Origin: Fibrobacter sp.
Lineage (GTDB): Bacteria; Fibrobacterota; Fibrobacteria; Fibrobacterales; Fibrobacteraceae
Direction of reading: 5' to 3'
NCBI GenBank assembly: GCA_017412605.1
Contig: JAFPWY010000013.1
Location: forward strand, 1-64,000
Length of the DNA: 64,000 bases
Part shown: in pieces, positions 1 to 64,000 of the stretch
Position numbering within the stretch: the stretch's first letter is position 1
Layout of the letters: each line of letters starts with the position of its first letter
Made by a program: the position numbers and the translations under genes
The notes under the pieces: model-generated
Told to the model about the DNA's origin: nothing
Databases searched by the model: none
The model's input: the letters and a program-made list of their open reading frames with translations, nothing else

Positions 1-2
1 AT

Positions 3-287
3 GGGGACACCCTTCTCGAAATCCAAAAGGAAGAAAACAGCTTCTTGCCGTCACAAAAGAAACTTGACAAGCTTTATGGCGATTTACGGCTATACAATCA
101 GCTGACAAAGAATGCTGTCGCGGCTCAAAAGGGCGATAAAATGATGTCGCCCCAGGAATACATGCAGGCTTTGAACCAAAACATCATTATCAATGTGGAT
201 TCCAACGGCAAGGCTGTCGTCGAAACCGACAAGGGCAAGCCGCCCAAAGTCAGCGGACGAAAAACGACACCGGGATGGGGGGCATAA
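3..287 (+). CDS. 3' end of a phage tail gene, probably tape measure (partial)
   Basis: This is the end of a gene entering from the left edge: the frame is open from base 3, has no start in the window and stops at TAA 285-287. About 94 hydrophilic residues are visible, with NIIINVDSNGKAVVETDKG near the end and a Pro/Gly-rich tail. No domain can be named from this fragment. In Mu-type phages the gene directly upstream of the circularisation/tail gene is the tape measure protein, which is the positional guess here. The stop overlaps the next start as TAATG, so translation of the two genes is probably coupled. Confidence 0.5.
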   Translation, partial: GDTLLEIQKEENSFLPSQKKLDKLYGDLRLYNQLTKNAVAAQKGDKMMSPQEYMQALNQNIIINVDSNGKAVVETDKGKPPKVSGRKTTPGWGA

Positions 288-1564
288 TGGCTGAAGAAAA
301 AATTCCAATGCTTGGCCCGTGGAAGCTTCGGCTGGAGTCGATTGGCGACGAAATCTCTCACGCTATAGCCGAAACTAAATACCCTTACAAGAACGGGGCC
401 GATCTCGAAGACATGGGCGTTGAACCTGAAACGCTCAAGTTCTCTGGTGTTTTGATCAATGACGAGTATGACAGAAACTATACCGAGCTGAGAAATTGGT
501 TCCTATCGATTTTCAAAGCGCCAGTCTTGCTGGTACATCCCAAGCATGGCGCGGTTACAGGCTACCCCAAGAACGTATCATTCAGTAATGACCGTCGCAA
601 GAGATATGCCGCATTTACATTTGATTTTGTGGTAGCGCATGTTCAGGACGATATCCAGAGCTATACGGACCCGTATGACGCCAATTTCGAAGAAACACAG
701 GCTCTCAATTTGGAAGTCCAGGAGAGTGTCGCCGTATCGATGCAACAGACCGGCGTTCCCGACATTCCCGGTTCTTCGGACTGGTCGCTTATCGATGTTT
801 GGGGCTCATTAGGCGATGCTGCCCGCAGCTTTGGCGAAGCGACAGACAAAGCCATGGGGCAACTCCTGGGAACAATTGAATCCATAAAGGCCCCTATCGA
901 TGCAATCAATACGACCATCGATTATATGGACTCGCTATCAGGAACCTTGACAAAGGCTATCCAGGAATGCTGCGATTCTTTCGTGACACTTGCCAGAAAG
1001 GCCGGTTCCAACAAGGGCAAATCCAGGGCATCTACCGCCACCTTGGTCACTAACGCTTCATCGATGTTGGCGTCCCTTTATGGTGCCCCCGCAAGCGTTC
1101 GGGCTGCATTTGCGACCCTTGCTGCCGCTACTGTCGCTACGGAGACCGCCAAGCAGATTTCTGATGACGAGAAAAAGATGGGCGAATCTATTGCGGCTGA
1201 ACGAGTCGCCATTGACGATGCCGAAGGCCGCGAACTAGCTTCGGAAAGTGAACCGTATCTGCTTTCCACCGATGAACTTGAGGATACGTTAGCCTTGGCA
1301 AGGGAGTTCATCCAACAGGTTCTTCCGCAGGCAGTAAGCCCCTACAGGCTCAAGAAAATGGCTGCAACGCTGTCGGATGCGGTACTTCGTATCAAGCTGG
1401 AATACATGACCACCAAGACAATCAACGTGACCCACGAAACACCGCTCCACAAGATTGCCCTGGACAACAAACTGAATTATAAGGCGGCTGAACGCCTTTG
1501 CGCATTGAATAACGCCAAGAATCCCACGTTCATGAAAGGCGAGGTGCTTGTCTATGCAGAATGA
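287..1564 (+). CDS. Mu gp43/N-like tail protein (DNA circularisation N-terminal domain)
   Basis: A 425-residue virion protein of the Mu gp43 family, annotated in many phages as DNA circularisation protein and placed in the tail/baseplate hub. The family domain covers about residues 8-130 (GPWKLRLESIGDEI, HPKHG..TGYPKNVSFSNDRR, AAFTFDFV). The middle is alpha-helical and Ala/Ser-rich. The last 45 residues (TPLHKIALDNKLNYKAAERLCALNNAKNP..MKGEVLVY) read like a LysM-type domain. The start was set at ATG 287, overlapping the upstream stop behind GGGATGGGG; ATG 275 is possible but less well placed. It overlaps the next gene by 11 nt. Role is inferred from family and gene order. Confidence 0.8.
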   Translation: MAEEKIPMLGPWKLRLESIGDEISHAIAETKYPYKNGADLEDMGVEPETLKFSGVLINDEYDRNYTELRNWFLSIFKAPVLLVHPKHGAVTGYPKNVSFSNDRRKRYAAFTFDFVVAHVQDDIQSYTDPYDANFEETQALNLEVQESVAVSMQQTGVPDIPGSSDWSLIDVWGSLGDAARSFGEATDKAMGQLLGTIESIKAPIDAINTTIDYMDSLSGTLTKAIQECCDSFVTLARKAGSNKGKSRASTATLVTNASSMLASLYGAPASVRAAFATLAAATVATETAKQISDDEKKMGESIAAERVAIDDAEGRELASESEPYLLSTDELEDTLALAREFIQQVLPQAVSPYRLKKMAATLSDAVLRIKLEYMTTKTINVTHETPLHKIALDNKLNYKAAERLCALNNAKNPTFMKGEVLVYAE

Positions 1565-2549
1565 TGAAGTCCTCTTGCTTGTGGAGCACGCCCACGCAGA
1601 TAAGTTCGTAAGCTACACGATCGATGCGGACCTCTATTCCCCGGAAGGCTCATTCTCGTTCGACTGCGCTTCTAAGTACGAAGTGAACAAGGGCGATTCC
1701 TGCGAAATTTTTGTTAATCGCAAACGCGTGATGAAGGGTCTTGTCGATTCCGTGCGTCGTTCTCTGTCTCGAAGCGGGCCAAAGCTGGAAATCGAGGGCC
1801 GTTCCGTCGCGTCCGTCCTGGCAGACTCCAGCGTGACAAACTTCGGAACTTTGCCGACTACCTTGCCCGCACTAGCTGAAAAGCTGGTGCGCGACCTTCC
1901 GTTTATCTCCAGGAAGGATTTTGTTTTCAAATCGGGCTCCGATAAAGTCAAGGTCAAAAGAAAGTTTGTGGAACTTTCTCCGGGCGACAGCGTTTTCGAT
2001 GTCCTCAAGAAGGCGGCAAATTCGCAAGGCTTCCTGTTCTGGGCGTCTCCCGAAGGCGAACTGGTCTTTGACAAGCCTGTTGAACGAGGCAAGGCTGATT
2101 TCAAGATCCATGCCTTTGAAAATGGCGAGGAAATGGACTATATCGAAGGCTCTGTCACCGAAACATTGAACGGTCAGCACTCGCTTATCAAGGTTATCGG
2201 CGAAAGCCAGGACGATAGCGACATCAAGTATGTAGCCGCCTCGGTCAAAAATGACGATTTCCCGTTCTATCGCCCTCTTGTGGTAAACTGGAACGAGAAC
2301 GAGGGCCCTGCCAAGAAAACCGCAGAACTTCAGCTGGCAACGGAAAAGGCTTCCGCAATCCAGCTCGAATACACGATGCCCGGGCACTCGCAAAACGGTA
2401 TTCCCTGGACAATCAACGCCTTTTGCGACGTAGAGGACCATTACAACGGTGCTGTTGACTCGTATCTGATTAAACGTCGCACGTTCACGCTCTCCAGGAG
2501 TGAGGGCAAGCGCACCCGCCTTGAATTACAGCCCGGAGGCTCGTTATGA
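1554..2549 (+). CDS. Mu gp44/P-like baseplate hub protein (late control D family)
   Basis: A 331-residue protein matching the Mu P (gp44)/phage late control gene D family, which forms the ring-shaped hub between tail tube and spike. The visible architecture fits: an N-terminal beta-domain (residues 1-80, with FSFDCASKYEVNKGDSCEIFVN), a hub domain with LSPGDSVFDVLKKAANSQGFLFWASPEGELVFDKP (about 145-180), and a C-terminal beta-rich part ending KRTRLELQPGG. ATG 1554 is chosen because GAGGTG lies 7 nt upstream; an in-frame TTG at 1548 is less likely. The gene overlaps gp43 by 11 nt and ends in an ATGA overlap with the spike gene. Confidence 0.8.
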   Translation: MQNDEVLLLVEHAHADKFVSYTIDADLYSPEGSFSFDCASKYEVNKGDSCEIFVNRKRVMKGLVDSVRRSLSRSGPKLEIEGRSVASVLADSSVTNFGTLPTTLPALAEKLVRDLPFISRKDFVFKSGSDKVKVKRKFVELSPGDSVFDVLKKAANSQGFLFWASPEGELVFDKPVERGKADFKIHAFENGEEMDYIEGSVTETLNGQHSLIKVIGESQDDSDIKYVAASVKNDDFPFYRPLVVNWNENEGPAKKTAELQLATEKASAIQLEYTMPGHSQNGIPWTINAFCDVEDHYNGAVDSYLIKRRTFTLSRSEGKRTRLELQPGGSL

Positions 2550-3010
2550 TGAAATTTTTCACCAGTTTGGTTACCAGCTGCAAGGATGTGGCAGGCAAGC
2601 TCCGCAGTATCAGCGGCAAGGCTAACGGTATCGAATTTGAAGGCCGTCAGATGATGCAGCATTTTGGCTTTATCAGCATTCCCAAGGCCGGTGAGCGTTG
2701 CCTTTTCCTGCAATTCGGCAATGTCGTCATCGCGGTTGCAAGCGACGGCAAGGACCATCCCGCCGTAAAGGAAGGCGAAACGGCCATTTACCGCGAAAAG
2801 GCACACTATATCATCCTCAAGGATGACGGCACCATAGCCATCAAGGCGGATGGCGGCGTCGATGTCGATGGCGACCTGCGCGTGAACGGCGAAGTGAGCG
2901 ACAAGGTGGGTAAGCTCTCCAAGCTGCGCGATAATTACAACCTGCACACCCATGTGGGCAACCTCGGTGCTCCTACTTCACCGACGGACAAACAGGATAC
3001 GGGGGCGTAA
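2546..3010 (+). CDS. Mu gp45-like baseplate spike protein
   Basis: A 154-residue cell-puncturing spike (gpV/Mu gp45 family). The N-terminal half is an OB-fold (residues about 25-75, GFISIPKAGERCLFLQFGNVVIAVAS). The second half changes to short beta repeats (IKADGGVDVDGDLRVNGEV), and the tip carries the sequence NLHTHVGNLGAPTSP. The HxH pair at the apex is the known iron-binding motif of Mu and P2 spikes, and here it is HTH. The start at 2546 overlaps the previous stop (ATGA) and has GGAGG 6 nt upstream. Length is close to the Mu protein, slightly shorter. Confidence 0.85.
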   Translation: MMKFFTSLVTSCKDVAGKLRSISGKANGIEFEGRQMMQHFGFISIPKAGERCLFLQFGNVVIAVASDGKDHPAVKEGETAIYREKAHYIILKDDGTIAIKADGGVDVDGDLRVNGEVSDKVGKLSKLRDNYNLHTHVGNLGAPTSPTDKQDTGA

Positions 3011-3520
3011 ATGCTTGACCTGGACACTCTCGATTCCGAATTTTCCCGGATTGTCAAGTCTGCCGACGGCAAGACAAGCGTGGCTCCCCAGCTTGCCAAA
3101 GCATACGACGATTATGCCAAGGGCGGCGTCATCCTCGGTGCCGACCTTTCTGCTGGCGGCGACAAGTCGCTGCTTGAAAGCGCCTTTACGGTACTTGACC
3201 CGTCTAGCGGCACACCCGCCAACATGGCCGCCAAGCTCTGTGCTTATTGGCAGGGGCTCCCGAAGCCTGGAATCCCGTCCCACGGTGGTGTGGCTGTGGT
3301 TTCGGTCGTTCCGACTTTTGCGGCGGTCCAGCCTGCTGTTTTGACGGTCATCACGAATTTGGTAAAAGAGCAAGCCGCTTCCAAGCAGGAAGTTCAAAAG
3401 CCATACAAGAAGCTTTTTGGGGCCATTGAAACGGTCTTGAAAACCGCTATTTGTACCGTGACTGAAACCATGCCCACGACACCGCCCAGCCCGTCACCTT
3501 TCCCGGAGACCTTACAATGA
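3011..3520 (+). CDS. phage protein of unknown function between spike and gp46
   Basis: A 169-residue protein that I do not recognise. It starts on the base after the spike stop codon, with GGGGG 5 nt upstream, and overlaps the next gene by 4 nt, so it belongs to the tail operon. The N-terminal two thirds are mixed alpha/beta with LDSEFSRIVKSADGKTS and a central hydrophobic stretch (GGVAVVSVVPTFAAVQPAVLTVITNLV), and the end is rich in Pro and Thr (TMPTTPPSPSPFPE). Mu has no gene between gp45 and gp46, so this is an added cargo or structural gene of this phage lineage. No function is proposed. Confidence 0.7.
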   Translation: MLDLDTLDSEFSRIVKSADGKTSVAPQLAKAYDDYAKGGVILGADLSAGGDKSLLESAFTVLDPSSGTPANMAAKLCAYWQGLPKPGIPSHGGVAVVSVVPTFAAVQPAVLTVITNLVKEQAASKQEVQKPYKKLFGAIETVLKTAICTVTETMPTTPPSPSPFPETLQ

Positions 3521-3840
3521 CTACAGACCAGATCAAAGAAGAGGTTCAGCTTTCGCTTACCGTGGCAAAAGGTTCATTTTACAAGAAACCTGAATTTGGC
3601 CACCGTTTCAAAGAACTTGCCCGTGAAGTGGCATCCGAAAACACCAGGAGCAAAGCCGAAACTTATGCCATCGAGGCACTAAAGTGGATGCTGGACTACA
3701 AGCACCTTAGAAGCGTAGAATCGACGGCAACCTATGCCGATTCCGACAAGCTCCAGTTGCATGTGGTATGTGTCGCATACAATGGCGACGTGATTGAATT
3801 TAAGCGTTTTGTGGAGGTTGGCGATGTCCGTAACAGTTGA
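3517..3840 (+). CDS. Mu gp46-like baseplate wedge protein (gp25/GpW family)
   Basis: A 107-residue protein of the Mu gp46 family, the homologue of the T4 gp25/P2 W baseplate wedge component that starts sheath assembly. Features supporting this are its small size, the position directly before baseplate J, and the pattern FGHRFKELAREV..ENTRSKAETYAIEALKWMLDYKHLRSVE followed by two C-terminal beta-strands (KLQLHVVCVAYNGDVIEFKRFVEV), which resembles the W fold. The ATG overlaps the upstream stop by 4 nt. Its end overlaps the baseplate J start by 17 nt. Confidence 0.75.
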   Translation: MTTDQIKEEVQLSLTVAKGSFYKKPEFGHRFKELAREVASENTRSKAETYAIEALKWMLDYKHLRSVESTATYADSDKLQLHVVCVAYNGDVIEFKRFVEVGDVRNS

Positions 3841-5029
3841 TCAAATCTTGCAGCGCATGATTGTCGATGCGAAAAACTACAACCCGACTATCAAAATTAG
3901 CCAGGGAACGGAAAATTATATCCGTTTTGCGGCCGCTGCATCTGCCATCTGGGGCCTCTACAAGCAGATGGACTGGACCCTTGATCAGATTTTCCCGACT
4001 ACGATGAACCAGGAGAGCCTGGAACAGTGGGCAAACGACCGTGGGCTTGACTACAGCAATCTGACCGCAAGCGAGCTCCTGACGCTCATTTTGTCGTATC
4101 TTCGTAACCCGAAGAGCGGCGGCAAGCCTAGTGATTACGAACGCTGGGCCTTGGAAGCGTCTTCTACCGGCAAGGCTATTGGGCTCGAATCCTCGATGAT
4201 TACCGGGAATATGCCCAATTTGAGTGCCGCCAATGCCGTCAAACCGCACGATCGCGAAGGCGTCGCCTTTGCCTGCGGTACGGACGACACGGGCAAATAC
4301 ATGGTCATCGACTTGGCTTCGTCCAAGCAGATTGTCGGCGTTGGCCTTGGCTTCATTACCAACAGGCCTGCATCCTTCAGCGTGTTTACTTCTGACGACG
4401 GTCAGTCTTGGACACGCAAGGGCAAAGTCGACACCGCCTACTGGTGGGCGATGGTTGAGTTTAGCGAAGTTTCTGCACGGTACGTCAAGTTCGAGCTCGA
4501 GGAAATCGAGGCCATCGAATCATGGCAACTCGAAGAACTGAACGAGGTCAAGTGTTTCGGCGTCGAAATCTATTCGCCAGCCACCATGAACGAGGCTCCT
4601 TCCAGAGCCCGCTGCCTAGACAATCACTACGGCATAGGCACCGTGCTCATGCTGGTCGGCCCCAGGTCGCTATCGATGCGCTGCTGCGAGGCCATCCGGG
4701 CGAAGTGCGAATACGAAGGCCCCGTCGCACCTCGTGAAATCTGGGCAAATGTCCCAACCGAACCAGTTCTTTCCCTGCGTGTCACGGTACAAGGATTGCA
4801 GAATATGAACGAAGAAACATTCCGGGAAGACGTTGCCAAGTATTTTGCCGCCCTTGAACCAGGAGACCTGTTTATTCCTGCCCAGATTGTGGTCTATGTC
4901 CTTAAAAATGGTGGAACCAACGCCACGATCGATGTTTCTCAGAATGGCGGAGACTACCAGGAACAGACAGACGCTATTCCGTCTGGAAAAACAGAACAAT
5001 TTACTCTCGGTGACCTGGTGGTTCAGTAA
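3824..5029 (+). CDS. Mu gp47-like baseplate J protein with inserted discoidin-like domain
   Basis: A 401-residue baseplate J (gp47) protein. The usual J core is split: residues 1-114 (SLEQWANDRGLDY, KPSDYERWALEAS) and residues about 258-401 (SRARCLDNHYGIGTVLMLVG, IPAQIVVYVL). Between them lie about 140 extra residues, containing KYMVIDLASSKQIVGVGLG, SFSVFTSDDGQSWTRKG and SARYVKFELEE. This is the signature order of an F5/8 type C (discoidin) galactose-binding-like domain. The start ATG 3824 has GGAGG 9 nt upstream and lies inside the end of gp46. The insertion would place a carbohydrate-binding-like module on the baseplate wedge; that role is inference. Confidence 0.85.
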   Translation: MSVTVDQILQRMIVDAKNYNPTIKISQGTENYIRFAAAASAIWGLYKQMDWTLDQIFPTTMNQESLEQWANDRGLDYSNLTASELLTLILSYLRNPKSGGKPSDYERWALEASSTGKAIGLESSMITGNMPNLSAANAVKPHDREGVAFACGTDDTGKYMVIDLASSKQIVGVGLGFITNRPASFSVFTSDDGQSWTRKGKVDTAYWWAMVEFSEVSARYVKFELEEIEAIESWQLEELNEVKCFGVEIYSPATMNEAPSRARCLDNHYGIGTVLMLVGPRSLSMRCCEAIRAKCEYEGPVAPREIWANVPTEPVLSLRVTVQGLQNMNEETFREDVAKYFAALEPGDLFIPAQIVVYVLKNGGTNATIDVSQNGGDYQEQTDAIPSGKTEQFTLGDLVVQ

Positions 5030-5631
5030 TGGCAGTCAATCCCTTTGAAAGCAGACACTACAGTGCCCTTACGCAGCTCTATCCGCTCCAGATGGATGCG
5101 GAAGAATATGCCGTAGCCAAGGAGTTTGACAGAGCCCTGGAAAGCGCCGATGCCGTCTACCGTGAAATCTTTCCTGGTTCAGCAATAACGACTCTCGAAC
5201 GGTGGGAAAACCTTTACAAATTAGGCCATTCTGGGTCGTTAGAAGCACGTCGCCAGGCTCTTTTGGAGGCTATCAACAGGGAATCAGGCATCGCCGAACG
5301 CCATTACAAGGCGCTGGCGGCAGCTATCGGCTATACTATCGATATCACGAAACCGCCCCGGATATTCCGTGCGGGAGTCAGCAGGGCGGGCTTCGAAGTG
5401 TACGACCCTGACGAACAATATATATGGACAGTCACCTGCAACCGGCCCGAATCGGAATGTTCCCTGCTGGTCCGTACCCTGGAAGCTCATAAAATACCTT
5501 TCACGTTCATCAGGTGGAACCTGATACCCGATAACGGCAGGGTTATCCTGGAATCCGGCGGATTCCTCCTGCTGGAAAGCGGTGGCTACCTGTTACTTGA
5601 AAACGACAACCAAATTTTAGTGGAGAACTAG
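5029..5631 (+). CDS. Mu gp48-like tail protein (DUF2313/YmfQ) with octad-repeat tail
   Basis: A 200-residue protein of the Mu gp48/YmfQ family (DUF2313), a baseplate component that attaches the fibres. The family pattern is visible: YSALTQLYPLQMDAEEYAVAKEFDRALE, TTLERWENLYKL, SLEARRQALLEAIN, and AAIGYTIDIT. The last 35 residues depart from Mu and form eight-residue repeats (RVILESGG, FLLLESGG, YLLLENDN, QILVEN), suggesting a short beta-helical stem. The start overlaps the baseplate J stop (TAATG). The following fibre gene starts 4 nt downstream of the stop. Confidence 0.8.
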   Translation: MAVNPFESRHYSALTQLYPLQMDAEEYAVAKEFDRALESADAVYREIFPGSAITTLERWENLYKLGHSGSLEARRQALLEAINRESGIAERHYKALAAAIGYTIDITKPPRIFRAGVSRAGFEVYDPDEQYIWTVTCNRPESECSLLVRTLEAHKIPFTFIRWNLIPDNGRVILESGGFLLLESGGYLLLENDNQILVEN

Positions 5632-5634
5632 ACG

Positions 5635-8163
5635 ATGGCAGGAACATTAGACAAAAAGATGTCCCAGCTGGGCGGCTCGACCAAAAAAGAAGCAATCCAG
5701 TCGAACGGTGCATTGATCGGCTTTGCCGGGCAGGACAATTTCACCATCAAGGTTGACGACCTCACCGATGTCTATTTCGGCGACTTGTCAACATCCTGGG
5801 AGGATATCGCACGTGCGCAGGCGGCAGGAAAACTCGTGTATTTGCGCTTTGAAATTCCGGGTTTAATCACAGTCGTTGTACCCGTAAAAACCGTATTTCC
5901 GACACTAGAAAAACTCAATTCTATGTTGCCGTCAATGGTTGCTGCAAAAAAAAGCCAGTTGATGGCGGAATTAGACGAACTGAATGAAAGATTGACCGAG
6001 GCTGGATATGACTCCTGGACAGAGTCGGATATCGATTCCTTCATGAATGGCTCAATGGACCTCCAAAAAGTCAACCAGTTGCGGGAAGTTACCTATGAAG
6101 ATCTCTTTGATGCCGAGAATTATGCCGAATACTGTCGAAAAAACTTCCCATCTTCCGTTTCGATGGACGACTATATTGACCTCGCGGCAACAGGCGGCCT
6201 GAACCAAGTTTCATCCCTTGACAGTCCCAATATCAATGTCGATGTAGACATCACCATAGATTCGCTGGCTAGAATCGGCATCGGTCTGTGCTATCGCCCG
6301 AATCTCCCGTTTGTTACGCCGACATACTTTGCCATGGGAATGCCTGGAATCTACTGCGCACGGAAAAATTACGTTGAAGAACCGCTTCGCGGAGCCAATG
6401 ATATTGGGGGAATTGCTTCCGGGATTTTCAACGGCGATGTGATATTCGAGGTTGCGGTAGGAATGTCTGTTGAACTCAAGGATGCCAATGATCCGGAAGG
6501 TCTTGTTTTGGATCTTGGTGGCACGACGACAAATATGGTCATTGATGCGGAAACCTTGGATGCGTCTGATTTTTCCGGCACTTTGGCAATTCTTGGAGCG
6601 TATGCCGGAATGATTGATGTTGATGCCATATTTGGTATTATCAATGATTTGAAGGTGACCATTACCGAAGAGCTGTCATTCAAGGCCGTGATGAATCTGC
6701 TCCGTAACGGTTGGGAAATCTATCTAGTGGATTTACAAGGGCATAACGAAGTGCTCATACCGGGGAAAATAGGATATTTCGGCATGGGGGTTGAGTTCAG
6801 CCGGCATGAGCTAGATAAAAGTGGGGCAATGATAAGAGATTCCTACAATCTCATGATGTTCGATGATTGGGATGGCTGTATTTACTTAGGAAATAACAGC
6901 GACATCTTCACTCGTGGAGCCATAGAGATTAAAGATGACATGACCTTTGGTGAACTATATTCTGCTGCAAGTGATGGAGCCTATGGAGTAATTCTTGATG
7001 GCTATGGTCCCATATGGGTAGAATTGAGGACAACCTGGTTTTGTGGGACCGAGGCGGTAATAATGACTGCCCGCCTTGGTAATCGCATTACGGAAGCAAT
7101 CGCTGTTGAAGTTTACGACGAGATCAATGATGATTATTATGCGTACTTCATGCATATAACGGAAGATATCTGTTCTCCAGTAATTATCGATTTTTCTGAG
7201 TTGAATGGTTCAGACGATGTTTACGGAGCAGCCAGCAGTATATCTGATCTTTACCCAAATCACAAACTGATCGACAATGAAGGCGGTGAAGTGATTGATG
7301 TTGATCAAGTATGGGTTGAGCGCGAGATCGATAATGAAATTCATATGGTTCAAGCTAACGCAGCTTTGATAACGGCCCATTACTCTGGTGAAGATTCCGA
7401 TGATTTTTACACGTTTTCGGTCGGTACTGACGGTCCCGTCGACGGTGAGTTCCATCTAAGTTATGAACGGCAAATAGGAATTGACGCCAGTTCAATAAAT
7501 CCGGGAAGTTCTGGTCGGCTTGACTTGGATGACTCCATTTATTACGAATACTATGATGAATCGGAAAGCGGCTGGATCCGTGATGACGTAATGGGGCTGC
7601 TCGTACTTTTGGAAGAAAACGACTTCAAAGGGCTTTCCATCGACATCGGTTCACGAGTTTTGTCTTATGCAGGATTGGACTTTGGTGGTGGTTATACGAC
7701 AAGATTGCTATTCCAAGGCGTCTATAAAGGAGTTCTCTACACTGCGGACATCGCGATAAACTATAACGATGTGCACGAAGGCCTTATCTCTGTGCATCAG
7801 CCCGTCCGGCTCGAAAAGGCCTGGACGTCGTACACGTCCGAACCGGATGCGGCGTCGTACACTCTCGACTGCATGCACAAGGCAATGTACAATGTCGCAC
7901 TGGATAACGGGACGACCACGGCGCTCACGGTGGCCGCGCCGGCGGTATATTCCGGGGCACTCGCAGACGAACTGGACAAGCCGATTCACCAGGACGAGCC
8001 TGTGCAGACAAAATGCGTGATTACCAAGGACTCGACGGCAGGCAATACGACGCTCGGCATCACCGGAGTTACCGTAGGCGCTGGACCGTACACCCTCGAA
8101 CCGTCTAAGAAGTACGTTCTCGACATCTTTGGACCTGTCGCAGAGCTTCACGAAGTTCAATAA
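5635..8163 (+). CDS. large tail fibre / receptor-binding protein
   Basis: An 842-residue protein in the place of the phage tail fibre gene. The first 120 residues look like a fibre-attachment domain (MSQLGGS..AIQSNGALIGFAGQDNFTIKVDDLTDVYFGDLSTSWEDIARAQAAGKLVYLRFEI). The middle (about 190-710) is very acidic and Gly/Asp/Tyr-rich, consistent with a beta-structured shaft. The last 125 residues are Thr/Ala/Pro-rich, with GNTTLGITGVTVGAGPYTLEPSKKY. Base composition changes with these zones: the middle is AT-richer than the two ends, which suggests a modular exchange of the receptor-binding section. No enzymatic motif is seen. The receptor is unknown. Confidence 0.65.
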   Translation: MAGTLDKKMSQLGGSTKKEAIQSNGALIGFAGQDNFTIKVDDLTDVYFGDLSTSWEDIARAQAAGKLVYLRFEIPGLITVVVPVKTVFPTLEKLNSMLPSMVAAKKSQLMAELDELNERLTEAGYDSWTESDIDSFMNGSMDLQKVNQLREVTYEDLFDAENYAEYCRKNFPSSVSMDDYIDLAATGGLNQVSSLDSPNINVDVDITIDSLARIGIGLCYRPNLPFVTPTYFAMGMPGIYCARKNYVEEPLRGANDIGGIASGIFNGDVIFEVAVGMSVELKDANDPEGLVLDLGGTTTNMVIDAETLDASDFSGTLAILGAYAGMIDVDAIFGIINDLKVTITEELSFKAVMNLLRNGWEIYLVDLQGHNEVLIPGKIGYFGMGVEFSRHELDKSGAMIRDSYNLMMFDDWDGCIYLGNNSDIFTRGAIEIKDDMTFGELYSAASDGAYGVILDGYGPIWVELRTTWFCGTEAVIMTARLGNRITEAIAVEVYDEINDDYYAYFMHITEDICSPVIIDFSELNGSDDVYGAASSISDLYPNHKLIDNEGGEVIDVDQVWVEREIDNEIHMVQANAALITAHYSGEDSDDFYTFSVGTDGPVDGEFHLSYERQIGIDASSINPGSSGRLDLDDSIYYEYYDESESGWIRDDVMGLLVLLEENDFKGLSIDIGSRVLSYAGLDFGGGYTTRLLFQGVYKGVLYTADIAINYNDVHEGLISVHQPVRLEKAWTSYTSEPDAASYTLDCMHKAMYNVALDNGTTTALTVAAPAVYSGALADELDKPIHQDEPVQTKCVITKDSTAGNTTLGITGVTVGAGPYTLEPSKKYVLDIFGPVAELHEVQ

Positions 8164-8179
8164 AACCAAAAGGAGATAT

Positions 8180-8542
8180 ATGATGGCTCAAGAAAAAAAA
8201 GACCAAATTGCCGAAGGGTCGAAAAACGATAAGGCTAAGAAAAACATTCGCCCGTTCAAAAAGATGTCCAGGGAAGAGGTTGTTGCTGCCAATACAGCGG
8301 TTATCAACGGCTTGCTTGGTCGTGCGGTCAATTCTTTCGAAAAATTGGACAAATTGGGCAAAATCCCCGATGAAATCGCTCGCAAGAACGGTTCTCGACA
8401 TAAGGTCAACCGTGAAGGTCTCCGCGATTTCTGCAAGCGTTTTCGTGAAGGGCATGAAAAAAGGATGAATGTCATGCGCGAAATGAAGGCAAAATCGGGG
8501 CTCAAAACCGAAGTAAAGGCCAAAGAGGCCGATGTAAAATAG
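8180..8542 (+). CDS. small basic phage protein, unknown
   Basis: A 120-residue, strongly basic, helical protein (many Lys/Arg/Glu, no Cys or Trp), with Lys-rich ends and a central segment SREEVVAANTAVINGLLGRAVNSFEKLDKLGKIPDEIARKNGSRHKVNREGLRDF. It lies between two fibre genes. Two ATGs stand in tandem at 8180 and 8183 behind AGGAG (8171-8175); the second gives the better 7-nt spacing. In other phages a small gene at this place often encodes a fibre-assembly chaperone, but no known chaperone motif is visible and I do not assign one. Confidence 0.6.
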   Translation: MMAQEKKDQIAEGSKNDKAKKNIRPFKKMSREEVVAANTAVINGLLGRAVNSFEKLDKLGKIPDEIARKNGSRHKVNREGLRDFCKRFREGHEKRMNVMREMKAKSGLKTEVKAKEADVK

Positions 8543-8562
8543 CCGTTCAAAAGAGGTTTTAA

Positions 8563-9957
8563 ATGGATAAAAAGCTCATTAAATCGGGCGATCCTATTCC
8601 GCCGGAATTTTTCAACGCCTTGCAGGACCTGTCGTTTACAAAGGGTCCTGGCGAAGTTGGTGGTTTGCCGAATCCTCCGGGAAAAATGGAGTTTTTCGAG
8701 GCAACCGGCGGCGGCTCTGTGGACGTTTCCTCCGCTAATGGTGTGGGCGCCGTGATTCTTAATGTGGGTAGCCAAATTTCTACGGATAAAGAAACCTTGA
8801 CCATTACGGGCTGCAACCCGGCGATGGGAAGATGCCCTGGTGTCATATTTGTCATCCCACGAGGCGCAGCCTATGAGCTGGACGTAGTCTTGCCATGCAC
8901 GGCGGCTTCGACGGAAACGATTACACTGCATGCAGGCTGTGTGGGAATTTTCACATTCCAGTATTATCAGGGCAACACGAACTGGAAATGTTGTGAAATC
9001 AAGCCCCCGGAATATGACGTAAGAATGAAGTTTTTCGAGGCAGCCGGCGACGGCTCTGTAGATATATCCTCCGCTTGTGACGGGGCTGCAATGATCCTTC
9101 ATGCTGGGGACCAGGCTTCTACGGCTAAAGAAACCTTGACCATTACGGGCTGCAACCCGGCGATGGGAAGATGCCCTGGTTTCATAACCGTCGTCCCACG
9201 AGGCGCAGCTTATGAGCTGGACGTAGTCTTGCCATGCACGGCGGCTTCGACGGAAACGATTACATTGCATGCAGGCTGTGCGGGAATTTTTACGTTCCAG
9301 TACAACAATGGTAACGTGAGCTGGAAATGTTTCGAAACCAACCGCAGTGATTGCCCAGCATTTTTCAAGGAAATCAGTGTTGACGGCATAATTCACGTTT
9401 TAAACGGCAATGATACTTTCGATATCAAATGTGACATGAATTCTGCGAACGCCTGGATCCCGGAGCTAGTAGTTGGAGATTTAGACACATACATGATAGT
9501 CAGCGTGCCTAAATTGCACGTCTATAAACAGTCGACCTTTGAAAAGGATGTCACTATTAAGGCGGACGCTGTCATTGAAAAAACGCTCACAGTGAACAAG
9601 TCTATCGATGCCGGGGAGAATATACGGACCCCCTTCTTTGTCATTGGAAGGAATGTCCCAGGCGCATTGACATCGATAGGGGACCCCGAATCCGGCACCG
9701 CAACGTATCTTCAATGGCAATTGAAGTCGGCCTGGGAGATGAATGAAGTCAAAAAAATCTTCAATGACACCGGCGCCACCGTCGAACAGGCTGTTTTTGT
9801 ACCCGATAGTTTGCCTAGACTTGGACAACCGGCCATTACTAGCCGATTGAATACAATCTATATTCCGGCGAGAACGTACAGGGAGTTTACCTGTGTTGGT
9901 TCCCATACGCAAAACGGCGTTGAATATGCAGTATTAGCTCCATCAAGTGATCAGTAA
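8563..9957 (+). CDS. tail fibre protein with internal 113-residue duplication
   Basis: A 464-residue fibre-like protein, the last gene of the tail cluster. After a short start (SGDPIPPEFFNALQDLSF), residues 42-154 and 155-about 265 are tandem copies of one module (MKFFEA..G.GSVD.SSA ... TLTITGCNPAMGRCPG ... RGAAYELDVVLPCTAASTETITLHAGC.GIFTFQY..GN..WKC). The module is beta-rich with conserved Cys residues and may be a receptor-binding head. The remainder contains KDVTIKADAVIEKTLTVNKSIDAG, resembling beta-helical shaft repeats. GAGG lies upstream of ATG 8563 (AAGAGGTTTTAA). Binding role is inferred. Confidence 0.65.
   Translation: MDKKLIKSGDPIPPEFFNALQDLSFTKGPGEVGGLPNPPGKMEFFEATGGGSVDVSSANGVGAVILNVGSQISTDKETLTITGCNPAMGRCPGVIFVIPRGAAYELDVVLPCTAASTETITLHAGCVGIFTFQYYQGNTNWKCCEIKPPEYDVRMKFFEAAGDGSVDISSACDGAAMILHAGDQASTAKETLTITGCNPAMGRCPGFITVVPRGAAYELDVVLPCTAASTETITLHAGCAGIFTFQYNNGNVSWKCFETNRSDCPAFFKEISVDGIIHVLNGNDTFDIKCDMNSANAWIPELVVGDLDTYMIVSVPKLHVYKQSTFEKDVTIKADAVIEKTLTVNKSIDAGENIRTPFFVIGRNVPGALTSIGDPESGTATYLQWQLKSAWEMNEVKKIFNDTGATVEQAVFVPDSLPRLGQPAITSRLNTIYIPARTYREFTCVGSHTQNGVEYAVLAPSSDQ
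8686..9345 (+). repeat. 339-bp tandem duplication inside the fibre gene
   Basis: Unit 1 starts at 8686 and unit 2 at 9025, an exact 339-bp (113-codon) period. The central parts 8791-8945 and 9130-9284 are nearly base-identical, while the unit starts and ends have drifted. This points to a recent duplication or gene conversion in the middle of the module. Confidence 0.9.
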
Positions 9958-9964
9958 GATATGA

Positions 9965-9997
9965 AAAGAGGACCTGATAGGTCCTCTTTCTCTTTTT
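9965..9997 (+). terminator. rho-independent terminator of the tail operon
   Basis: A perfect 10-bp stem (AAAGAGGACC / GGTCCTCTTT) with a TGATA loop is followed by CTCTTTTT. It starts 8 nt after the last fibre gene and ends phage late transcription just before the host junction. Confidence 0.9.
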
Positions 9998-12806
9998 GTC
10001 TCACGCAAGGCGACAAATTGTCCCATTTAAAGCGCGCCGTTATACCGGTGTCGATAACGGTGCCGAGCTCGAAAACATCTATGTGAAATACGAAATCCAT
10101 GGTGCGGACTATGTGGGCGGCGTTGCCGGTAAAAAGACAAGCGGCTCTATTGTGAGGAGTGCGTCGAGGTATATCGTTGACGGCGACGAATACGTTGGTG
10201 GCCTGTTCGGTAACCTGGACCAGGCGACTATGGAAGATTGTTTTTCGATTAGCCGTGTGACAGGCTCAAAGTATGTGGGCGGTTTGGTCGGTGCGTCCAA
10301 GAGTGCGGCTGTGAAGAATTCCTTTGCCGCCGGTGCTGTTGATGGGACTTCTAAGTGGGGCGGCATTGTTGGCGACGATGCAAAATCCACGTACACATCG
10401 GTGTATTACGACAGCATCCCTTGGCTTGTGAACGTTACGGCTGCTGGCGAACTTCTCAATTCGCGGCAGATGGTCAAGAAAGAAACCTACAAGAACTGGG
10501 ATTTCGAAAAGACCTGGAGAATTGCTCAGGATACAACGTATCCTTACTTTGCCTGGCTTCGCAGTAATAGCTATCTAGCGAAAACAATGGATGAGAGAAT
10601 CCGTCCCAACCTGGATTATGATACGACGATGATGCAGATGGCGGGATCTGGCACCAAGGAAGACCCGTTCCTTGTCAAGACGTATAGCGACCTTAAATCT
10701 ATCGGGTTCGGCAAGTACAAGTTGTCGGCTGTGTACCAGCTGGCTAACGATATCGATGCCTCGGCGTCTGCGACGGAAGTTATTGAGGGAAATGCCGCTA
10801 AGGGATTCAAGCCTATTGGGGAAATAGAGTATTTTGGACGCTTGTTCGGGGATTACGGCGGGCAAGATACGGAACCGTTCTCCGGGAAATTCTACGGTAA
10901 CGGGTTTAGCATTGACAATCTCACCGTGATGTACGATAGATATAATCCGCTAGGATTCATTGATACGCTGGCGCCATCTGGCGTGATTGAAAATCTCACG
11001 TTCAAGAATTATACCGTCGCGAACATGTCTGGGGGAGGCGTAGTTGGGACGAACTACGGTGTTATCAAGAACGTCCATGTGGAGGCGACCTTTGATTCTA
11101 CATACAGTAGCGCTGGAATTGCCTTCTACAATGGGGGCTCTATCGAAAGCTGTTCGTTCAAGGGCGTGCTCAACGGCGAAAGTTCTTTTGCCGGTATGGC
11201 CGTTGTCAACGACGGCAAAATAACCAAAGCGAAGGTGGATGTTAGCGGAACCATGAGCAGCTTTGCGGGTGTTTCGCTGATTAATGGCGGACATATCGAC
11301 AAGGCCACCGTGACTGCGAATGTGGAGGCTGAATGGGGCTCCATGGGTGGCATTGTTGGGCTGAACAGAAGTTCTGGGCGTGTCAGCGGAAGTTCTGCTG
11401 AGGTGGATATTCACTGTGCAAATCGCAGGAGTGGCAGCGTCTCGTATTACAAGGGTTTGTATCAGGAAGAGACTCTAGAGTTCGATGGTATAGGCGGAGT
11501 CGTTGCGATTGATAGCGGAAAGGTCTCGGGTTCTACTGCAACAGGTTCTATTGACGCTCCGGGTTCTATTAATGTTGGGGGTTTGATAGGTGCCGCATAT
11601 GGCAAGGATATAGACGGGGCCCATGCGTCTGTGAATTTGACGGCTAGCCTTTACGTGGGTGGATTGATTGGGTACAATGGTGTCAATGTATCTAACAGCT
11701 ACGCTACGGGTGAAGTCAAGTCTATGGCTGGCTACTCTGGAGGTTTTGTCGGCAGGAACGAGGGCGTAATCGAAAGTTCGTTTGCGACGGGAAATGCGGA
11801 CGGGGCTGCCGGTTTTGCAGGAATCAACTACGGAACGATCAAGCAATCCTATTCTACGGGCGATGTCTATGGAAAGGCGAGCTTTGTCGAGATCAACCAG
11901 CTCGTGATCGAGGACTGCTATTCGGTGGGTGACGTGTATTTCCAAGGCAGGGTCGCGGAAAATGCGGGCTTTATTTCGACTAATGGCAACTCGACCGCAG
12001 TCAGGGGCTATGCCACGGGCGCTGTTATACATGAAGATGTGCGCTATTGCGTTGGATTGCCGAAAATCTCGCAACCTTCGGATGAGTTCTATTACCTTGC
12101 TGAGAACTGCATTGACACCATGGCATGGGAAGGGGGCCTTTCGCATGACAAAATGCTTCTGAAGAAATCATACTCCAGCTTTGATTTCAAGTCGGTGTGG
12201 GATATCGATAATGGCGCGACTTATCCGGTGCTCCGCAACATGCCGAACGTGCCATTTGTGGAGGAGAAGATTCTGGCTTACGAAAATGGCAAGTCGCTTG
12301 TGAAGAACGTGCGTAAGGAATTGATTAAAGCGTCCTACGTGTCGGATTCGAGTGCGACAAAGGTCTTGTGGCTCGATTCTACGAGTGCTTCGCTGCTTGA
12401 TTCTTTGGAAAAAGTAAAAAATGTATCTGGAAAGTATGAAGTTTCTTACCGAGTGGGTATGATATATATGTCAGATACTATTTGGAGTGGAATTGCCAAG
12501 GCAGAAATATGGATTGACACGAAAACGGATGTTCGCAAGCCGGTCCCGGTGTATGCCGGTTCCTTCGGTGCGGCGTTCCGTGGCGGCAATGTGGCTCTCC
12601 GTTTTGAACTCCATTCCGATGCGGCTGTGAAGTTCTTGCTGCTCGATATGCAGGGGCGTGTCTTGAAATCGATCGATCTTGGACGTCGCGCTGCAGGGGC
12701 CTATTTCGAGACACTTGCTGCCGATGGCGTGGCCCGTGGCCGCTATGTTGGCGTGCTACAGGTTGGTGGCGGGGTTGCCGAAAGAACCTTAATGTTCCAA
12801 AAGTAG
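9996..12806 (+). CDS. GLUG-repeat surface protein, 5' end lost at prophage junction
   Basis: The open frame (up to 936 residues from TTG 9996) encodes a host surface protein with many GLUG motifs (for example DYVGGVAGKKTSG, KYVGGLVGASKSA, YSGGFVGRNEGV). It ends in a Fibrobacter/T9SS-like sorting domain (KFLLLDMQGRVLKSIDLGRRAAGAYF... RGRYVGVLQVGGGVAERTLMFQK). There is no signal peptide, no Shine-Dalgarno and no plausible start: recognisable GLUG sequence begins abruptly near codon 16, a few dozen bases after a phage terminator. I read this as the 3' fragment of a gene cut by the Mu-like insertion, so it is probably not functional, although the frame itself is intact. Confidence 0.75.
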   Translation: MSHARRQIVPFKARRYTGVDNGAELENIYVKYEIHGADYVGGVAGKKTSGSIVRSASRYIVDGDEYVGGLFGNLDQATMEDCFSISRVTGSKYVGGLVGASKSAAVKNSFAAGAVDGTSKWGGIVGDDAKSTYTSVYYDSIPWLVNVTAAGELLNSRQMVKKETYKNWDFEKTWRIAQDTTYPYFAWLRSNSYLAKTMDERIRPNLDYDTTMMQMAGSGTKEDPFLVKTYSDLKSIGFGKYKLSAVYQLANDIDASASATEVIEGNAAKGFKPIGEIEYFGRLFGDYGGQDTEPFSGKFYGNGFSIDNLTVMYDRYNPLGFIDTLAPSGVIENLTFKNYTVANMSGGGVVGTNYGVIKNVHVEATFDSTYSSAGIAFYNGGSIESCSFKGVLNGESSFAGMAVVNDGKITKAKVDVSGTMSSFAGVSLINGGHIDKATVTANVEAEWGSMGGIVGLNRSSGRVSGSSAEVDIHCANRRSGSVSYYKGLYQEETLEFDGIGGVVAIDSGKVSGSTATGSIDAPGSINVGGLIGAAYGKDIDGAHASVNLTASLYVGGLIGYNGVNVSNSYATGEVKSMAGYSGGFVGRNEGVIESSFATGNADGAAGFAGINYGTIKQSYSTGDVYGKASFVEINQLVIEDCYSVGDVYFQGRVAENAGFISTNGNSTAVRGYATGAVIHEDVRYCVGLPKISQPSDEFYYLAENCIDTMAWEGGLSHDKMLLKKSYSSFDFKSVWDIDNGATYPVLRNMPNVPFVEEKILAYENGKSLVKNVRKELIKASYVSDSSATKVLWLDSTSASLLDSLEKVKNVSGKYEVSYRVGMIYMSDTIWSGIAKAEIWIDTKTDVRKPVPVYAGSFGAAFRGGNVALRFELHSDAAVKFLLLDMQGRVLKSIDLGRRAAGAYFETLAADGVARGRYVGVLQVGGGVAERTLMFQK

Positions 12807-12858
12807 GGTGGAAAAAAAGTCGCTGAACCGGGAGAGGTTTGTTTACGGCAAAAAAGGA

Positions 12859-12874
12859 TGTGATTTTTATCACA
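12859..12874. promoter_or_regulatory. CRP/FNR-type palindrome 1 (perfect)
   Basis: TGTGATTTTTATCACA is a perfect match to TGTGA-N6-TCACA, the CRP-family consensus, 202 nt upstream of the 13076 gene. Because CCCTTTTT follows, a weak terminator for the upstream GLUG fragment is an alternative reading. Confidence 0.55.
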
Positions 12875-12959
12875 CCCTTTTTATTACATAAAACTTGCAT
12901 TGGCAAGCCCCAAAAGACGAAAAATTTTGTAAAAAGAAGTTTACGCCATGTAATTTTTG

Positions 12960-12975
12960 TGTGTTTTTCGTCACA
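12960..12975. promoter_or_regulatory. CRP/FNR-type palindrome 2
   Basis: TGTGTTTTTCGTCACA has one mismatch to TGTGA-N6-TCACA. Its centre is 101 bp from the first site and 34 bp from the third. Confidence 0.45.
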
Positions 12976-12993
12976 TTTTGGAAACTTTGTTTG

Positions 12994-13009
12994 TGTGAGA
13001 AAAATTACA
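12994..13009. promoter_or_regulatory. CRP/FNR-type palindrome 3
   Basis: TGTGAGAAAAATTACA has one mismatch to TGTGA-N6-TCACA and lies 67 nt before the start at 13076. Confidence 0.45.
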
Positions 13010-13075
13010 CCCTTGTAGAGCCGTGACAAAAAAATTACATTTCCCACACCAAACTCCCATTAAAAAGGGCTCATT

Positions 13076-16000
13076 ATGAAAAAAATATTTACAGCAATGA
13101 TAGGCTTCGGTCTCGCCATGGCAGCGAACTCCTTCGCTATTTCCCTGGCAGATACGACTATACTTGGCAAGGACTATGCCAAGGTAACGCAATGCTCGGA
13201 CTTCAATACAGTCCGTGATTGGACGAAGAATGGCAAGATTGCCAATGTCATCGTGATGAATGACATTGACTGCGGTAACGCAGAATTCAAGCCTATTGGT
13301 CAGTCTGAATCGAAGGCCTTCGAAGGTACCTTTGATGGCAATGGAAAGACGATTTCCGGGCTGAAGATTGTACATAATGCTCAATATGGTGGTTGCTCTT
13401 GGAATGGTTGTCCTAATGAGGACTCTTATGCGGGCCTCTTTGGCGTGATTGGCAAAAAGGGTGTTGTCAAGAATATCACCATTAATAATTCCTCTGTGAC
13501 CGCCAAGTCGCAGTATGCCGGTGCCGTTGTTGGCTTGAACTACGGTGTCGTTGAAGGCGCCAAGACGACAGCATCTGTGAAGGTGACTTCTTCAAAGGAC
13601 CCTGAAAGTGTTGGTGGTGTCGGTGGCATTGCCGGTCGTAACGGTGGTTACGGCACGATGATTGGTTGCGAAAACCGCGCTACAGTATCGGCTGTGAACA
13701 TGGCTGGCGGTATTGCCGGTGCGAACACGGGCGCAATCAGTAATAGCATCAACCATGCCGCAGTTTCTGGCAAAATTGCTGGCGGTATTGTTGGTGGTTC
13801 TCATTATAGAACGGCTGATAGTGATATCACGCATGTTCCTGGCCGTATCGCTGTTTGCCAGAACCTTGGTTCTGTGAATGGCTCTACGTATGCAGGTGGC
13901 ATTGTGGGCGAAAATAAGGATGGCTCTATCAACAACTGCCGTAACGATGGCTCTGTTAAGGGTGGTATTGTTGGTGGTGTTGTCGGTTATACCCTTTTCG
14001 ATAATGATGGCCGTTACAGCTCTGGTAACTACACTGCCGTAGTCCTGAACTCCTTCAGCACGACGAACTCCGTTACCGGTACTACTGTGGGTGGCGTTGT
14101 CGGTAAAGTTGAAAACAAGAATAACAAAAATGCAAATTATTCTACGGTTGAGAACTGCTACTATGATTCTCAGGTTTTGTCGAGTGTCTCGAAGGCGGTT
14201 GGTTCGGATGACAAAAAATCCACGATTGAGACTGTCAAGGGCGAGACGACTGCCAACATGAACACCAATGACGATTTTGTTCGAGTTCTGAACACTCAGA
14301 ACGGCAAGATTGATTACACTTTTGTTTGGCTCTTCGAATCTGGCAATTATCCGGTGCTTGACTTCACTGGTTGCCAGGGCAACTACAAGATTACGTTCGT
14401 GGTTAATGGTAAGGTTACTCTCGAAGCAACGACCGTCAAGGGCAAGATTGCCGAAGCTACCGTGACCGATCCGAAGGTCTCCGGTGCTACCTTCAAGGGT
14501 TGGAAGGACGATCATGGTAACGTCCTCACTTCCAAGCAGGCTCAGGACAAGTTCTACTCTCGTAGCGTGACTTACAATGCCGTGCTGAACGAACTGGTTG
14601 AAATCACCTTCGTTACCGACTACGGTGTAGAATTGGCCAAGAAGTTCTTCGAAAAGGACTCCATGGTGTTCTACTACGACGAAGAAAACGACTCTGAAAT
14701 TCCGGCTGACCTCGAAACGGATTCCGCATCCTTCAAGTTCACGGGTTGGGACAGGCCGTTCGCTGCCGCTACCGAAAAGACGACTTACACGGCTCAGTTT
14801 GAAAAGATTGCCAAGACCTTCACGGTCAAGTTCTTTGTCCAGAGCGTTCCCTTCGGTGAAACGCAGACTGTTGCTTATGGCCAGAATGCTGAAGATCCGG
14901 GTGTTCCGTTTGTCGAAGGCTTCCGCTTTGACGGTTGGGATAAGGAATTCACGAATGTGAAGGATAATCTGGAAATTGACGCCAAGCTGACTGCAATGAC
15001 TCAGATCTGCTTCGTTTCGATTGACACCACTAAGTGTGACACTGTCCCTGTGGATACGACAATTATTATCAAGGAAGATCCGACTTCCAACGACTCGCTC
15101 ACTTGCGATGCCTGGTTGAATGGCGAAGTTGAACTCCATGTCGGTGACGAACTGACGGTTGCTCAGCTGACGACTCTCGAAGCCAAGTGCTCCGTGAACA
15201 TGTTCGACGTAATCTTCTACGTCCAGCAGAAGACCTACAACGAACAGAAGGTTGCTTATGGCCAGAATGCTGAAGCTCCGGCTGATCCGGTTGTCGAAGG
15301 CTACCGCTTTGATAGCTGGGACAAGGAATTCACGAACGTGAAGGCCAATTTGGAAATTAACGCCAAGCTGGTCAAGACCTATGACTTCTGCTACTACAAC
15401 CTTGAAGATGACCAGTGCAAAACTGTTGACGAAGGTACCGAAGTTGAAGTTCCGGAAGTTCCGTCCAGCGACTCGCTCACTTGCGATGCCTGGTTGAACG
15501 GCGAAGAAGTTGTTACCGGTTCTACGATTGTTGTTGAAGGCGACATTACGCTCGCTCCGCGTTGCGAAGTCCGCACGTTCGACGTGAAGTTCCTCGTCAG
15601 GGATTCTGTCATGAACGCTCAGGTCGTTGCCTACGCCGCTGCCGCTGAAACTCCGGCTGCCCCGGTTGCTGGTGATGTGGTCGCCTTCGAAGATGGCTTG
15701 TTCATCTTCAACAGCTGGATTGAAGACTACTCCAGAGTGACTGACGCCCTCGATGTGAATGCCGACATTTCTCCGGCTGTGGAAATCTGCTACACTGCCC
15801 TCGGTGACACGACTTGCGACACCACGAAGGTGGGTGATGAAATCAAGGTTGATACGCTCCCGGAAACTGTTGATACGGTTTGCGTTGATTGGCTCGTGGC
15901 TGACACGGTCTTCGTTGGTGAAACCCTCGTTGTTGGAACCGAAAAGGTTGTGTTCGTGGCCGATTGCCATGCTAAGGAACTGAACGTGAAGTTCCTCGTC

Positions 16001-17410
16001 AGGGATTCTGTCGTGGACAACCAGGTTGTTGCCTACAACGCCGCCGCTCAAGCTCCGGCTGCCCCGGTCGCTGGTGATGTGGTTGTCTTCGAAGATGGCT
16101 TGTTCATCTTCAACAACTGGATTGAAGACTTCTCCAACGTGACTGACAACCTCGACGTGAATGCCGACATTTCTCCGGCTGTGGAAATCTGCTACACTGC
16201 CCTCGGTGACACGACTTGCGACACCACGAAGGTGGGTGAAGAAATTAAGGTTGATACGCTCCCGGAATCCGCAGATACGGTCTGCGTTGATTGGCTCGTG
16301 GCTGACACGGTCTTCGTTGGTGAAACCATCGTTGTCGGAACCGAGAAGGTTGTGTTCGTGGCCGATTGCCGTGCTAAGGAATTCGATGTCAAGTTCGTCG
16401 CGTTCGACACCGTCCTCGTGGACAGCCAGCGCGTCGCTTACGGCACTGCCGCTGTCGCTCCGGATAGCCTCGTGCCGGTGTTCGAAGGCTACCGCTTCAG
16501 CGATTGGGATGCCGACTTCACCTATGTTGAATCCAGCATGGTTGTCAACGCCGTGTTCGATACCCTCGTGAAGGTGAACATCTCTGTCGACGTTGCTATC
16601 GGCAAGATCGATACTTCCTTCTACGTTCTCAAGGACACGACCTTCACTGGCCTCAAGTCCATGATTGATAGCCTCAGCGGTGAGTTCTTCGTCTGCGAAG
16701 ATATCACTGTCAACGGCGAAGCCCTTACGGATACAATCGTTGCTTCCGAAGATCTCGCTGTGACCGCTACCTGCGTTCTCATGACCCACACCATTACCTA
16801 CTATGTCGACGATAAGCTGATCCGTACGGAAGTCGTTGGTCATGGCAACAATGCCAAGGCTACCGAAGGCCCCGAAGTTGCCGGCAAGCGCTTCGTCAAG
16901 TGGGACAAGGACCTCCACAACGTTGTGGCCGACATCAAGACCAACGGTATCTACAAGGATATCGAAGTCGACACCATCAAGGTTGTTGCTAACGGCAAGA
17001 CGATCGATTCCATCATCGTCGCCAAGGGTGACTCTGTAGAATACAAGCTCCCGAAGATCAAGGACACCAAGGATAGCACGTTCAAGGGCTGGAAGGTCGG
17101 CGGCGAAGTTCTCGACGCTGGCGAAAAGATCATCGTCAAGTTCGGCGACAAGAAGATTATTGCTGACTTCGATTCCAAGACTGCTCTCCGCGCTACTCGC
17201 TCTATCGCAGCCTTCTCCATCCACAGCGAAAATGGTCAGCTCCAGGTGATTGGCGCCCGCATCGGCGACGAACTCACCGTGCTCGATCTCCAGGGTCGCG
17301 TGATCGTGAAGAAGCCTGTGCAGAACTCTGTCGAACTGGTCAGCGTTGCCAACCGCGGCAGCTTCCTGGTTCGCGTGGGTGCTCAGACCAAGCGCGTCAC
17401 CGTCCGCTAA
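13076..17410 (+). CDS. secreted GLUG and InlB-type repeat protein
   Basis: A 1444-residue secreted surface protein. A signal peptide (MKKIFTAMIGFGLAMAANSFA) is followed by a GLUG region to about residue 440 (FEGTFDGNGKTISGLKI, GGIAGRNGG, GGIVGENKDG). Then come InlB/Listeria-Bacteroides type beta-grasp repeats to about 1360 (FKGWKDDHGN, YRFDSWDKEFTNVKANLEI, KRFVKWDKDLHNV). The end is a sorting domain (ENGQLQVIGARIGDELTVLDLQGRVIVKK...GSFLVRVG). Two 134-residue repeats (from 15584 and 15986) are almost identical. The start has AGGG 6 nt upstream. It is a probable adhesin exported by the type IX route; neither ligand nor route is shown directly. Confidence 0.85.
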   Translation: MKKIFTAMIGFGLAMAANSFAISLADTTILGKDYAKVTQCSDFNTVRDWTKNGKIANVIVMNDIDCGNAEFKPIGQSESKAFEGTFDGNGKTISGLKIVHNAQYGGCSWNGCPNEDSYAGLFGVIGKKGVVKNITINNSSVTAKSQYAGAVVGLNYGVVEGAKTTASVKVTSSKDPESVGGVGGIAGRNGGYGTMIGCENRATVSAVNMAGGIAGANTGAISNSINHAAVSGKIAGGIVGGSHYRTADSDITHVPGRIAVCQNLGSVNGSTYAGGIVGENKDGSINNCRNDGSVKGGIVGGVVGYTLFDNDGRYSSGNYTAVVLNSFSTTNSVTGTTVGGVVGKVENKNNKNANYSTVENCYYDSQVLSSVSKAVGSDDKKSTIETVKGETTANMNTNDDFVRVLNTQNGKIDYTFVWLFESGNYPVLDFTGCQGNYKITFVVNGKVTLEATTVKGKIAEATVTDPKVSGATFKGWKDDHGNVLTSKQAQDKFYSRSVTYNAVLNELVEITFVTDYGVELAKKFFEKDSMVFYYDEENDSEIPADLETDSASFKFTGWDRPFAAATEKTTYTAQFEKIAKTFTVKFFVQSVPFGETQTVAYGQNAEDPGVPFVEGFRFDGWDKEFTNVKDNLEIDAKLTAMTQICFVSIDTTKCDTVPVDTTIIIKEDPTSNDSLTCDAWLNGEVELHVGDELTVAQLTTLEAKCSVNMFDVIFYVQQKTYNEQKVAYGQNAEAPADPVVEGYRFDSWDKEFTNVKANLEINAKLVKTYDFCYYNLEDDQCKTVDEGTEVEVPEVPSSDSLTCDAWLNGEEVVTGSTIVVEGDITLAPRCEVRTFDVKFLVRDSVMNAQVVAYAAAAETPAAPVAGDVVAFEDGLFIFNSWIEDYSRVTDALDVNADISPAVEICYTALGDTTCDTTKVGDEIKVDTLPETVDTVCVDWLVADTVFVGETLVVGTEKVVFVADCHAKELNVKFLVRDSVVDNQVVAYNAAAQAPAAPVAGDVVVFEDGLFIFNNWIEDFSNVTDNLDVNADISPAVEICYTALGDTTCDTTKVGEEIKVDTLPESADTVCVDWLVADTVFVGETIVVGTEKVVFVADCRAKEFDVKFVAFDTVLVDSQRVAYGTAAVAPDSLVPVFEGYRFSDWDADFTYVESSMVVNAVFDTLVKVNISVDVAIGKIDTSFYVLKDTTFTGLKSMIDSLSGEFFVCEDITVNGEALTDTIVASEDLAVTATCVLMTHTITYYVDDKLIRTEVVGHGNNAKATEGPEVAGKRFVKWDKDLHNVVADIKTNGIYKDIEVDTIKVVANGKTIDSIIVAKGDSVEYKLPKIKDTKDSTFKGWKVGGEVLDAGEKIIVKFGDKKIIADFDSKTALRATRSIAAFSIHSENGQLQVIGARIGDELTVLDLQGRVIVKKPVQNSVELVSVANRGSFLVRVGAQTKRVTVR
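15584..16387 (+). repeat. 402-bp tandem duplication in the GLUG/InlB gene
   Basis: Two adjacent 402-bp units (15584-15985 and 15986-16387) begin with GTGAAGTTCCTCGTCAGG and encode the same 134-residue block (FLVRDSV..., ISPAVEICYTALGDTTCDTT, VCVDWLVADTVFVGET) with few changes. A third, more divergent unit follows from 16388. Confidence 0.9.
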
Positions 17411-17431
17411 TCGGATAGGACTGAGAAATTG

Positions 17432-17459
17432 AGAAGGCGGCCTCCGGGCCGCCTTCTTT
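17432..17459 (+). terminator. terminator of the GLUG/InlB gene
   Basis: A stem of GAAGGCGGCC and GGCCGCCTTC with a TCCG tetraloop, followed by TTTG, starts 22 nt after the stop codon at 17410. Confidence 0.85.
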
Positions 17460-17505
17460 GTGTATAGAGCTTGCGGGCGGTGGCCCGCATAGGGCGAGGG
17501 GAAAC

Positions 17506-17540
17506 AAAAAGAGGCGCTGCATATCGCAGTGCCTCTTTTT
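17506..17540 (-). terminator. bidirectional terminator, downstream of tRNA-His
   Basis: AAAAAGAGGC and GCCTCTTTTT form the stem base, extended by GCTGC/GCAGT (one mismatch) around ATATC. T-runs occur on both strands. On the minus strand it lies 3 nt after the tRNA-His 3' end. Confidence 0.85.
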
Positions 17541-17543
17541 AAG

Positions 17544-17618
17544 GGTGGATGACCGGACTCGAACCGGCAACATCCAGAATCACAATCTGGGACTCTAACC
17601 AATTGAGCTACATCCACC
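17544..17618 (-). tRNA. tRNA-His (anticodon GTG)
   Basis: Read on the minus strand, the cloverleaf is complete: acceptor GTGGATG/CATCCAC, D-arm AGCTCAATTGGTTAGAG, anticodon stem CCAGA/TCTGG around TTGTGAT (anticodon GTG), and T-arm GCCGGTTCGAGTCCGGT. It carries the extra G-1 (from 17618) opposite discriminator C73, both diagnostic for tRNA-His. The CCA end is not encoded, so it must be added by the nucleotidyltransferase encoded at 48823-50160. Confidence 0.97.
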
Positions 17619-17636
17619 ATGTAGCGAGACCAAATA

Positions 17637-17668
17637 TAAAAAAGCCATCCCAGATTTCAAGGGATGGC
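17637..17668 (-). terminator. terminator of the Cys-rich orphan gene
   Basis: On the minus strand GCCATCCC / GGGATGGC (8 bp, 9-nt loop) runs into TTTTTT, 44 nt after the stop of the gene at 17712-18077. Confidence 0.85.
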
Positions 17669-17711
17669 GTAAAAAAAGTCCGCGAAACGGGTCCGTAGGG
17701 GCAAAAAAAGC

Positions 17712-18077
17712 TTAATCGGAGCTCTTTTTCGACATGATGCGGATGAAATTTTCGCGCTTGAAGTCGTTCCTGTGCTCCATGCAGAAGCGCGGGTACACGT
17801 ACTGCTTCGGGAAAATGCGGATGGTGAACTTCTCGTCGCACCCTTCCAGGCTGCACTTGAAGGAAAGGTCCATGGATTCCGTGTAGTTGTGGCGGAAGAT
17901 GATATTCTTGGATTCGATGTTCTCGACGTCCTTCTTCTGCTTCTGGCGCTGCTTGATGTCGCGGTGCAGTTCGCAGTACTTTGCAATCGGGTGTCCCCAG
18001 AATTCGCGCCCGCAACCAGGCTCCTGGCAAATCTTGAGTTTGATGCGCTTTTTCTTTTTGTATTTGGGTAATTGCAT
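17712..18077 (-). CDS. Cys-rich orphan protein with two putative metal-binding knuckles
   Basis: A basic 121-residue protein that I do not recognise. It contains two similar half-modules: CQEPGCGREFWGHPIAKYCELHR (residues about 17-39) and CSLEGCDEKFTIRIFPKQYVYPRFCMEHR (about 83-111). Both have the form CxxxGCxxxF...(Y/R)(Y/F)CxxH, suggesting a zinc site in each. A Lys/Gln-rich helix joins them. The start ATG 18077 has CGGAG 5 nt upstream; longer frames have no such signal. It stands alone with its own terminator. Nucleic-acid binding is possible but only an inference from charge and Cys/His pattern. Confidence 0.75.
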   Translation of the reverse strand: MQLPKYKKKKRIKLKICQEPGCGREFWGHPIAKYCELHRDIKQRQKQKKDVENIESKNIIFRHNYTESMDLSFKCSLEGCDEKFTIRIFPKQYVYPRFCMEHRNDFKRENFIRIMSKKSSD

Positions 18078-18179
18078 AGAATCTCCGATTTTCAACATAA
18101 AATTTAGTAAAAAATGAGGGAGGGGGCAAAAGCTCGCGCTTTTTTTGCGAGGAAAGATGCGGGAGTTTTTTGAAGTGGG

Positions 18180-19232
18180 GTGGACAAAAAGGCCGGGAAA
18201 AACGTCTATAGGGGTATGAGGATAATTGCAGATTGTCATTTAGACCAGTTCTGGCGTGGGCTGTTGTGCTGCCGACGCTGGCGGAGATTGTTGTGCTGGG
18301 GATGCTGCCTGAGTTGGGCTTTCCTGCTGCGCCTGTTATGCGCGGCTGCCTTTCTTGCGCTGTGCGCCGTTTTCTCCGCTTGCATGTATGTCGAAGAGGA
18401 TGCCGATGAAGGCGGCCTGCGCGTGACGTTCCTCGATGTGGGGCAGGGCCTGGCCGTGCTGCTGGAGGAGGATGATCGCTATGCGCTGTTCGACACGGGG
18501 CCGGACTCGGCCGGTCTCGTGGACACGCTTGCGGCGCGTGGCGTCCGTGAGCTGGAGTGGGTCCTGGTAAGCCATGCGCACCGGGACCACGGTGGCGGCT
18601 TTATGGAGTTTGCCCGCGCGGTTGAGTCGGGGGCGCTCCGGGTGGGGCGGCTGTACGTTGGGCCCGATACCTATGCGGGGATTGTCCGTGATAGCGTGCT
18701 CCGGTTGGCATCGCGGCTCAAGGTGCCTGTGGATACTGTTGCTCGCGGGAGTGTGTTTGGGATGCGCGGGTCGGGCGGTGTGGCTGCAGGCGCGGGTTCC
18801 GGGGCCGCCTCGCCCGGTGCGCGGCTGGATATACTCTGGCCGCCCAAGGGCGAGCCGCTCGCCGAAAATGCGGCGAGCGTGGTTGCGCTCCTGGAGTATG
18901 GCGGTTACGGTGTGCTGCTGACGGCAGATCTGGATTCTGCCGGCGAGCGGCGGTTGCTGGAGTATTCGCCCTCGCTCCGTGCAGACGTCTTGCAGGTGGC
19001 GCATCACGGGTCGGCGGGGAGCAACACCATCGGCTTCCTGTCGCAGGTGGCCCCGCAGTATGCCGTGGTGAGCGTCGGCGAGAAAAACGCCTACGGGCAC
19101 CCGGCCGCACCGGTGATGCGCAAGCTCTTTTATGTCGTGGGGGATTCCTCGGCGGTGTTCCGCACCGACCGGGACGGAAGCGTCACGTTCGATTTGCTGG
19201 AAGGCGCGGGCGTCGTATCGCCTGCGCCGTGA
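18180..19232 (+). CDS. ComEC-like metallo-beta-lactamase-fold hydrolase, exported
   Basis: Resembles the C-terminal hydrolase domain of ComEC/Rec2, here as a free-standing protein. The motifs are present in order: LRVTFLDVGQGLAVLLE, FDTGP, SHAHRDHGGG (the HxHxDH metal motif), LLTADLD, and VLQVAHHGSAGSN. The N-terminus is long, Cys/Arg/Leu-rich and contains one hydrophobic segment ending CAVFSAC, a possible lipobox. No ComEC channel domain is present. The start is uncertain: GTG 18180 is given, ATG 18216 is equally possible. GC content is visibly higher than in neighbouring genes. The likely activity is hydrolysis of a phosphoester or similar bond outside the cytoplasm; the substrate is unknown. 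Confidence 0.75.
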   Translation: MDKKAGKNVYRGMRIIADCHLDQFWRGLLCCRRWRRLLCWGCCLSWAFLLRLLCAAAFLALCAVFSACMYVEEDADEGGLRVTFLDVGQGLAVLLEEDDRYALFDTGPDSAGLVDTLAARGVRELEWVLVSHAHRDHGGGFMEFARAVESGALRVGRLYVGPDTYAGIVRDSVLRLASRLKVPVDTVARGSVFGMRGSGGVAAGAGSGAASPGARLDILWPPKGEPLAENAASVVALLEYGGYGVLLTADLDSAGERRLLEYSPSLRADVLQVAHHGSAGSNTIGFLSQVAPQYAVVSVGEKNAYGHPAAPVMRKLFYVVGDSSAVFRTDRDGSVTFDLLEGAGVVSPAP

Positions 19233-19241
19233 GTGCAATGC

Positions 19242-19991
19242 CTAGCCGTCGGTGAGACCGATGCGCGCTTGGAAATGACACTGGGTCATGTCGTCGGCGT
19301 TCATGCCAAACACATAGGCGTGGTGGTTCGTGTTCTTGAACCGAACGATGTTCACCTTCGCATCTAGCGGGACCTGCGCAATGTAGTTCATTTGTATGGA
19401 ACGTACCCTGCGGTTCTTGATTTCGTCCTTGTCGAGCGCGTCCATCACCCAGTCTACGTAGCGGCAGTGGTTCACGTGATTGTTCATGTCGAGGTCGCTG
19501 TAGTGCGCCTGTTCCTGGTGGACGATTTTCGGATCTATCTCCGGATTCAGAATGTCCATCATCTCGGGGAGCGCGTCTTTCCCGGGGTGCAGCGGAATCG
19601 GGAACGGGCTGTTTGCCGGGTTTTCGGACTTGCCGGTCTTGAGGTTTACCAGCAGCCACGAAGACGTCGCCTGTGCGATGGAGTTGCCCTGCGAATCCAT
19701 AATGGAGTAATCCTTGAGGCATACTTTGTCTTTATAGAATTCCTTGGCCCAGGTGGAAATGGTGAGCTTCTCGCCCCAGACGGGCGTGTGCAAAATGCGA
19801 ATTTTCATGCGCGTGATGACCGTGGTGTATCCGGCCCTCATCATCTTCCAGAGGCCGAACCCGTTCCGTTCTGCATCGGCAATGGCGGTCTCTTCCATGA
19901 AGAGGAAAAGGTTCGATAGCTTGAGGCGGCTGTGGTGGTCGCAGTCCGAGAAGCGGACCTCGAAACTTTTGGTCGTAATTCCTTGTTCCAT
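19242..19991 (-). CDS. acyl-ACP thioesterase
   Basis: A 249-residue double hot-dog protein of the acyl-ACP thioesterase family (FatA/FatB-like, PF01643). It should release fatty acids from acyl carrier protein in the cytoplasm. Visible family features are the first hot dog (FEVRFSDCDHHSRLKLSNLFLFMEETAIADAERNG), the strand WLLVNLKTGK, and the second hot dog with the hallmark YSDLDMNNHVNHCRYVDWVMD. The length matches bacterial members. It is convergent with the ComEC-like gene (9 nt apart) and divergent from aroA (50 nt apart). The start ATG 19991 has AAAGGATTATGGG upstream. Confidence 0.85.
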   Translation of the reverse strand: MEQGITTKSFEVRFSDCDHHSRLKLSNLFLFMEETAIADAERNGFGLWKMMRAGYTTVITRMKIRILHTPVWGEKLTISTWAKEFYKDKVCLKDYSIMDSQGNSIAQATSSWLLVNLKTGKSENPANSPFPIPLHPGKDALPEMMDILNPEIDPKIVHQEQAHYSDLDMNNHVNHCRYVDWVMDALDKDEIKNRRVRSIQMNYIAQVPLDAKVNIVRFKNTNHHAYVFGMNADDMTQCHFQARIGLTDG

Positions 19992-20027
19992 TTTATCCCA
20001 TAATCCTTTAACGTTACAATAATAATG

Positions 20028-20034
20028 TATAATT
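20028..20034 (+). promoter_or_regulatory. -10 element of aroA, leaderless position
   Basis: TATAATT ends 7 nt before the aroA ATG, which puts the expected transcription start at or next to the start codon. No Shine-Dalgarno is present. Confidence 0.6.
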
Positions 20035-20041
20035 TTAAATC

Positions 20042-21349
20042 ATGGATGCATTCCAATTTCGCCCCAATTTTATCTGGTTACCCGCTTACCATTCCTATAA
20101 CGGTGAAGTCCGTTTGCCGGGGTCCAAAAGTATCACGAACAGGGTCCTCCTGGTCTCGGCCTTGGCCGAGGGTAATGCCCGCCTGCACAACTTGCTCAGG
20201 AGCGACGATACTCGCTATATGGGCGAGGCGTTGGACAAGCTGGGCGTAAAGATACGTTTTTCCGAAAACTTTACTGAGGCAGATGTCCAGGGAAGCGGAG
20301 CTCCCATTGCCATTCCGCCGCAGGTGCAGGACCTGTTTCTCGGCAATGCCGGGACAGCCATGCGTTCGCTGTGTGCTGCTCTGACTCTGGGTAGCGGTAC
20401 TGTACTGCTGCACGGCGAGGAACGCATGAAGGAACGCCCCATCCGTGACCTGGTGGAGGCGCTCGGTACTATCGGTGCAGACATTTCCTATGTGGAAAGT
20501 GCGGGCTACCCGCCGGTGAAAATCAATGCCCACGGGCTGAAAGGCGGTTCTGTCAGCGTGCGCGGCAATATTTCCAGCCAGTACCTTACGGCGCTCCTCA
20601 TTTGCGCCCCGTACTGCGAAACTCCGCTGCATATCCATGTGGAAGGCGAACTTATTTCGGCCCCGTACATTCTGCTCACGCTCAAGGTGATGCGCGATTT
20701 CGGCATCGAGGTGAAGCATGACGGCCTGACGGATTTCTACGTACCCAAGGGCCATTACCGTTCCCCCGGGGACTACGATGTAGAAGGCGATGCGAGCTCC
20801 GCATCTTACCCGCTGGCAGCTGCGGCGATTGCGAAGGGCAAGGTCCGCGTACTCGGTGTCGGTAGCGAAAGTTGCCAGGGCGATGTCGCCTTTACCGAGG
20901 TGCTGCGCAAGATGGGCGCGAAGATTACGATAGGGCCGGACTGGATCGAATGCGACGGTACGGGCTGCACTCTGCATGGTGTCGACCTGAACTTGAACGA
21001 CATTCCGGATGCTGCGATGACCGTGGCCGTGCTTGCCCTATTTGCCGACGGGCCATCCACGATTAGCGGGATTGCCAGCTGGCGCGTGAAGGAGACGGAC
21101 CGCATTGCCGCCGTGTCCGCCGAGCTCCGCAAGGTGGGTGCCGACGTGCGCGAGACGAATGACTCGATAACGATTACGCCTCCGCAGCAGTTGCAGCCGG
21201 CGACCATCGAGACTTATAACGACCATCGCATGGCGATGTGCTTCAGCCTTGTCTCGCTGGGTGGGGTTCCCATGAAAATATTGGATCCCGCGTGCGTGAA
21301 CAAGACATATCCCAGTTATTTTGAAGATTTCGAGAGACTGGCGAAGTGA
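20042..21349 (+). CDS. aroA: 3-phosphoshikimate 1-carboxyvinyltransferase (EPSP synthase)
   Basis: Joins shikimate-3-phosphate and phosphoenolpyruvate in the sixth step of the shikimate pathway. The 435-residue protein has the family's main signatures: VRLPGSKSITNRVLLVSALAEG near the N-terminus, FLGNAGTAMRSLCAAL (phosphoenolpyruvate-binding loop), RPIRDLVEALGTIGADI, SSQYLTALL, DIPDAAMTVAVLALFA, and WRVKETDRIAAVSAELRKVGADV. The length is typical. Its TGA overlaps the downstream PBP4-DUF1460 start, so the two form an operon. A -10 box 7 nt upstream suggests a leaderless mRNA. Confidence 0.97.
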   Translation: MDAFQFRPNFIWLPAYHSYNGEVRLPGSKSITNRVLLVSALAEGNARLHNLLRSDDTRYMGEALDKLGVKIRFSENFTEADVQGSGAPIAIPPQVQDLFLGNAGTAMRSLCAALTLGSGTVLLHGEERMKERPIRDLVEALGTIGADISYVESAGYPPVKINAHGLKGGSVSVRGNISSQYLTALLICAPYCETPLHIHVEGELISAPYILLTLKVMRDFGIEVKHDGLTDFYVPKGHYRSPGDYDVEGDASSASYPLAAAAIAKGKVRVLGVGSESCQGDVAFTEVLRKMGAKITIGPDWIECDGTGCTLHGVDLNLNDIPDAAMTVAVLALFADGPSTISGIASWRVKETDRIAAVSAELRKVGADVRETNDSITITPPQQLQPATIETYNDHRMAMCFSLVSLGGVPMKILDPACVNKTYPSYFEDFERLAK

Positions 21350-23526
21350 TGATTTTCCGGAAAGCCCGCACGATTCTTGGCGCTTGCGTCGCCGTCCTTG
21401 CCCTTTCGGTGGACTCTTTTTCGGCGATAGACGTTTCCGAATTCCAGGCATATGTGGACTCCATGGTTCCGGGAGCCAGGTACGGGCTTTCGGTGCGTTC
21501 GGTCCGCAGCGGTGCCGAACTCGCGAATATCCGTGGCACCGAGAAGTTTACCCCGGCGAGCACGCTCAAGACGCTCACCACTGCGGCTGCAGTTCACTTT
21601 TTGCCGCTGGACTACGCTCCCAAGACGGTCATGAAGCTCAATGGCAGCGTGAACAAGAAGGTCTTTTCCGGTGTGCTGGGCGTCCGCGGAGAGGGCGACC
21701 CGAACATTTCCGGGCGTTACTTTGCGGACCCGTTCCACATGCTGTACGCCATGGTGGATTCCCTGCGTGCCATGGGTATCGACACCATCAGGGGCCGCAT
21801 CGAACTCGATACATCCTATTATACGGGCCCATGGAAGGCGGAACACTGGCGCAAGAATTTTTACGACGCCTGGTACGGTGCCGAGATTGCCCCGCTCGGG
21901 TTTAACGACAACTGTGTCGTGGTGCGCCTGAAGCCTGGAGCAAAGCCGGGTGAACCCGGAATCGTCTCTGTCATTCCCGATGTGGGCTATGTCGTCATCA
22001 ACAACAAGCTTACGACATCGAACGGCAAGCGCCGCAAGTGGACCTACGCGATGGACCCGGTCAAGCCCGAGATAACCATCGGTGGCGAAATTGGTGTGGG
22101 TGTGGATTCCGCCCAGATGGTGCTTCCGGTAAGGAACCCGATCGGCTTTTTCAGGGCGGCGTTCATGCAGGCGCTGGCCGACGAAGGCATGGTGTTCAGG
22201 GAAGACCACGCCATCCCGCAGGGCATAGAAATCAAGAGCTTTACCTATGCGTCTGCACCGCTCCTGAGCCTTCTTGACGAAATCAACCAGCGCAGTCAGA
22301 ACTTGCACGCCGAGACGCTCTTCCGCAACATGGGCGCGCAGGTGGCCGGCGAAGGCAGCGTCGCGGGCGGCTGGGCCGCCGAACGCCGCTTCCTTATTGA
22401 GAAGGGCATCAGCCCCGACGATTTCGAGGTATGGGACGGATGCGGACTTTCCCCGAAGAACAAGCTCAAGCCCTCGACAGAGACAAAACTCCTGCGTACT
22501 ATGGCGCGCCACCAGAAGGGCCGCTACTACATCAACAGCTTTGCCAGTCCCCGTGTGGGCACTGGCGGCAAGCGCATGCTCGAACTGGAATATCCCTGGC
22601 TCACGCGCTTCAAGACGGGCTTTATCGGCGAGGCACATGCACTGGTGGGCTATGTGTTCCCGATGGACGGCGACACGCTCGCAGTTGCCATGTATTTGAA
22701 CGAAACGGGCGGTAACAGCGATGCCGCCTGCAAGGCTGTGCTCGACTCCCTCTGGACCCGCATCGTCCTTGCGACAAGCGACAATTACGCCTCCTTGATG
22801 GAAATGAAGCAGATGTGGCTGGACGCGCAGAACGTGCGCGGACTTTTCCAGAGACTAGACCACTTCTCGCGCCTGCTTATCGGCAGGCCCTATCGCCTTG
22901 GGCCCATGGGTGAAAGCTACATCGATTCCTACGATAGCAAGCCGTTGGTCTACATCGATTCGGTGGACTGCATGACCTACGTGGAAAATGCGCTCGCGCT
23001 TGCGATTGCTCCGAATGAGGATTCCCTGTTCTCGGTGCTGCAGCGCATCCGCTACAAGGACGGCAAGATTGGCTACACGAGCCGCAAGCACTACATGCTG
23101 ATGGACTGGGTAGGCGAGGGCAAGTTTGCCAAGGTGCTCCCGATGAGCGGCGATACATCCGTTGTCCGCACGATGCCCAAGAACGAGTTCTTCAAGTCCA
23201 AAGGGCTCAAGTATCTGGTGAACGGCCAGCCTGCCGCCGACCCGATAATGGACCTGCGTTACCTGCCGTACCAGAAGGCAATCGAATGGTCGAAAAAGCC
23301 CTACAAGGGACCGATGATGGTCGTAGGTATCGGATTTGTCGCCAAGTCCGACAAGTTGGATGTGACCCATACGGGTTTCGTGGTGCTGCGTCCCGGTGAC
23401 AAGCCCAGATTGCGCCATGCGTCTTCCGTGCGCAAGAAGGTCGTGGAACAGCCGCTCCTGGAATACCTTGTCTCTCGCAAGGGAAAACTCCCCGGAATCA
23501 CGTTCTTCGAGTTCGTTCAGCCCTAG
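21349..23526 (+). CDS. PBP4-type D-Ala-D-Ala carboxypeptidase fused to a DUF1460 amidase-like domain
   Basis: A 725-residue exported cell-wall enzyme with two parts. After a signal peptide (about 1-26) comes an S13 peptidase (PBP4/DacB) with S71-T-L-K74 as the nucleophile motif, S316-Q-N as the SxN motif and K422-T-G; it should cleave D-Ala-D-Ala or cross-bridges in peptidoglycan. Residues about 500-725 match DUF1460, an NlpC/P60-like fold: IGRPYRLGPMGE, DSVDCMTYVENALALA (Cys541), YTSRKHYMLMDWV and THTGFVV. The fusion joins two muropeptide-processing activities in one chain. Start ATG 21349 overlaps the aroA stop; GTG 21346 is an alternative. Confidence 0.9.
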   Translation: MIFRKARTILGACVAVLALSVDSFSAIDVSEFQAYVDSMVPGARYGLSVRSVRSGAELANIRGTEKFTPASTLKTLTTAAAVHFLPLDYAPKTVMKLNGSVNKKVFSGVLGVRGEGDPNISGRYFADPFHMLYAMVDSLRAMGIDTIRGRIELDTSYYTGPWKAEHWRKNFYDAWYGAEIAPLGFNDNCVVVRLKPGAKPGEPGIVSVIPDVGYVVINNKLTTSNGKRRKWTYAMDPVKPEITIGGEIGVGVDSAQMVLPVRNPIGFFRAAFMQALADEGMVFREDHAIPQGIEIKSFTYASAPLLSLLDEINQRSQNLHAETLFRNMGAQVAGEGSVAGGWAAERRFLIEKGISPDDFEVWDGCGLSPKNKLKPSTETKLLRTMARHQKGRYYINSFASPRVGTGGKRMLELEYPWLTRFKTGFIGEAHALVGYVFPMDGDTLAVAMYLNETGGNSDAACKAVLDSLWTRIVLATSDNYASLMEMKQMWLDAQNVRGLFQRLDHFSRLLIGRPYRLGPMGESYIDSYDSKPLVYIDSVDCMTYVENALALAIAPNEDSLFSVLQRIRYKDGKIGYTSRKHYMLMDWVGEGKFAKVLPMSGDTSVVRTMPKNEFFKSKGLKYLVNGQPAADPIMDLRYLPYQKAIEWSKKPYKGPMMVVGIGFVAKSDKLDVTHTGFVVLRPGDKPRLRHASSVRKKVVEQPLLEYLVSRKGKLPGITFFEFVQP

Positions 23527-23535
23527 TGCAGATTG

Positions 23536-23557
23536 CCGTTTTTGACTCAAAAAACGG
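23536..23557 (+). terminator. weak hairpin after the PBP4 fusion gene
   Basis: CCGTTTTT / AAAAACGG form an 8-bp stem 9 nt after the stop codon, followed by TATAAAAA rather than a T-run. It may be a weak terminator. Confidence 0.35.
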
Positions 23558-23688
23558 TATAAAAATATGTAAGAAAAAAAACGAAAATAGGGGAGCAAAA
23601 GAACATTTAAATCTATTGACTTTTGCGAATCAGAAAATCTATGTTTAGGCTGTTGTTTGAGGTTGGCTCTTTTTTTTGGGGGAAAAAC

Positions 23689-23853
23689 ATGGATATCGAG
23701 TTCGTTAAATTACTCTGCATTGCCGTTTTGGCGGCTCTTGCTTTTGCCTATATGTGCTGGAAGACTCGTTTCTATAAGGAAACGCCGGCTTCCGGGTGCA
23801 AGAAGGAAAAAAGCGTAGAAGCCTTCGAAGACTGGTTGCAGAAGAATCAATAA
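23689..23853 (+). CDS. small single-pass membrane protein
   Basis: A 54-residue protein with one transmembrane helix (FVKLLCIAVLAALAFAYMCW, residues about 5-24), then a basic/cytoplasmic tail with a Cys and the end VEAFEDWLQKNQ. ATG 23689 is preceded by GGGGG 6 nt away, which is why I use it rather than the in-frame start at 23623. It stands alone between the PBP4 fusion gene and a terminator. No family is recognised. Confidence 0.65.
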   Translation: MDIEFVKLLCIAVLAALAFAYMCWKTRFYKETPASGCKKEKSVEAFEDWLQKNQ

Positions 23854-23875
23854 AGAAATGTGAAATATGCAAGAA

Positions 23876-23928
23876 GAGCCGCTGGAAAGCGGCTCGATTG
23901 CTTAAAGGCGGCCTTTGGGCCGTTTTTT
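23876..23928 (+). terminator. double-hairpin terminator
   Basis: GAGCCGCT/AGCGGCTC with a GGAA loop (23876-23895) is followed by CGGCC/GGCCG with a TTTG loop and TTTTTT (23909-23928). It separates the small membrane gene from the convergent dcuB gene. Confidence 0.8.
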
Positions 23929-23930
23929 AG

Positions 23931-25301
23931 TTAGTAGAACAGTTTCACGAGCACGGTCCCGACGATGGTCGAGACGATGACGCTCACCATGCCCGGTCGC
24001 ATGAAGCTGTGGTTCAGCAGGTACTTGCCGATGACGGTGGTGCCCGAACGGTCGAAGTTCACGGTCGCAATGTCGGAGGGATAGTTCGGAATGAAGAAGT
24101 ACCCGTACACGCTCGGGAGTACGCCCAGGAGCACGGGGCCCTCGATGCCGAGGCTGTAGGCGAGCGGGAGCATGGCGACCACGACCGCACCCTGCGAGTT
24201 GATGAGCACGCTCACCGCGAAGAACGCGAACGCGATGGCCCACGGGTAGTGCTGCACGATGTCCTTGAGGCCGCCCTGCATCACGTCCATGTAGTTTGCG
24301 AAGTAGGTGTCGGCAAGCCAGGCAATTCCGTAAATCGCGACGACGGCCACCATGCCGCTCTGCCACACGGCGCCTGCCACGGCCTTCTTGGGACTCGCCT
24401 TGCAGAAGATGATCATGAATGCGGCTGCCGAAATCATGACAATCTGGATGATGATGTTCATGGCGAGCGGCTTTACCTGCGCGACTCCGTCGACAATCTT
24501 TCCCGTCGGGAACTTGGGGCGGATGTCATGGCCCGCAATCTGGAAAATGGAGAAGAGCACGATGACGGCGAGGGCGCCGAGGAAGATGAATACGGCCCGC
24601 TTCGCCTCCTTGGAAACTTCCTTGTCGAGCACGGAGGCGGTGTTGCCGAACATGTATTCCTTCATCTGCGGGTCCTTGAGTCGCGCCTGGAAGGCGGGAT
24701 CCTTGTCAAGGTCAAGGCCACGCTTGTACGAGACGGCTGCCGCGGCCATGAGTCCGCAGAGGCAGGCCGGGATGGTAATCGCGATGACCTGCAGGTTGTT
24801 CACCTCGAATCCGTTTGCGTTCGAGATGATGACGAACGAGGCGACGGCGGCGGCGATGGGCGAGCAGGTGATGCCGACCTGGGAGGCGACGGAGGCAACG
24901 CCGCAGGGACGCTCCGGACGGATGCCCTTCTTAAGGGAAATGTCGCAAATGATCGGCATCAGGGTGTACACGACGTGGCCGGTGCCCACGAGCACCGTGA
25001 GGAAGAACGTGCAGAGCGGAGCGAGAATCGTAATGTGGTTCGGGTGCTTGCGCAGGAGCCGCTCCGCAATCTGGATGAGCCAATCCATACCGCCCGATGC
25101 CTGCATGATGCCTGCGCAGGTCACGGCCGCGATGATGATGTAGATAACGTCGGTAGGCGGGTTCCCCGGTTTGAGCCCGAATCCGAGCACCAGGAGGGCA
25201 AGGCCAATTCCCGAAATCGCACCGAGCGCGAGGCTTCCGTATCGCGAGCCCACGTAGAGGGCGAGGAGTACGATCAAAAGCTGGATAATCATGAGTGTCA
25301 T
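23931..25301 (-). CDS. dcuB: anaerobic C4-dicarboxylate transporter, DcuB type
   Basis: A 456-residue polytopic inner-membrane carrier of the Dcu family, which exchanges or exports fumarate, malate and succinate under anaerobiosis. It follows E. coli DcuB more closely than DcuA at several sites: PGNPPTDV, LLRKHPNHITILAP, VGTGHVVYTLMPII, IRPERP, GMVAVVAIYGIAWLADT, and FDRSGTTVIGKYLLNHSF. The start ATG 25301 is set by GGGAGG 5 nt upstream, since the frame otherwise runs open upstream without membrane sequence. For a succinate-producing fermenter it is a natural candidate for succinate efflux; that is inference. Confidence 0.92.
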   Translation of the reverse strand: MTLMIIQLLIVLLALYVGSRYGSLALGAISGIGLALLVLGFGLKPGNPPTDVIYIIIAAVTCAGIMQASGGMDWLIQIAERLLRKHPNHITILAPLCTFFLTVLVGTGHVVYTLMPIICDISLKKGIRPERPCGVASVASQVGITCSPIAAAVASFVIISNANGFEVNNLQVIAITIPACLCGLMAAAAVSYKRGLDLDKDPAFQARLKDPQMKEYMFGNTASVLDKEVSKEAKRAVFIFLGALAVIVLFSIFQIAGHDIRPKFPTGKIVDGVAQVKPLAMNIIIQIVMISAAAFMIIFCKASPKKAVAGAVWQSGMVAVVAIYGIAWLADTYFANYMDVMQGGLKDIVQHYPWAIAFAFFAVSVLINSQGAVVVAMLPLAYSLGIEGPVLLGVLPSVYGYFFIPNYPSDIATVNFDRSGTTVIGKYLLNHSFMRPGMVSVIVSTIVGTVLVKLFY

Positions 25302-25330
25302 GGAGGCCTCCCTTTTAAGCTTGTCCGTAT

Positions 25331-25337
25331 AAAGATA
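25331..25337 (-). promoter_or_regulatory. -7/-10 element of dcuB
   Basis: On the minus strand TATCTTT(A) lies 29 nt before the dcuB start. It fits TAnnTTT, leaving room for the ribosome-binding site GGGAGG. Confidence 0.5.
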
Positions 25338-25375
25338 AACAAAGATTTTTTTTGGCGCAATAGGTCCAGTGGACT

Positions 25376-25708
25376 TTAGTGGATATCCATCTTCGAAAAT
25401 AGGTTCAGCACGGCAACGCCGGAGACAATCAGGATGAGCCCTACGATGGCACTCAAATCGGGCATCTGCTTGAAAAAGAAGATGCCGCTTATTGTGATGA
25501 GGGCGATGCCGAGAGCTGACCAGGTGGCATAAGCGATGCCGATGGGGATGGTGCGCAGGCAAAGGCTCAGCAGGTAGAGCGAAGCTACGTAGCAGACGAG
25601 CGAGGCGATGGAAGGGATGAGCTTGGTGAACTGTTCCGACATCTTGAGGAGTGTGGTACCGGCAGCTTCTGCGACAATGGCGAGGATGAGAAATACGTAG
25701 TTGAGCAT
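25376..25708 (-). CDS. small multidrug resistance (SMR/EmrE-type) efflux protein
   Basis: A 110-residue, four-helix inner-membrane protein that aligns along its length with EmrE: AEAAGTTLLKMSEQFTKLIPSI (contains the proton/substrate-binding Glu near residue 13), YVASLYLLSLCLRTIPIGIAYATWSALGIALIT, and GLILIVSGVAVLNL. These proteins work as dimers exchanging protons for lipophilic cations or guanidinium. The ATG at 25708 gives the family's normal length; a TTG at 25735 would add nine residues. TATATTC lies 5 nt upstream, suggesting a leaderless mRNA. Confidence 0.92.
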   Translation of the reverse strand: MLNYVFLILAIVAEAAGTTLLKMSEQFTKLIPSIASLVCYVASLYLLSLCLRTIPIGIAYATWSALGIALITISGIFFFKQMPDLSAIVGLILIVSGVAVLNLFSKMDIH

Positions 25709-25713
25709 AGGGA

Positions 25714-25720
25714 GAATATA
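25714..25720 (-). promoter_or_regulatory. -10 element of the SMR gene, leaderless position
   Basis: TATATTC on the minus strand ends 5 nt before the ATG at 25708, with no Shine-Dalgarno between. Confidence 0.5.
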
Positions 25721-25754
25721 CAAATTAATTCTCAAAAAATGTATTATATAAGCT

Positions 25755-26033
25755 GTGAAGAAGTTTTTCTGTTCTATTATTCTATTGATGTTGTTTGGTT
25801 GTGCATGTAACGACCCGCGTGGTTGTCATGTGATTGATGGTGTCGGGAATACCCCGGATGACCGTCGCCTGGTGAAAGAAGGCCGAGATGTTCAGACATA
25901 CCAAAATACAAGGATGCCGGACCCATCTGCAGAAAATTCAGTGAATAGATCAGATGAAATTTCGCCACGAATATATAACCCAAACGATACGGTACATGTC
26001 GACGACAAAATTGATTGGACGAAAGTGGAGTAA
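25755..26033 (+). CDS. small lipoprotein, unknown
   Basis: A 92-residue protein starting with GTG. It has a short signal sequence with lipobox (LMLFGC at residues about 11-16), so it should be lipid-anchored. The mature part is hydrophilic, with an extra Cys pair (CxCNDPRGC) and Asp/Asn-rich sequence; no domain is recognised. TATATAA lies just upstream of the start, so the mRNA may have almost no leader. It ends 6 nt before the TfoX-like gene and probably shares its transcript. Confidence 0.65.
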   Translation: MKKFFCSIILLMLFGCACNDPRGCHVIDGVGNTPDDRRLVKEGRDVQTYQNTRMPDPSAENSVNRSDEISPRIYNPNDTVHVDDKIDWTKVE

Positions 26034-26039
26034 GTTATT

Positions 26040-26357
26040 ATGCCGAGTTCTGAGAAGTTTCGTGACCATGTCTTGCAGCAGTTCAAGGGTGAACTGCGTG
26101 TGACGACCCGCAAGATGATGGGCGAGTACATCTTGTATGCCGACGGGAAAATCTTCGGCGGGATTTACGATGACCGTCTGCTGGTAAAGCCCGTGGCGGC
26201 GGCTCTCACGATGTTGCCGGGCGCAAAGAAGCAGTTGCCCTACGAAGGTGCAAAGCCCATGCTCCGCGTGACCAACGAGCAGATAGAAGATAACGGTTTG
26301 CTGGTTCGCCTGCTCGACGCAATGTTGCCGGAATTGCCTGCTCCGAAGAAGAAATAG
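26040..26357 (+). CDS. TfoX N-terminal domain protein
   Basis: A 105-residue protein matching the TfoX N-terminal domain (PF04993): RVTTRKMMGEYILYADGKIFGGIYDDRLLVKPV followed by LPYEGAKPMLRV. TfoX/Sxy proteins act in competence regulation, but short stand-alone N-domain proteins such as this one are widespread and mostly uncharacterised. It lacks the C-terminal TfoX domain. The end PELPAPKKK is basic. GGAG stands 9 nt before the ATG, inside the end of the lipoprotein gene. The family call is firm, the function is not. Confidence 0.85.
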   Translation: MPSSEKFRDHVLQQFKGELRVTTRKMMGEYILYADGKIFGGIYDDRLLVKPVAAALTMLPGAKKQLPYEGAKPMLRVTNEQIEDNGLLVRLLDAMLPELPAPKKK

Positions 26358-26400
26358 AAGCGAAGCATGTTTGATAAAATTTGATTTTAGCCAAGTTTTT

Positions 26401-26407
26401 TATATTC
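26401..26407 (+). promoter_or_regulatory. -10 element of the GNAT gene, leaderless position
   Basis: TATATTC ends 7 nt before ATG 26415 and no Shine-Dalgarno is present. Confidence 0.5.
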
Positions 26408-26414
26408 TGAACGA

Positions 26415-26855
26415 ATGAAATTTATCAGAGTGACAAAGGAATGTGAGCGTGCGGGTGCCTACTACGTGCGTATCGCAGCGATGATGCGCAAGCACCAGAT
26501 TCCGCTCGATGCCGAAATCGATGCGCATGACGGCGAGAGTTGCCATTATATCTTGGCGCTAGACGATATTTACCCAGTTGCCACCTGCCGCTGGTTTGAG
26601 GTGGGCGATGCGGATGCCCGCATTGCCGAAATCGGGCGCGTCGTGGTGTTGCCGGAATACCGGGGTAAACACTTGGGCCAGGCCGTTGTCGCCGAAGCCG
26701 AAAAGTGGATGCGCGAAGCAGGATACCGCAAGGCGGTCGTGTCGAGTCGCGTCGGTGTCGAAGACTTCTACAAAAAGCTAGGGTATAGTTTTAACGAAAA
26801 CGGCAAGCCGCACCATGACACGTTCCAATGCGTGTACATGGAAAAGGACTTGTAA
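26415..26855 (+). CDS. GNAT-family N-acetyltransferase
   Basis: A 146-residue acetyltransferase with the GNAT core: motif A IAEIGRVVVLPEYRGKHLGQAVVAEAEKWMREAGYRKAVVSS (acetyl-CoA loop R-G-K-H-L-G) and motif B VEDFYKKLGY. The N-terminal strand region (CHYILALDDIYPVATCRWFEVGDAD) resembles ElaA/YjcF-type members. The acceptor substrate cannot be read from the sequence. It is 3 nt from the next lipoprotein gene, so probably cotranscribed. Confidence 0.88.
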   Translation: MKFIRVTKECERAGAYYVRIAAMMRKHQIPLDAEIDAHDGESCHYILALDDIYPVATCRWFEVGDADARIAEIGRVVVLPEYRGKHLGQAVVAEAEKWMREAGYRKAVVSSRVGVEDFYKKLGYSFNENGKPHHDTFQCVYMEKDL

Positions 26856-26858
26856 ACG

Positions 26859-27533
26859 ATGGTTCGCTATCTTGCATGGATTGTCTTGGCGGTGGGGTTC
26901 CTGTTGCTTGCGGGATGCTCAAACCATCCGCCTTCCGCGGCGCAGTTTATGACTGCCAAGGATGGGCTTAATTTCGTTGTTGGCGGAGCGGCAAGAACTG
27001 GGGATTTAGATAACAGGGAAATTCCTGGGAGGGATGATGCATCGGTATCTTATGAAGAAGGGTATTGGAATACCGATTTGGCGCTTTCCTTTGCCTTTCC
27101 TTATGCTTTGATTGCGATTGACTTTGAGGATTATACCTACAGGACAATTATGGGTGGACGATCCCGGTATTTTGGGGTCCAAGGGTGGTACGGATTTGCA
27201 GAAGGAGAGCAGAGCGATGGGACATCGTCGAGAATGCATCATATGGGCGGTGTGATGCTTATTGAACAGTATCCTGTCTCTGAAAATTTCAAGGTGGGAA
27301 TAAGTGAACACATTTCGCGCAATTCGTATAGGGTTATAGATGATCCGGGATGTTGCACTTTCAACACCATAGATCTTGAGGTGTATTCAGAGTTTGGTGC
27401 CGGCGCCTATGTTGCATATAAGGGGTTCTCGGCAGAGTTTCGCTATGGAAGGGAAATTGGGGCGCCGAACAACCGGTTCTATTTCCAGTTGAGCTATGTT
27501 TTTTTCTTAAAGGAATGGAACTACAGCAAGTAG
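26859..27533 (+). CDS. lipoprotein with beta-barrel-like C-terminal part
   Basis: A 224-residue lipoprotein: signal peptide MVRYLAWIVLAVGFLLLAGC with lipobox LLAGC (Cys20). The mature protein alternates short aromatic-rich strands (GYWNTDLALSFAFPYALIAIDFED, RYFGVQGWYGFAEGE, FKVGISEHISRNSYR, AGAYVAYKGFSAEFRYGREIG, FYFQLSYVFFLKEW). This is compatible with an eight-stranded outer-membrane-type barrel or a beta-sandwich. A CC pair lies at VIDDPGCCTFN. No family is recognised. ATG 26859 follows the GNAT stop directly; the ribosome site is weak. Confidence 0.7.
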   Translation: MVRYLAWIVLAVGFLLLAGCSNHPPSAAQFMTAKDGLNFVVGGAARTGDLDNREIPGRDDASVSYEEGYWNTDLALSFAFPYALIAIDFEDYTYRTIMGGRSRYFGVQGWYGFAEGEQSDGTSSRMHHMGGVMLIEQYPVSENFKVGISEHISRNSYRVIDDPGCCTFNTIDLEVYSEFGAGAYVAYKGFSAEFRYGREIGAPNNRFYFQLSYVFFLKEWNYSK

Positions 27534-27643
27534 CTTCGTGTCCGTTTCGCATCGCAGCATCACGGCCAAGGGCGGTGTAGTAAATTTTGCATATGTTTAT
27601 GTTGAAGTAGGTGCTTTTTTTCTTCTTTTTATATATATATAGA

Positions 27644-29653
27644 ATGGTGTATTGCTATAAACGTTTAGTTCTTGTCTTTTCCCTAGTGGCGTGCCTTGGT
27701 TCTTTTGCCTTCGCGCAGACCAAGGTCGTTGTCGATCCTTCCAAGAAGTACCAGGTTTTCGAGGGCTGGGGCACGAGCCTCTGCTGGTGGGCCGTTCTTG
27801 TGGGCGCCTGGGACAATGCGAACCGCGACCAGTTCCTCGGTGCGCTCGCCGACCCCGACACGGGCCTGGGCTACAATATTTTCCGTTACAATGTCGGCGG
27901 CGGGGACCAGCCGGGCCACGACCACCTCACCAAGGGGGACGGCGGCGGCAAGGTGCCGGGCTACAAGCCGACAGAGAAGGGCGACTTTGACTGGACGGCC
28001 GACCCCGCTCAGCGCGGCGTCGCCCTCAGCCTCAACAAGATGGTCAAGGATCCGATTTTCGAGGCGTTCAGCAATTCCCCGCCGTGGTGGATGACCAAGA
28101 GCGGTTGCGTCTCGGGCAGTAGCGACGGTTCCGATAACCTGAAAGAAGATTATTTCGATGACTTCGCGGATTACCTTTCCGAGGTGGCGCTCCACTTCAA
28201 GACGGAATGGGGTCTCACGTTCCGCACGGTCGAGCCCTTCAACGAACCGAGCGCCGGCTGGTGGAAATCGAACGGCGGCCAGGAGGGTTGCGGTTTCAAG
28301 AATAACCAGTCCAAGATGATTGTGGAACTGGGCAAGGCGCTCAAGAAGAAGGGTCTCTTCCCGGAAACCTCCGTGAGTGCGGCCGACGAGACGTCCATCA
28401 AGCAGGCGCATGACCAGCTGGGCAATTACACTTCCGAGGCGCTGTCTTACCTGGGCCAGGTGAACACGCACAGCTATTCCGACGGCAGCTACCGCAAGCA
28501 GCTTTACAACCGGGCCTTCAGCATGGACAAGCGCCTTTGGCAGTCCGAGACGGGCCCGCTGAGCAAGAACGGCGACGAGCATATCGCGCTGTGGATGGCG
28601 AATGTGATTATCCAGGACTTGCGCGACTTGAAGGCCGAGGCCTGGGTGGACTGGCAGATTGCCGATCCCGCCGAGAACTGGCGTTCCATCAAGGCCGACC
28701 ACAAGAAGCAGACATTCTCGTACATGCCGCGCTACTACATGCACGCTGCGTTCAGCCGCTACATTCGCCCGGGTTCGCGCATTATCGATAGCGACAACGG
28801 CAACACGGTTGCCGCCCTGCGCCCCGACGGGGCGCTGGTCATCGTCGTGCGGAACAGCGGCAGCAGCGACGTGAAGTACAACTTTGACTTGAGCAAGTTC
28901 AAGAAGTTGGGGACAACGGCGAAGGTCGTACGCTTCGAGCTGCCGGGCAGCCTCAAGCCGGCTGACGATATCGCCATCAGCGGCACTTCGCTTGCGATGA
29001 CGGCGAAATCGAATACCGTCACGACGATGGTTGTCGCGGATGTGGAAGGGACGGATTGCACTCCGTCGGAGGTCATCTCTTACGTGAAAATCCACAATGG
29101 CGATTGGGAAGAATCTAAGGATGTGTCGCTCAAGAAGGGCGATTCGCTGGTGATTGGCCCGCACCCGTACGAGGGCGGTCGCTGGAGCTGGACCGGCCCG
29201 GAAGACTACTATTACCTCGGCCGCGAGGCCCGCTTCAAGAACATGGACGGGACAAAGAGTGGAATCTACACGGGCAAGTACGTGAACCCGTCGGGCTGCG
29301 AGACGGAATTGATGGTCAAGGTCGTGGTGGACGATCCGGATCATCCCTATGTCGAAAAACCGCCCGAGGATACATTGCCTCCTAAGGATACGTCGACGAC
29401 ATCCTTCAAAAATATGCGGCTTGCGTCCTCTGTCCGAGCCTACAGGCTAGGGGACGGAATCCGGGTGACGGGCACAAACGGCGGATGGACCATGTTCCGG
29501 ATGTACGACATGCAGGGCGTTCCCGTGAAAACGGCTGAATTTGTCGGGGACGGGATTGTCCAAATGGGTCCTGCCCAACCGCGCGGACACTATGTTGTCC
29601 AGATTCTCGACAAGTCGGGCATGCGCTTGTTCGAAGGACTTGTTCGTTATTAA
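27644..29653 (+). CDS. secreted GH30 family glycoside hydrolase with sorting domain
   Basis: A 669-residue exported enzyme. A signal peptide (to about AFAQ, residue 25) is followed by a GH30 (beta/alpha)8 catalytic domain beginning FEGWGTSLCWWAVLVG, with the acid/base Glu201 in EPFNEPSAGWW and the nucleophile Glu302 in WQSETGPLS. The opening motif is closest to the endo-beta-1,6-galactanase-like GH30 branch, so galactan or xylan is a plausible substrate. An Ig-like domain (GRWSWTGPEDYYYLGREARFKN...SGIYTGKYVNPSGCE) and a C-terminal T9SS-like sorting domain (GGWTMFRMYDMQGVPVKT...GHYVVQILDKSG) follow. The start was chosen for signal-peptide shape. Confidence 0.88.
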   Translation: MVYCYKRLVLVFSLVACLGSFAFAQTKVVVDPSKKYQVFEGWGTSLCWWAVLVGAWDNANRDQFLGALADPDTGLGYNIFRYNVGGGDQPGHDHLTKGDGGGKVPGYKPTEKGDFDWTADPAQRGVALSLNKMVKDPIFEAFSNSPPWWMTKSGCVSGSSDGSDNLKEDYFDDFADYLSEVALHFKTEWGLTFRTVEPFNEPSAGWWKSNGGQEGCGFKNNQSKMIVELGKALKKKGLFPETSVSAADETSIKQAHDQLGNYTSEALSYLGQVNTHSYSDGSYRKQLYNRAFSMDKRLWQSETGPLSKNGDEHIALWMANVIIQDLRDLKAEAWVDWQIADPAENWRSIKADHKKQTFSYMPRYYMHAAFSRYIRPGSRIIDSDNGNTVAALRPDGALVIVVRNSGSSDVKYNFDLSKFKKLGTTAKVVRFELPGSLKPADDIAISGTSLAMTAKSNTVTTMVVADVEGTDCTPSEVISYVKIHNGDWEESKDVSLKKGDSLVIGPHPYEGGRWSWTGPEDYYYLGREARFKNMDGTKSGIYTGKYVNPSGCETELMVKVVVDDPDHPYVEKPPEDTLPPKDTSTTSFKNMRLASSVRAYRLGDGIRVTGTNGGWTMFRMYDMQGVPVKTAEFVGDGIVQMGPAQPRGHYVVQILDKSGMRLFEGLVRY

Positions 29654-29688
29654 AAAGTTATCTTATTGCAAATTTGAAATAGATTGCT

Positions 29689-29695
29689 TATATTA
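29689..29695 (+). promoter_or_regulatory. promoter of the 29702 gene, leaderless position
   Basis: TATATTA ends 6 nt before ATG 29702. TTGCAA (29666-29671) lies 17 bp upstream, giving a sigma70-like -35/-10 pair. Confidence 0.6.
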
Positions 29696-29701
29696 AATTG
29701 C

Positions 29702-30472
29702 ATGAACAAGAAATTTCTCATTACTTTGCTTTTAGTCCTCGTCAGCATCCTCATGATCACGTTCTTCGTGATGGACTGGCTCGTGTTTTACCGCTGCGGC
29801 GCCGTCGAACAGTGCCTCGTTGAAAGCAGCAACTACCAGAATATCGCCAAGTTCGCGGTTACCGGCATCATGACGGTCATCGTGTTCTTCATTGGTGGCA
29901 ACTGCCTCTGTTCTAGGGACCGCAACTTTCTACAGGCTGGTTTCGCGATGGCCCTGTGCGCGGATTTCTGCCTCAAGATTTTGCACAACTATTCCCATTT
30001 CCTGGATCATCGCAGCGACTACACGTTGCTCGGCATTTGCTTCTTCATGGTGGTGCAGGCGTTGTTCATTTACCGTCACACGCGCACGAGCGACACGGAC
30101 AACAGTTCCCCGTGGATTCTGTGTATCCCGTTCGGGGTGATGTTCATTGCGAACGCGCTGCACCTGTTCCGCATTTTCGAGGGCCCGACGGTCCCGATTG
30201 TCGCCACCTACGGCGCCTTCCTCATCTGCTCGCTGATTGTCGCCTGCAAGGTGCCCAAGAAGGGGTACTTCCCCGAAAAGAACGCTCGGAATATCAAGCG
30301 CGGCATGATCTTGTTCTTCTGCTGCGACGCTTGCGTCGGCCTTTCCTTGGCTACGGGCGATGACCACAGCGTCCAAGAAATTGTCGCTACGGTCGCAAAT
30401 AACTTTGTATGGTACTTCTACACCCCGGCCCTGATTCTGCTTGGCCTGAGTGGGTATAAGAGGAAGGGGTAA
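29702..30472 (+). CDS. polytopic membrane protein, YhhN/TMEM86-like
   Basis: A 256-residue integral membrane protein with about eight hydrophobic segments. The part GFAMALCADFCLKILHNYSHF...LLGICFFMVVQALFIYRHTR resembles the YhhN/TMEM86 (lysoplasmalogenase-like) family, whose members share an acidic residue in the second helix and a similar loop. The match is partial, so the family call is tentative. ATG 29702 is preferred over an in-frame upstream start because a promoter -10 box ends only 6 nt before it. Confidence 0.6.
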   Translation: MNKKFLITLLLVLVSILMITFFVMDWLVFYRCGAVEQCLVESSNYQNIAKFAVTGIMTVIVFFIGGNCLCSRDRNFLQAGFAMALCADFCLKILHNYSHFLDHRSDYTLLGICFFMVVQALFIYRHTRTSDTDNSSPWILCIPFGVMFIANALHLFRIFEGPTVPIVATYGAFLICSLIVACKVPKKGYFPEKNARNIKRGMILFFCCDACVGLSLATGDDHSVQEIVATVANNFVWYFYTPALILLGLSGYKRKG

Positions 30473-30590
30473 TAGGTGTGAGGTCGGGGCTAAAGCCCCT
30501 TTGAGGCCGCTCGCAAGCTCGCTTTGAGGTGTGAGACCCTAGCCTCACGGCTCATTACTCACCGCTCATAGCTCATAGCTCTAAAAACTT
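30473..30590. repeat. dispersed intergenic repeat, copy 1 (inverted relative to copy 2)
   Basis: Downstream of the YhhN-like gene and overlapping the end of folD. It contains a small hairpin GGGGCTAAAGCCCC, then on the minus strand AAAGCGAGCTTGCGAGCG, and tandem GAGCTATGAGC-type units. A 22-bp block (30508-30529) is identical to 43798-43819 in opposite orientation, and the TGAGC-rich part also recurs there. Confidence 0.8.
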
Positions 30591-31415
30591 TTCGCCGGAT
30601 TCCACGCTCTGGTAGATGAGCGTGTTGATGGTCATGGGGCCTACGCCACCGGGGACCGGCGTGTAGGCGCTGGCCACGTCGTCGAGACCCTTCTCGATAT
30701 CGCCGACTCCACCCGGATGGTAACCGGCGTCGACCACGACCGCGCCCTGCTTGATCCATTCCTTCTTGATGAACTCGGGTTTGCCGACCGCACCCACGAG
30801 GATGTCGGCCTGCTTCACGAATTCGGGGAGGTTTTCAGTCTTGCTGTGGCAGATGGTCACGGTGCAGTCGGCATTCAAGAGCATCATCGCCATGGGCTTG
30901 CCGAGGATGGCGCTGCGGCCGACGACCACGGCGTGCTTGCCTGCGAGCGGGATGTTGTAGGCATTCAAGAGGCGCATGATTCCGGCGGGAGTCGCACATC
31001 CGTAGGCGGGTTCGCCCATCGCCATGCGGCCAAAGCCGAGGCAGGTCACGCCGTCCACGTCTTTGCGGGCGTCGATAGCCTCGAAGGCGGCACGTTCGTC
31101 AATATGGCGCGGGACCGGGTGCTGCAGCAGAATGCCGTGCACGTCGCGGTTGTCGTTCAATTCCTGGATCTTGTTGAGGAGTTCCTCGGTGGTGGTGTTC
31201 TTGGGGAGCACCACGCGGATGCTTTCCATACCCACGCGGGCGCAGGCGTTGCCCTTCATCTTCACGTACGTGGCGCTGGCCGGGTCGTCGCCCACCAGGA
31301 TGGTGGCGAGAATCGGGGTCTTGCCCGTCTTTTCCTTGAGTTTCGCCACGCGGGCGCTGAGTTCTTCTTCTGTGGTTTTGGCAAGGGCCTTGCCGTCGAG
31401 GATGAGTGCGGACAT
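30573..31415 (-). CDS. folD: bifunctional methylenetetrahydrofolate dehydrogenase/cyclohydrolase
   Basis: Interconverts 5,10-methylene-, methenyl- and 10-formyl-tetrahydrofolate in cytoplasmic one-carbon metabolism. The 280-residue length is standard. Family motifs are present: [24 protein letters not shown] (catalytic Tyr-x-x-x-Lys), [50 protein letters not shown] (NADP-binding loop), and [16 protein letters not shown]. The start has CGGAG 6 nt upstream. The folE gene elsewhere in the window (40142) feeds the same cofactor family. Confidence 0.97.
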
Positions 31416-31439
31416 ATCTACTCCGTGATTTATGCGGAC

Positions 31440-31446
31440 AAAGATA
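31440..31446 (-). promoter_or_regulatory. -7 element of folD
   Basis: On the minus strand TATCTTTG lies 24 nt before the folD start, an exact match to TAnnTTTG, the Bacteroidetes -7 consensus. Confidence 0.55.
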
Positions 31447-31460
31447 GATATTCTGAGATT

Positions 31461-31483
31461 AAAAAAAAGCCCCCAAAGGGGCT
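31461..31483 (-). terminator. terminator of the 31537-31785 gene
   Basis: On the minus strand AGCCCC TTTG GGGGCT is followed by TTTTTTT. It lies directly upstream of the folD promoter element. Confidence 0.85.
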
Positions 31484-31536
31484 AATAAAGGTGAAACGCT
31501 TTCCTGCAGCGTAGATTGTCTGGCCTAGCCAGTCGG

Positions 31537-31785
31537 TTAGATCAGGGTGTCAAGCACCGCAGGGACTATGATGCAAACAACGACCCACGGATACGAGAGG
31601 GACCCACGGAGCCACCCAGTGCGGAATCCGTTGCGGGCGAATTCCACCTTGTGAATGTTTTCAGGATTCTCGACTGAGCCCCGGACGGATTGGTCCAACA
31701 GGTCTTTCACGCTTTCAATCGAGGAATCGAACAAACGCTTCTGGCTTGTTGCATTTTCGATGATGTGTGCAAAATTGTTGTACAT
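31537..31785 (-). CDS. small protein with C-terminal hydrophobic segment, unknown
   Basis: An 82-residue protein that I do not recognise. The N-terminal 50 residues are helical and charged (NNFAHIIENATSQKRLFDSSIESVKDLLDQSVRGSVEN), and the end is a single hydrophobic stretch (YPWVVVCIIVPAVLDTLI) that could anchor it as a tail-anchored membrane protein. ATG 31785 has AAAGGA 8 nt upstream; the longer frame to 31809 would need a TTG. It has its own promoter-like box (TATCTTTA, 31819-31825) and terminator, so it is probably a genuine monocistronic gene. Confidence 0.65.
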   Translation of the reverse strand: MYNNFAHIIENATSQKRLFDSSIESVKDLLDQSVRGSVENPENIHKVEFARNGFRTGWLRGSLSYPWVVVCIIVPAVLDTLI

Positions 31786-32040
31786 GGTTTTTTCCTTTAA
31801 AAAACCCAATCCATTAGTAAAGATAGAAAAAAGTTACAAAAATCAAAGGGGTTTGTTGAATTTTGTTTACGTTTGTGCATTTTCTGTGTTCTAACTCACG
31901 GAATTGCCGTTTTTTTTCAAAAAAATGCATTTGGTATCATTTTTTTATCTTTTCTCGGGGGTGTGTTGTGACGGATATCATATAATATCCTACATTTATA
32001 GTGTGAAATTTGGGTGATTCTAACCATGTTCGAGGGAAAA

Positions 32041-32895
32041 ATGAATATAATATGCAAGTCTTCCGCTCTTGCCGTTTGTGCAGGTCTTTTTGCCTGCGGC
32101 GGCTCCCAGAAGCCTTCTGTCGAACCCGTGGCCGCCGATTCAACTGCTGCGGTACAGGCTCCGGCTCGCCTTGACACCCTGGTTACCGACCAGGATAGGT
32201 TCAGCTATGCCCTCGGAATGGACTTGGGCCGGGCGATTGCCAATGTGAATGTCCCCCTGCGGATGGATTTGGTCAAGAAGGCCATTGACGACCGTATGGA
32301 TTCGACGAAAACACCCTTGATGAACGATTCTGCTGCCGAAACGGCTATGCAGGACCTGCTTTTGCGCATGCAGCAGCAGAAGGAAGCCGAGGAAAAGGCT
32401 GCGGCCAAGAAGAATCTTGACGAACAGGCCCAATTCCTGGCGAAGAATATATTGGATTCCACGGTGAAAACGACGCCGAAGGGTGTACAGTACAAGGTCA
32501 TCATGACCGGGCAGGGGCTTACCCCCAAGGCATCGGACAAGGTCCAGGTACATTATGTCGGCGCCCTGCTCAACGGGACGGAATTCGACAATAGCGTCAA
32601 ACGCGGTGAGCCCCTGGAATTTCCGGTGAGTGCCGTTATCGAAGGATGGCAGGACCTCCTCATGATCATGACCGAAGGCATGAAGGTGAAGGCCTGGATT
32701 CCTAGCGCCCTGGCCTATGGCGAGGAAGGCGTCCCCCCGATGATTCCCGCGAACTCGCTCCTCGTGTTCGAAGTTCAACTCTTGAAGGTGTATGCCGAGA
32801 ATCCGGAAGGAGAACCGGCGGCCGCTCCCGCAGCTCCTGCGGAGTCGGTTCCTGCAGCAGATGGCGCTGCTGCGAAACCTGCTACCAAGAACTAG
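32041..32895 (+). CDS. FKBP-type peptidyl-prolyl isomerase lipoprotein
   Basis: A 284-residue envelope foldase. The signal peptide ends in a lipobox (GLFAC, Cys19). A helical dimerisation domain (residues about 45-125, FSYALGMDLGRAIANVNVPLRMD, rich in Gln/Glu/Ala) resembles FkpA/Mip. The FKBP domain spans about 130-245 (VQVHYVGALLNGTEFDNS, FPVSAVIEGWQDLLMIMTEGMKVKAWIPSALAYGEEGVP, LLVFEVQLLKV). An Ala/Pro-rich tail follows. GAGGG lies 4 nt before ATG 32041. It is followed 6 nt later by argA. The FKBP active-site aromatic pattern is kept, so isomerase activity is expected. Confidence 0.92.
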   Translation: MNIICKSSALAVCAGLFACGGSQKPSVEPVAADSTAAVQAPARLDTLVTDQDRFSYALGMDLGRAIANVNVPLRMDLVKKAIDDRMDSTKTPLMNDSAAETAMQDLLLRMQQQKEAEEKAAAKKNLDEQAQFLAKNILDSTVKTTPKGVQYKVIMTGQGLTPKASDKVQVHYVGALLNGTEFDNSVKRGEPLEFPVSAVIEGWQDLLMIMTEGMKVKAWIPSALAYGEEGVPPMIPANSLLVFEVQLLKVYAENPEGEPAAAPAAPAESVPAADGAAAKPATKN

Positions 32896-32901
32896 CTTTT
32901 T

Positions 32902-34272
32902 ATGTCTGCAGCCATGAACAAGTCAGCGTCTGATTTCAACTCCCAGCACTTCGAAGTCGCCGGATTCATCCGGGAAGTCTTCGGCTACATGGAACGGTTC
33001 AAGGGCCAGCTCTTCATCCTGAAGATTGATGATAGCCTGATGGACCACCCCCTGTTCCCGGTGCTTATGCGAGATATCGCCCTGTTGCACAAGGCGGGTA
33101 TCCGCATCATTATTGTGCCGGGTACGCGCAAGAGTATCGACGCGCAGCTCAAGGCCTGGGAAATCGAGTCCCGGTTCCATGACGGCGTGCGGCTTACGAG
33201 CGAAGAAGCTTTGCCCCTTATCGAGCAGGCGTCTCTGGGTGTTGCCCAGCGCATCATGAGCCACCTCACGGCGAGCGGTCTCAGCGGCATCCAGGGCAAC
33301 TGGGTGCTGGCGCGGAGCCTTGGCGTCATCGACGGCGTGGACTACATGCGGACAGGACGGATCGAGCGTATCCAGCGCGACATCCTCGAGCAACTTTTGG
33401 ACGAGAAGTTCGTGCCCATCATTCCGCCGATTGGCTGGAACAAGCTCGGGCATGCCTACAACATCAGCTCCACCGAACTTGCGACCGAAATCTGCAAGTA
33501 CATGAAGGTGGGCAAGCTGTTCTTCATCGGTAACGAGAACGGTATCAAGCTCAAGGGGCTTGTGACCGGCAAGAACACCAAGTATCTGGAACCCACCGAG
33601 TCGGGCGTGATTTCGGCTTTGGACGTGGACCAGGCAAAGGAACTGTTGGAACTCAATTCCGATATCCTGAACTTTGCGCAGATGGATTACTTGATGAACG
33701 CCATTCACGCCTGCGAGGCGGGCGCGAACCGTGTTCACCTGCTGAGCGGTGAATTCCAGGGTAGCGTGCTGCAGGAAGTATTCAGCGCACGTGGTGACGG
33801 TACCATGGTGTACGCGAACCAGTACTCGAGCATCCGGCCCGCGAACATCGAAGATATTCCGGATATCCTCCGGATTATGCAGGACTACATCGCGAAGGGC
33901 TACCTGGTGCCGCGCACGCAGGAAAGCATTTCCGAGAAGCTCAAGGACTACGTGGTGTACAGCATCGACAACAGCATTCACGGATGTGGTGCGTTGCACG
34001 CCTTCGAAGACGGCATGGCCGAGATTGCGGGCATTGCCGTGGGCGCGAACTACCGCAAGTCGGGCATTGGCGACGCGATTGTACGGCACCTGATTTCTAT
34101 CGGGCGCATGAAGGGCTACAAGAAATTGTTCCTGCTCACGACGCAGGCGCTTGACTGGTTCTACCCGTTCGGATTTGAGGACGGCACGGTTGAGGATTTG
34201 CCCAAGAGCAAGCGGGACAACTACAACCAGAAGCGTAACTCGCGCATATTGATACTCCCGCTTGACAAGTAG
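32902..34272 (+). CDS. argA: amino-acid N-acetyltransferase (N-acetylglutamate synthase)
   Basis: Acetylates glutamate, the first step of arginine synthesis. The 456-residue protein has the classical two-domain layout: an amino-acid-kinase-like domain (residues about 40-305, with FILKIDDSLMD, AGIRIIIVPGTRKSID, RTGRIERIQ, VPIIPPIGW) and a C-terminal GNAT domain (about 315-450, with IRPANIEDIPDILRIMQDY, GCGALHAFEDGMAEIAGIAVGANYRKSGIGDAIVRHLI, LTTQALDWFYPFGF). The length matches ArgA from other bacteria. No other arginine genes are nearby. No clear ribosome site precedes ATG 32902; it may depend on coupling to the FKBP gene. Confidence 0.94.
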   Translation: MSAAMNKSASDFNSQHFEVAGFIREVFGYMERFKGQLFILKIDDSLMDHPLFPVLMRDIALLHKAGIRIIIVPGTRKSIDAQLKAWEIESRFHDGVRLTSEEALPLIEQASLGVAQRIMSHLTASGLSGIQGNWVLARSLGVIDGVDYMRTGRIERIQRDILEQLLDEKFVPIIPPIGWNKLGHAYNISSTELATEICKYMKVGKLFFIGNENGIKLKGLVTGKNTKYLEPTESGVISALDVDQAKELLELNSDILNFAQMDYLMNAIHACEAGANRVHLLSGEFQGSVLQEVFSARGDGTMVYANQYSSIRPANIEDIPDILRIMQDYIAKGYLVPRTQESISEKLKDYVVYSIDNSIHGCGALHAFEDGMAEIAGIAVGANYRKSGIGDAIVRHLISIGRMKGYKKLFLLTTQALDWFYPFGFEDGTVEDLPKSKRDNYNQKRNSRILILPLDK

Positions 34273-34294
34273 GAATTTCACGGTTGGGGGTTGC

Positions 34295-36064
34295 ATGGCT
34301 TTTAAGAAAATAGCACTGCTGTTTGCCTTGCTGTGGATTGCCGCATGTTCTGATGGCGAAAGCGATGAAAAAGCCTTTATGTCTTTGATTGAAGATGATG
34401 AAGAATCTTCTTCGATAGCGTTGAATGGCTCCATAGAATATATGCCGTCTATGAATGCGGAACGAGTCCGGATTTTCCAGGTAGACAGGGATTTGAATCC
34501 GATTGATTCTTTTGAAGTGACGGTGGGGCCAAAACGCGGGCATTCTATTGAATTTGCTGTTGACGCACGATATTATGAAACTCCGTATTTAAAACTTGTG
34601 ACGATTTTCCCGCTTAACAAGAAAGAAAAAATGGAATTGTCCCAGTATTATTACTTGGATACGTATAATACGCACGTATACCTGCAATTCTATGGTGCCT
34701 TGATTTCTGGCCGCGTTGAAACCTTGGTCCGAGAAAAAAAGTACAGTTTGCACAATGCCATTAACAAGGCTTACGAGGAACTTGAAAAATCGATGGGGAT
34801 TTCGTTAGAGGACCCGCAATACAGAACCTTTAATGAAGGCAATGATTATTATTCTAATACGGGCCTATTTGATATGACGCCCTATGTTCTTTGTCGATAT
34901 GAAATTTCTGATAGCCTGTTCTACAGCGATTTTAGGGAATGGCGTGATTTTTTTGCGAAAGACGGAAAATTTGATTCGACGATCAAGGTGCGTGCGGCTG
35001 ATTCCTGGCTGGCCACGTTCGATTTGCGGTTAGATTCTAGGGACAAGTTTTATTTTGAAAGTGACAATCGCGATACGTCTTCTAGGTTGAAAAAAATAGA
35101 TACGGCGTTCTTTGCATGGGCGTATGAACTGGACCGCTCTTGGAGCGAAAAGGATTCCATAGAAATCATGAATGAACTTAGCCTTTATAATGGGCGTCAG
35201 TTTGTTTATGAAAGTAATTGTCCGTCGCTCTATGGTTGGCGTTTGCAGACGACTCTTGAAGATACGATTGGCACTTGCTTGTGCAATAGATGGGATTTTG
35301 TGGAACATGACGGAATCTATTATTTGTGTCGATACGAAAGTGGGACGGGATGGGAAGTGTTAAGTGACGTTGATTCCATATTGAACCATAAGTATTCGGA
35401 GGAGTGCAATAGGGGCATTTGGTCTTATGGCGTGCTCGGATATCATGAAGATAAAACGTATGTTTGCGACTGCGATGATTCCGATCAGTGCGGATGGTCC
35501 GAAGTGAAAGAAGACTTTAAGTGGACTGTACTTGATACGCCGACTGTCAATATTTTGGCGGCGCGTCTTTATGGGGATTGCAGAGACCATGGAGGCGAAA
35601 AACAGGTGATGGACAGCATCTTGCTGCGCTGCCATTGGAATCGGTGGGCAAAGGTCGATACATTGTCGTATTATATGGGGATATGTCATAATACCTCCAA
35701 TCAAATAGAATTTGGCCAGATGCCGAATGGGGATTACTATAAGTGCAGAACTTATGGCGGAACAGAATGGGAACCCTGTACCTATCCAGAAGTGAAGGGC
35801 GATTTGTGCAATTGGGTGATTGATCCTGTTTATAAAAAATATGGTGACCAGTATTTTTATTGCTCAAACGAAAAGTGGAGCGAAGTCCCGGAAGATAGCG
35901 TTTATAAGCCTGTTGTGCGCGGTGATTCGTGCGGTCCAGTAAATAAAGGCGAAATCAAAAAGTACGATGACGAGTATTTTATCTGCAATTTGATAACCAC
36001 TTCTGGCAGGCAATTGTATTACTGGCAAAGGGCAAGTGAATCGGACCTTTCCAGAGAAGATTAA
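34295..36064 (+). CDS. large Cys-rich lipoprotein with W/C repeat modules
   Basis: A 589-residue lipoprotein (lipobox IAAC, Cys18) starting at ATG 34295 behind GGGGG. Residues to about 300 hold a domain of unknown type (SMNAERVRIFQVDRDLNPIDSFEVTVGP..., ISGRVETLVREKKYSLHNAINKAYEELE). The second half is a string of 45-60-residue modules with the pattern Y(Y/F)xC...W (for example DGIYYLCRYESGTGWEV, DKTYVCDCDDSDQCGWSEV, NGDYYKCRTYGGTEWEP, GDQYFYCSNEKWSEV, DDEYFICN), seen widely in Fibrobacter surface proteins. It follows argA by 22 nt. The function is unknown; a display or binding role is likely. Confidence 0.75.
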   Translation: MAFKKIALLFALLWIAACSDGESDEKAFMSLIEDDEESSSIALNGSIEYMPSMNAERVRIFQVDRDLNPIDSFEVTVGPKRGHSIEFAVDARYYETPYLKLVTIFPLNKKEKMELSQYYYLDTYNTHVYLQFYGALISGRVETLVREKKYSLHNAINKAYEELEKSMGISLEDPQYRTFNEGNDYYSNTGLFDMTPYVLCRYEISDSLFYSDFREWRDFFAKDGKFDSTIKVRAADSWLATFDLRLDSRDKFYFESDNRDTSSRLKKIDTAFFAWAYELDRSWSEKDSIEIMNELSLYNGRQFVYESNCPSLYGWRLQTTLEDTIGTCLCNRWDFVEHDGIYYLCRYESGTGWEVLSDVDSILNHKYSEECNRGIWSYGVLGYHEDKTYVCDCDDSDQCGWSEVKEDFKWTVLDTPTVNILAARLYGDCRDHGGEKQVMDSILLRCHWNRWAKVDTLSYYMGICHNTSNQIEFGQMPNGDYYKCRTYGGTEWEPCTYPEVKGDLCNWVIDPVYKKYGDQYFYCSNEKWSEVPEDSVYKPVVRGDSCGPVNKGEIKKYDDEYFICNLITTSGRQLYYWQRASESDLSRED

Positions 36065-36156
36065 ATAGGGAATGGTGTCATGGAATGCCCCAGGGATTTG
36101 TTGCCGATGGTGCAGGTTTTGTGTGTCCAGGATAATTAGTCTTTTTAGGAGTTATT

Positions 36157-36747
36157 ATGAATACGCTTGAAGCAATTCTCACTCGTCGCAGTACCCGCAA
36201 GTTCAAGGCACAGTCTGTTGAACTCGAAAAGTTGAAGCAGATTGTCGAGGCGGGCCAGTTCGGGCCTACCGGCGGCAATGCGCAGAGCAACCACTTCTTC
36301 GTGATTTCGGATGTTGCGGTGATTGCGAAACTCAAAGAGTTGGTGCAGTCCGCATTTGCTGCGATGGAACTCCGCGAAGACTTGTATAAGAGCCTCAAGA
36401 ATTCCATCACGCTTGCGCGCAAAGGGAACTACTCGTTCTGCTACACGGCGCCCGTACTGATCGTAGTCGCGAACAAGAAGGAATATGGCAACAATATGGC
36501 CGATGTCGCTTGTGCCGTGGAGAACATGATGCTTGCGGCGAACGAGCTTGATCTCGGCAGTTGCTACATCAATCAGCTCAAGTGGCTGAACGAAGACCCG
36601 ACGCTTTTGGAATACCTGCGTGGCCTCGGCTTGCGTGAAGACGAACGCGTGTACGCCTCCGTTGCCATCGGCTACGCCGACACCGAGAGTGGCCTCCCGA
36701 ACCGTGCGGAATCCCCGCGCGTCGGCAACGAAGTCGTGTTCGTGTAA
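36157..36747 (+). CDS. nitroreductase-family NAD(P)H:FMN oxidoreductase
   Basis: A 196-residue FMN flavoprotein of the nitroreductase family. The FMN-binding N-terminal motif RRSTRKFKAQSVELEKLKQIVEAGQFGPTGGNAQSNHFFVI is clear, as are ADVACAVENMMLAANELDLGSCYI and the C-terminal ASVAIGYAD. The size suits the single-domain group. The natural substrate is not evident. AGGAG lies 6 nt before the ATG. A hairpin terminator follows at 36789-36827. Confidence 0.92.
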   Translation: MNTLEAILTRRSTRKFKAQSVELEKLKQIVEAGQFGPTGGNAQSNHFFVISDVAVIAKLKELVQSAFAAMELREDLYKSLKNSITLARKGNYSFCYTAPVLIVVANKKEYGNNMADVACAVENMMLAANELDLGSCYINQLKWLNEDPTLLEYLRGLGLREDERVYASVAIGYADTESGLPNRAESPRVGNEVVFV

Positions 36748-36788
36748 TTTTTGTATATTACTCCCAACACCAGAAAAGGTGGTATTGT

Positions 36789-36827
36789 GGATCGTTTCCG
36801 TGCAATGCGGGACGATCCATTTTTTTT
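36789..36827 (+). terminator. terminator after the nitroreductase gene
   Basis: GGATCGT / ACGATCC with inner CCG/CGG pairs, followed by ATTTTTTTT. The next gene's ribosome site (AAAGGGGG) begins just after it. Confidence 0.85.
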
Positions 36828-36841
36828 GCAAAGGGGGCAAA

Positions 36842-37876
36842 ATGAAGGGAAAAGAGAAGAAGATGAAATTAGTAGCAGTGAAATCAGAATTTTCACTGAT
36901 TGATGAGAATCTGCTCAAGTCTCGGATTTACACCATCCGTGGAGTCAAGGTGATGCTTGATGCTGATTTGGCTGAAATTTACGGGTATAGCACCGGTGCC
37001 TTTAATCAGCAAGTCAAAAATAATATTGAAAAGTTTGATGATGATTTCCGTTTTCAGATAACACAAACGGAATTCGCTGGTTTGATATCAAAATTTTTGA
37101 TATCAAACCGAGGCGGAACAAGAAAAATGCCTTACGCCTTTACCGAGCAGGGAATCTATATGCTCATGACCGTTCTCAAAGGCGAACAAGCCGTAGCCCA
37201 GAGCAAAGCGCTCATTCGCCTTTTTAAACGATTGAAAGATTACGTCGTTTCGGAAGGCTTGCTAGCTAATGGCGCTGAAGTCATTCCGCTGGCATTGCAA
37301 ACAGCCCAGAACACAAGGGATATTGCCGACGTATCGTCAGATGTCAAGGCCCTCTCTGGCGAGGTGCATGAGATGCGTGGCGAGTTCAACAAGATGAATA
37401 TGGATCTCCAGAAGGTCATGGAAAATTTCGTGGACCCGAGCACCCACAAGCACTTCTTGATTTTGAACGGCCAGCGGCTAGACGCCGACATCGCCTACAC
37501 GCAGATTTACGGCATGGCGAAGAAATCCATCACGATTATCGATGACTATGTCGGCGTGAAGACCCTCGACTTGTTGCGCCAAATCGCGAAGGGAGTCTCC
37601 GTGACAATCTATAGTGATAATCGCAGTTTTGAAACCCTGACGGACCAGATGCAGAAAGATTTTCTTGCCGTGCGCCCCGATGTCAAATTCGCCATGAACA
37701 AGACAAAAGACAAATTTCACGACCGCTACATCTTCTTGGATTACGGACTGAAAAGCGAAAAGCTTTTCCACTGCGGAGCGTCTAGCAAGGATGCTGGAAA
37801 CAAAATCACCACCATCATGCAGATAGAATACACGCAGGCGTATCGCAGCATTATGGCGATGCTGAAAAAGAAGTGA
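36842..37876 (+). CDS. ORF6N domain protein with C-terminal PLD-like region
   Basis: A 344-residue protein. The N-terminus matches the ORF6N domain (PF10543), a phage-type DNA-binding module: IYTIRGVKVMLDADLAEIYGYSTGAFNQQVKNNIEKFDDDFRFQIT, followed by AFTEQGIYMLMTVL. The middle is coiled-coil-like (RDIADVSSDVKALSGEVHEMRGEFNKMNMD). The C-terminal part (about 230-340: ITIIDDYVGVKTLDLL, FHDRYIFLDYG, HCGASSKDAGNKIT) resembles a phospholipase-D-like fold, with one HxxxxxxD-type motif. Such proteins occur in phages and on mobile islands. AAAGGGGG lies 4 nt before ATG 36842. A role in DNA binding or defence is possible but unproven. Confidence 0.8.
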   Translation: MKGKEKKMKLVAVKSEFSLIDENLLKSRIYTIRGVKVMLDADLAEIYGYSTGAFNQQVKNNIEKFDDDFRFQITQTEFAGLISKFLISNRGGTRKMPYAFTEQGIYMLMTVLKGEQAVAQSKALIRLFKRLKDYVVSEGLLANGAEVIPLALQTAQNTRDIADVSSDVKALSGEVHEMRGEFNKMNMDLQKVMENFVDPSTHKHFLILNGQRLDADIAYTQIYGMAKKSITIIDDYVGVKTLDLLRQIAKGVSVTIYSDNRSFETLTDQMQKDFLAVRPDVKFAMNKTKDKFHDRYIFLDYGLKSEKLFHCGASSKDAGNKITTIMQIEYTQAYRSIMAMLKKK

Positions 37877-37984
37877 ATAGCGCCATATCGTCTCGATCTC
37901 GGCACAACATTGTCATTGCAACCCCGATTTTAATGTTAAGGAATTCAGTAACATTAGATTCAATGCTGGTAGCAATGGTTACAT

Positions 37985-38635
37985 TCACCCTTTCCCGAGT
38001 ATCTCTTTCACTTTCTTCTTGACTTCTGTCAAGTCGCTGCTCGTGAGTACCGGGATGAGCGAATTGATTTCTTCGATGGGCTTGTCCCACCAGCGCCATT
38101 CGAGCATGAGGTTGGTGAGTTCGTCGTCAAAGCGGTTTCGGATAAACTGTGCTGGATTCCCGGCCACGATGGTGTAGGGCTCCACGTCGCTGCCTACGAC
38201 ACTGCTTGCGCCGATGATCGCGCCGTCACCGATATGCACTCCGGGGAGTATCGTTGCGTTTTGGCCTATCCACACGTCGTTTCCGATGACGGTGTCGCCC
38301 TTGAGCGGCATGTCATTTGGAGCGGGCGCCTTCATGTCCCAGCCTGCAAGCGTATAGAACGGGAATGTCGATACCGCGTTCATCTGGTGGTTCGCCCCGT
38401 TCATCACGAATTCCACTCCCGCCGCAATTTGGCAGAACTTGCCGATAATCAGTTTGTCGTTGTTCCACGGGTATAAGTGAGTCACGTGGCTTTCGAATTC
38501 GCTGTCGGCAATGTAGGTGAAGTCGCCCACGATGATATTCGGGTTCTTGAGCGTCGGCTTCACGTAGATTTCCTTGTCGTAGCCCGCAATCGGGTGGACG
38601 GTCATCGGATTGGGAATGTTTTGCGGTGTAGGCAT
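37985..38635 (-). CDS. Vat/CatB-type xenobiotic acetyltransferase (left-handed beta-helix)
   Basis: A 216-residue hexapeptide-repeat acetyltransferase resembling the XAT group (virginiamycin A and CatB-type chloramphenicol acetyltransferases): VGDFTYIADSEFESHV, LIIGKFCQIAAGVEFVMNGANHQMNAVSTFPF (with the catalytic His in the family position), then the helix GDTVIGNDVWIGQNATILPGVHIGDGAIIGASSVVGSDVEPYTIVAGNPAQFIRNRF, and a C-terminal WRWWDKPIEEI. Acetyl-CoA-dependent O-acetylation is expected; many such genes in anaerobes have unknown substrates, so antibiotic resistance is not implied. It is divergent from the NSS transporter gene with only 36 bp between starts. Confidence 0.9.
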   Translation of the reverse strand: MPTPQNIPNPMTVHPIAGYDKEIYVKPTLKNPNIIVGDFTYIADSEFESHVTHLYPWNNDKLIIGKFCQIAAGVEFVMNGANHQMNAVSTFPFYTLAGWDMKAPAPNDMPLKGDTVIGNDVWIGQNATILPGVHIGDGAIIGASSVVGSDVEPYTIVAGNPAQFIRNRFDDELTNLMLEWRWWDKPIEEINSLIPVLTSSDLTEVKKKVKEILGKG

Positions 38636-38640
38636 GTCCC

Positions 38641-38647
38641 CAAATTA
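38641..38647 (-). promoter_or_regulatory. -10-like element of the XAT gene, leaderless position
   Basis: On the minus strand TAATTTG ends 5 nt before ATG 38635. Confidence 0.4.
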
Positions 38648-38658
38648 CATTTTTTTTC

Positions 38659-38665
38659 TATTGTT
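38659..38665 (+). promoter_or_regulatory. -10-like element of the NSS gene, leaderless position
   Basis: TATTGTT ends 6 nt before ATG 38672. It lies back-to-back with the XAT element in a 36-bp divergent gap. Confidence 0.4.
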
Positions 38666-38671
38666 CTTTTC

Positions 38672-40081
38672 ATGGAACGCGAAAATTTTAAATCAAGACT
38701 TGGTTTTATCCTTATCGCTGCCGGTTGCGCCATCGGGTTGGGCAACGTCTGGCGTTTCCCCTATATTGCAGGCCAGTACGGCGGCGCGGCTTTCGTGCTG
38801 CCCTATCTTGGCTTCTTGCTTTTCTTGGGGCTCCCGATTCTCATGGCAGAACTTGCGCTCGGTCGTGGCGGCCGTAGCGGTGTCGCCCGCGCCTTCGATA
38901 ACCTGGAAAAGCCGGGCACCAAGTGGCACTGGGCCAAGTTCCCGCTGATTTCGGCGAACTACATCTTGATGGCGTTCTACTCGGTGGTGACGGGCTGGAT
39001 GCTCTATTACTTCTACAAGATGGTCACCGACGCAAGTTTCCTCAAGGGAACTCCCGACCAGATTGCGGCCGGCTTCGGCGAAATGCTTGCGAACCCCGCG
39101 CTTATGATTTTCTGGATGACCGTCGCCATCGTGCTCGGCCTTGGGGTCGTATCGCTTGGGCTCCAGAAAGGTGTCGAGGGCGTCACCAAGAAGATGATGA
39201 TCTGCTTGCTCGTCATCATGGTACTTCTCGCGATCCGTGCCGTGACACTTCCGGGTTCTACTGCGGGTCTTCAATTCTATCTGCTTCCGTCTTTTGAACG
39301 CTTGACGCAGTCGGGCAAGGGCGTCGGCGAAGCCATCTTCGCGGCATTCGCCCATGCATTCTTCACGCTCAGTATCGGTATCGGCAGCATGGCCATTTTC
39401 GGCAGCTATATCGGACGCAAGCATTCCCTTGTCAAGGAAGCTGCGAGTGTCTGCATCCTTGATACGGTCGTCGCGCTTGTTGCTGGTATTATCATCATCC
39501 CGAGCTGCTTCGCCTTTGGCCAGTCTCCGGGGCAGGGCCCGGGTCTTATCTTCGTCACGCTTTCCAACGTGTTTTCCATGATGCCGGCAGGCCGGTTCTG
39601 CGGCGCAGCGTTCTTCCTGTTCATGTCTTTCGCGGCGCTGTCCACCTTGATTGCCGTGTTCGAAAACCTCGTCTCGTTCTGGATGGACCTCAAGGGGTAC
39701 GACCGTAAAAGGGTCGCCTTCTGGAACATCCTGGTCGTATTCGCGCTTTCGCTCCCGTGCGCCCTCGGCTTCAACGTGCTTGCGGGCTTTGAACCGTTCG
39801 GCCCCGGCAGCTGTGTGCTGGACCTCGAAGACTTTATCGTGAGTAACACCATGCTTCCGCTTGGCGGCATGTTCATCGTGATTTTCTGCTCCAGCCGTTA
39901 CGGCTGGGGGCAGGAGAAATTCTTTGCCGAAATCAACTCCGGCAAGGGCTACAAGATTCCGAGCAACACCATCTTCAAGATTTATTTCAAGTGGGTGCTG
40001 CCTGTGCTTGTTTCCATCTTGCTTATTCAAGGGTATCTCTCCAAGTTCGCCCCCGACCTCTGCGCAAAGATATTCGGGTAG
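38672..40081 (+). CDS. sodium-dependent NSS-family transporter (12 TM)
   Basis: A 469-residue inner-membrane secondary transporter of the neurotransmitter:sodium symporter family (LeuT fold, SLC6-like). The first helix has the signature RLGFILIAAGCAIGLGNVWRFPYIAGQYGGAAFVLPYL, which holds sodium and substrate ligands, and PILMAELALGRGGRSG follows. About 12 membrane segments can be counted. Bacterial members usually import amino acids such as Leu, Trp or Tyr. ATG 38672 was chosen because the transporter homology begins there, although the frame runs open upstream. Confidence 0.93.
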   Translation: MERENFKSRLGFILIAAGCAIGLGNVWRFPYIAGQYGGAAFVLPYLGFLLFLGLPILMAELALGRGGRSGVARAFDNLEKPGTKWHWAKFPLISANYILMAFYSVVTGWMLYYFYKMVTDASFLKGTPDQIAAGFGEMLANPALMIFWMTVAIVLGLGVVSLGLQKGVEGVTKKMMICLLVIMVLLAIRAVTLPGSTAGLQFYLLPSFERLTQSGKGVGEAIFAAFAHAFFTLSIGIGSMAIFGSYIGRKHSLVKEAASVCILDTVVALVAGIIIIPSCFAFGQSPGQGPGLIFVTLSNVFSMMPAGRFCGAAFFLFMSFAALSTLIAVFENLVSFWMDLKGYDRKRVAFWNILVVFALSLPCALGFNVLAGFEPFGPGSCVLDLEDFIVSNTMLPLGGMFIVIFCSSRYGWGQEKFFAEINSGKGYKIPSNTIFKIYFKWVLPVLVSILLIQGYLSKFAPDLCAKIFG

Positions 40082-40087
40082 TTTTTC

Positions 40088-40094
40088 TATCTTT
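40088..40094 (+). promoter_or_regulatory. -7 element of folE
   Basis: TATCTTTG matches TAnnTTTG exactly. It lies 47 nt before the folE start and is separated from it by a CTAACCACTAATC-type repeat tract. Confidence 0.5.
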
Positions 40095-40106
40095 GCCGTG
40101 CAAAAA

Positions 40107-40140
40107 CCTAACCACTAATCACTAACCACCAACCACTATT
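40107..40140. repeat. short imperfect tandem tract AACCACTAATCACT
   Basis: Three to four imperfect units of (C)TAACCACYAA between the NSS stop and the folE start, forming most of the folE leader. A related fragment (AAACCACTAATTACT) lies at 53233-53247 upstream of lpxA. Confidence 0.6.
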
Positions 40141-40141
40141 T

Positions 40142-40711
40142 ATGATGGATTTCAAGAAGATGGAAGATGGCTTCCGGATGATTCTGGAAGGCATGGGCGA
40201 AAACCCGAACCGTGAAGGTCTTTTGGATACGCCGAAGCGTGTCGCGAAGATGTACGCCGAACTCATGACGGGGCTTTCGGGCGAAACCCGCGCCGAGGAT
40301 ATCCTCAAGACGCGTTTCCATGAAAAGTACGACGAGATGATCATCGTGCCGGATATCGAGTTTGCGAGCATGTGCGAGCACCATTTTCTGCCGTTCACGG
40401 GCAAAGCCCACGTGGCCTACATCCCCGGCGACTGCGTGGTGGGCCTTTCCAAGATTCCGCGCGTGGTGGAATTTTATGCGCGCTTCCCGCAAATCCAGGA
40501 ACGCATGACGCGCCAGATTGCAGAACTCATCCAGAAGGAACTGAACCCGAAAGGCGTGGCCGTGGTGCTCGAGGCATCCCATATGTGCATGACCATGCGC
40601 GGCGTCAAAAAGCCCGGTGCCACGATGGTGACGACGCAGCTTTTGGGCCGCTTCAAGACCGACGAGAAAACCCGTGCTGAATTTATGTCGCGAATTTACG
40701 CACCTCGGTAA
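40142..40711 (+). CDS. folE: GTP cyclohydrolase I
   Basis: Converts GTP to 7,8-dihydroneopterin triphosphate, the entry to folate and pterin synthesis. The 189-residue protein has the main signatures: [22 protein letters not shown], the zinc/active-site segment [49 protein letters not shown], and [20 protein letters not shown], with the second zinc Cys. Two ATGs stand in tandem (40142, 40145) and no strong ribosome site is visible. Upstream is a repeat tract and a TATCTTTG promoter element. Confidence 0.97.
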
Positions 40712-41107
40712 TGTAGCCGCCAATACTACTTTTTGTCCATTATGGATAGATTTGGTATAAAGTAATTTGAAGTGCTTTTATTATTACGGGCCATGGACAT
40801 TTTGTCCATGGCCTTTGGATTTATTGTCCATAAAAAAAGCGCTTTGCCTATTTCTGAATTTGCGGGAATTAGGTAATTTGGTAATGGGTGAAAGAAATAG
40901 ATGTTTGGATGTATGGCGATGTGGGTTTTGTTGCATTCACTTTAATACGATAATCCCCATACAATGTTTTTCTTTGTTTTTGACGTATTCGCCAAGACGT
41001 TTTTGAGTGCTGTCTTTGTGGTATTTTGAATAAACTAAAAAAACATTGGCCGTGCACGACCTTTATTTCTACGATATTGATTTTTGGTTAGAATAAGGAG
41101 ACAAGAA
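40712..41107. other. intergenic region with inverted repeat and TGTCCAT motifs
   Basis: This 396-bp gap between folE and the hydrolase lipoprotein holds no convincing gene. It has a perfect 11-bp inverted repeat (GGCCATGGACA / TGTCCATGGCC, 40789-40813, TTT loop) and two further TGTCCAT copies at 40735-40741 and 40825-40831. The rest is AT-rich. AAGGAG near 41096 is the ribosome site of the next gene. Confidence 0.5.
40789..40813. terminator. strong hairpin after folE, terminator or RNA element
   Basis: Perfect 11-bp stem with a 3-nt loop, followed by TTTGGATTTATTG. The following T-run is poor, so termination is only one possibility; a protein-binding palindrome is another. Confidence 0.45.
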
Positions 41108-42367
41108 ATGAAATCTAAAATATTGACAAGCATGGTCGTTGCGTGCGCCTTTGCCTTGGTGAATTGTGATGACACCACTTCGGCTGTGGAAGATGCCCTG
41201 CAGGAACAGGGTGGTGTTCCTACATCCAGTAGCGATGGACTTGCGCCTACGACAACGCCCGAAATCAGTTCTGGCTCTATTGTCGGTGGCGACAATGCCG
41301 CGATTCCGGCTTCTTCGGATAGCCAGGGATTAAGCCAGGGAATTGAACAGGGAACTGTGCCTGCATCGTCGGCCATTGGCGGTGGTAATCTGGTTCCTGC
41401 GACATCTTCGGCTGGTGGCGAAAACGCCTCGCCGACTTCTGCTCCGGCTTCTTCCGGGCAGCAGGGCGGTGATGTTGCCCCGGCGCCTGCCTCCAGTTCT
41501 GCTGGTACTACCGTGACTCCGGCCAGCTCCAGTGCTGCGGCTCCGGCTAGCAGTTCCGAAGCTGCACAGGCTCCTGCGGCTAGCGGCGTTTTCCTTGCCG
41601 AAGGCACCGACGAGAACAGGGACCAGATGGAAGTCGAATATATTGAACGCACCGGTCATGATGGTGGCGGAATCCTTTCTTATCCCAAGCGTCTGTCGGC
41701 CGACAAGAAGCATGCCGTCGTCGTTTGGGGCCCCGGTGGCGGTACCGAACCTGGCGCTTACGGTGGAATGATCCGCCGTCTCGCTTCGCACGGCTTCGTG
41801 GTGATTGCGCTGCGCGAATCTCCGGGTAACACTTCCCAGGGCAAGCCCGCTCTCGACTGGCTTGAAAAGAAGAACAAAGACCCGAACGACCCGCTGTACC
41901 AGAAACTCGACATGACGAAGGTCGGATGCTCCGGCCACTCCATGGGCGGTCTTGAATCCGAACAGATGGTTATCCAGGACAAGCGCGTGATTACGGCGAT
42001 GCTCAACAATAGCGGTGACCTCGGACATACGGCTATGGCTAGCGTTCCGACCGACAAAACCATCGGTATCGTGTACGGCGAAGCCGGCATGGAACGCCCG
42101 AACGCCGAAGCCGACTACAACAACAACGGTGTCAGGGCTCCTGCTTGCCTCATCCAGATGACGGGTGGCCCGCAGGGCGGCGAAGGTGGCTGGGGCCACG
42201 GTTCCGGTCCGTGGGGCGGCATGGCTGCCACGGTTGCCTGGATGCGCTGGCACCTCGGTGGCGAAGACTTCCGCAAGGCTGACTTCGTCGGTTCGAGTGG
42301 CCGCTACATCAATGGCGAAATCATTGGTGAACAGGGTCACTGGAAAGGAACCTGCAAGAATTTCTAA
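41108..42367 (+). CDS. Ser/Ala/Pro-linker lipoprotein with alpha/beta-hydrolase domain
   Basis: A 419-residue lipoprotein. The signal peptide ends at a lipobox-like FALVNC (Cys18). A linker of about 140 residues rich in Ser, Ala and Pro (ASSSAGTT, ASSSEAAQAPAASG) displays the catalytic domain away from the membrane. From about residue 175 the domain resembles dienelactone-hydrolase/cutinase-like alpha/beta-hydrolases: HAVVVWGPGGGTEPGAYGGMIRRLASHGFVVIALRES, and the nucleophile elbow GCSGHSMGG. Asp and His follow further on; HGSG or GHW near the end may supply the His. An esterase on plant polymers is plausible. AAGGAG lies 7 nt before the ATG. Confidence 0.82.
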   Translation: MKSKILTSMVVACAFALVNCDDTTSAVEDALQEQGGVPTSSSDGLAPTTTPEISSGSIVGGDNAAIPASSDSQGLSQGIEQGTVPASSAIGGGNLVPATSSAGGENASPTSAPASSGQQGGDVAPAPASSSAGTTVTPASSSAAAPASSSEAAQAPAASGVFLAEGTDENRDQMEVEYIERTGHDGGGILSYPKRLSADKKHAVVVWGPGGGTEPGAYGGMIRRLASHGFVVIALRESPGNTSQGKPALDWLEKKNKDPNDPLYQKLDMTKVGCSGHSMGGLESEQMVIQDKRVITAMLNNSGDLGHTAMASVPTDKTIGIVYGEAGMERPNAEADYNNNGVRAPACLIQMTGGPQGGEGGWGHGSGPWGGMAATVAWMRWHLGGEDFRKADFVGSSGRYINGEIIGEQGHWKGTCKNF

Positions 42368-42389
42368 CTACTCCACACTCCAAAAATAA

Positions 42390-42423
42390 AGGCACTCCGG
42401 CCCTCTGGGCGGGGGTGCTTTTT
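42390..42423 (+). terminator. terminator of the hydrolase lipoprotein gene
   Basis: GGCACTCCGGCCC / GGGCGGGGGTGC with a TCT loop, followed by TTTTT. Confidence 0.85.
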
Positions 42424-42456
42424 GTATGCCCTTAATTTTTTCTTTCTTTTTTGCCT

Positions 42457-42479
42457 ATGGCCGAAAACAAAGCTATCTT
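42457..42479 (+). promoter_or_regulatory. glgA promoter region, shared motif with 55404-55426
   Basis: The 23-bp stretch starts ATGGCCGAAAA and ends GCTATCTT; 20 of 23 positions agree with the stretch upstream of the 55460 operon. Its end contains the TATCTTA -10-like box, 23 nt before the glgA ATG. Confidence 0.5.
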
Positions 42480-42502
42480 AATAGCGTAACGGAGTATATT
42501 GT

Positions 42503-43732
42503 ATGAACGCTGCTATTCTTACTAATGAGTTTCCGCCGGAAATCTATGGCGGTGCCGGTATTCATGTTAAGTTTTTGACGCAGGAACTTGCGAAGCTTTG
42601 CCATATCGAGGCCCGTTGTTTTGGCGACCAGGATGTCGATGAGGACAATATCCGGGCGCTGGGCTTTACGCGAAAGCTGGGCCTGGACCCCAAGGACGAC
42701 CGTTTCCAGAAGATTTTCAAACCGCTCGATATCAATTTGCAGTGGGCCGCCGCGCTAAATGACATCGACGTCATACACTGTCATACGTGGTATAGCCATT
42801 TCGGTGGCGTGCTGGCGAGCCGTCTTTTGCAGTGCCCGCTGATCTTGACGACGCATTCGCTGGAACCGCACCGTCCGTGGAAGGCCGAGCAGCTCGGTGA
42901 CGGCGGATATGCCATGAGTTGCTGGATTGAACGTACGGCCTACGAGGCTGCCGACGGCGTGATTGCCGTGAGCCAAGGCATGAAGCGCGACGTGATGAAA
43001 CTTTACGGCGTTCCCGAAGACCGTGTGAAAGTGATTTACAACGGCATCGATCCGGATTTCTATGCGCCGACTTTCGACGAAAACATTTTGACAAAGTGGG
43101 GTGTCGACCCGAAGCGCCCCTATGTGCTGTTCGTGGGCCGCATTACGCGTCAGAAGGGTATCAGCCAGCTGATTCAGGCGATTCCGCAGATCGACAAGGC
43201 TGCCCAGGTGGTGCTCTGTGCGGGTGCTCCCGACACGGTTGAACTGGCCGACGAGTGCAAGGCTCTTATCGAAGAGGTGCAGAAGACTCGCGATGGAGTC
43301 GTGTGGATCCAGGAGCCTGTCCCGCATACGGAACTGCGCGTGTTGTACAGCCATGCGACCGTGTTTGCCACGCCTTCGCTCTACGAGCCGTTTGGCATTA
43401 TCAACCTCGAGGCGATGAGCTGCGGTACTCCGGTGGTGGGTTCTGCGGTGGGCGGTATCCCCGAGATTATCGTCGACGGCGAGACCGGATTCCTGGTGCC
43501 GCTCAAGGCGAAGTCCGAGACGGATTTTGAACCGGCAGATCCGAAAGCCTTCCAAACCGATTTTGCAAACAAGTTAAACAAGATTCTGGAAAATCCGGAA
43601 CTTGCGAAGAAGATGGGCGAGGTCAGCCGCAAGCGCGCTATCGACGTGTTCAGCTGGAAGTCCATCGCCAAGCAGACGTTCGACTTCTACCAGGAATGCA
43701 TCGAACGCTACAAACGCGAAGGGAAGAGGTAG
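42503..43732 (+). CDS. glgA: glycogen synthase, actinobacterial (GT4) type
   Basis: A 409-residue GT-B glycosyltransferase that extends alpha-1,4-glucan from a nucleotide-glucose donor. It resembles the actinobacterial-type glycogen synthase family: EFPPEIYGGAGIHVKFL at the N-terminus, DVIHCHTWYSHFGGVLA, VIYNGIDPDFYAP, VLFVGRITRQKGISQLIQAI, and the donor-site motif EPFGIINLEAMSCGTPVVGSAVGGIPEIIVDGETGFLVP (E-x7-E). GGAG is 8 nt before the ATG. It stands alone in the window. Fibrobacter is known to store glycogen, which fits. A trehalose/maltose-1-phosphate synthase (GlgM-like) role cannot be excluded. Confidence 0.88.
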   Translation: MNAAILTNEFPPEIYGGAGIHVKFLTQELAKLCHIEARCFGDQDVDEDNIRALGFTRKLGLDPKDDRFQKIFKPLDINLQWAAALNDIDVIHCHTWYSHFGGVLASRLLQCPLILTTHSLEPHRPWKAEQLGDGGYAMSCWIERTAYEAADGVIAVSQGMKRDVMKLYGVPEDRVKVIYNGIDPDFYAPTFDENILTKWGVDPKRPYVLFVGRITRQKGISQLIQAIPQIDKAAQVVLCAGAPDTVELADECKALIEEVQKTRDGVVWIQEPVPHTELRVLYSHATVFATPSLYEPFGIINLEAMSCGTPVVGSAVGGIPEIIVDGETGFLVPLKAKSETDFEPADPKAFQTDFANKLNKILENPELAKKMGEVSRKRAIDVFSWKSIAKQTFDFYQECIERYKREGKR

Positions 43733-43737
43733 AAGTT

Positions 43738-43866
43738 CGAGCAATGAGCTATGAGCAGTGAGCCATGAGCTGTGAGCGGTGAGTATAAAACCTCACGCCT
43801 CAAAGCGAGCTTGCGAGCGCCCTCATACCTCATAGCCCCTAAATCCTAGCCCCTATTCCCTATTTA
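43738..43866. repeat. dispersed intergenic repeat, copy 2
   Basis: Between glgA and dsbD. It begins with five imperfect tandem (GAGC)NRTGAGC units (43741-43783), continues with CCTCACGCCTC and AAAGCGAGCTTGCGAGCG (22-bp block 43798-43819 shared with copy 1), then with TAGCCCCTAAATCC/TAGCCCCTATTCC units. It lies at the 3' end of both neighbouring genes and overlaps the dsbD stop. Confidence 0.8.
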
Positions 43867-45700
43867 CTAATTCCACAATTCCTGCTGTCGTGAGCAATTC
43901 CGGCAGCACGATTTGTCTTGTGGCATCTCCTTCGGGGTAGATGGCGTAGGCCGGTACGCCCGATTTGCCCATGCTCTGGAGGAGTGCGTTCACTTCGGGA
44001 GTTTCACGAGTCCAGTCGGCTTTGACGAGCGCGACATTCAGGCTGTCCATAGCACGGCGGAAATCGTCGCGGTTCAGCACAGCGGCTTCGTTAGCCTTGC
44101 AGGTGAGGCACCAGTCGGCAGTCGCATCGATGAATACGGTGCGCTTTGCCTTGGCGAAATCCTCGATAAGTGATGGGCTGTAACGGAACCATCCGTCTTC
44201 GGTCATTTGCTCCTGCATGCGGGCGTTGAATTTTTCGCTGGCCGCCCGGTCGTATTCGGGGGCGACGATGCCGAACCATATCGAGAACAGCGCGATGACG
44301 GCGAGGGTGATGCCTGCGACTTCGCGGGAGAATGCGGTTCCCGGCGGAGCGAACTTGCCGAGCAGCACGCTGCAGGCGATGCTTACGATAGCGATGATGG
44401 CGAATATCCCGACGCCGGACAGCCCGGCTTGTTCATTCACAATCCAGAAGAGCCATGCAACACTTGCGAGCAGCAGGACGCCCATGGCTTTTTGCAGGCG
44501 GACCATCCAGGCGCCCGGCTTGGGGAACACCTTGAGCACGGCGGGGAAGGCGCTGACCAGCATATAGGGGAGGGCGAGCCCGAGTCCAGCGGCGGTAAAG
44601 AACAGGAACAGCACCGGGGTGCTCTGCGCGAAGGCGAAACCCATGGCGGTGCCGAGGAAGGGGGCGGAACACGGAGTGCTCAAGAGGACGAGCAGGGCTC
44701 CCGTGAAGAAGGCGCCTGCAATTCCCTGCTTGTGGCCGGCAGCGTCCATCTTGGTGGTAGCGCTCCACGGGAGCCAAATTTCGAACACGCCGAAGAAGCT
44801 CATGGCGAACGCAGTCAAAATGACGGTCATGAAGGCGATGAAGCCTGCACTTTGGAACTGCATGCCCCAGCCTGCGGACCCGCCGCCGGCCTTGACGGCG
44901 GCGACGACGGCGGCCAGAATCCAGAAGCTTGCGAGGATGCCCGCCGTCGTGGCTCCTCCCAAGGCGAGGAGCCGTCCGCGGCTTTCGCCCGCCTGCTTGA
45001 TGAGGCTGAAAAGCTTGAGCGAGAGTACCGGCAATACGCACGGCATCAGGTTCAGGATGATTCCGCCGATAAAGGCGAACAGGAGCAGCATGAGGACAGA
45101 CATGTCGGCGTTCCCGCCGTTGCCCTGCGCTAGCGTTTCTTCATTTCCGTTTTTTTTTAAGCTGCTGCCCAGTCCGTTGATTCCGCGTTCGCCAATCTTG
45201 ATTGTCTTTTTCGATGGTGCGAGGCAGATGGAATTGTCACAGGCCTGGTAATGGAATGTCACGTTGGTGGTGAGCGTGTCGTAGTCGGCTTCGACACTGT
45301 CAACGGGGAGCACGACTTGGAATTCGCCCTTGAACACGAGGTTTTCCAGGTCAAGCGCCTCGCTGTACTCCTTGATGGGCTCGGGCCACTTGGGCTCGCC
45401 GAACTTTATGCCCATGGCGGCAATCTCGATGGACGACGGCTTGAGAAACTCGTCGGCAGCGATGTTCGCATTCACGTGCCAGTTCTTGGGAATGGTAATC
45501 GTGACGGTGACGCTTGAGCCTTTTTTCACTGCGCCGGCGGAATAGTTCATGTACATGTCCGGTGGGGGCATATTGTTCATGTTGAATTCTTCGGCATAGG
45601 AAATGTTAAATAAAAAAAGGCAAATGGCCAAAAGATTCCAAATAAGCAATTTTGGCTTTCGTAATAATATATTATCCGACGTAATCATGATTTTTTTCAT
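43853..45700 (-). CDS. dsbD: thiol:disulfide interchange protein DsbD
   Basis: Moves electrons from cytoplasmic thioredoxin across the inner membrane to reduce periplasmic disulfides. The 615-residue protein has the three DsbD parts: an N-terminal periplasmic domain (about 40-175, with VTVTITIPKNWHVNAN and YQACDNSICLAPSKK, holding the Cys pair), an eight-helix membrane domain (GGIILNLMPCVLPVLSLKLFSLIKQ and LLSTPCSAPFLGTAMGFAFA, each with its Cys), and a C-terminal thioredoxin domain with FIDATADWCLTCKANE (WCxxC). The start at 45700 is tentative, with no strong ribosome site. It is divergent from the ECF sigma gene. Confidence 0.95.
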   Translation of the reverse strand: MKKIMITSDNILLRKPKLLIWNLLAICLFLFNISYAEEFNMNNMPPPDMYMNYSAGAVKKGSSVTVTITIPKNWHVNANIAADEFLKPSSIEIAAMGIKFGEPKWPEPIKEYSEALDLENLVFKGEFQVVLPVDSVEADYDTLTTNVTFHYQACDNSICLAPSKKTIKIGERGINGLGSSLKKNGNEETLAQGNGGNADMSVLMLLLFAFIGGIILNLMPCVLPVLSLKLFSLIKQAGESRGRLLALGGATTAGILASFWILAAVVAAVKAGGGSAGWGMQFQSAGFIAFMTVILTAFAMSFFGVFEIWLPWSATTKMDAAGHKQGIAGAFFTGALLVLLSTPCSAPFLGTAMGFAFAQSTPVLFLFFTAAGLGLALPYMLVSAFPAVLKVFPKPGAWMVRLQKAMGVLLLASVAWLFWIVNEQAGLSGVGIFAIIAIVSIACSVLLGKFAPPGTAFSREVAGITLAVIALFSIWFGIVAPEYDRAASEKFNARMQEQMTEDGWFRYSPSLIEDFAKAKRTVFIDATADWCLTCKANEAAVLNRDDFRRAMDSLNVALVKADWTRETPEVNALLQSMGKSGVPAYAIYPEGDATRQIVLPELLTTAGIVELVNRE

Positions 45701-45956
45701 ATATTTTTCGCGGGATGTGGGCGCATTAGAAAATATAAAAATTTGCTAGGCGCTATTGATTTATGGACTAGGAATTGGGGCGCTTCCAGGAATTTTTGTT
45801 CTTGAAAATAGCAACAACCTGACAACGGTGAAAACAAGTTTTAAGGCAAATATGGACCATATTTGTTCTTTGGCCTTGTACACTGCTGTTTGCAGATATT
45901 TTGCTTTTTCGTGACAATGAATTTGTGGAAAGCCTCTCCATTGGGGGGAACAAGGA

Positions 45957-46472
45957 ATGGCATTGTCGCTTATAAAGAAGATAAAGGCGGAATGTTATAG
46001 GCTTTGCGGCATGACGGCAGAAGCTGAGGATCTTTGCCAAGTGACGCTCTATAGACTCATCAAGAACATCCATAAAATTGAGAGTCCCGAAACCATTTTA
46101 TCGTATGTGCACAGCGTACTGATGAATGCCTATATAGACCAAAAAAGGCACCGGGACAGGGAAACTCCTTTTTCGCACCTGATGGAAAAACCGGGTGTCT
46201 ATAGCACCCGCGTTGACGAAAGGGTCGTCTCGAATTACGTCCTCGGAATCGATGATGTCAGCAAGAACTGTTTTGACCGATTGTCGAGTGTGCTTTCCCC
46301 TACGGAAAAGCGCATTCTCGACCTCACGTCCATTCAGGGAATTGTCTCCAGGGAGGTCTGCGCAACGCTCGGGCTTACGCCCAACAAGGTCGCAAAGGCC
46401 AAGACGAAGGCCAAGGAGAAAATGAGGAAGGTCGCAAATATTTCGGATATTCCGCCTTCCTGGATTAACTAG
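45957..46472 (+). CDS. ECF-type RNA polymerase sigma factor
   Basis: A 171-residue sigma70-family (ECF) factor. Region 2 covers about 1-75 (YRLCGMTAEAEDLCQVTLYRLIKNIHKI, with the DLxQ-type -10 recognition segment, and SYVHSVLMNAYIDQKRHRDRE). Region 4 covers about 105-160 (LSSVLSPTEKRILDLTSIQGIVSREVCATLGLTPNKVAKAKTKAKEKMRK, a helix-turn-helix). No anti-sigma gene is adjacent. GGGGGGAACAAGGA precedes ATG 45957. The gene is 77 nt upstream of the PorZ-like gene, which may be a target or partner; in Bacteroidetes an ECF factor (SigP) controls type IX secretion genes, an analogy only. Confidence 0.88.
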   Translation: MALSLIKKIKAECYRLCGMTAEAEDLCQVTLYRLIKNIHKIESPETILSYVHSVLMNAYIDQKRHRDRETPFSHLMEKPGVYSTRVDERVVSNYVLGIDDVSKNCFDRLSSVLSPTEKRILDLTSIQGIVSREVCATLGLTPNKVAKAKTKAKEKMRKVANISDIPPSWIN

Positions 46473-46537
46473 GCCGGATTGAGCGCATATGTAGCGCCTT
46501 TTTGGGGAGAAGATTTTTCTGAGAGTGCAAAATTTCG

Positions 46538-46544
46538 TAATTTT
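46538..46544 (+). promoter_or_regulatory. -7 element of the PorZ-like gene, leaderless position
   Basis: TAATTTTG matches TAnnTTTG and ends (as the 7-mer) 5 nt before the GTG start at 46550. No Shine-Dalgarno is present. Confidence 0.5.
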
Positions 46545-46549
46545 GCTTC

Positions 46550-48811
46550 GTGAAGTTTCTTGCATATCTAATCCTGATCTTGTCGCTGTCGGTGCCTTCG
46601 TTTGCGGAAGACCTGTGGCGAAATTTTGCGCGTCCGTACCCGGTACGTTCCTATATCACCTATGGTGATGGCGTCCTGCTGGCAACAGCCTCGGGCATCC
46701 GCTACCTCACTCCAGATCTCGATGTTCTTTTTTCTACGGTGACCGGATTGGAAACGTCGTCGTTCTATGCGTTGACTCTGTGTAAGGAGGGCATTTTTGC
46801 CGTTTCCGAGTACGGCTTGATTGCTGGGTGGGATATCGAGACTGCTAACTGGAATGTGATCAACCGCTCCTTTGTCTCGAACGCGGTCCGCCTTATCCCG
46901 GATATGGCTTTCGGCTACAAGAAGTTCCTTGTTCTCGCGTTCGAGGACCGTCTTGCTTTTTTTGATGTCCTTGCGAAGCGTTCAGTTTTGACAATCAATA
47001 AGGTCGGGAAGAACTCGCTGCTTGCGACCCCGGTCCAGGCGCTGAGCGTCCACAACGACACGCTCTATGTCTCTGTCGGCAAGATCCTGTACAAGCGTTA
47101 CGTCGACTGGGACCATATTGAGAACGATGTCCGCCTTGTCGATCCCGAGTCCTGGAGTGTCGCACAGGAAGACGTGGATGTCCATACCATTGCCTGGAAG
47201 GGCGACTCCCTGAAGACATATCCTGTCAGGGGCCAGTGGGAATGGGACAAGAAGGGCCGGCTTACTACGTCGGCGCAAGATTCTACGGAAATCATGGTGG
47301 AGGGGACCCCGCTGCTGGAAAACCTCCTTTATGACGAAAAAGGCTTGAGTCGCGTTTTTTGGGTTGGCCTGAGCAACACCTATGCGTTCCTGGTCGGCGA
47401 ATATTTTGTTCTCGGTTACGACACCAAAAAGAAGTCGTTCATTGATTATTCGGAAATCAGCAACTTTACATTGGACGGAAGCTATGAGGTGCGTCCGAAG
47501 ACAGGGGGCGGAGTCATCGCGGCGTCGCTTGAAGGACGAATTTCCCATACGGTGGACAATGTCTGGCAATACCGGGCTTTCCCGGATGAAGGGCATGCAA
47601 ACGGCGTAAGTGCCTTGTCCAACAGGATGAAGGTTCTCTCCTTCCTTCCTCCCGATATTGTTTTTTACCACATATGGGGACGCGGATTCTATCTGTTCTC
47701 GAAGTACGGCCATGAACTCATCAAGAGCACCGCTACGGACAAGAACCGTTGTTATAACGGGATTGATGCTTCGGAGAAACACAAAGATTTCGTTGTCTCG
47801 GCGGGGACGACCGTTGCTCCGGATTCGTCCGGGTTCATAGCGACTACGTCGACGGAGGGTGGATTCGACCTGATTTATGTGACGAAAGACGGAGAATTCA
47901 GCTGCGTCAATCATGTCGGCTCGACGAATTATGCAGGACCCGTAATCGCGGTGCCGGCAGAAAATTCTACGGACTGGCTTGTGATTGTGGGAACGCGCAA
48001 GGTCGCATCTTACGAATCCGAAGTCTCCTCTGATACCCTTCTAGATGTTTTCCGCGTGGCAAATCCTGCAAAACGGGGTGGCCGCCTGGAAGTGCTCGAA
48101 CATAAGGTCGTCTCTTCGGGGTTCAAGAGTACCCCTGTTGACCTGGCGTACGACGAGAAAGGGGATTACCTGTGGGTCGTGACGAAGGACCAGATTGGAT
48201 ACTGGGACCTTGGGAATACGGACAAGGATACCGTCAAGGCCCCGCATGTCATAAAGGGTGTCATCGGTTCTGAATACACTTCCCTGGAGTTCGATGTGCA
48301 GGGAAACCTCTGGCTGGGTACGATGGACCAAGGCGTATATCGCCTGACTCGCAAGGGCGTTACGCAAGATACGCTTACGGCAAAGCAGTTTACTGCCAAG
48401 CAGGGACTGCTTTCTAACGAGGTGCTTGATATCGCTATCGATGCGGTGCGCGGAGAGGCCTGGTTTTCGCACGAAAGGGGCTTGACCATGTATAAACGTG
48501 GCGACCTTCGTGATGTTTCGGGAGCGAAGGGGGATTCCGTCAAGCACGATCTCATTGCGTACCCGAATCCGTTCCGCCTTGGGGAACACTCCCATATCAC
48601 CATTGACAATGTCGGCGCAAAAGCCGTAGTCTCCATCTATAACCGTGCAGGCCATTTGGTGCGTTCCTTCAATGAAAACGAGACCAAGGGCGGTTCCGTA
48701 GATTGGGACGGGCAGTCCAAGAGGGGCAATGTCGCTGCACCTGGAGTTTACTGGTACGTAGTCAAGAACTCTTCTGGAAAAAAGAAGGGTAAGTTTATCC
48801 TCATTCACTGA
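46550..48811 (+). CDS. PorZ-like two-component-regulator-type propeller protein with sorting domain
   Basis: A 753-residue exported protein starting with GTG. A signal peptide (to about SFA, residue 19) precedes two probable beta-propellers made of short repeats of the type seen in sensor-kinase propellers (YGDGVLLATASGIRYLTPD, FDVQGNLWLGTMDQGVYRLTRKG, GEAWFSHERGLTMYKRG). The C-terminus is a FlgD/T9SS-like sorting domain (AYPNPFRLGEHSHITID, VSIYNRAGHLVRSFNENE...SVDWDGQ...APGVYWYVVK). This order, two propellers plus sorting domain, is that of PorZ, a surface component of the type IX secretion system. Orthology is inferred from architecture only; a generic surface propeller is possible. Confidence 0.7.
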   Translation: MKFLAYLILILSLSVPSFAEDLWRNFARPYPVRSYITYGDGVLLATASGIRYLTPDLDVLFSTVTGLETSSFYALTLCKEGIFAVSEYGLIAGWDIETANWNVINRSFVSNAVRLIPDMAFGYKKFLVLAFEDRLAFFDVLAKRSVLTINKVGKNSLLATPVQALSVHNDTLYVSVGKILYKRYVDWDHIENDVRLVDPESWSVAQEDVDVHTIAWKGDSLKTYPVRGQWEWDKKGRLTTSAQDSTEIMVEGTPLLENLLYDEKGLSRVFWVGLSNTYAFLVGEYFVLGYDTKKKSFIDYSEISNFTLDGSYEVRPKTGGGVIAASLEGRISHTVDNVWQYRAFPDEGHANGVSALSNRMKVLSFLPPDIVFYHIWGRGFYLFSKYGHELIKSTATDKNRCYNGIDASEKHKDFVVSAGTTVAPDSSGFIATTSTEGGFDLIYVTKDGEFSCVNHVGSTNYAGPVIAVPAENSTDWLVIVGTRKVASYESEVSSDTLLDVFRVANPAKRGGRLEVLEHKVVSSGFKSTPVDLAYDEKGDYLWVVTKDQIGYWDLGNTDKDTVKAPHVIKGVIGSEYTSLEFDVQGNLWLGTMDQGVYRLTRKGVTQDTLTAKQFTAKQGLLSNEVLDIAIDAVRGEAWFSHERGLTMYKRGDLRDVSGAKGDSVKHDLIAYPNPFRLGEHSHITIDNVGAKAVVSIYNRAGHLVRSFNENETKGGSVDWDGQSKRGNVAAPGVYWYVVKNSSGKKKGKFILIH

Positions 48812-48822
48812 TAAAGGAAACC

Positions 48823-50160
48823 ATGGCGACCGTCACGACCCTTGCCGGCAATGAATTCGCTCCGGAGCTTCCGGGGCGGCTTCTGCATATTGTCCATGAT
48901 ATCCGCGAGGCGGGTGGTCGTGCTTTTTTGGTGGGTGGCTGGGTACGTGATGCGCTCCTGGGGAAGAACTGTCGCGACTACGACATCGAAGTTTACGATA
49001 TCGGCCAGGACGAACTGGTGCCGATTCTCAAGAAGTACGGGAAAACGAACCTGGTGGGCAAGGCCTTCGGTGTAATCCACCTTGCGATGAAGGGTGAATC
49101 GCTCGATTTTTCTTTCCCGCGGACCGAGAGCAAGGTCGGGTACGGCCATCGTGGTTTCGTAGTGCATACCGACGAGAAACTTTCTTTCAAGGAGGCGGCT
49201 CTCCGGCGCGACTTTACCATCAATGCGATGGGCATGGAACTGCCGGACTTGACCCTCTGCGATCCTTACGGTGGTATCGACGACTTGAAGACGCATGTGC
49301 TCCGCCATGTGGGCCCTGCCTTTGCCGAGGATTCCCTGCGTATCTTGCGTGGAGTGCAGTTCGCGAGTCGTTTCGAGTGTACGTTGGCTCCGGAAACTGT
49401 TGAATTGTGCCGTACGCTTTCTCTTGCCGACCTTTCGGTGGAACGCCTTTTCGAGGAGTTCAAGAAATGGTTGCTGAAGCCGGGCAAGCCGTCCATGGGG
49501 CTCAAGGCTTTCTTGGATATCGGTCTCGAAGGTTTCTTCCCGGAGGTGGTTCCCCTGGCGGGTTCCTGGGAAGCCCTTGGAAGCCTGCTGGACAGCATGT
49601 CGGATGGCCGGGCGGAGATTTTGCGCAGCAATCCCTCTGCATTGAGCGATGAAGAGTGCTCTGAACTGGCCTTTGCTGCCCTGCTTTCGGGAAACGCCCT
49701 TGCAAATGACAAGGGGAACGTGAAGGACATGGCCGGGAAGTTTCTTGCGCGCATCACCAATGAAATCCATTTGTTGAAGAAGGTGCCGGAAATCCTTGCA
49801 TGTTATGCTGGGCTCGATTTCGAGAAGGTCCCTTCCGCTCCGGAACTCCGCCGCCTTGCCGTTCGGCTCGACGGGCTCAAGTTGCTTTGCCTGCTTGTGC
49901 AGTCGACACCGGCACCTGTCGCCGAAAAACCCGGTTTTGCCGCCGCTTTGCGGGATGCCGCCTGTGAAATCGGCGTGTACGATGCCGCCCCGCAGCCCTA
50001 CCTGACCGGCAAGATGCTCCTAGATATGGGCATGAAGCCTGGAAAGCAGATGGGCAACATTATCAAGCGGAGTTTCGAGCTCCAGCTGGATGGCGAAATA
50101 AAAAATATTTCGGATGCGCTTGCCTGGGCGAAAGAAATTAACTTATCTTTATCGGTATGA
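48823..50160 (+). CDS. cca: CCA-adding tRNA nucleotidyltransferase / poly(A) polymerase family
   Basis: A 445-residue class II nucleotidyltransferase. The head domain has GGRAFLVGGWVRDALLGKNCRDYDIEVYD (GG motif plus catalytic DxE), then LVGKAFGVIHLAM, LDFSFPRTE, and AALRRDFTINAMGMEL with ERLFEEFKKWLL in the neck/body. It should add or repair CCA ends of tRNAs in the cytoplasm; the tRNA-His in this window lacks an encoded CCA and needs it. An HD domain is not evident. AAAGGA is 4 nt before the ATG. The stop overlaps the next start by 4 nt. Confidence 0.92.
   Translation: MATVTTLAGNEFAPELPGRLLHIVHDIREAGGRAFLVGGWVRDALLGKNCRDYDIEVYDIGQDELVPILKKYGKTNLVGKAFGVIHLAMKGESLDFSFPRTESKVGYGHRGFVVHTDEKLSFKEAALRRDFTINAMGMELPDLTLCDPYGGIDDLKTHVLRHVGPAFAEDSLRILRGVQFASRFECTLAPETVELCRTLSLADLSVERLFEEFKKWLLKPGKPSMGLKAFLDIGLEGFFPEVVPLAGSWEALGSLLDSMSDGRAEILRSNPSALSDEECSELAFAALLSGNALANDKGNVKDMAGKFLARITNEIHLLKKVPEILACYAGLDFEKVPSAPELRRLAVRLDGLKLLCLLVQSTPAPVAEKPGFAAALRDAACEIGVYDAAPQPYLTGKMLLDMGMKPGKQMGNIIKRSFELQLDGEIKNISDALAWAKEINLSLSV
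50144..50150 (+). promoter_or_regulatory. -7 element of the FISUMP gene, leaderless position
   Basis: TATCTTTA, inside the end of cca, finishes 6 nt before ATG 50157. It would allow separate transcription of the FISUMP gene. Confidence 0.45.
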
Positions 50161-50873
50161 AGTACTCGGCCCTTTTCTTGCTTTGCCTCGCGACAGGCGT
50201 TGCGCTTGCCGCCCCGAAAACCGTGGCTCCGGAACCTGCGCCCGAAGAGCTGAAAGATACCCGTGACGGGAAGGTGTACAAGACGGCCAAGATTGGCGAT
50301 CTGGTCTGGATGGCTGAAAACCTGAATTACAGCATTCCCCAGTCGTTCTGCTACGACGACCGCTTTACCCTCTGCAAGAAGAACGGGCGCCTGTACACTT
50401 GGCTCGGCATGATGAACATCCCCGACCGGTTCAAGGGAGAACGCTATACCGCGAAACTCAAGAAGAACCACCAGGGCGTTTGCCCCGTTGGCTGGCATGT
50501 GCCGACCAATGCTGAATGGGAGTCCCTGGCCAAGGCGGTCGAGGCCGAAAAGGATTCTTGCAACGATGCTGACGTCTGTGCCTGGAAAAACGTGGGAAAG
50601 GCGCTCAAGGCGGCCTCCGGCTGGGAAACCGAGGACGGGGACAGTTCGCCTAATGGAGAAAATACGTCCGGCTTTACCGCTATTCCGAGTGGCCGTAGGG
50701 ACATGATCAGCAACTACGAGGACATGGGCGTTTCTGCCGGGTACTGGAGCGCAAGCGAAGGTATCGGCAATACCTATGATGCGTACCGCTGGACTCTCGG
50801 CGGCGACATGCTGTATTTTGACTCCGGCTACAAGAACGAGGGCTATGCTGTCCGCTGCGTCAAGAATTATTGA
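50157..50873 (+). CDS. FISUMP domain secreted protein
   Basis: A 238-residue exported protein with signal peptide (to about LAA, residue 19) and a full Fibrobacter succinogenes major paralogous domain (TIGR02145): DTRDGKVYKTAKIGDLVWMAENLNYSI, CPVGWHVPTNAEWESLAKAVE, LKAASGWE, NTSGFTAIPSGRRD, GYWSASEG, and GYAVRCVKNY at the very end. The family is large in Fibrobacter and related to the sulfatase-modifying/C-type lectin-like fold. Its function is not established; cell-surface carbohydrate recognition is a common guess. The ATG overlaps the cca stop. This domain is the best taxonomic marker in the window. Confidence 0.93.
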   Translation: MKYSALFLLCLATGVALAAPKTVAPEPAPEELKDTRDGKVYKTAKIGDLVWMAENLNYSIPQSFCYDDRFTLCKKNGRLYTWLGMMNIPDRFKGERYTAKLKKNHQGVCPVGWHVPTNAEWESLAKAVEAEKDSCNDADVCAWKNVGKALKAASGWETEDGDSSPNGENTSGFTAIPSGRRDMISNYEDMGVSAGYWSASEGIGNTYDAYRWTLGGDMLYFDSGYKNEGYAVRCVKNY

Positions 50874-50926
50874 TTTTTGGCTTGAGGGCTTCGCTAGCAA
50901 AAAATGAAGGGTTGAGGAGGCGGAAT

Positions 50927-52099
50927 ATGAAAAAGAAATTCCTTGTTTTGTGCAGCTTGCTTGCGTTTTGGGCCTGTTCGGATGACAAGAGTGATGATGG
51001 ATCTTCTGCTGAACGGTTGTTTTTGGCAGCCTTGAACGGCGAGGATATTGAAGAGGACTCGGATGATTTGGATGAGAGGCGCCGTTCGTCCTCTAGCTCC
51101 TGGGACGAGGAAGCCTCCGATCCGGAAGAATGGGACGAAGACTACACTTCGGAAGAATGGGATGAAGACCACGATTGGGATGATGGCTTTGATTCGGATG
51201 AAGATTTTTATGACGACTCGGATGAATGGGATGAACGTTCCTCCAGTTCTAAAAAAACGGATGAGGTGCGCAGTTCGTCTTCTGCCGACAAGAGCCCAGA
51301 GTCTTTTGATAATCCGGAAGTCAATATAAAGCCCGAGTCATCTTCTAGCAATTCGAGTTCGAGTGCCGAGTCATCTTCCAGTAATTCAAGTTCGAGCGCC
51401 AGGTCATCTTCAAGTTCCTATAAGAATTGCTGTTCTGATATTCCTCCGATTTCTGATAAACCCTTGTATACCGATTTATGGTATGGGGATCTCGTTGCTG
51501 TGAATACGGATGTTTATGCGGGGGAAACGTGGCATAATAGAGATGTTGGTTTATGGTTTACGAACTCGGATTCCATTGACGGTGGAGAGTCAAGAATTAT
51601 TTGGCCGGTACTTCCCGGAACGGCGTATTATGAAGCTTCCCTAGACCCAATAATTGAATATTGCGGTGGCCTGTGTGGCGAGTTCCAATTGGACGGGAAC
51701 GCTCTTTCTTATGATCCGTTTGTTGCCGTCGGTTTTGACTTGGTGGGGCTTGACTCTAACGGAAGGGATATCGCCGTTGATGTTTCGAATTGGGAAGGTA
51801 TTTGTATTCAGTATACGGCGGATGTTATTCCTACTCTATTGCTGGATCTTGGAGACTCGGTCAATGAAACAGTGGAATACGATTTGCCTAGGGTTCGGTT
51901 GCCCAAGAGCGTTTCTGGAGCAGGTAGATGTTATTTATGGAGCGACTTTGAGCAAGAAGGGTGGGGTCGGAGAGGCCATATTACGGGCGAACAAGCAGCC
52001 ACACAGCTAGTCAAGATTGTGTTCAAGATACAAGCTATAGATCGCTCGAAGGGCTATTTCAGTATCGTGTCGCTTGGGACTGTAAAGGGAAATAAGTAA
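50927..52099 (+). CDS. acidic, Ser-linker lipoprotein with CBM-like C-terminal domain
   Basis: A 390-residue lipoprotein (lipobox AFWAC, Cys15). Residues about 25-110 are extremely acidic (DEDHDWDDGFDSDEDFYDD), and about 110-180 form Ser-rich linkers encoded by 33-bp tandem repeats. The C-terminal about 210 residues form a beta-rich domain beginning YTDLWYGDLVAVNTDVYAG. The segment WEGICIQYTADVIPTLLLDLGD, then VRLPKSVSG, YLWSDFEQEGWGR and LVKIVFKIQ resembles galactose-binding-like carbohydrate-binding folds (CBM11 type), as in other Fibrobacter surface proteins. GAGGAGG lies 6-8 nt before ATG 50927. A role in substrate attachment is inference. Confidence 0.75.
   Translation: MKKKFLVLCSLLAFWACSDDKSDDGSSAERLFLAALNGEDIEEDSDDLDERRRSSSSSWDEEASDPEEWDEDYTSEEWDEDHDWDDGFDSDEDFYDDSDEWDERSSSSKKTDEVRSSSSADKSPESFDNPEVNIKPESSSSNSSSSAESSSSNSSSSARSSSSSYKNCCSDIPPISDKPLYTDLWYGDLVAVNTDVYAGETWHNRDVGLWFTNSDSIDGGESRIIWPVLPGTAYYEASLDPIIEYCGGLCGEFQLDGNALSYDPFVAVGFDLVGLDSNGRDIAVDVSNWEGICIQYTADVIPTLLLDLGDSVNETVEYDLPRVRLPKSVSGAGRCYLWSDFEQEGWGRRGHITGEQAATQLVKIVFKIQAIDRSKGYFSIVSLGTVKGNK
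51338..51417 (+). repeat. 33-bp tandem repeats coding Ser-rich linker
   Basis: Units at 51338-51370 and 51371-51403, plus a partial third copy to 51417, each beginning TCATCTTC and coding SSSSNSSSSAE/R. Such tracts can change length by slippage. Confidence 0.85.
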
Positions 52100-52113
52100 A
52101 GCCCTAGGGCGTT

Positions 52114-53217
52114 TTATTTCCAGCGGAACATGCCCGTAATGCCAGCGGGAACGCAGAAGACAATCATCGGAATCTGGATGAGTTCCACAGGCAAGAAGGC
52201 GAACATGCGCCGCTTGGAATGCAACTTCCACGAGGCGATGCTCAAAAAGACAAAGTCGACGACAATCTTGGGCAAGATGCTGAAAACGCACCACTGCCAC
52301 GGGCAATCCAAAAAGAGAACGCACCAGGGACTCACGAACATCCAGATGTAGTATGTGTAGATCAAGGTGAGGAGCAGGATATAGGCCTTGCTCTCGTAGT
52401 TGGTGCCGTTACTGCTCCAGCGGGCGCGCTGGTTGAACAGCTGCTTCCACGTATGTACGGGGGCGGTCTCGATGACGGCGTCCTTGTCGAGGTTGTAGCA
52501 CACCTTTGTGCCCGGGACTTTCATCATCTTGTGGATGAGCATGTCGTCGTCGCCGCTCGAGAGGTTGATGAGGTCGCCGAAACCTCCGACCTGGAAGAAC
52601 AGGTCCTTCTTGTAGGCAAGGCATGCAGCCGATGCGACAATCGGGTGCCCGAGACTAAAGCCCGCGGCTTCCATGGCGGTATAGCCGAGCGTTTCGAGCT
52701 TTTGGTAAAGGTGCGGCATAGAACGGGTGCCGTTGTTCTGCTTGGGCCCCTGCACAATGCTGACTCCGTCCACGAAACGCCCTGCCATCGCGGTAATCCA
52801 GCTCTTGCGCGGGATGCAGTCGGCGTCCATCGTCAGGAGCACTTCGTTTTTGGCAATCTTGAATGCGCTTTCGAGGGCGCGCTTCTTGGGGCTTGCAATT
52901 TGCGGCAGGTCGGGGGAGAGACTTAGGACGCGGAACCGCGGGTGTGTTGCGGCGAATTTTTCAAGGATTTCGCGGGTAGAGTCCGTGGAGCGGTCGTTTA
53001 CGCAGATGACTTCCCATTCGCCGGTGTAGTCCTGCTCGGCAAGCGCTTCCAATGTGCGCTGGGCGAATTCCTCTTCGTTCCTCATCGGCACCACGACCGA
53101 GACGCTCGGGGTCGCCTTGGGACCTTTATAGCGGTGCGTGCGGACAAGCCCTATTATGAAGAATAGGAACAGGAGTGCGTAGAGCGCGGTGAGGCTTGCG
53201 ATGATGATGCCACCCAT
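52114..53217 (-). CDS. membrane-bound GT2 family glycosyltransferase
   Basis: A 367-residue inner-membrane glycosyltransferase. One N-terminal helix (ASLTALYALLFLFFIIGLV) is followed by a GT-A catalytic domain: SVSVVVPMRNEEEFAQRTLEALAEQDY, ICVNDRSTDSTREIL, the DxD motif in LLTMDADCIPRKSW, GDDDMLIHKM and NQRARWSSNG (the Q-x-x-R-W motif of processive/GT2 membrane enzymes). Three or four C-terminal helices follow. It may act in lipopolysaccharide, capsule or glycolipid synthesis; the adjacent divergent lpxA makes an envelope-lipid role attractive but unproven. TATATTT lies 6 nt upstream of the start. Confidence 0.9.
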   Translation of the reverse strand: MGGIIIASLTALYALLFLFFIIGLVRTHRYKGPKATPSVSVVVPMRNEEEFAQRTLEALAEQDYTGEWEVICVNDRSTDSTREILEKFAATHPRFRVLSLSPDLPQIASPKKRALESAFKIAKNEVLLTMDADCIPRKSWITAMAGRFVDGVSIVQGPKQNNGTRSMPHLYQKLETLGYTAMEAAGFSLGHPIVASAACLAYKKDLFFQVGGFGDLINLSSGDDDMLIHKMMKVPGTKVCYNLDKDAVIETAPVHTWKQLFNQRARWSSNGTNYESKAYILLLTLIYTYYIWMFVSPWCVLFLDCPWQWCVFSILPKIVVDFVFLSIASWKLHSKRRMFAFLPVELIQIPMIVFCVPAGITGMFRWK

Positions 53218-53223
53218 GGGCCG

Positions 53224-53230
53224 AAATATA
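53224..53230 (-). promoter_or_regulatory. -10 element of the GT2 gene, leaderless position
   Basis: On the minus strand TATATTTC ends 6 nt before ATG 53217. Confidence 0.5.
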
Positions 53231-53246
53231 GTAAACCACTAATTAC

Positions 53247-53253
53247 TATCTTT
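53247..53253 (+). promoter_or_regulatory. -7 element of lpxA, leaderless position
   Basis: TATCTTTA ends 5 nt before ATG 53259. It sits 16 bp from the divergent GT2 element in a 41-bp gap. Confidence 0.5.
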
Positions 53254-53258
53254 ACCGC

Positions 53259-54026
53259 ATGCTTCATCCTTCCGCATTTGTTCACCCACAAGCTAAAGTC
53301 CATGAGTCCGCCTCGGTCGGGCCCTGGTGCCTAGTGGACGAAGGTGCCGAAATCGGTCCGGGAGTCATTCTCGAGAGCCGTGTGCATGTGTACGGCGGGG
53401 TCTCCATTGCTGCCAATACCCACGTGTACGATGGTGCCGTCCTTGGGGCGCCCCCGCAGGATCTCAAGTATGCTGGGGAACCGACCCGCCTAGAAATCAG
53501 TGAAAATTGTGTCATTCGTGAATATTGTACGCTCAACCGTGGTACGGTACAGGGGGGCGGTTGCACCCGCATTGCCACTGGAGTGCTTCTCATGGCCTAT
53601 ACTCATGTCGGCCATGATTGCGATATCGGAGAACATGCGGTAATATCCAACGGCTGCCAGCTTGGTGGACACGTTCGTATCGGCAAGTATGCTACGCTTG
53701 GTGGAGTGACCGGGGTCCAGCAGCGCAACCAGGTCGGCGCCTACGCCTTTGTGGGCGGTACGCTCAAGGTAGACCGGGACGTTCCTCCGGCTAGCAAGGC
53801 TTTTGGTATCCCGCCCAAGTGGGGCGGACTGAATCTCCATGCCCTGCGGTTACATACAAGCGAATTCCCTCCTTCCCGCATCGATGCGCTTTCTCGGGCT
53901 TTCCATGCCCTTTACCGGAGCGGTCGCCCGATTGCCGAGGTAATCGATGAATTGAAAAAAAGCCCGGAACCTCTGTTCCAGACCTTTTTCGACGATCATT
54001 GGTCAGGGACGCTGATTCGCCCCTGA
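53259..54026 (+). CDS. lpxA: UDP-N-acetylglucosamine O-acyltransferase
   Basis: First enzyme of lipid A synthesis, transferring a hydroxyacyl chain from ACP to UDP-GlcNAc in the cytoplasm. The 255-residue protein is a left-handed beta-helix of hexapeptide repeats starting MLHPSAFVHPQAKVHESASVGPW. Diagnostic LpxA features are VLGAPPQDLKYAGEPT (donor loop), AYTHVGHDCDIG (catalytic His119), GGVTGVQQRNQVGAYAFVGGTLKVDRDVPP, and the C-terminal helical bundle (LSRAFHALYRSG). No lpxB, lpxD or fabZ is adjacent, unlike in many Gram-negatives. Confidence 0.95.
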   Translation: MLHPSAFVHPQAKVHESASVGPWCLVDEGAEIGPGVILESRVHVYGGVSIAANTHVYDGAVLGAPPQDLKYAGEPTRLEISENCVIREYCTLNRGTVQGGGCTRIATGVLLMAYTHVGHDCDIGEHAVISNGCQLGGHVRIGKYATLGGVTGVQQRNQVGAYAFVGGTLKVDRDVPPASKAFGIPPKWGGLNLHALRLHTSEFPPSRIDALSRAFHALYRSGRPIAEVIDELKKSPEPLFQTFFDDHWSGTLIRP

Positions 54027-54042
54027 TTTCTCTGGGTAAAAT

Positions 54043-55230
54043 TTACTGTATCAATGCGTTCGGGAATCCTGTGAACCACGCATTTGCCTGACGGTCGTAC
54101 GCCTGGAATCCGCCGACAAAGGTAAATCCCCAATAGTGGAATGACATGCCATATTTTAGTGCGGCTGCTACGGTTTCTTTTGCCCACCTGGCCTTTGCTT
54201 CTGCAGAGGGGAGCGTTTGATGATCTTCTTGGCAAGAGGCTTTATTTGCTTGGATTGTTCCGCCCGAAATACCGAATTCGCCCATGTTCAGGGGAATGAC
54301 GTCAGTGCCGTTTACATCCGGGTAGAGCGTTTTTGCTATCCTGACGTAAGATTTGAGGTCGGCGTCGGCATTGTTCGAATATACGGCATCGCCCAGGCAA
54401 TCGGAATTGTGCCCCTGGTGGCTGAACGTGTAGGGCTCGTAATAGTGCCCGCTATAGATGATGTTGCCGTCCTGGGGTAGGTTGAGGACTCCCAGTCGAT
54501 CGAATTTTGCCGCATTGTTGGATTCGAACATGATTGTCTTGTTTTTCGCCACGGCTCTGATGACCTGGTAGGCGCTGAGGAGTACGTCGTTGAGCAGCGC
54601 TGTGTCAGGGATTGTCGGCTCGTTGAGAATGTCAAAAACAATCATGGAGTCGGGGAATTGGTCGAATTCGGCGGCAATTTGACTCCAAAGAGCGACAAAG
54701 TGCTCTTTTTCCGCCTGAAAAAGGGCTATAGTATCGGCTTTTCCACGGTGTGCGCCGCCACCGAGATGGTTGAGCTCTACGTAATGGTGGAAGTCGAGGA
54801 GCACGACTAGCCCTTCATTGATGGCTAGCGTAACGTCTTCCTTGACTCCGGCGAGCATTTCCGGGTCGACAGTGTGCGTTTCACGGTCGGAATATCTTTG
54901 CCAGCGGACGGGAAGACGGATGGAGTTGAAACCAGCATCCTTGACAATTTTGAAGTCTTCATCCTTGATTGGGTTGCTCCAGCAGGCGTCGGTGTGGCAG
55001 TTGGGGGCATCGCCTTCCCAGGAGTTGCCGAAGTTGATGCCTTTGCCCAGGCGTGCGTTCATGATGCGCCCGGCTGAATAGTCGACGGGAACGGCTTTTC
55101 TGCCCCCGTTTTCACCCGGGTCCGATACGGCTGCTGCCGGAGGTGCGCTGCTGCTGTCGCATGCGACAAGGCTTGTCGACATGCCTACGATGGCAGAAAT
55201 CGCAAAAAGGAAAAGTAAACTTTTTTTCAT
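54043..55230 (-). CDS. GH5 family endoglucanase-like lipoprotein
   Basis: A 395-residue surface or periplasmic lipoprotein (lipobox LVAC, Cys24) with a GH5 (beta/alpha)8 catalytic domain from about residue 55. Visible GH5 marks: GINFGNSWEG, FNSIRLPVRW (conserved Arg), LLDFHHYVELN, the acid/base Glu204 in FDILNEPTIPD, HYYEPYTFSHQG, and the nucleophile Glu318 in NMGEFGISGG. Likely substrates are cellulose or another beta-1,4-glucan. No CBM or sorting domain is attached, so lipid anchoring would hold it to the cell. GGAGG is 7 nt before ATG 55230. Confidence 0.92.
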   Translation of the reverse strand: MKKSLLFLFAISAIVGMSTSLVACDSSSAPPAAAVSDPGENGGRKAVPVDYSAGRIMNARLGKGINFGNSWEGDAPNCHTDACWSNPIKDEDFKIVKDAGFNSIRLPVRWQRYSDRETHTVDPEMLAGVKEDVTLAINEGLVVLLDFHHYVELNHLGGGAHRGKADTIALFQAEKEHFVALWSQIAAEFDQFPDSMIVFDILNEPTIPDTALLNDVLLSAYQVIRAVAKNKTIMFESNNAAKFDRLGVLNLPQDGNIIYSGHYYEPYTFSHQGHNSDCLGDAVYSNNADADLKSYVRIAKTLYPDVNGTDVIPLNMGEFGISGGTIQANKASCQEDHQTLPSAEAKARWAKETVAAALKYGMSFHYWGFTFVGGFQAYDRQANAWFTGFPNALIQ

Positions 55231-55403
55231 AGTGAATCCTCCGTTAGGGCCCTTTGTAAAAATACTTAAATTAAAATGGTCGCAGGCCGAAATCCCCAAA
55301 ATAAAGTGTTTACGTAAGTAACCATGATTTGGGCCACAAAATCAGCCTTTATGCGCTTTTCGCTTCTGTAAATCCATCACATTTTTCTGCACTACAAATT
55401 CAA

Positions 55404-55427
55404 ATGGCCGAAAAACAAGCTATATTG
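55404..55427 (+). promoter_or_regulatory. promoter region of the 55460 operon, shared motif with glgA
   Basis: A 23-bp stretch (ATGGCCGAAAA...GCTATATT) agreeing with 42457-42479 at 20 of 23 positions. It contains the -10-like box TATATTG (55421-55427). The distance to the coding start gives a leader of about 25-30 nt carrying GGAG. Confidence 0.5.
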
Positions 55428-55459
55428 TAGCCAATCCGAATATGGAGATTTGTACCTAT

Positions 55460-56203
55460 ATGAATGGAAATTTGAAAAAAGCCATATGGACGGGTGCCCT
55501 CGCCGCACTGGTCCTAGCCTCTTCGTCTTTTGCAGGTTATGGGTTCAGCGATTATCGCGACCGTGACCAGTCCCGCTTCGTGATGAAGCCCGCGAAGCCT
55601 TTCCGCCCCGATAAGGAAGTTGTCACGGTGGTTATGCGTGAAGCTATTCCTCGTGGTGGTGGTTACACTTACCAGTATCCCCGCGAAAACCCCGAGCCGG
55701 TTCTCACGGACAAGTATGCCATGGAAGGCGCTCTTTCCATGGAAATCGAACTTATCGCCAGCGACTACTCCGGCGTTGCTATTTGTATTGCCGGTTCCGT
55801 CGACTTGACCCCCTATCTCGAAGAGGGCGTCCTTGAGTTCTGGATCAAGGGTGCCAAGGGCGGCGAAAACGCCCTGTTCGTGCTGGTGGACGATGGTGTG
55901 AAGAGTGGCGGCGAATCCCTGCAGGTCAAGCTCCGTTCCAAGAGTCTCGGCGAAATCACCACCGAATGGAAGCACTTCAGCATTCCTCTGAAGCTGTTCG
56001 GCAACACCGGTGTCTACTGGGATGCCAAGAACACGCGCGAAGTGATGCTCCCGTTCGCCTGGGACAAGTTCAAGGGTTTCCGTCTTGAAGTCCGTAAGGA
56101 TGAAAACGAGTCCTTCAAGGTCTGGATAGACGATATCGTAATCAAGAAGCACGGCAAGCCGTACGAAGGCCCGGCCTACTATCCGTTCCGCAACGAGATT
56201 TAA
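55460..56203 (+). CDS. secreted CBM11-like / galactose-binding-fold protein
   Basis: A 247-residue exported protein, first gene of the outer-membrane operon. A signal peptide (to about SSFA, residue 25) is followed by one beta-sandwich domain with the hallmarks of CBM11-like/galactose-binding folds: LEFWIKGAKGGENALFVLVDDG, SLGEITTEWKHFSIPLKLFG, and FAWDKFKGFRLEVRKDENESFKVWIDDIVIKKHG, closing with the strand order typical of calcium-binding CBMs. There is no lipobox and no sorting domain, so it is probably periplasmic or held by the neighbouring barrel proteins. ATG 55460 was preferred over 55442 because GGAG lies between them. Glucan binding is inferred. Confidence 0.75.
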   Translation: MNGNLKKAIWTGALAALVLASSSFAGYGFSDYRDRDQSRFVMKPAKPFRPDKEVVTVVMREAIPRGGGYTYQYPRENPEPVLTDKYAMEGALSMEIELIASDYSGVAICIAGSVDLTPYLEEGVLEFWIKGAKGGENALFVLVDDGVKSGGESLQVKLRSKSLGEITTEWKHFSIPLKLFGNTGVYWDAKNTREVMLPFAWDKFKGFRLEVRKDENESFKVWIDDIVIKKHGKPYEGPAYYPFRNEI

Positions 56204-56212
56204 GAGGATTTT

Positions 56213-58483
56213 ATGCGCAAACCAGTTTTTAGTATTTTACTTGCTTCTTGCCTCGGCGCGGCTTGGGCACTTCCTCCGCAGTTGCAACTTGACTCCCTTC
56301 ACGCAGCGTTGGACACCATGTCCAACAACATGGAGTCCACTTTGCTTGGCAAAGACGACTTGCCGCTCGCGGTTTCCGGCTACATGGCCTTCCGCTTGAA
56401 GAATTTCCAGTATAGCGAGCCGAGCCCCTGGGTCCGGGATGACCGAGCCAGGACGGCAGTGGATGCTACGCTCAACGTGAACGTGGTCGCCATGCCGAAC
56501 TCCTACATCACGTTGTTCACGAATCTGTCGTTCCCGTTCGACATGACCGGTACGTACACGAACAACCTGGCGAAGAACCCGACGAACGCCCCGTCGAACG
56601 ACGAACGCGTTCTCTACGACCACTCAACGGACTACTACTCCTCCACGCTTAACGAAGAATTCAACGTGGGTGTGGACATCCGTGCCGGCGTCTTTGGCGC
56701 CTATGTCACGGCCGGCGGTGTTATCTGGGCAAACGCCTCCCCGCTTACCATGTGGGAACGCGAAACCATGGCCCGCTTCTCCTGGCAGTATGAACTTTAC
56801 GAAGACGAAAAGACTGTCAGTACCTACTACAAGGAAAAGTCCTTCAAGCCGGTTAAGGAAGGTGGTCGCGCGTTCTGGACCAACCGCTCGTTCGGTGGCG
56901 TCTTTGGTAACGTGTATCAGTTGCCCGCAAATATGAAGGCCCAGTTCCTTGTCTCGCAGCCGATGGATGCCGACGTGGGAACCCGCGATGGCTTGCGTAT
57001 GTACGGCGGTCAGCCGGGCGAACTTGAAATGGTGGGCTCCTACGACCTGCGCGGAAGTGTCTACCACGGCCGTGTCGCCAAGGAGAAGATTGCCGACAAT
57101 CTTACGCTCGGTGTCAACTACTTGGGCGTCGTCTATGACAAGGGTACGGTCTACGAACCGGAATTCAACCAGCAGTGGGTTGCCGCTGCCTATAGGTATG
57201 ACTCGATATTGGGTGCGAGCCCGGTGCTTCTCAACAACCATGTCGCTTCTCTTGATATCAAGGGCAATGTCACTCCAAAACTGTTCTTGATGGCCGATGC
57301 TGCCGTGAACATGGTGGACTCCTCTATCTTCTACCGCTCTTCCGAAACAAAGGGATATAGCGAAAATAATGCGAACTCCGGCTTCTCGGACGATGCCAAC
57401 CTCGACAAGTGGGGTAAACCTGAGGTGGGTGTGTACGTGAAGGCCCAGAGCAAGTATATCGAGGGTTGGCCGCTCACGGTCGAAGCCGCGTTCTTCTCCC
57501 AGAACTTCTATTCTCCGTATGCTATCACGAACCCGTCCCGCTTCCCGGGATGGCGCAAGGACGAAGCCTATTTGAACGGCGGTTCTCTCCGCTATTCGTC
57601 CAACCTCACTGGTGTTAACCTCAAATTGGAACCGACCTTCAACCGAGGCTACTTCGATTTGCAGTACGGCCTGCATCGCCAGGTCGTGGAAGGCCAGGAC
57701 GTTGTCGTGTTCAACTACCGCTTGAACGGTCGCGCCATGTGGGAAAGCTCGAATTCCTGGACCAAGCATAAACCGATTTTCGTTGCTGACTCCGGTAACT
57801 ACAATGGTGCCAATTACGTGAACCGTGCGGGCGTCCAGATGGCCGCTTCCGACGGTGTTAAGCAGTATCGCCAGCGTGGCGGCCTCTATGGTGGAACTTG
57901 GGAACTTTGGGAATCCTTTGCGGCCTACGACAATGCAGGCCAGATTGCGGACGGTGAGGTGCCCATGCATGCCAAGTGGGAATCTTACTTCTCCTTCATG
58001 GGTGGCTATGATATTGGCCATTGGTTCAATACCGACCGCAATATCATGATGACTGCCTTGATAGCCCTTTCTGGTGTGTCAAGTACAATAGCTCCGATTG
58101 CTTACAGCGAGAAACAGACCGACATGTTGCTGACGTCTTTCTATGGACAATTTGAACCGACTATCGCCATTACCACCAAGTTCCACATGGTGGGTATCCT
58201 CGGTCTTGAAACGTTCCGTTCCGACAAGACCTACGTGGCAGAAGAGTTGACCTCGTCTGTAGGCCAATCTTCTAATTACAAGTCGCAGGTGAATACGTTC
58301 CTGTTCAGGAAGGCTCCCATCAACTATAGGGAGACGGCTCTGGGTCTCGGCTTTGACTGGGATTTTGCTGACCGCGTCGGTCTGCACGTCCGTTACAAGT
58401 ACATGACCCATAGCGACGAGACGGTTTCTATAAACGACTGGCATTCCCATTACATTTCCGCCGAAACCAAGGCGTGGTTCTAA
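56213..58483 (+). CDS. outer-membrane beta-barrel protein 1 of the operon
   Basis: A 756-residue outer-membrane protein: signal peptide MRKPVFSILLASCLGAAWA, a short helical segment (LQLDSLHAALDTMSNNMESTLL), then a long series of alternating aromatic strands (DATLNVNVVAMPNSYITLFTNLSFPFD, FNVGVDIRAGVFGAYVTAGGVIW, KPEVGVYVKAQSKY) ending in a terminal Phe (SHYISAETKAWF), as in BAM substrates. It shares the (S/T)PLT element (NASPLTMWERE) and overall layout with the next two genes. No TonB box or plug domain is seen, so it is not a SusC-type receptor. The function is unknown; a porin or adhesin scaffold is likely. Confidence 0.75.
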   Translation: MRKPVFSILLASCLGAAWALPPQLQLDSLHAALDTMSNNMESTLLGKDDLPLAVSGYMAFRLKNFQYSEPSPWVRDDRARTAVDATLNVNVVAMPNSYITLFTNLSFPFDMTGTYTNNLAKNPTNAPSNDERVLYDHSTDYYSSTLNEEFNVGVDIRAGVFGAYVTAGGVIWANASPLTMWERETMARFSWQYELYEDEKTVSTYYKEKSFKPVKEGGRAFWTNRSFGGVFGNVYQLPANMKAQFLVSQPMDADVGTRDGLRMYGGQPGELEMVGSYDLRGSVYHGRVAKEKIADNLTLGVNYLGVVYDKGTVYEPEFNQQWVAAAYRYDSILGASPVLLNNHVASLDIKGNVTPKLFLMADAAVNMVDSSIFYRSSETKGYSENNANSGFSDDANLDKWGKPEVGVYVKAQSKYIEGWPLTVEAAFFSQNFYSPYAITNPSRFPGWRKDEAYLNGGSLRYSSNLTGVNLKLEPTFNRGYFDLQYGLHRQVVEGQDVVVFNYRLNGRAMWESSNSWTKHKPIFVADSGNYNGANYVNRAGVQMAASDGVKQYRQRGGLYGGTWELWESFAAYDNAGQIADGEVPMHAKWESYFSFMGGYDIGHWFNTDRNIMMTALIALSGVSSTIAPIAYSEKQTDMLLTSFYGQFEPTIAITTKFHMVGILGLETFRSDKTYVAEELTSSVGQSSNYKSQVNTFLFRKAPINYRETALGLGFDWDFADRVGLHVRYKYMTHSDETVSINDWHSHYISAETKAWF

Positions 58484-58498
58484 CGGAGGGTGCTAAAG

Positions 58499-60754
58499 AT
58501 GAATATGAAAATGAAAAGAACTTTGTTCACTCTTCTTGCCGCTTCGGTGGCTGCCCTGGCTAACCCGGTCAATGCGAATAAGGATTTGCTGGAAAGCAAG
58601 GCTGATTCCATTAATGCCAAGCGCGGTTTTGAAATCGGCGGTGCCATCAGGGCTGTCGCTCAACGTTCTTCGTTCGATACGGACCAGGATCTGCCGTCCC
58701 GTTCTATCTCACAGCCGACTGAAGAACGCAATGAGTTCGTTACTGCCGACATCGATTTCCATTTCCGCCCCTATGAAGAGGTTCGTGCTAACGTGATGCT
58801 CCGCCTCGGTGGCGGCATGCAGGAATACTTCGCCGCTGCAGCCAAGACGCTGACTGTGGCATGGATCAATGTCGAAGGCAACGTCGGCAATTCGTTCTAC
58901 TGGATTGTGGGCGACTTCCGTCAGCAGTATTCTCCGCTGACTCTCTACTTGCCGGGAATCGACATCATGTACGAACCGACTGTGTTCGCCCGCAAGCGTT
59001 ACATGGCGCAGAAGGAACAGATGATCGAAGGCAACCAGCGTAACTTGCAGGGTGTGAATCTCCAGTTCCGCACTAACCTGGGTGATGCCGTTGGCGAAGT
59101 TCGTGCCGAGGGATTGTTTGCTCGCGTGAACCGCACGTCCGTCTTGGATTTCAGCGGTGCCGAGGGTAACATCATGCCGAACGGAACGTTCCCCGGTGCT
59201 ACGCAGGCTTCCAACATGGACAAGTGGCTTGCTGCTGGAAACTTCGAACTCCTTCCGCTGAACCGCAACCTCTATGTCGGTGTTACGCCGATGTACATCT
59301 TCGATAACAAGAATACTTATGCACACAACGCTTACAGGCATCCTTCCGATGGTTCGGGTGGTTTTGATCTAGATGGAGCCTATGAACGTGGCGATGTCAA
59401 CCCGTTTGATGCTTCTGCTCAGAAAACGATTGTCGTGAGCGGTCGCCTGGGTGGAGACGTTGCCGGGTTCCTTGGGTCAAAGACGCTTGTTGCTGACCTT
59501 GTCGCTGAAGGTGCGATGTCGATTGACAATGTGGAGGTTGGCGATATAGATGCTGCTACCGGTGCTATCAAGACTAAGGAAGAATCGGAAAAAGGCATGG
59601 CCATCCTCGCAACGGCGAATGTTGGCTACAAGGTCGAGAATAGTTTTGGTGTGGTTGCTACCGTGGACTTCATTCGTAACGACAGCAGCTGGTACAACAA
59701 CTTGGCCCAGTCTTCGAACTTCTTTGCCCAGCGAATCATGAATTCCGATGTGGACTATGACCAAGTCCGTTTCGGTGTGAACGCTCCGCTGTATAGCACT
59801 TTCGACGCTCTCTACAACTTCTCCCCGAAGTTCGCCCCTGTGGCGACAACTTTGGGTACGGACGACAACAAGACGAAGGGCGGCCAGACGGAAAGCTACA
59901 ATATCGGTGTCTATAACAAGAATTCCTGGACGACCAACGTCTATACGCATGCCCAGCTGGCCTTGCTAGAAAAGCTTGCCGACCCGAACGTCCAGCTCGT
60001 TCTCCCGAACGGTCTCGCTACATCGAACCGCATGGGTGCCCGCGCCGTCTTGACGGGCAACTGGAAGGACCTGGCCGAACTCCAGGGTATGTTCAGCACC
60101 TTCAACCAGGTCAAGGCTTTGTACGGATTCAAGGAAGCTAAGTACATGGAATACGGTGGCGGTGCCAAGTGGGACATCTTCAAGACGGTCGGTTTCCAGC
60201 GTCCGCTTGAAATTTCCGGGTCCTACAAACACTCCGAACGTTCCCTCGATTACGATCCTGCTCTGGGTACTAGCGGTACGGCGGAATTCAAGAGCAACTT
60301 CATCAATGCCGGGCTCTATCTGCAGTACTTGCCTCGTCTGGGCTTCACGGCCGGTTTCCAGATGATTACTTCGGAAATCAACGACCAGCAGGCCGATTTG
60401 GATTCAAAGCTAAACTTCTTCGGTATCGACAGAAAGAAGAACCCGATCTTGAAGGGAACTCAGAAACAGTGGATGGTCGGTCTGGACTACGCCATGGAAG
60501 AACACGCCTGGCTCTCGGTCAATGTAGGCCAGATTATGGTCAAGAACGAGTATAGCTTGACTATGGGCGGCGCTCCGGGAACCTACACCTCGGAAACGAA
60601 GAATGGCAACACGGTCAATACCTATACGGAAACCAGTAATCCATCTATGAACCTGCCGGCGTACTACTATGCCGATGCTGCTGCCGTCCCCGCGAAGTTT
60701 ACGCATGAATTTACTCAGATGCTTTTTGAAGCTTCCATTAATGTGGAATTTTAA
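58499..60754 (+). CDS. outer-membrane beta-barrel protein 2 of the operon
   Basis: A 751-residue paralogue of its neighbours. Signal peptide (to about ANPVNA), a short helix (NKDLLESKADSINAKRGFEIGG), then barrel strands. A conserved block EEVRANVMLRLGGG...WIVGDFRQQYSPLTLYLPGIDIMYEPTVFARKRYMAQ corresponds to the YTPLTIATPQPDLLQEPEILASHR block of the third protein. The C-terminus ends MLFEASINVEF with the terminal Phe expected of an outer-membrane barrel. ATG 58499 has GGAGGG 8 nt upstream; an in-frame GTG at 58490 falls inside that site. No plug, TonB box or enzyme motif is present. Confidence 0.75.
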   Translation: MNMKMKRTLFTLLAASVAALANPVNANKDLLESKADSINAKRGFEIGGAIRAVAQRSSFDTDQDLPSRSISQPTEERNEFVTADIDFHFRPYEEVRANVMLRLGGGMQEYFAAAAKTLTVAWINVEGNVGNSFYWIVGDFRQQYSPLTLYLPGIDIMYEPTVFARKRYMAQKEQMIEGNQRNLQGVNLQFRTNLGDAVGEVRAEGLFARVNRTSVLDFSGAEGNIMPNGTFPGATQASNMDKWLAAGNFELLPLNRNLYVGVTPMYIFDNKNTYAHNAYRHPSDGSGGFDLDGAYERGDVNPFDASAQKTIVVSGRLGGDVAGFLGSKTLVADLVAEGAMSIDNVEVGDIDAATGAIKTKEESEKGMAILATANVGYKVENSFGVVATVDFIRNDSSWYNNLAQSSNFFAQRIMNSDVDYDQVRFGVNAPLYSTFDALYNFSPKFAPVATTLGTDDNKTKGGQTESYNIGVYNKNSWTTNVYTHAQLALLEKLADPNVQLVLPNGLATSNRMGARAVLTGNWKDLAELQGMFSTFNQVKALYGFKEAKYMEYGGGAKWDIFKTVGFQRPLEISGSYKHSERSLDYDPALGTSGTAEFKSNFINAGLYLQYLPRLGFTAGFQMITSEINDQQADLDSKLNFFGIDRKKNPILKGTQKQWMVGLDYAMEEHAWLSVNVGQIMVKNEYSLTMGGAPGTYTSETKNGNTVNTYTETSNPSMNLPAYYYADAAAVPAKFTHEFTQMLFEASINVEF

Positions 60755-60769
60755 TGGGAGGTAACTAAG

Positions 60770-62935
60770 ATGAACTTCAATATGAATATCAAAACAATCG
60801 CGCTGGTTTCCTCCTTCTTGTTCTCGGCCGGTCTCGCCATGGCCGAGGAGCAGGATTCCATTGTCTCCCAGCAGAAGTCTTTGCTTGAAACTCTGGATTC
60901 CCTGAACGATGCCGTCCTCGGCTTGAGAGTTAACGGTACAGCGAAGGCTGGAGGCCTGACGTCTATCGCGAAATCCGACAACCTCGCCGACAATTCTGCA
61001 ACGCAGGAAAACCAAGCGTTCACCGATGTGGACCTGCGCTTCGGGGCAAATCCGAGTGCCGAGACCCATATCGATGTCCGTATGCGCCTGCACAAGGACT
61101 GGCAGAGTGCCTACGACGTGAACAATAACCCGATTATCGGTCACTGGTTCTCGTACGATGGCCTCATCCTGAACAAGCACTTGAATTTCAATCTCGGTTA
61201 TATGCGTGTCGGGTACACTCCGCTCACCATTGCCACTCCGCAGCCCGACTTGCTACAGGAACCGGAGATCCTCGCCTCTCACAGGGTCGATGCTCTGGAT
61301 CGCCGCAACCTCGATACGACGGATAGGCGCCTGCTGCACGGCTTGAACGCCGAATACAATAGTGGCCGGATTGGTGTCGTGGACAACGTCACTATGCAGA
61401 TGACCGGCGCTCGCTTGCGCAATATTGCCAAGAAGAGCGACCAGGTGTTCTTCGACTTCGACTTCTCCGACAGATACCTCCTTGCATCCCGTCTGGGAAT
61501 TGACATTATGGGCGTCCATGTCGGTGGCAACATCTATAATGTTTCCGATCGCAAGTTGAGCCGCCGTGCACACTATGCCGAACCGACTGATACGATTTAT
61601 TACGAATACAACCGCGTTATTGACGCTGAACTCGGTTTCGCAAGCAAGCCGCTGATGCCGTCGCTGCCTTTGGAATTCGGGTTCAATGGCGAATATGCCA
61701 TGTCGAACTGGAATGTAGATCGTGATTATGGCGCAAAGAAGAAGGTGAAAAACTACATCTTGACGGTGGGTAAGAATCCGACGGCTCCGGCAGACTCGTT
61801 TGTCTATTACAAGTCAGTTGAAAAGGATTCGACTTACACGGCGACGGAAAATTATGCTGATGTCAATGGCAAGAGCTTCTATGTGGAACCCTTTGTCCGT
61901 GGTAATGCAGCCAATGTCGATTACGACGTGAAGGTTCGCTACTTGCAGACGGATGAAAAGTACTGGTCCGAGATGGCTGCGACTCCGTCTTATCGTGGCG
62001 GTGCAGTCGTGCTGAACTCGAATGCCCTGTATAAGACTACGGCAGACAGCTTGATTGTTGCGAACTTCGGTTCCTCCAGCTTGGAAAACCTCTACTTCAA
62101 TGTCTACAATGCTGTGACGTTGAACGCTACGAACCTCATGACTTCGAAGTCCAAAAATGTCCTTTCCAAGAAGGATGAAAGCGACTACCTCTATTCCCGC
62201 TTGAATAACAACTACAAGGATGGCCATTTCTACCGCAACGGTTACACGGCGACAATCATGAACCGCCGCGAAATCGAGTCGGATATGTTTGCGCTCGATC
62301 CGACGGTAAGCCTTGCGATGCCCTATGGCGACGTTACGCCTGACCGCAAAGGTATCAAGGCATCCCTCGATGTGAACTGGGACGATATCGTCATGTTCAA
62401 TGCCCGCTTCGACATGTTGACCCAGTCGAAAAGCGTCAAGGTGTCCTATGATGCCGCCGGTGCAGCAAGCCTCTCCATCGAAGAAAATAAGTTCACGCGT
62501 TATGCTGCCGGCCTCGGTTTCGATGTCGGCCAGCTCCTGGCTTTGGACCGCAAGCTCCTTCTTCAGGGTTCTTACGACCATTCCGAGGAAAGCGCAAGCC
62601 TGAAGCGCAAGGCTGACCGCATTATGGGTGGTGTCACCTTGAACGTTTGGGGACCGGTCTCGGTCTTGGGCAGCGTGCAGATGTTCAATAAGGAATTCGG
62701 GAAAACGGGCTTCGTCATTGCTGACGGCCTTGCCTCTATCTCCAAGAGCAAGGAAATGCTGACTCTCGAAGGTGTCCGCTTGAAGATCGCTCCGGCTTCT
62801 TATCTGGACCTGCAGGGTGGCTACCTGAAGAACGATGTTACCTATAAATCTATGGATGAGACCGGCGCTATGAAAGAGTCTACGCTTTCCGTGGGCAAGA
62901 TGGTCGCTTCCGCCGACGTAACGGTTAATTTCTAA
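60770..62935 (+). CDS. outer-membrane beta-barrel protein 3 of the operon
   Basis: A 721-residue paralogue. Signal peptide MNFNMNIKTIALVSSFLFSAGLAMA, a helical segment (EEQDSIVSQQKSLLETLDSLNDAVLGLRVNG), then the barrel with VDLRFGANPSAETHIDVRMRLHKDW and the shared block FNLGYMRVGYTPLTIATPQPDLLQEPEILASHR, finishing VGKMVASADVTVNF with terminal Phe. GGGAGG is 8 nt before the ATG. The three barrels are separated by only 15 nt each and must be coexpressed, so they may form one multi-barrel complex; that is inference. Confidence 0.75.
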   Translation: MNFNMNIKTIALVSSFLFSAGLAMAEEQDSIVSQQKSLLETLDSLNDAVLGLRVNGTAKAGGLTSIAKSDNLADNSATQENQAFTDVDLRFGANPSAETHIDVRMRLHKDWQSAYDVNNNPIIGHWFSYDGLILNKHLNFNLGYMRVGYTPLTIATPQPDLLQEPEILASHRVDALDRRNLDTTDRRLLHGLNAEYNSGRIGVVDNVTMQMTGARLRNIAKKSDQVFFDFDFSDRYLLASRLGIDIMGVHVGGNIYNVSDRKLSRRAHYAEPTDTIYYEYNRVIDAELGFASKPLMPSLPLEFGFNGEYAMSNWNVDRDYGAKKKVKNYILTVGKNPTAPADSFVYYKSVEKDSTYTATENYADVNGKSFYVEPFVRGNAANVDYDVKVRYLQTDEKYWSEMAATPSYRGGAVVLNSNALYKTTADSLIVANFGSSSLENLYFNVYNAVTLNATNLMTSKSKNVLSKKDESDYLYSRLNNNYKDGHFYRNGYTATIMNRREIESDMFALDPTVSLAMPYGDVTPDRKGIKASLDVNWDDIVMFNARFDMLTQSKSVKVSYDAAGAASLSIEENKFTRYAAGLGFDVGQLLALDRKLLLQGSYDHSEESASLKRKADRIMGGVTLNVWGPVSVLGSVQMFNKEFGKTGFVIADGLASISKSKEMLTLEGVRLKIAPASYLDLQGGYLKNDVTYKSMDETGAMKESTLSVGKMVASADVTVNF

Positions 62936-62947
62936 GGAGTCTTGAAA

Positions 62948-63853
62948 ATGAAAAAATTGTACCAAGGCTTGATGATTATTGCAACGGCAGCCCTTACGGC
63001 TTGTTCTTCTATGGAAGTCAACGATGTCGATGCCGTGGCTGAAAACTACCCGGATGATTTTGATGCGGGTGTCTATTTGGAATTGCATCCGATACTGCTG
63101 ACCATGCAGAAGCTTAACTATGTGAGTGATGCAAACGACAAATTCAAGGGATCTATGGATGCCGCGACCTATGCGGCCAAGGTGACGGAGGATTCGATTG
63201 CCTTTGCCGCTGACACGGCTTCTGTGCACACGTTCTATACAAGCCCCAAATATGCGGGCTTAAACGAGACAACGTGGGATAGCCTCTGGATCGAGAAGAT
63301 GGACACCACGATGGTGAAAGACACGGTGTTCAAAATTTCGAAGGTTACATTGGATTCGCTTGATGCTGATGGAAAGGTGACTGGATCCCAGGTCGTCTTT
63401 GTTGACAGCGTCGCTAAGGATTCTACCGGAGAATTGATTTCAGTCGTTTATGGAAAACTGGACTCGACTGATACCGAAACGGTGACAATCGAGGTGGACA
63501 GGGTCGCGATTTCGATTAACAGCAAGGCGACCAAGAGGGACGTTTCCTCGATCAACGAGGTTCCCAAAATCGATACGATTCCGCCTGGTCTCGATGTCTC
63601 CGTGAAAAATTACGCTTTCCCGTACAATATCTACGGTGTGACAAACGAATTGGTCGTATTGGATAACCTGACTCCGGATACGGAAGCTGCAGCTCTTCAG
63701 TTCGTCGCGTTTGGCAAGAGCCATGGCTGGGCCTACCGCCGCTGCAAGGCGAATGAACTGACCAATGCGGCTGTTGATCCGGTTTATGGCGTCGAGTATC
63801 CTGCAACTAAACTGTACTGCGATGACAACGGCACTGCCCGTGAAATAAAGTAG
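62948..63853 (+). CDS. lipoprotein of the outer-membrane operon
   Basis: A 301-residue lipoprotein (lipobox LTAC, Cys19; MKKLYQGLMIIATAALTAC). The mature part is acidic, with a helical start (VDAVAENYPDDFDAGVYLELHPILLTMQKLNYV) and a long beta-rich Thr/Asp region (VFKISKVTLDSLDADGKVTGSQVVFVDSVAKD). The C-terminal segment holds two Cys (RRCKANEL, KLYCDDNG). No domain is recognised. ATG 62948 has AAGGAG 8 nt upstream; the TTG at 62942 is less likely. It lies 12 nt after barrel 3 and 13 nt before the GH18 gene, a typical place for an accessory lipoprotein of a surface complex. Confidence 0.7.
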   Translation: MKKLYQGLMIIATAALTACSSMEVNDVDAVAENYPDDFDAGVYLELHPILLTMQKLNYVSDANDKFKGSMDAATYAAKVTEDSIAFAADTASVHTFYTSPKYAGLNETTWDSLWIEKMDTTMVKDTVFKISKVTLDSLDADGKVTGSQVVFVDSVAKDSTGELISVVYGKLDSTDTETVTIEVDRVAISINSKATKRDVSSINEVPKIDTIPPGLDVSVKNYAFPYNIYGVTNELVVLDNLTPDTEAAALQFVAFGKSHGWAYRRCKANELTNAAVDPVYGVEYPATKLYCDDNGTAREIK

Positions 63854-63866
63854 GCGAGGTATTTAT

Positions 63867-64000
63867 ATGAATCTGAAACTAGTTGCTCTTGCTTTTGCCC
63901 TAGGTTGTGCTGTTTCGGCACAGGCTGCCGCGGACAAGATTGTCGGGTACTTCCCGTACTGGAGCCAGTATTCCCAGTTCTATCCGAAGGACATCCGCTA
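63867..64000 (+). CDS. GH18-like exported protein (partial, N-terminus only)
   Basis: The gene runs off the right edge; 44 codons are visible. A signal peptide (MNLKLVALAFALGCAVSAQA) is followed by ADKIVGYFPYWSQYSQFYPKDIR. The phrase KIVGYFPYW is the first strand of the GH18 chitinase/endo-N-acetylglucosaminidase barrel, where many family members start their catalytic domain. The catalytic DxxDxDxE motif would lie beyond the window, so activity cannot be judged; non-catalytic GH18 binding proteins exist. GCGAGGT precedes the ATG by 6 nt. It is the sixth gene of the operon. Confidence 0.7.
   Translation, partial: MNLKLVALAFALGCAVSAQAAADKIVGYFPYWSQYSQFYPKDIR

Follow-up and report, generated by a model that had tools for sequence, protein, structure and literature searches.

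A Mu-type prophage ends inside a GLUG-repeat surface-protein gene of Fibrobacter sp.

The locus and its features

The stretch of DNA analysed here (the window) covers the first 64 kb of contig C13 in a 3.53-Mb genome of Fibrobacter sp. consisting of 15 contigs. It opens inside a prophage and passes, at a single point, into a host gene for a surface protein with GLUG repeats, the 3' part of which lies in the window together with the next host gene. The features of the region are the following.

1..10044, forward strand: right-hand 10,044 bp of a Mu-type prophage, with the end of the tape-measure gene, baseplate genes and tail-fibre-like genes (PHROGs baseplate hub and wedge matches)
275..1564, forward strand: baseplate hub protein (phrog_184, E = 1.1e-27)
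1548..2549, forward strand: baseplate hub protein (phrog_177, E = 2.3e-59)
8563..9957, forward strand: last phage gene, probably tail-fibre-like (judged from position only)
9965..9989, forward strand: intrinsic terminator closing the phage tail operon (hairpin, folding z)
9996..10003, reverse strand: sub-terminal repeat TGAGACAA, 42 bp from the right end, a predicted and probable transposase-binding site (distribution of TGAGACA)
10018..10025, reverse strand: sub-terminal repeat TGGGACAA, starting 20 bp from the right end (comparison of phage ends)
10043..10044, no strand: right terminus of the prophage, last two bases TA (common ...GTTATA in about 20 insertions with different flanks; host homology from 10045)
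10045..10049, no strand: CCGGT, presumed right copy of the 5-bp target duplication (exact 5-bp duplications of five relatives; CCGGT at the same place in the G017 orthologue)
10045..12806, forward strand: 3' part of the GLUG-repeat surface-protein gene, 919 codons and a stop, with start and presumed signal peptide removed (orthologous to the C-terminal half of the intact G017 gene)
13076..17410, forward strand: next host gene, a large surface protein with GLUG/InlB-type repeats, collinear with relatives (Pfam Flg_new, Flg_new_2 and Glug; synteny)

The last phage gene has no family match in PHROGs or Pfam, and it contains a 300-bp direct duplication (8682-8981 and 9021-9320, 84% identical) of the kind found in modular or evolving tail fibres. 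Further upstream, a baseplate-J-like protein (3824-5026) carries an inserted F5/8 type C (carbohydrate-binding-like) domain, which possibly serves receptor binding on the fibre-degrading host. The phage terminator that the sequence-only reading had placed at 9965-9997 is recovered as a terminator-like hairpin with an 11-bp stem followed by a T-rich stretch (folding z = -3.88); two terminator-like sites were found against 0.5 expected in shuffled sequences.

The right terminus of the prophage

The right terminus is base 10044, with host DNA from 10045 onwards, as indicated by two agreeing tests, the homology to orthologues and the comparison of phage ends. When the region 9700-10700 was used to query 41 genomes, its host gene was located in five other Fibrobacter species, the nearest orthologue being that of G017 (84% DNA identity to the window), and in four of the five the homology begins at 10045, give or take a base or two; the alignments of G005 and G021 start two bases past this position. 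Furthermore, in about 20 insertions of related phages, found in G006, G018, G017, G044, G048, G074 and several viral or genome contigs, phage sequence ends in the same ...GTTATA and is then followed by differing host sequence. The right end of the prophage therefore lies inside the GLUG gene, as the sequence-only reading had supposed, and interrupts it after the equivalent of about 1,000 codons. The terminus that the same reading had put at 10024 is 20 bp off and is ruled out, since the flanks diverge only past 10044; the TGGGACAATTTGTCGC on which it was based is the sub-terminal repeat that starts 20 bp in from the end and has its inner edge at 10024. One of the genome bins, G006, has the right end of the same phage three times, each at another site (L022, L023 and L025), a sign of recent transposition or of mixed strains.

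The remainder of the prophage

The remaining 26,261 bp of the prophage form contig C14, which gives an estimated prophage length of about 36,349 bp. This contig starts in the tape-measure gene, about 44 bp from base 1 of the window when mapped on related phages (L049, L061, L062 and L064), and stops exactly at the phage left end, TAAGCCAAAGCGG (TAAGCC...), a position at which at least 11 related prophages switch from phage to host sequence. C14 carries the only Mu-type transposase of the genome (C14:18386-20335), which by its matches is a DDE transposase with a Mu C-terminal domain (rve, E = 8.8e-8; Mu-transpos_C, E = 2.4e-8; phrog_310, E = 7.4e-88). It is adjoined by a MuB-like AAA+ ATPase (C14:20642-21541; AAA_22, E = 8e-23; TniB, E = 6.9e-7; HTH) that matches the DNA transposition proteins of phrog_296 (E = 9.9e-77). 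The transposase gene, some 6 kb away from the left end, points towards it. Terminase and portal are encoded on the strand opposite to that of the tail genes.

Other genes of this part, seen in the L069/L070 regions, include a BRO-N protein beside the repressor (C14:17223-18176) and, at the left end of the phage (C14:24721-25907), ASCH and DUF3850 (RNA-binding-like) proteins. A left end 99% identical to that of C14 occurs in L140 (G063:C58, about 295-15982), where the left and right ends are only 15.7 kb apart and the flanks, ACGAA and GCGGC, do not match; L140 is either an internally deleted copy or a chimeric contig.

Phage ends, repeats and target sites

The phage begins and ends with TA (TA...TA, not TG...CA). 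At the left end TGAGACAA starts at base 20, matching the distance at which TGGGACAA starts on the right. Five copies of the 7-mer TGAGACA are present in the phage, each at 181 bp or less from an end, and the window's 54 kb of host DNA contain none; repeats of the form TGRGACA number four at the left end and two at the right, the outermost beginning at base 20 from each end. From this arrangement, the TGRGACA repeats are probable transposase-binding sites.

A 5-bp target duplication, expected from the sequence-only reading, proved to be the rule for this phage family. The five related prophages in which both ends are readable, each with TA at both phage ends, are flanked by exact duplications (CCGGT, GTCGC, CTCGT, TCTGC and AAGCG), and these are exactly 5 bp long, since the sixth base differs; in G018 the two ends come from separate contigs and were assigned to each other by their matching duplication. 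By analogy, the window probably holds one copy of a CCGGT duplication, of which only the right copy was assembled. Across 27 junctions the flanks differ, indicating integration at many unrelated sites, and the targets fit N-Y-S-R-N, reportedly the target rule of Mu, at 16 of the 27 sites as compared with a background of 15% (P = 1.7e-7). When the flanks of three relatives are rejoined, open frames of 614, 427 and 434 aa reappear, which argues that interruption of genes is usual for this phage family. An excess of lipoprotein genes among the insertions (5 of 17 sites) was not significant (P = 0.06-0.10).

The interrupted surface-protein gene

In the five related species the orthologues are uninterrupted and encode 1,872-2,150 aa (1,920 aa in G017, L017:6436-12198), the site equivalent to the junction lying about 3 kb into each gene. 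This comparison with relatives lacking the prophage at this site had been set beforehand as the test that could refute an interruption, and all five keep the gene at full length. The frame without a normal start that had been noticed downstream of the terminator is confirmed as a GLUG gene: it runs for 919 codons (10047-12803) and shows multiple Glug motifs (Pfam PF07581, E = 4.9e-19; E = 6.8e-21 for the intact G017 gene). Compared with G017, the remnant has no stop and no frameshift and a dN/dS of 0.18; since it has stayed open over its whole length at this ratio, the insertion is probably young.

The remnant lacks a signal peptide; the intact orthologues begin, as judged by eye, with signal-like hydrophobic stretches. 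An in-frame TTG at 9996 would open a frame of 936 codons, although expression from it is unlikely because it stands directly after the terminator and offers no export signal; a promoter scan of the forward strand found no outward promoter at the phage end that could read into the GLUG gene. The 3' remnant is probably silent, since its promoter, start and presumed signal peptide would lie beyond a 36-kb prophage and a terminator stands upstream.

A headless gene of this kind could also be an old truncation beside which the phage merely happens to lie, and the missing start and signal peptide would suit such an origin. We regard it as scarcely credible, since the junction coincides to the base with the phage terminus, five species have full-length orthologues, and the remnant is free of stops over 919 codons and has a dN/dS of 0.18. 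Only slightly more credence is due to the proposal that the phage enters and leaves the gene as a reversible on-off switch for the surface protein. Precise loss of the phage would indeed restore the gene, as the remnant is an intact open frame. However, Mu-type phages transpose replicatively and rarely excise precisely, and no mechanism of precise excision is visible here; related phages sit in many different genes and at many unrelated sites, the GLUG gene is free of insertions in all five other species examined, and lipoprotein genes are not significantly enriched. The switch suggested by the sequence-only reading is for these reasons very improbable.

As to the neighbourhood of the gene, in L017 (G017:C30) the interval between the two GLUG genes is occupied by paired TIGR02147-like regulators and FISUMP-type lipoproteins (named by resemblance) in variable clusters, which lie between conserved genes and vary in number among species.

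The missing 5' half and the order of contigs

The 5' half of the gene, which the sequence-only reading had expected at the left prophage end, was sought in the genome at DNA and protein level with its G017 counterpart; no orthologue turned up, only paralogues of at most 42% identity. The left copy of CCGGT with the left junction is likewise not in the assembly, C14 stopping at the phage left end. The last part of contig C15 corresponds to the upstream neighbourhood of the GLUG gene in G017, G013, G003 and G005, but the contig stops one gene earlier. At its very end a second GLUG-like gene begins, which in G005 is directly upstream and in G017 further upstream, and the rest of which is in no contig. 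C15 on the left and the window on the right are thus collinear with these four genomes around the GLUG gene, and this synteny of C15 with the upstream region of the relatives supports the order C15, C14 (reversed), C13. By comparison with G005, at least 6.4 kb are expected before the left phage end and are either unassembled or deleted. The missing 5' half would accordingly fall in an assembly gap between C15 and C14.

Ends of contigs of G000 share exactly 141 bp (C4/C6, C15/C6, C3/C5 and C11/C2), so the assembly looks like, and probably is, a metagenome assembly made with k = 141; for this reason the insertion may not be present in every cell. The stop of C14 exactly at the phage terminus suggests that several left flanks exist in the population. 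A metagenomic origin would also leave room for a chimeric join at the right end, which we nevertheless consider highly unlikely, because the break coincides with the phage terminus inside a collinear host region whose other side is bracketed by C15, and because a 141-mer graph needs reads that span the junction.

A simple insertion of the phage is likely, and a deletion next to its left end is possible. Deletions beside an end are a known by-product of Mu-type transposition, and the prophage could, after inserting, have driven one that took away most of the GLUG-like gene upstream together with the 5' half of the GLUG gene itself, so that C15 directly adjoins C14. The exact end of C14 at the phage left end, the absence at the end of C15 of any repeat that might have broken the contig, and the absence from every contig of the 6.4 kb or more expected between the two speak for this course. 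On the other hand, 141-bp overlaps of contig ends are typical of metagenome assemblies, in which small contigs often remain unbinned, and a stop at the terminus is also expected from several alternative left flanks in a population; on balance such a deletion is improbable, though less so than the other alternatives considered here. A search of IMG/VR with the left-junction pattern CCGGTTAAGCCAAAGCGG gave one match, L142, which was rejected as a chance match in the tape-measure gene of an unrelated phage, and the right-junction pattern gave no match there.

We conclude that a Mu-type transposable temperate phage of about 36.35 kb very probably integrated by transposition into a surface-protein gene of about 5.8 kb. 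Its transposase would have bound the TGAGACAA repeats and cut at the TA ends, which would then have been joined to the CCGGT target with a 5-bp stagger.

Comparison with known transposable phages

As a Mu-type (saltovirus-like) transposable phage, the prophage resembles phage Mu of Escherichia in its DDE transposase with Mu-transpos_C, its MuB-like ATPase, its contractile-tail baseplate genes and its size of about 36 kb, and also in the 5-bp target duplication, the N-Y-S-R-N preference, the scattered sites and the several sub-terminal repeats at both ends. It differs from Mu in its ends, TA...TA as opposed to TG...CA, and in the layout of its genes: the genes of classic Mu are directed away from the left end, whereas here the transposase gene reads towards that end from about 6 kb and terminase and portal oppose the tail genes. 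By transposase score the closest named phage is Bacillus phage BalMu-1, at a low 30.8% identity over 64% of the protein.

Ends of the TG...CA type have been described as general for Mu- and B3-like phages (PMC8705779), and the transposable phages of the D3112 group of Pseudomonas aeruginosa, to which the Fibrobacter phage is similar in being transposable, have TGT...ACA ends (PMC5977238) in place of TA...TA. Among the literature found, TA-ended transposable prophages are described only in Leptospira, where the WETA1 group makes 6-bp, B3/Tn552-like duplications (PMC8705779). Compared by description, this group shares with the Fibrobacter phages TA at both ends, a transposase with an ATPase, a similar size (38-40 kb) and many sites (PMC8705779), but its duplications are of 6 bp and those of the Fibrobacter family of 5 bp. 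As this exception had already been described (PMC8705779), TG...CA was not taken here as defining Mu-type phages. No paper on such a phage in Fibrobacter was found in the full-text literature, the coverage of which excludes subscription journals.

Significance

The insertion itself is ordinary, disruption of genes being usual for jumping phages. It is rather more probable that the Fibrobacter phages form a separate lineage, in which TA...TA ends go together with a 5-bp staggered cut of the Mu type and a reversed layout of the early genes, than that they do not. If this is true, ends of the TA type would have arisen or spread outside Leptospira as well and would not depend on the 6-bp cut of B3/Tn552. 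As a by-product, both ends are now placed to the base for a family of transposable phages spread through the genus Fibrobacter; together, transposase, ATPase, ends and target rule make up the set needed to test these phages as tools for mutagenesis in this genus of fibre-degrading gut bacteria.
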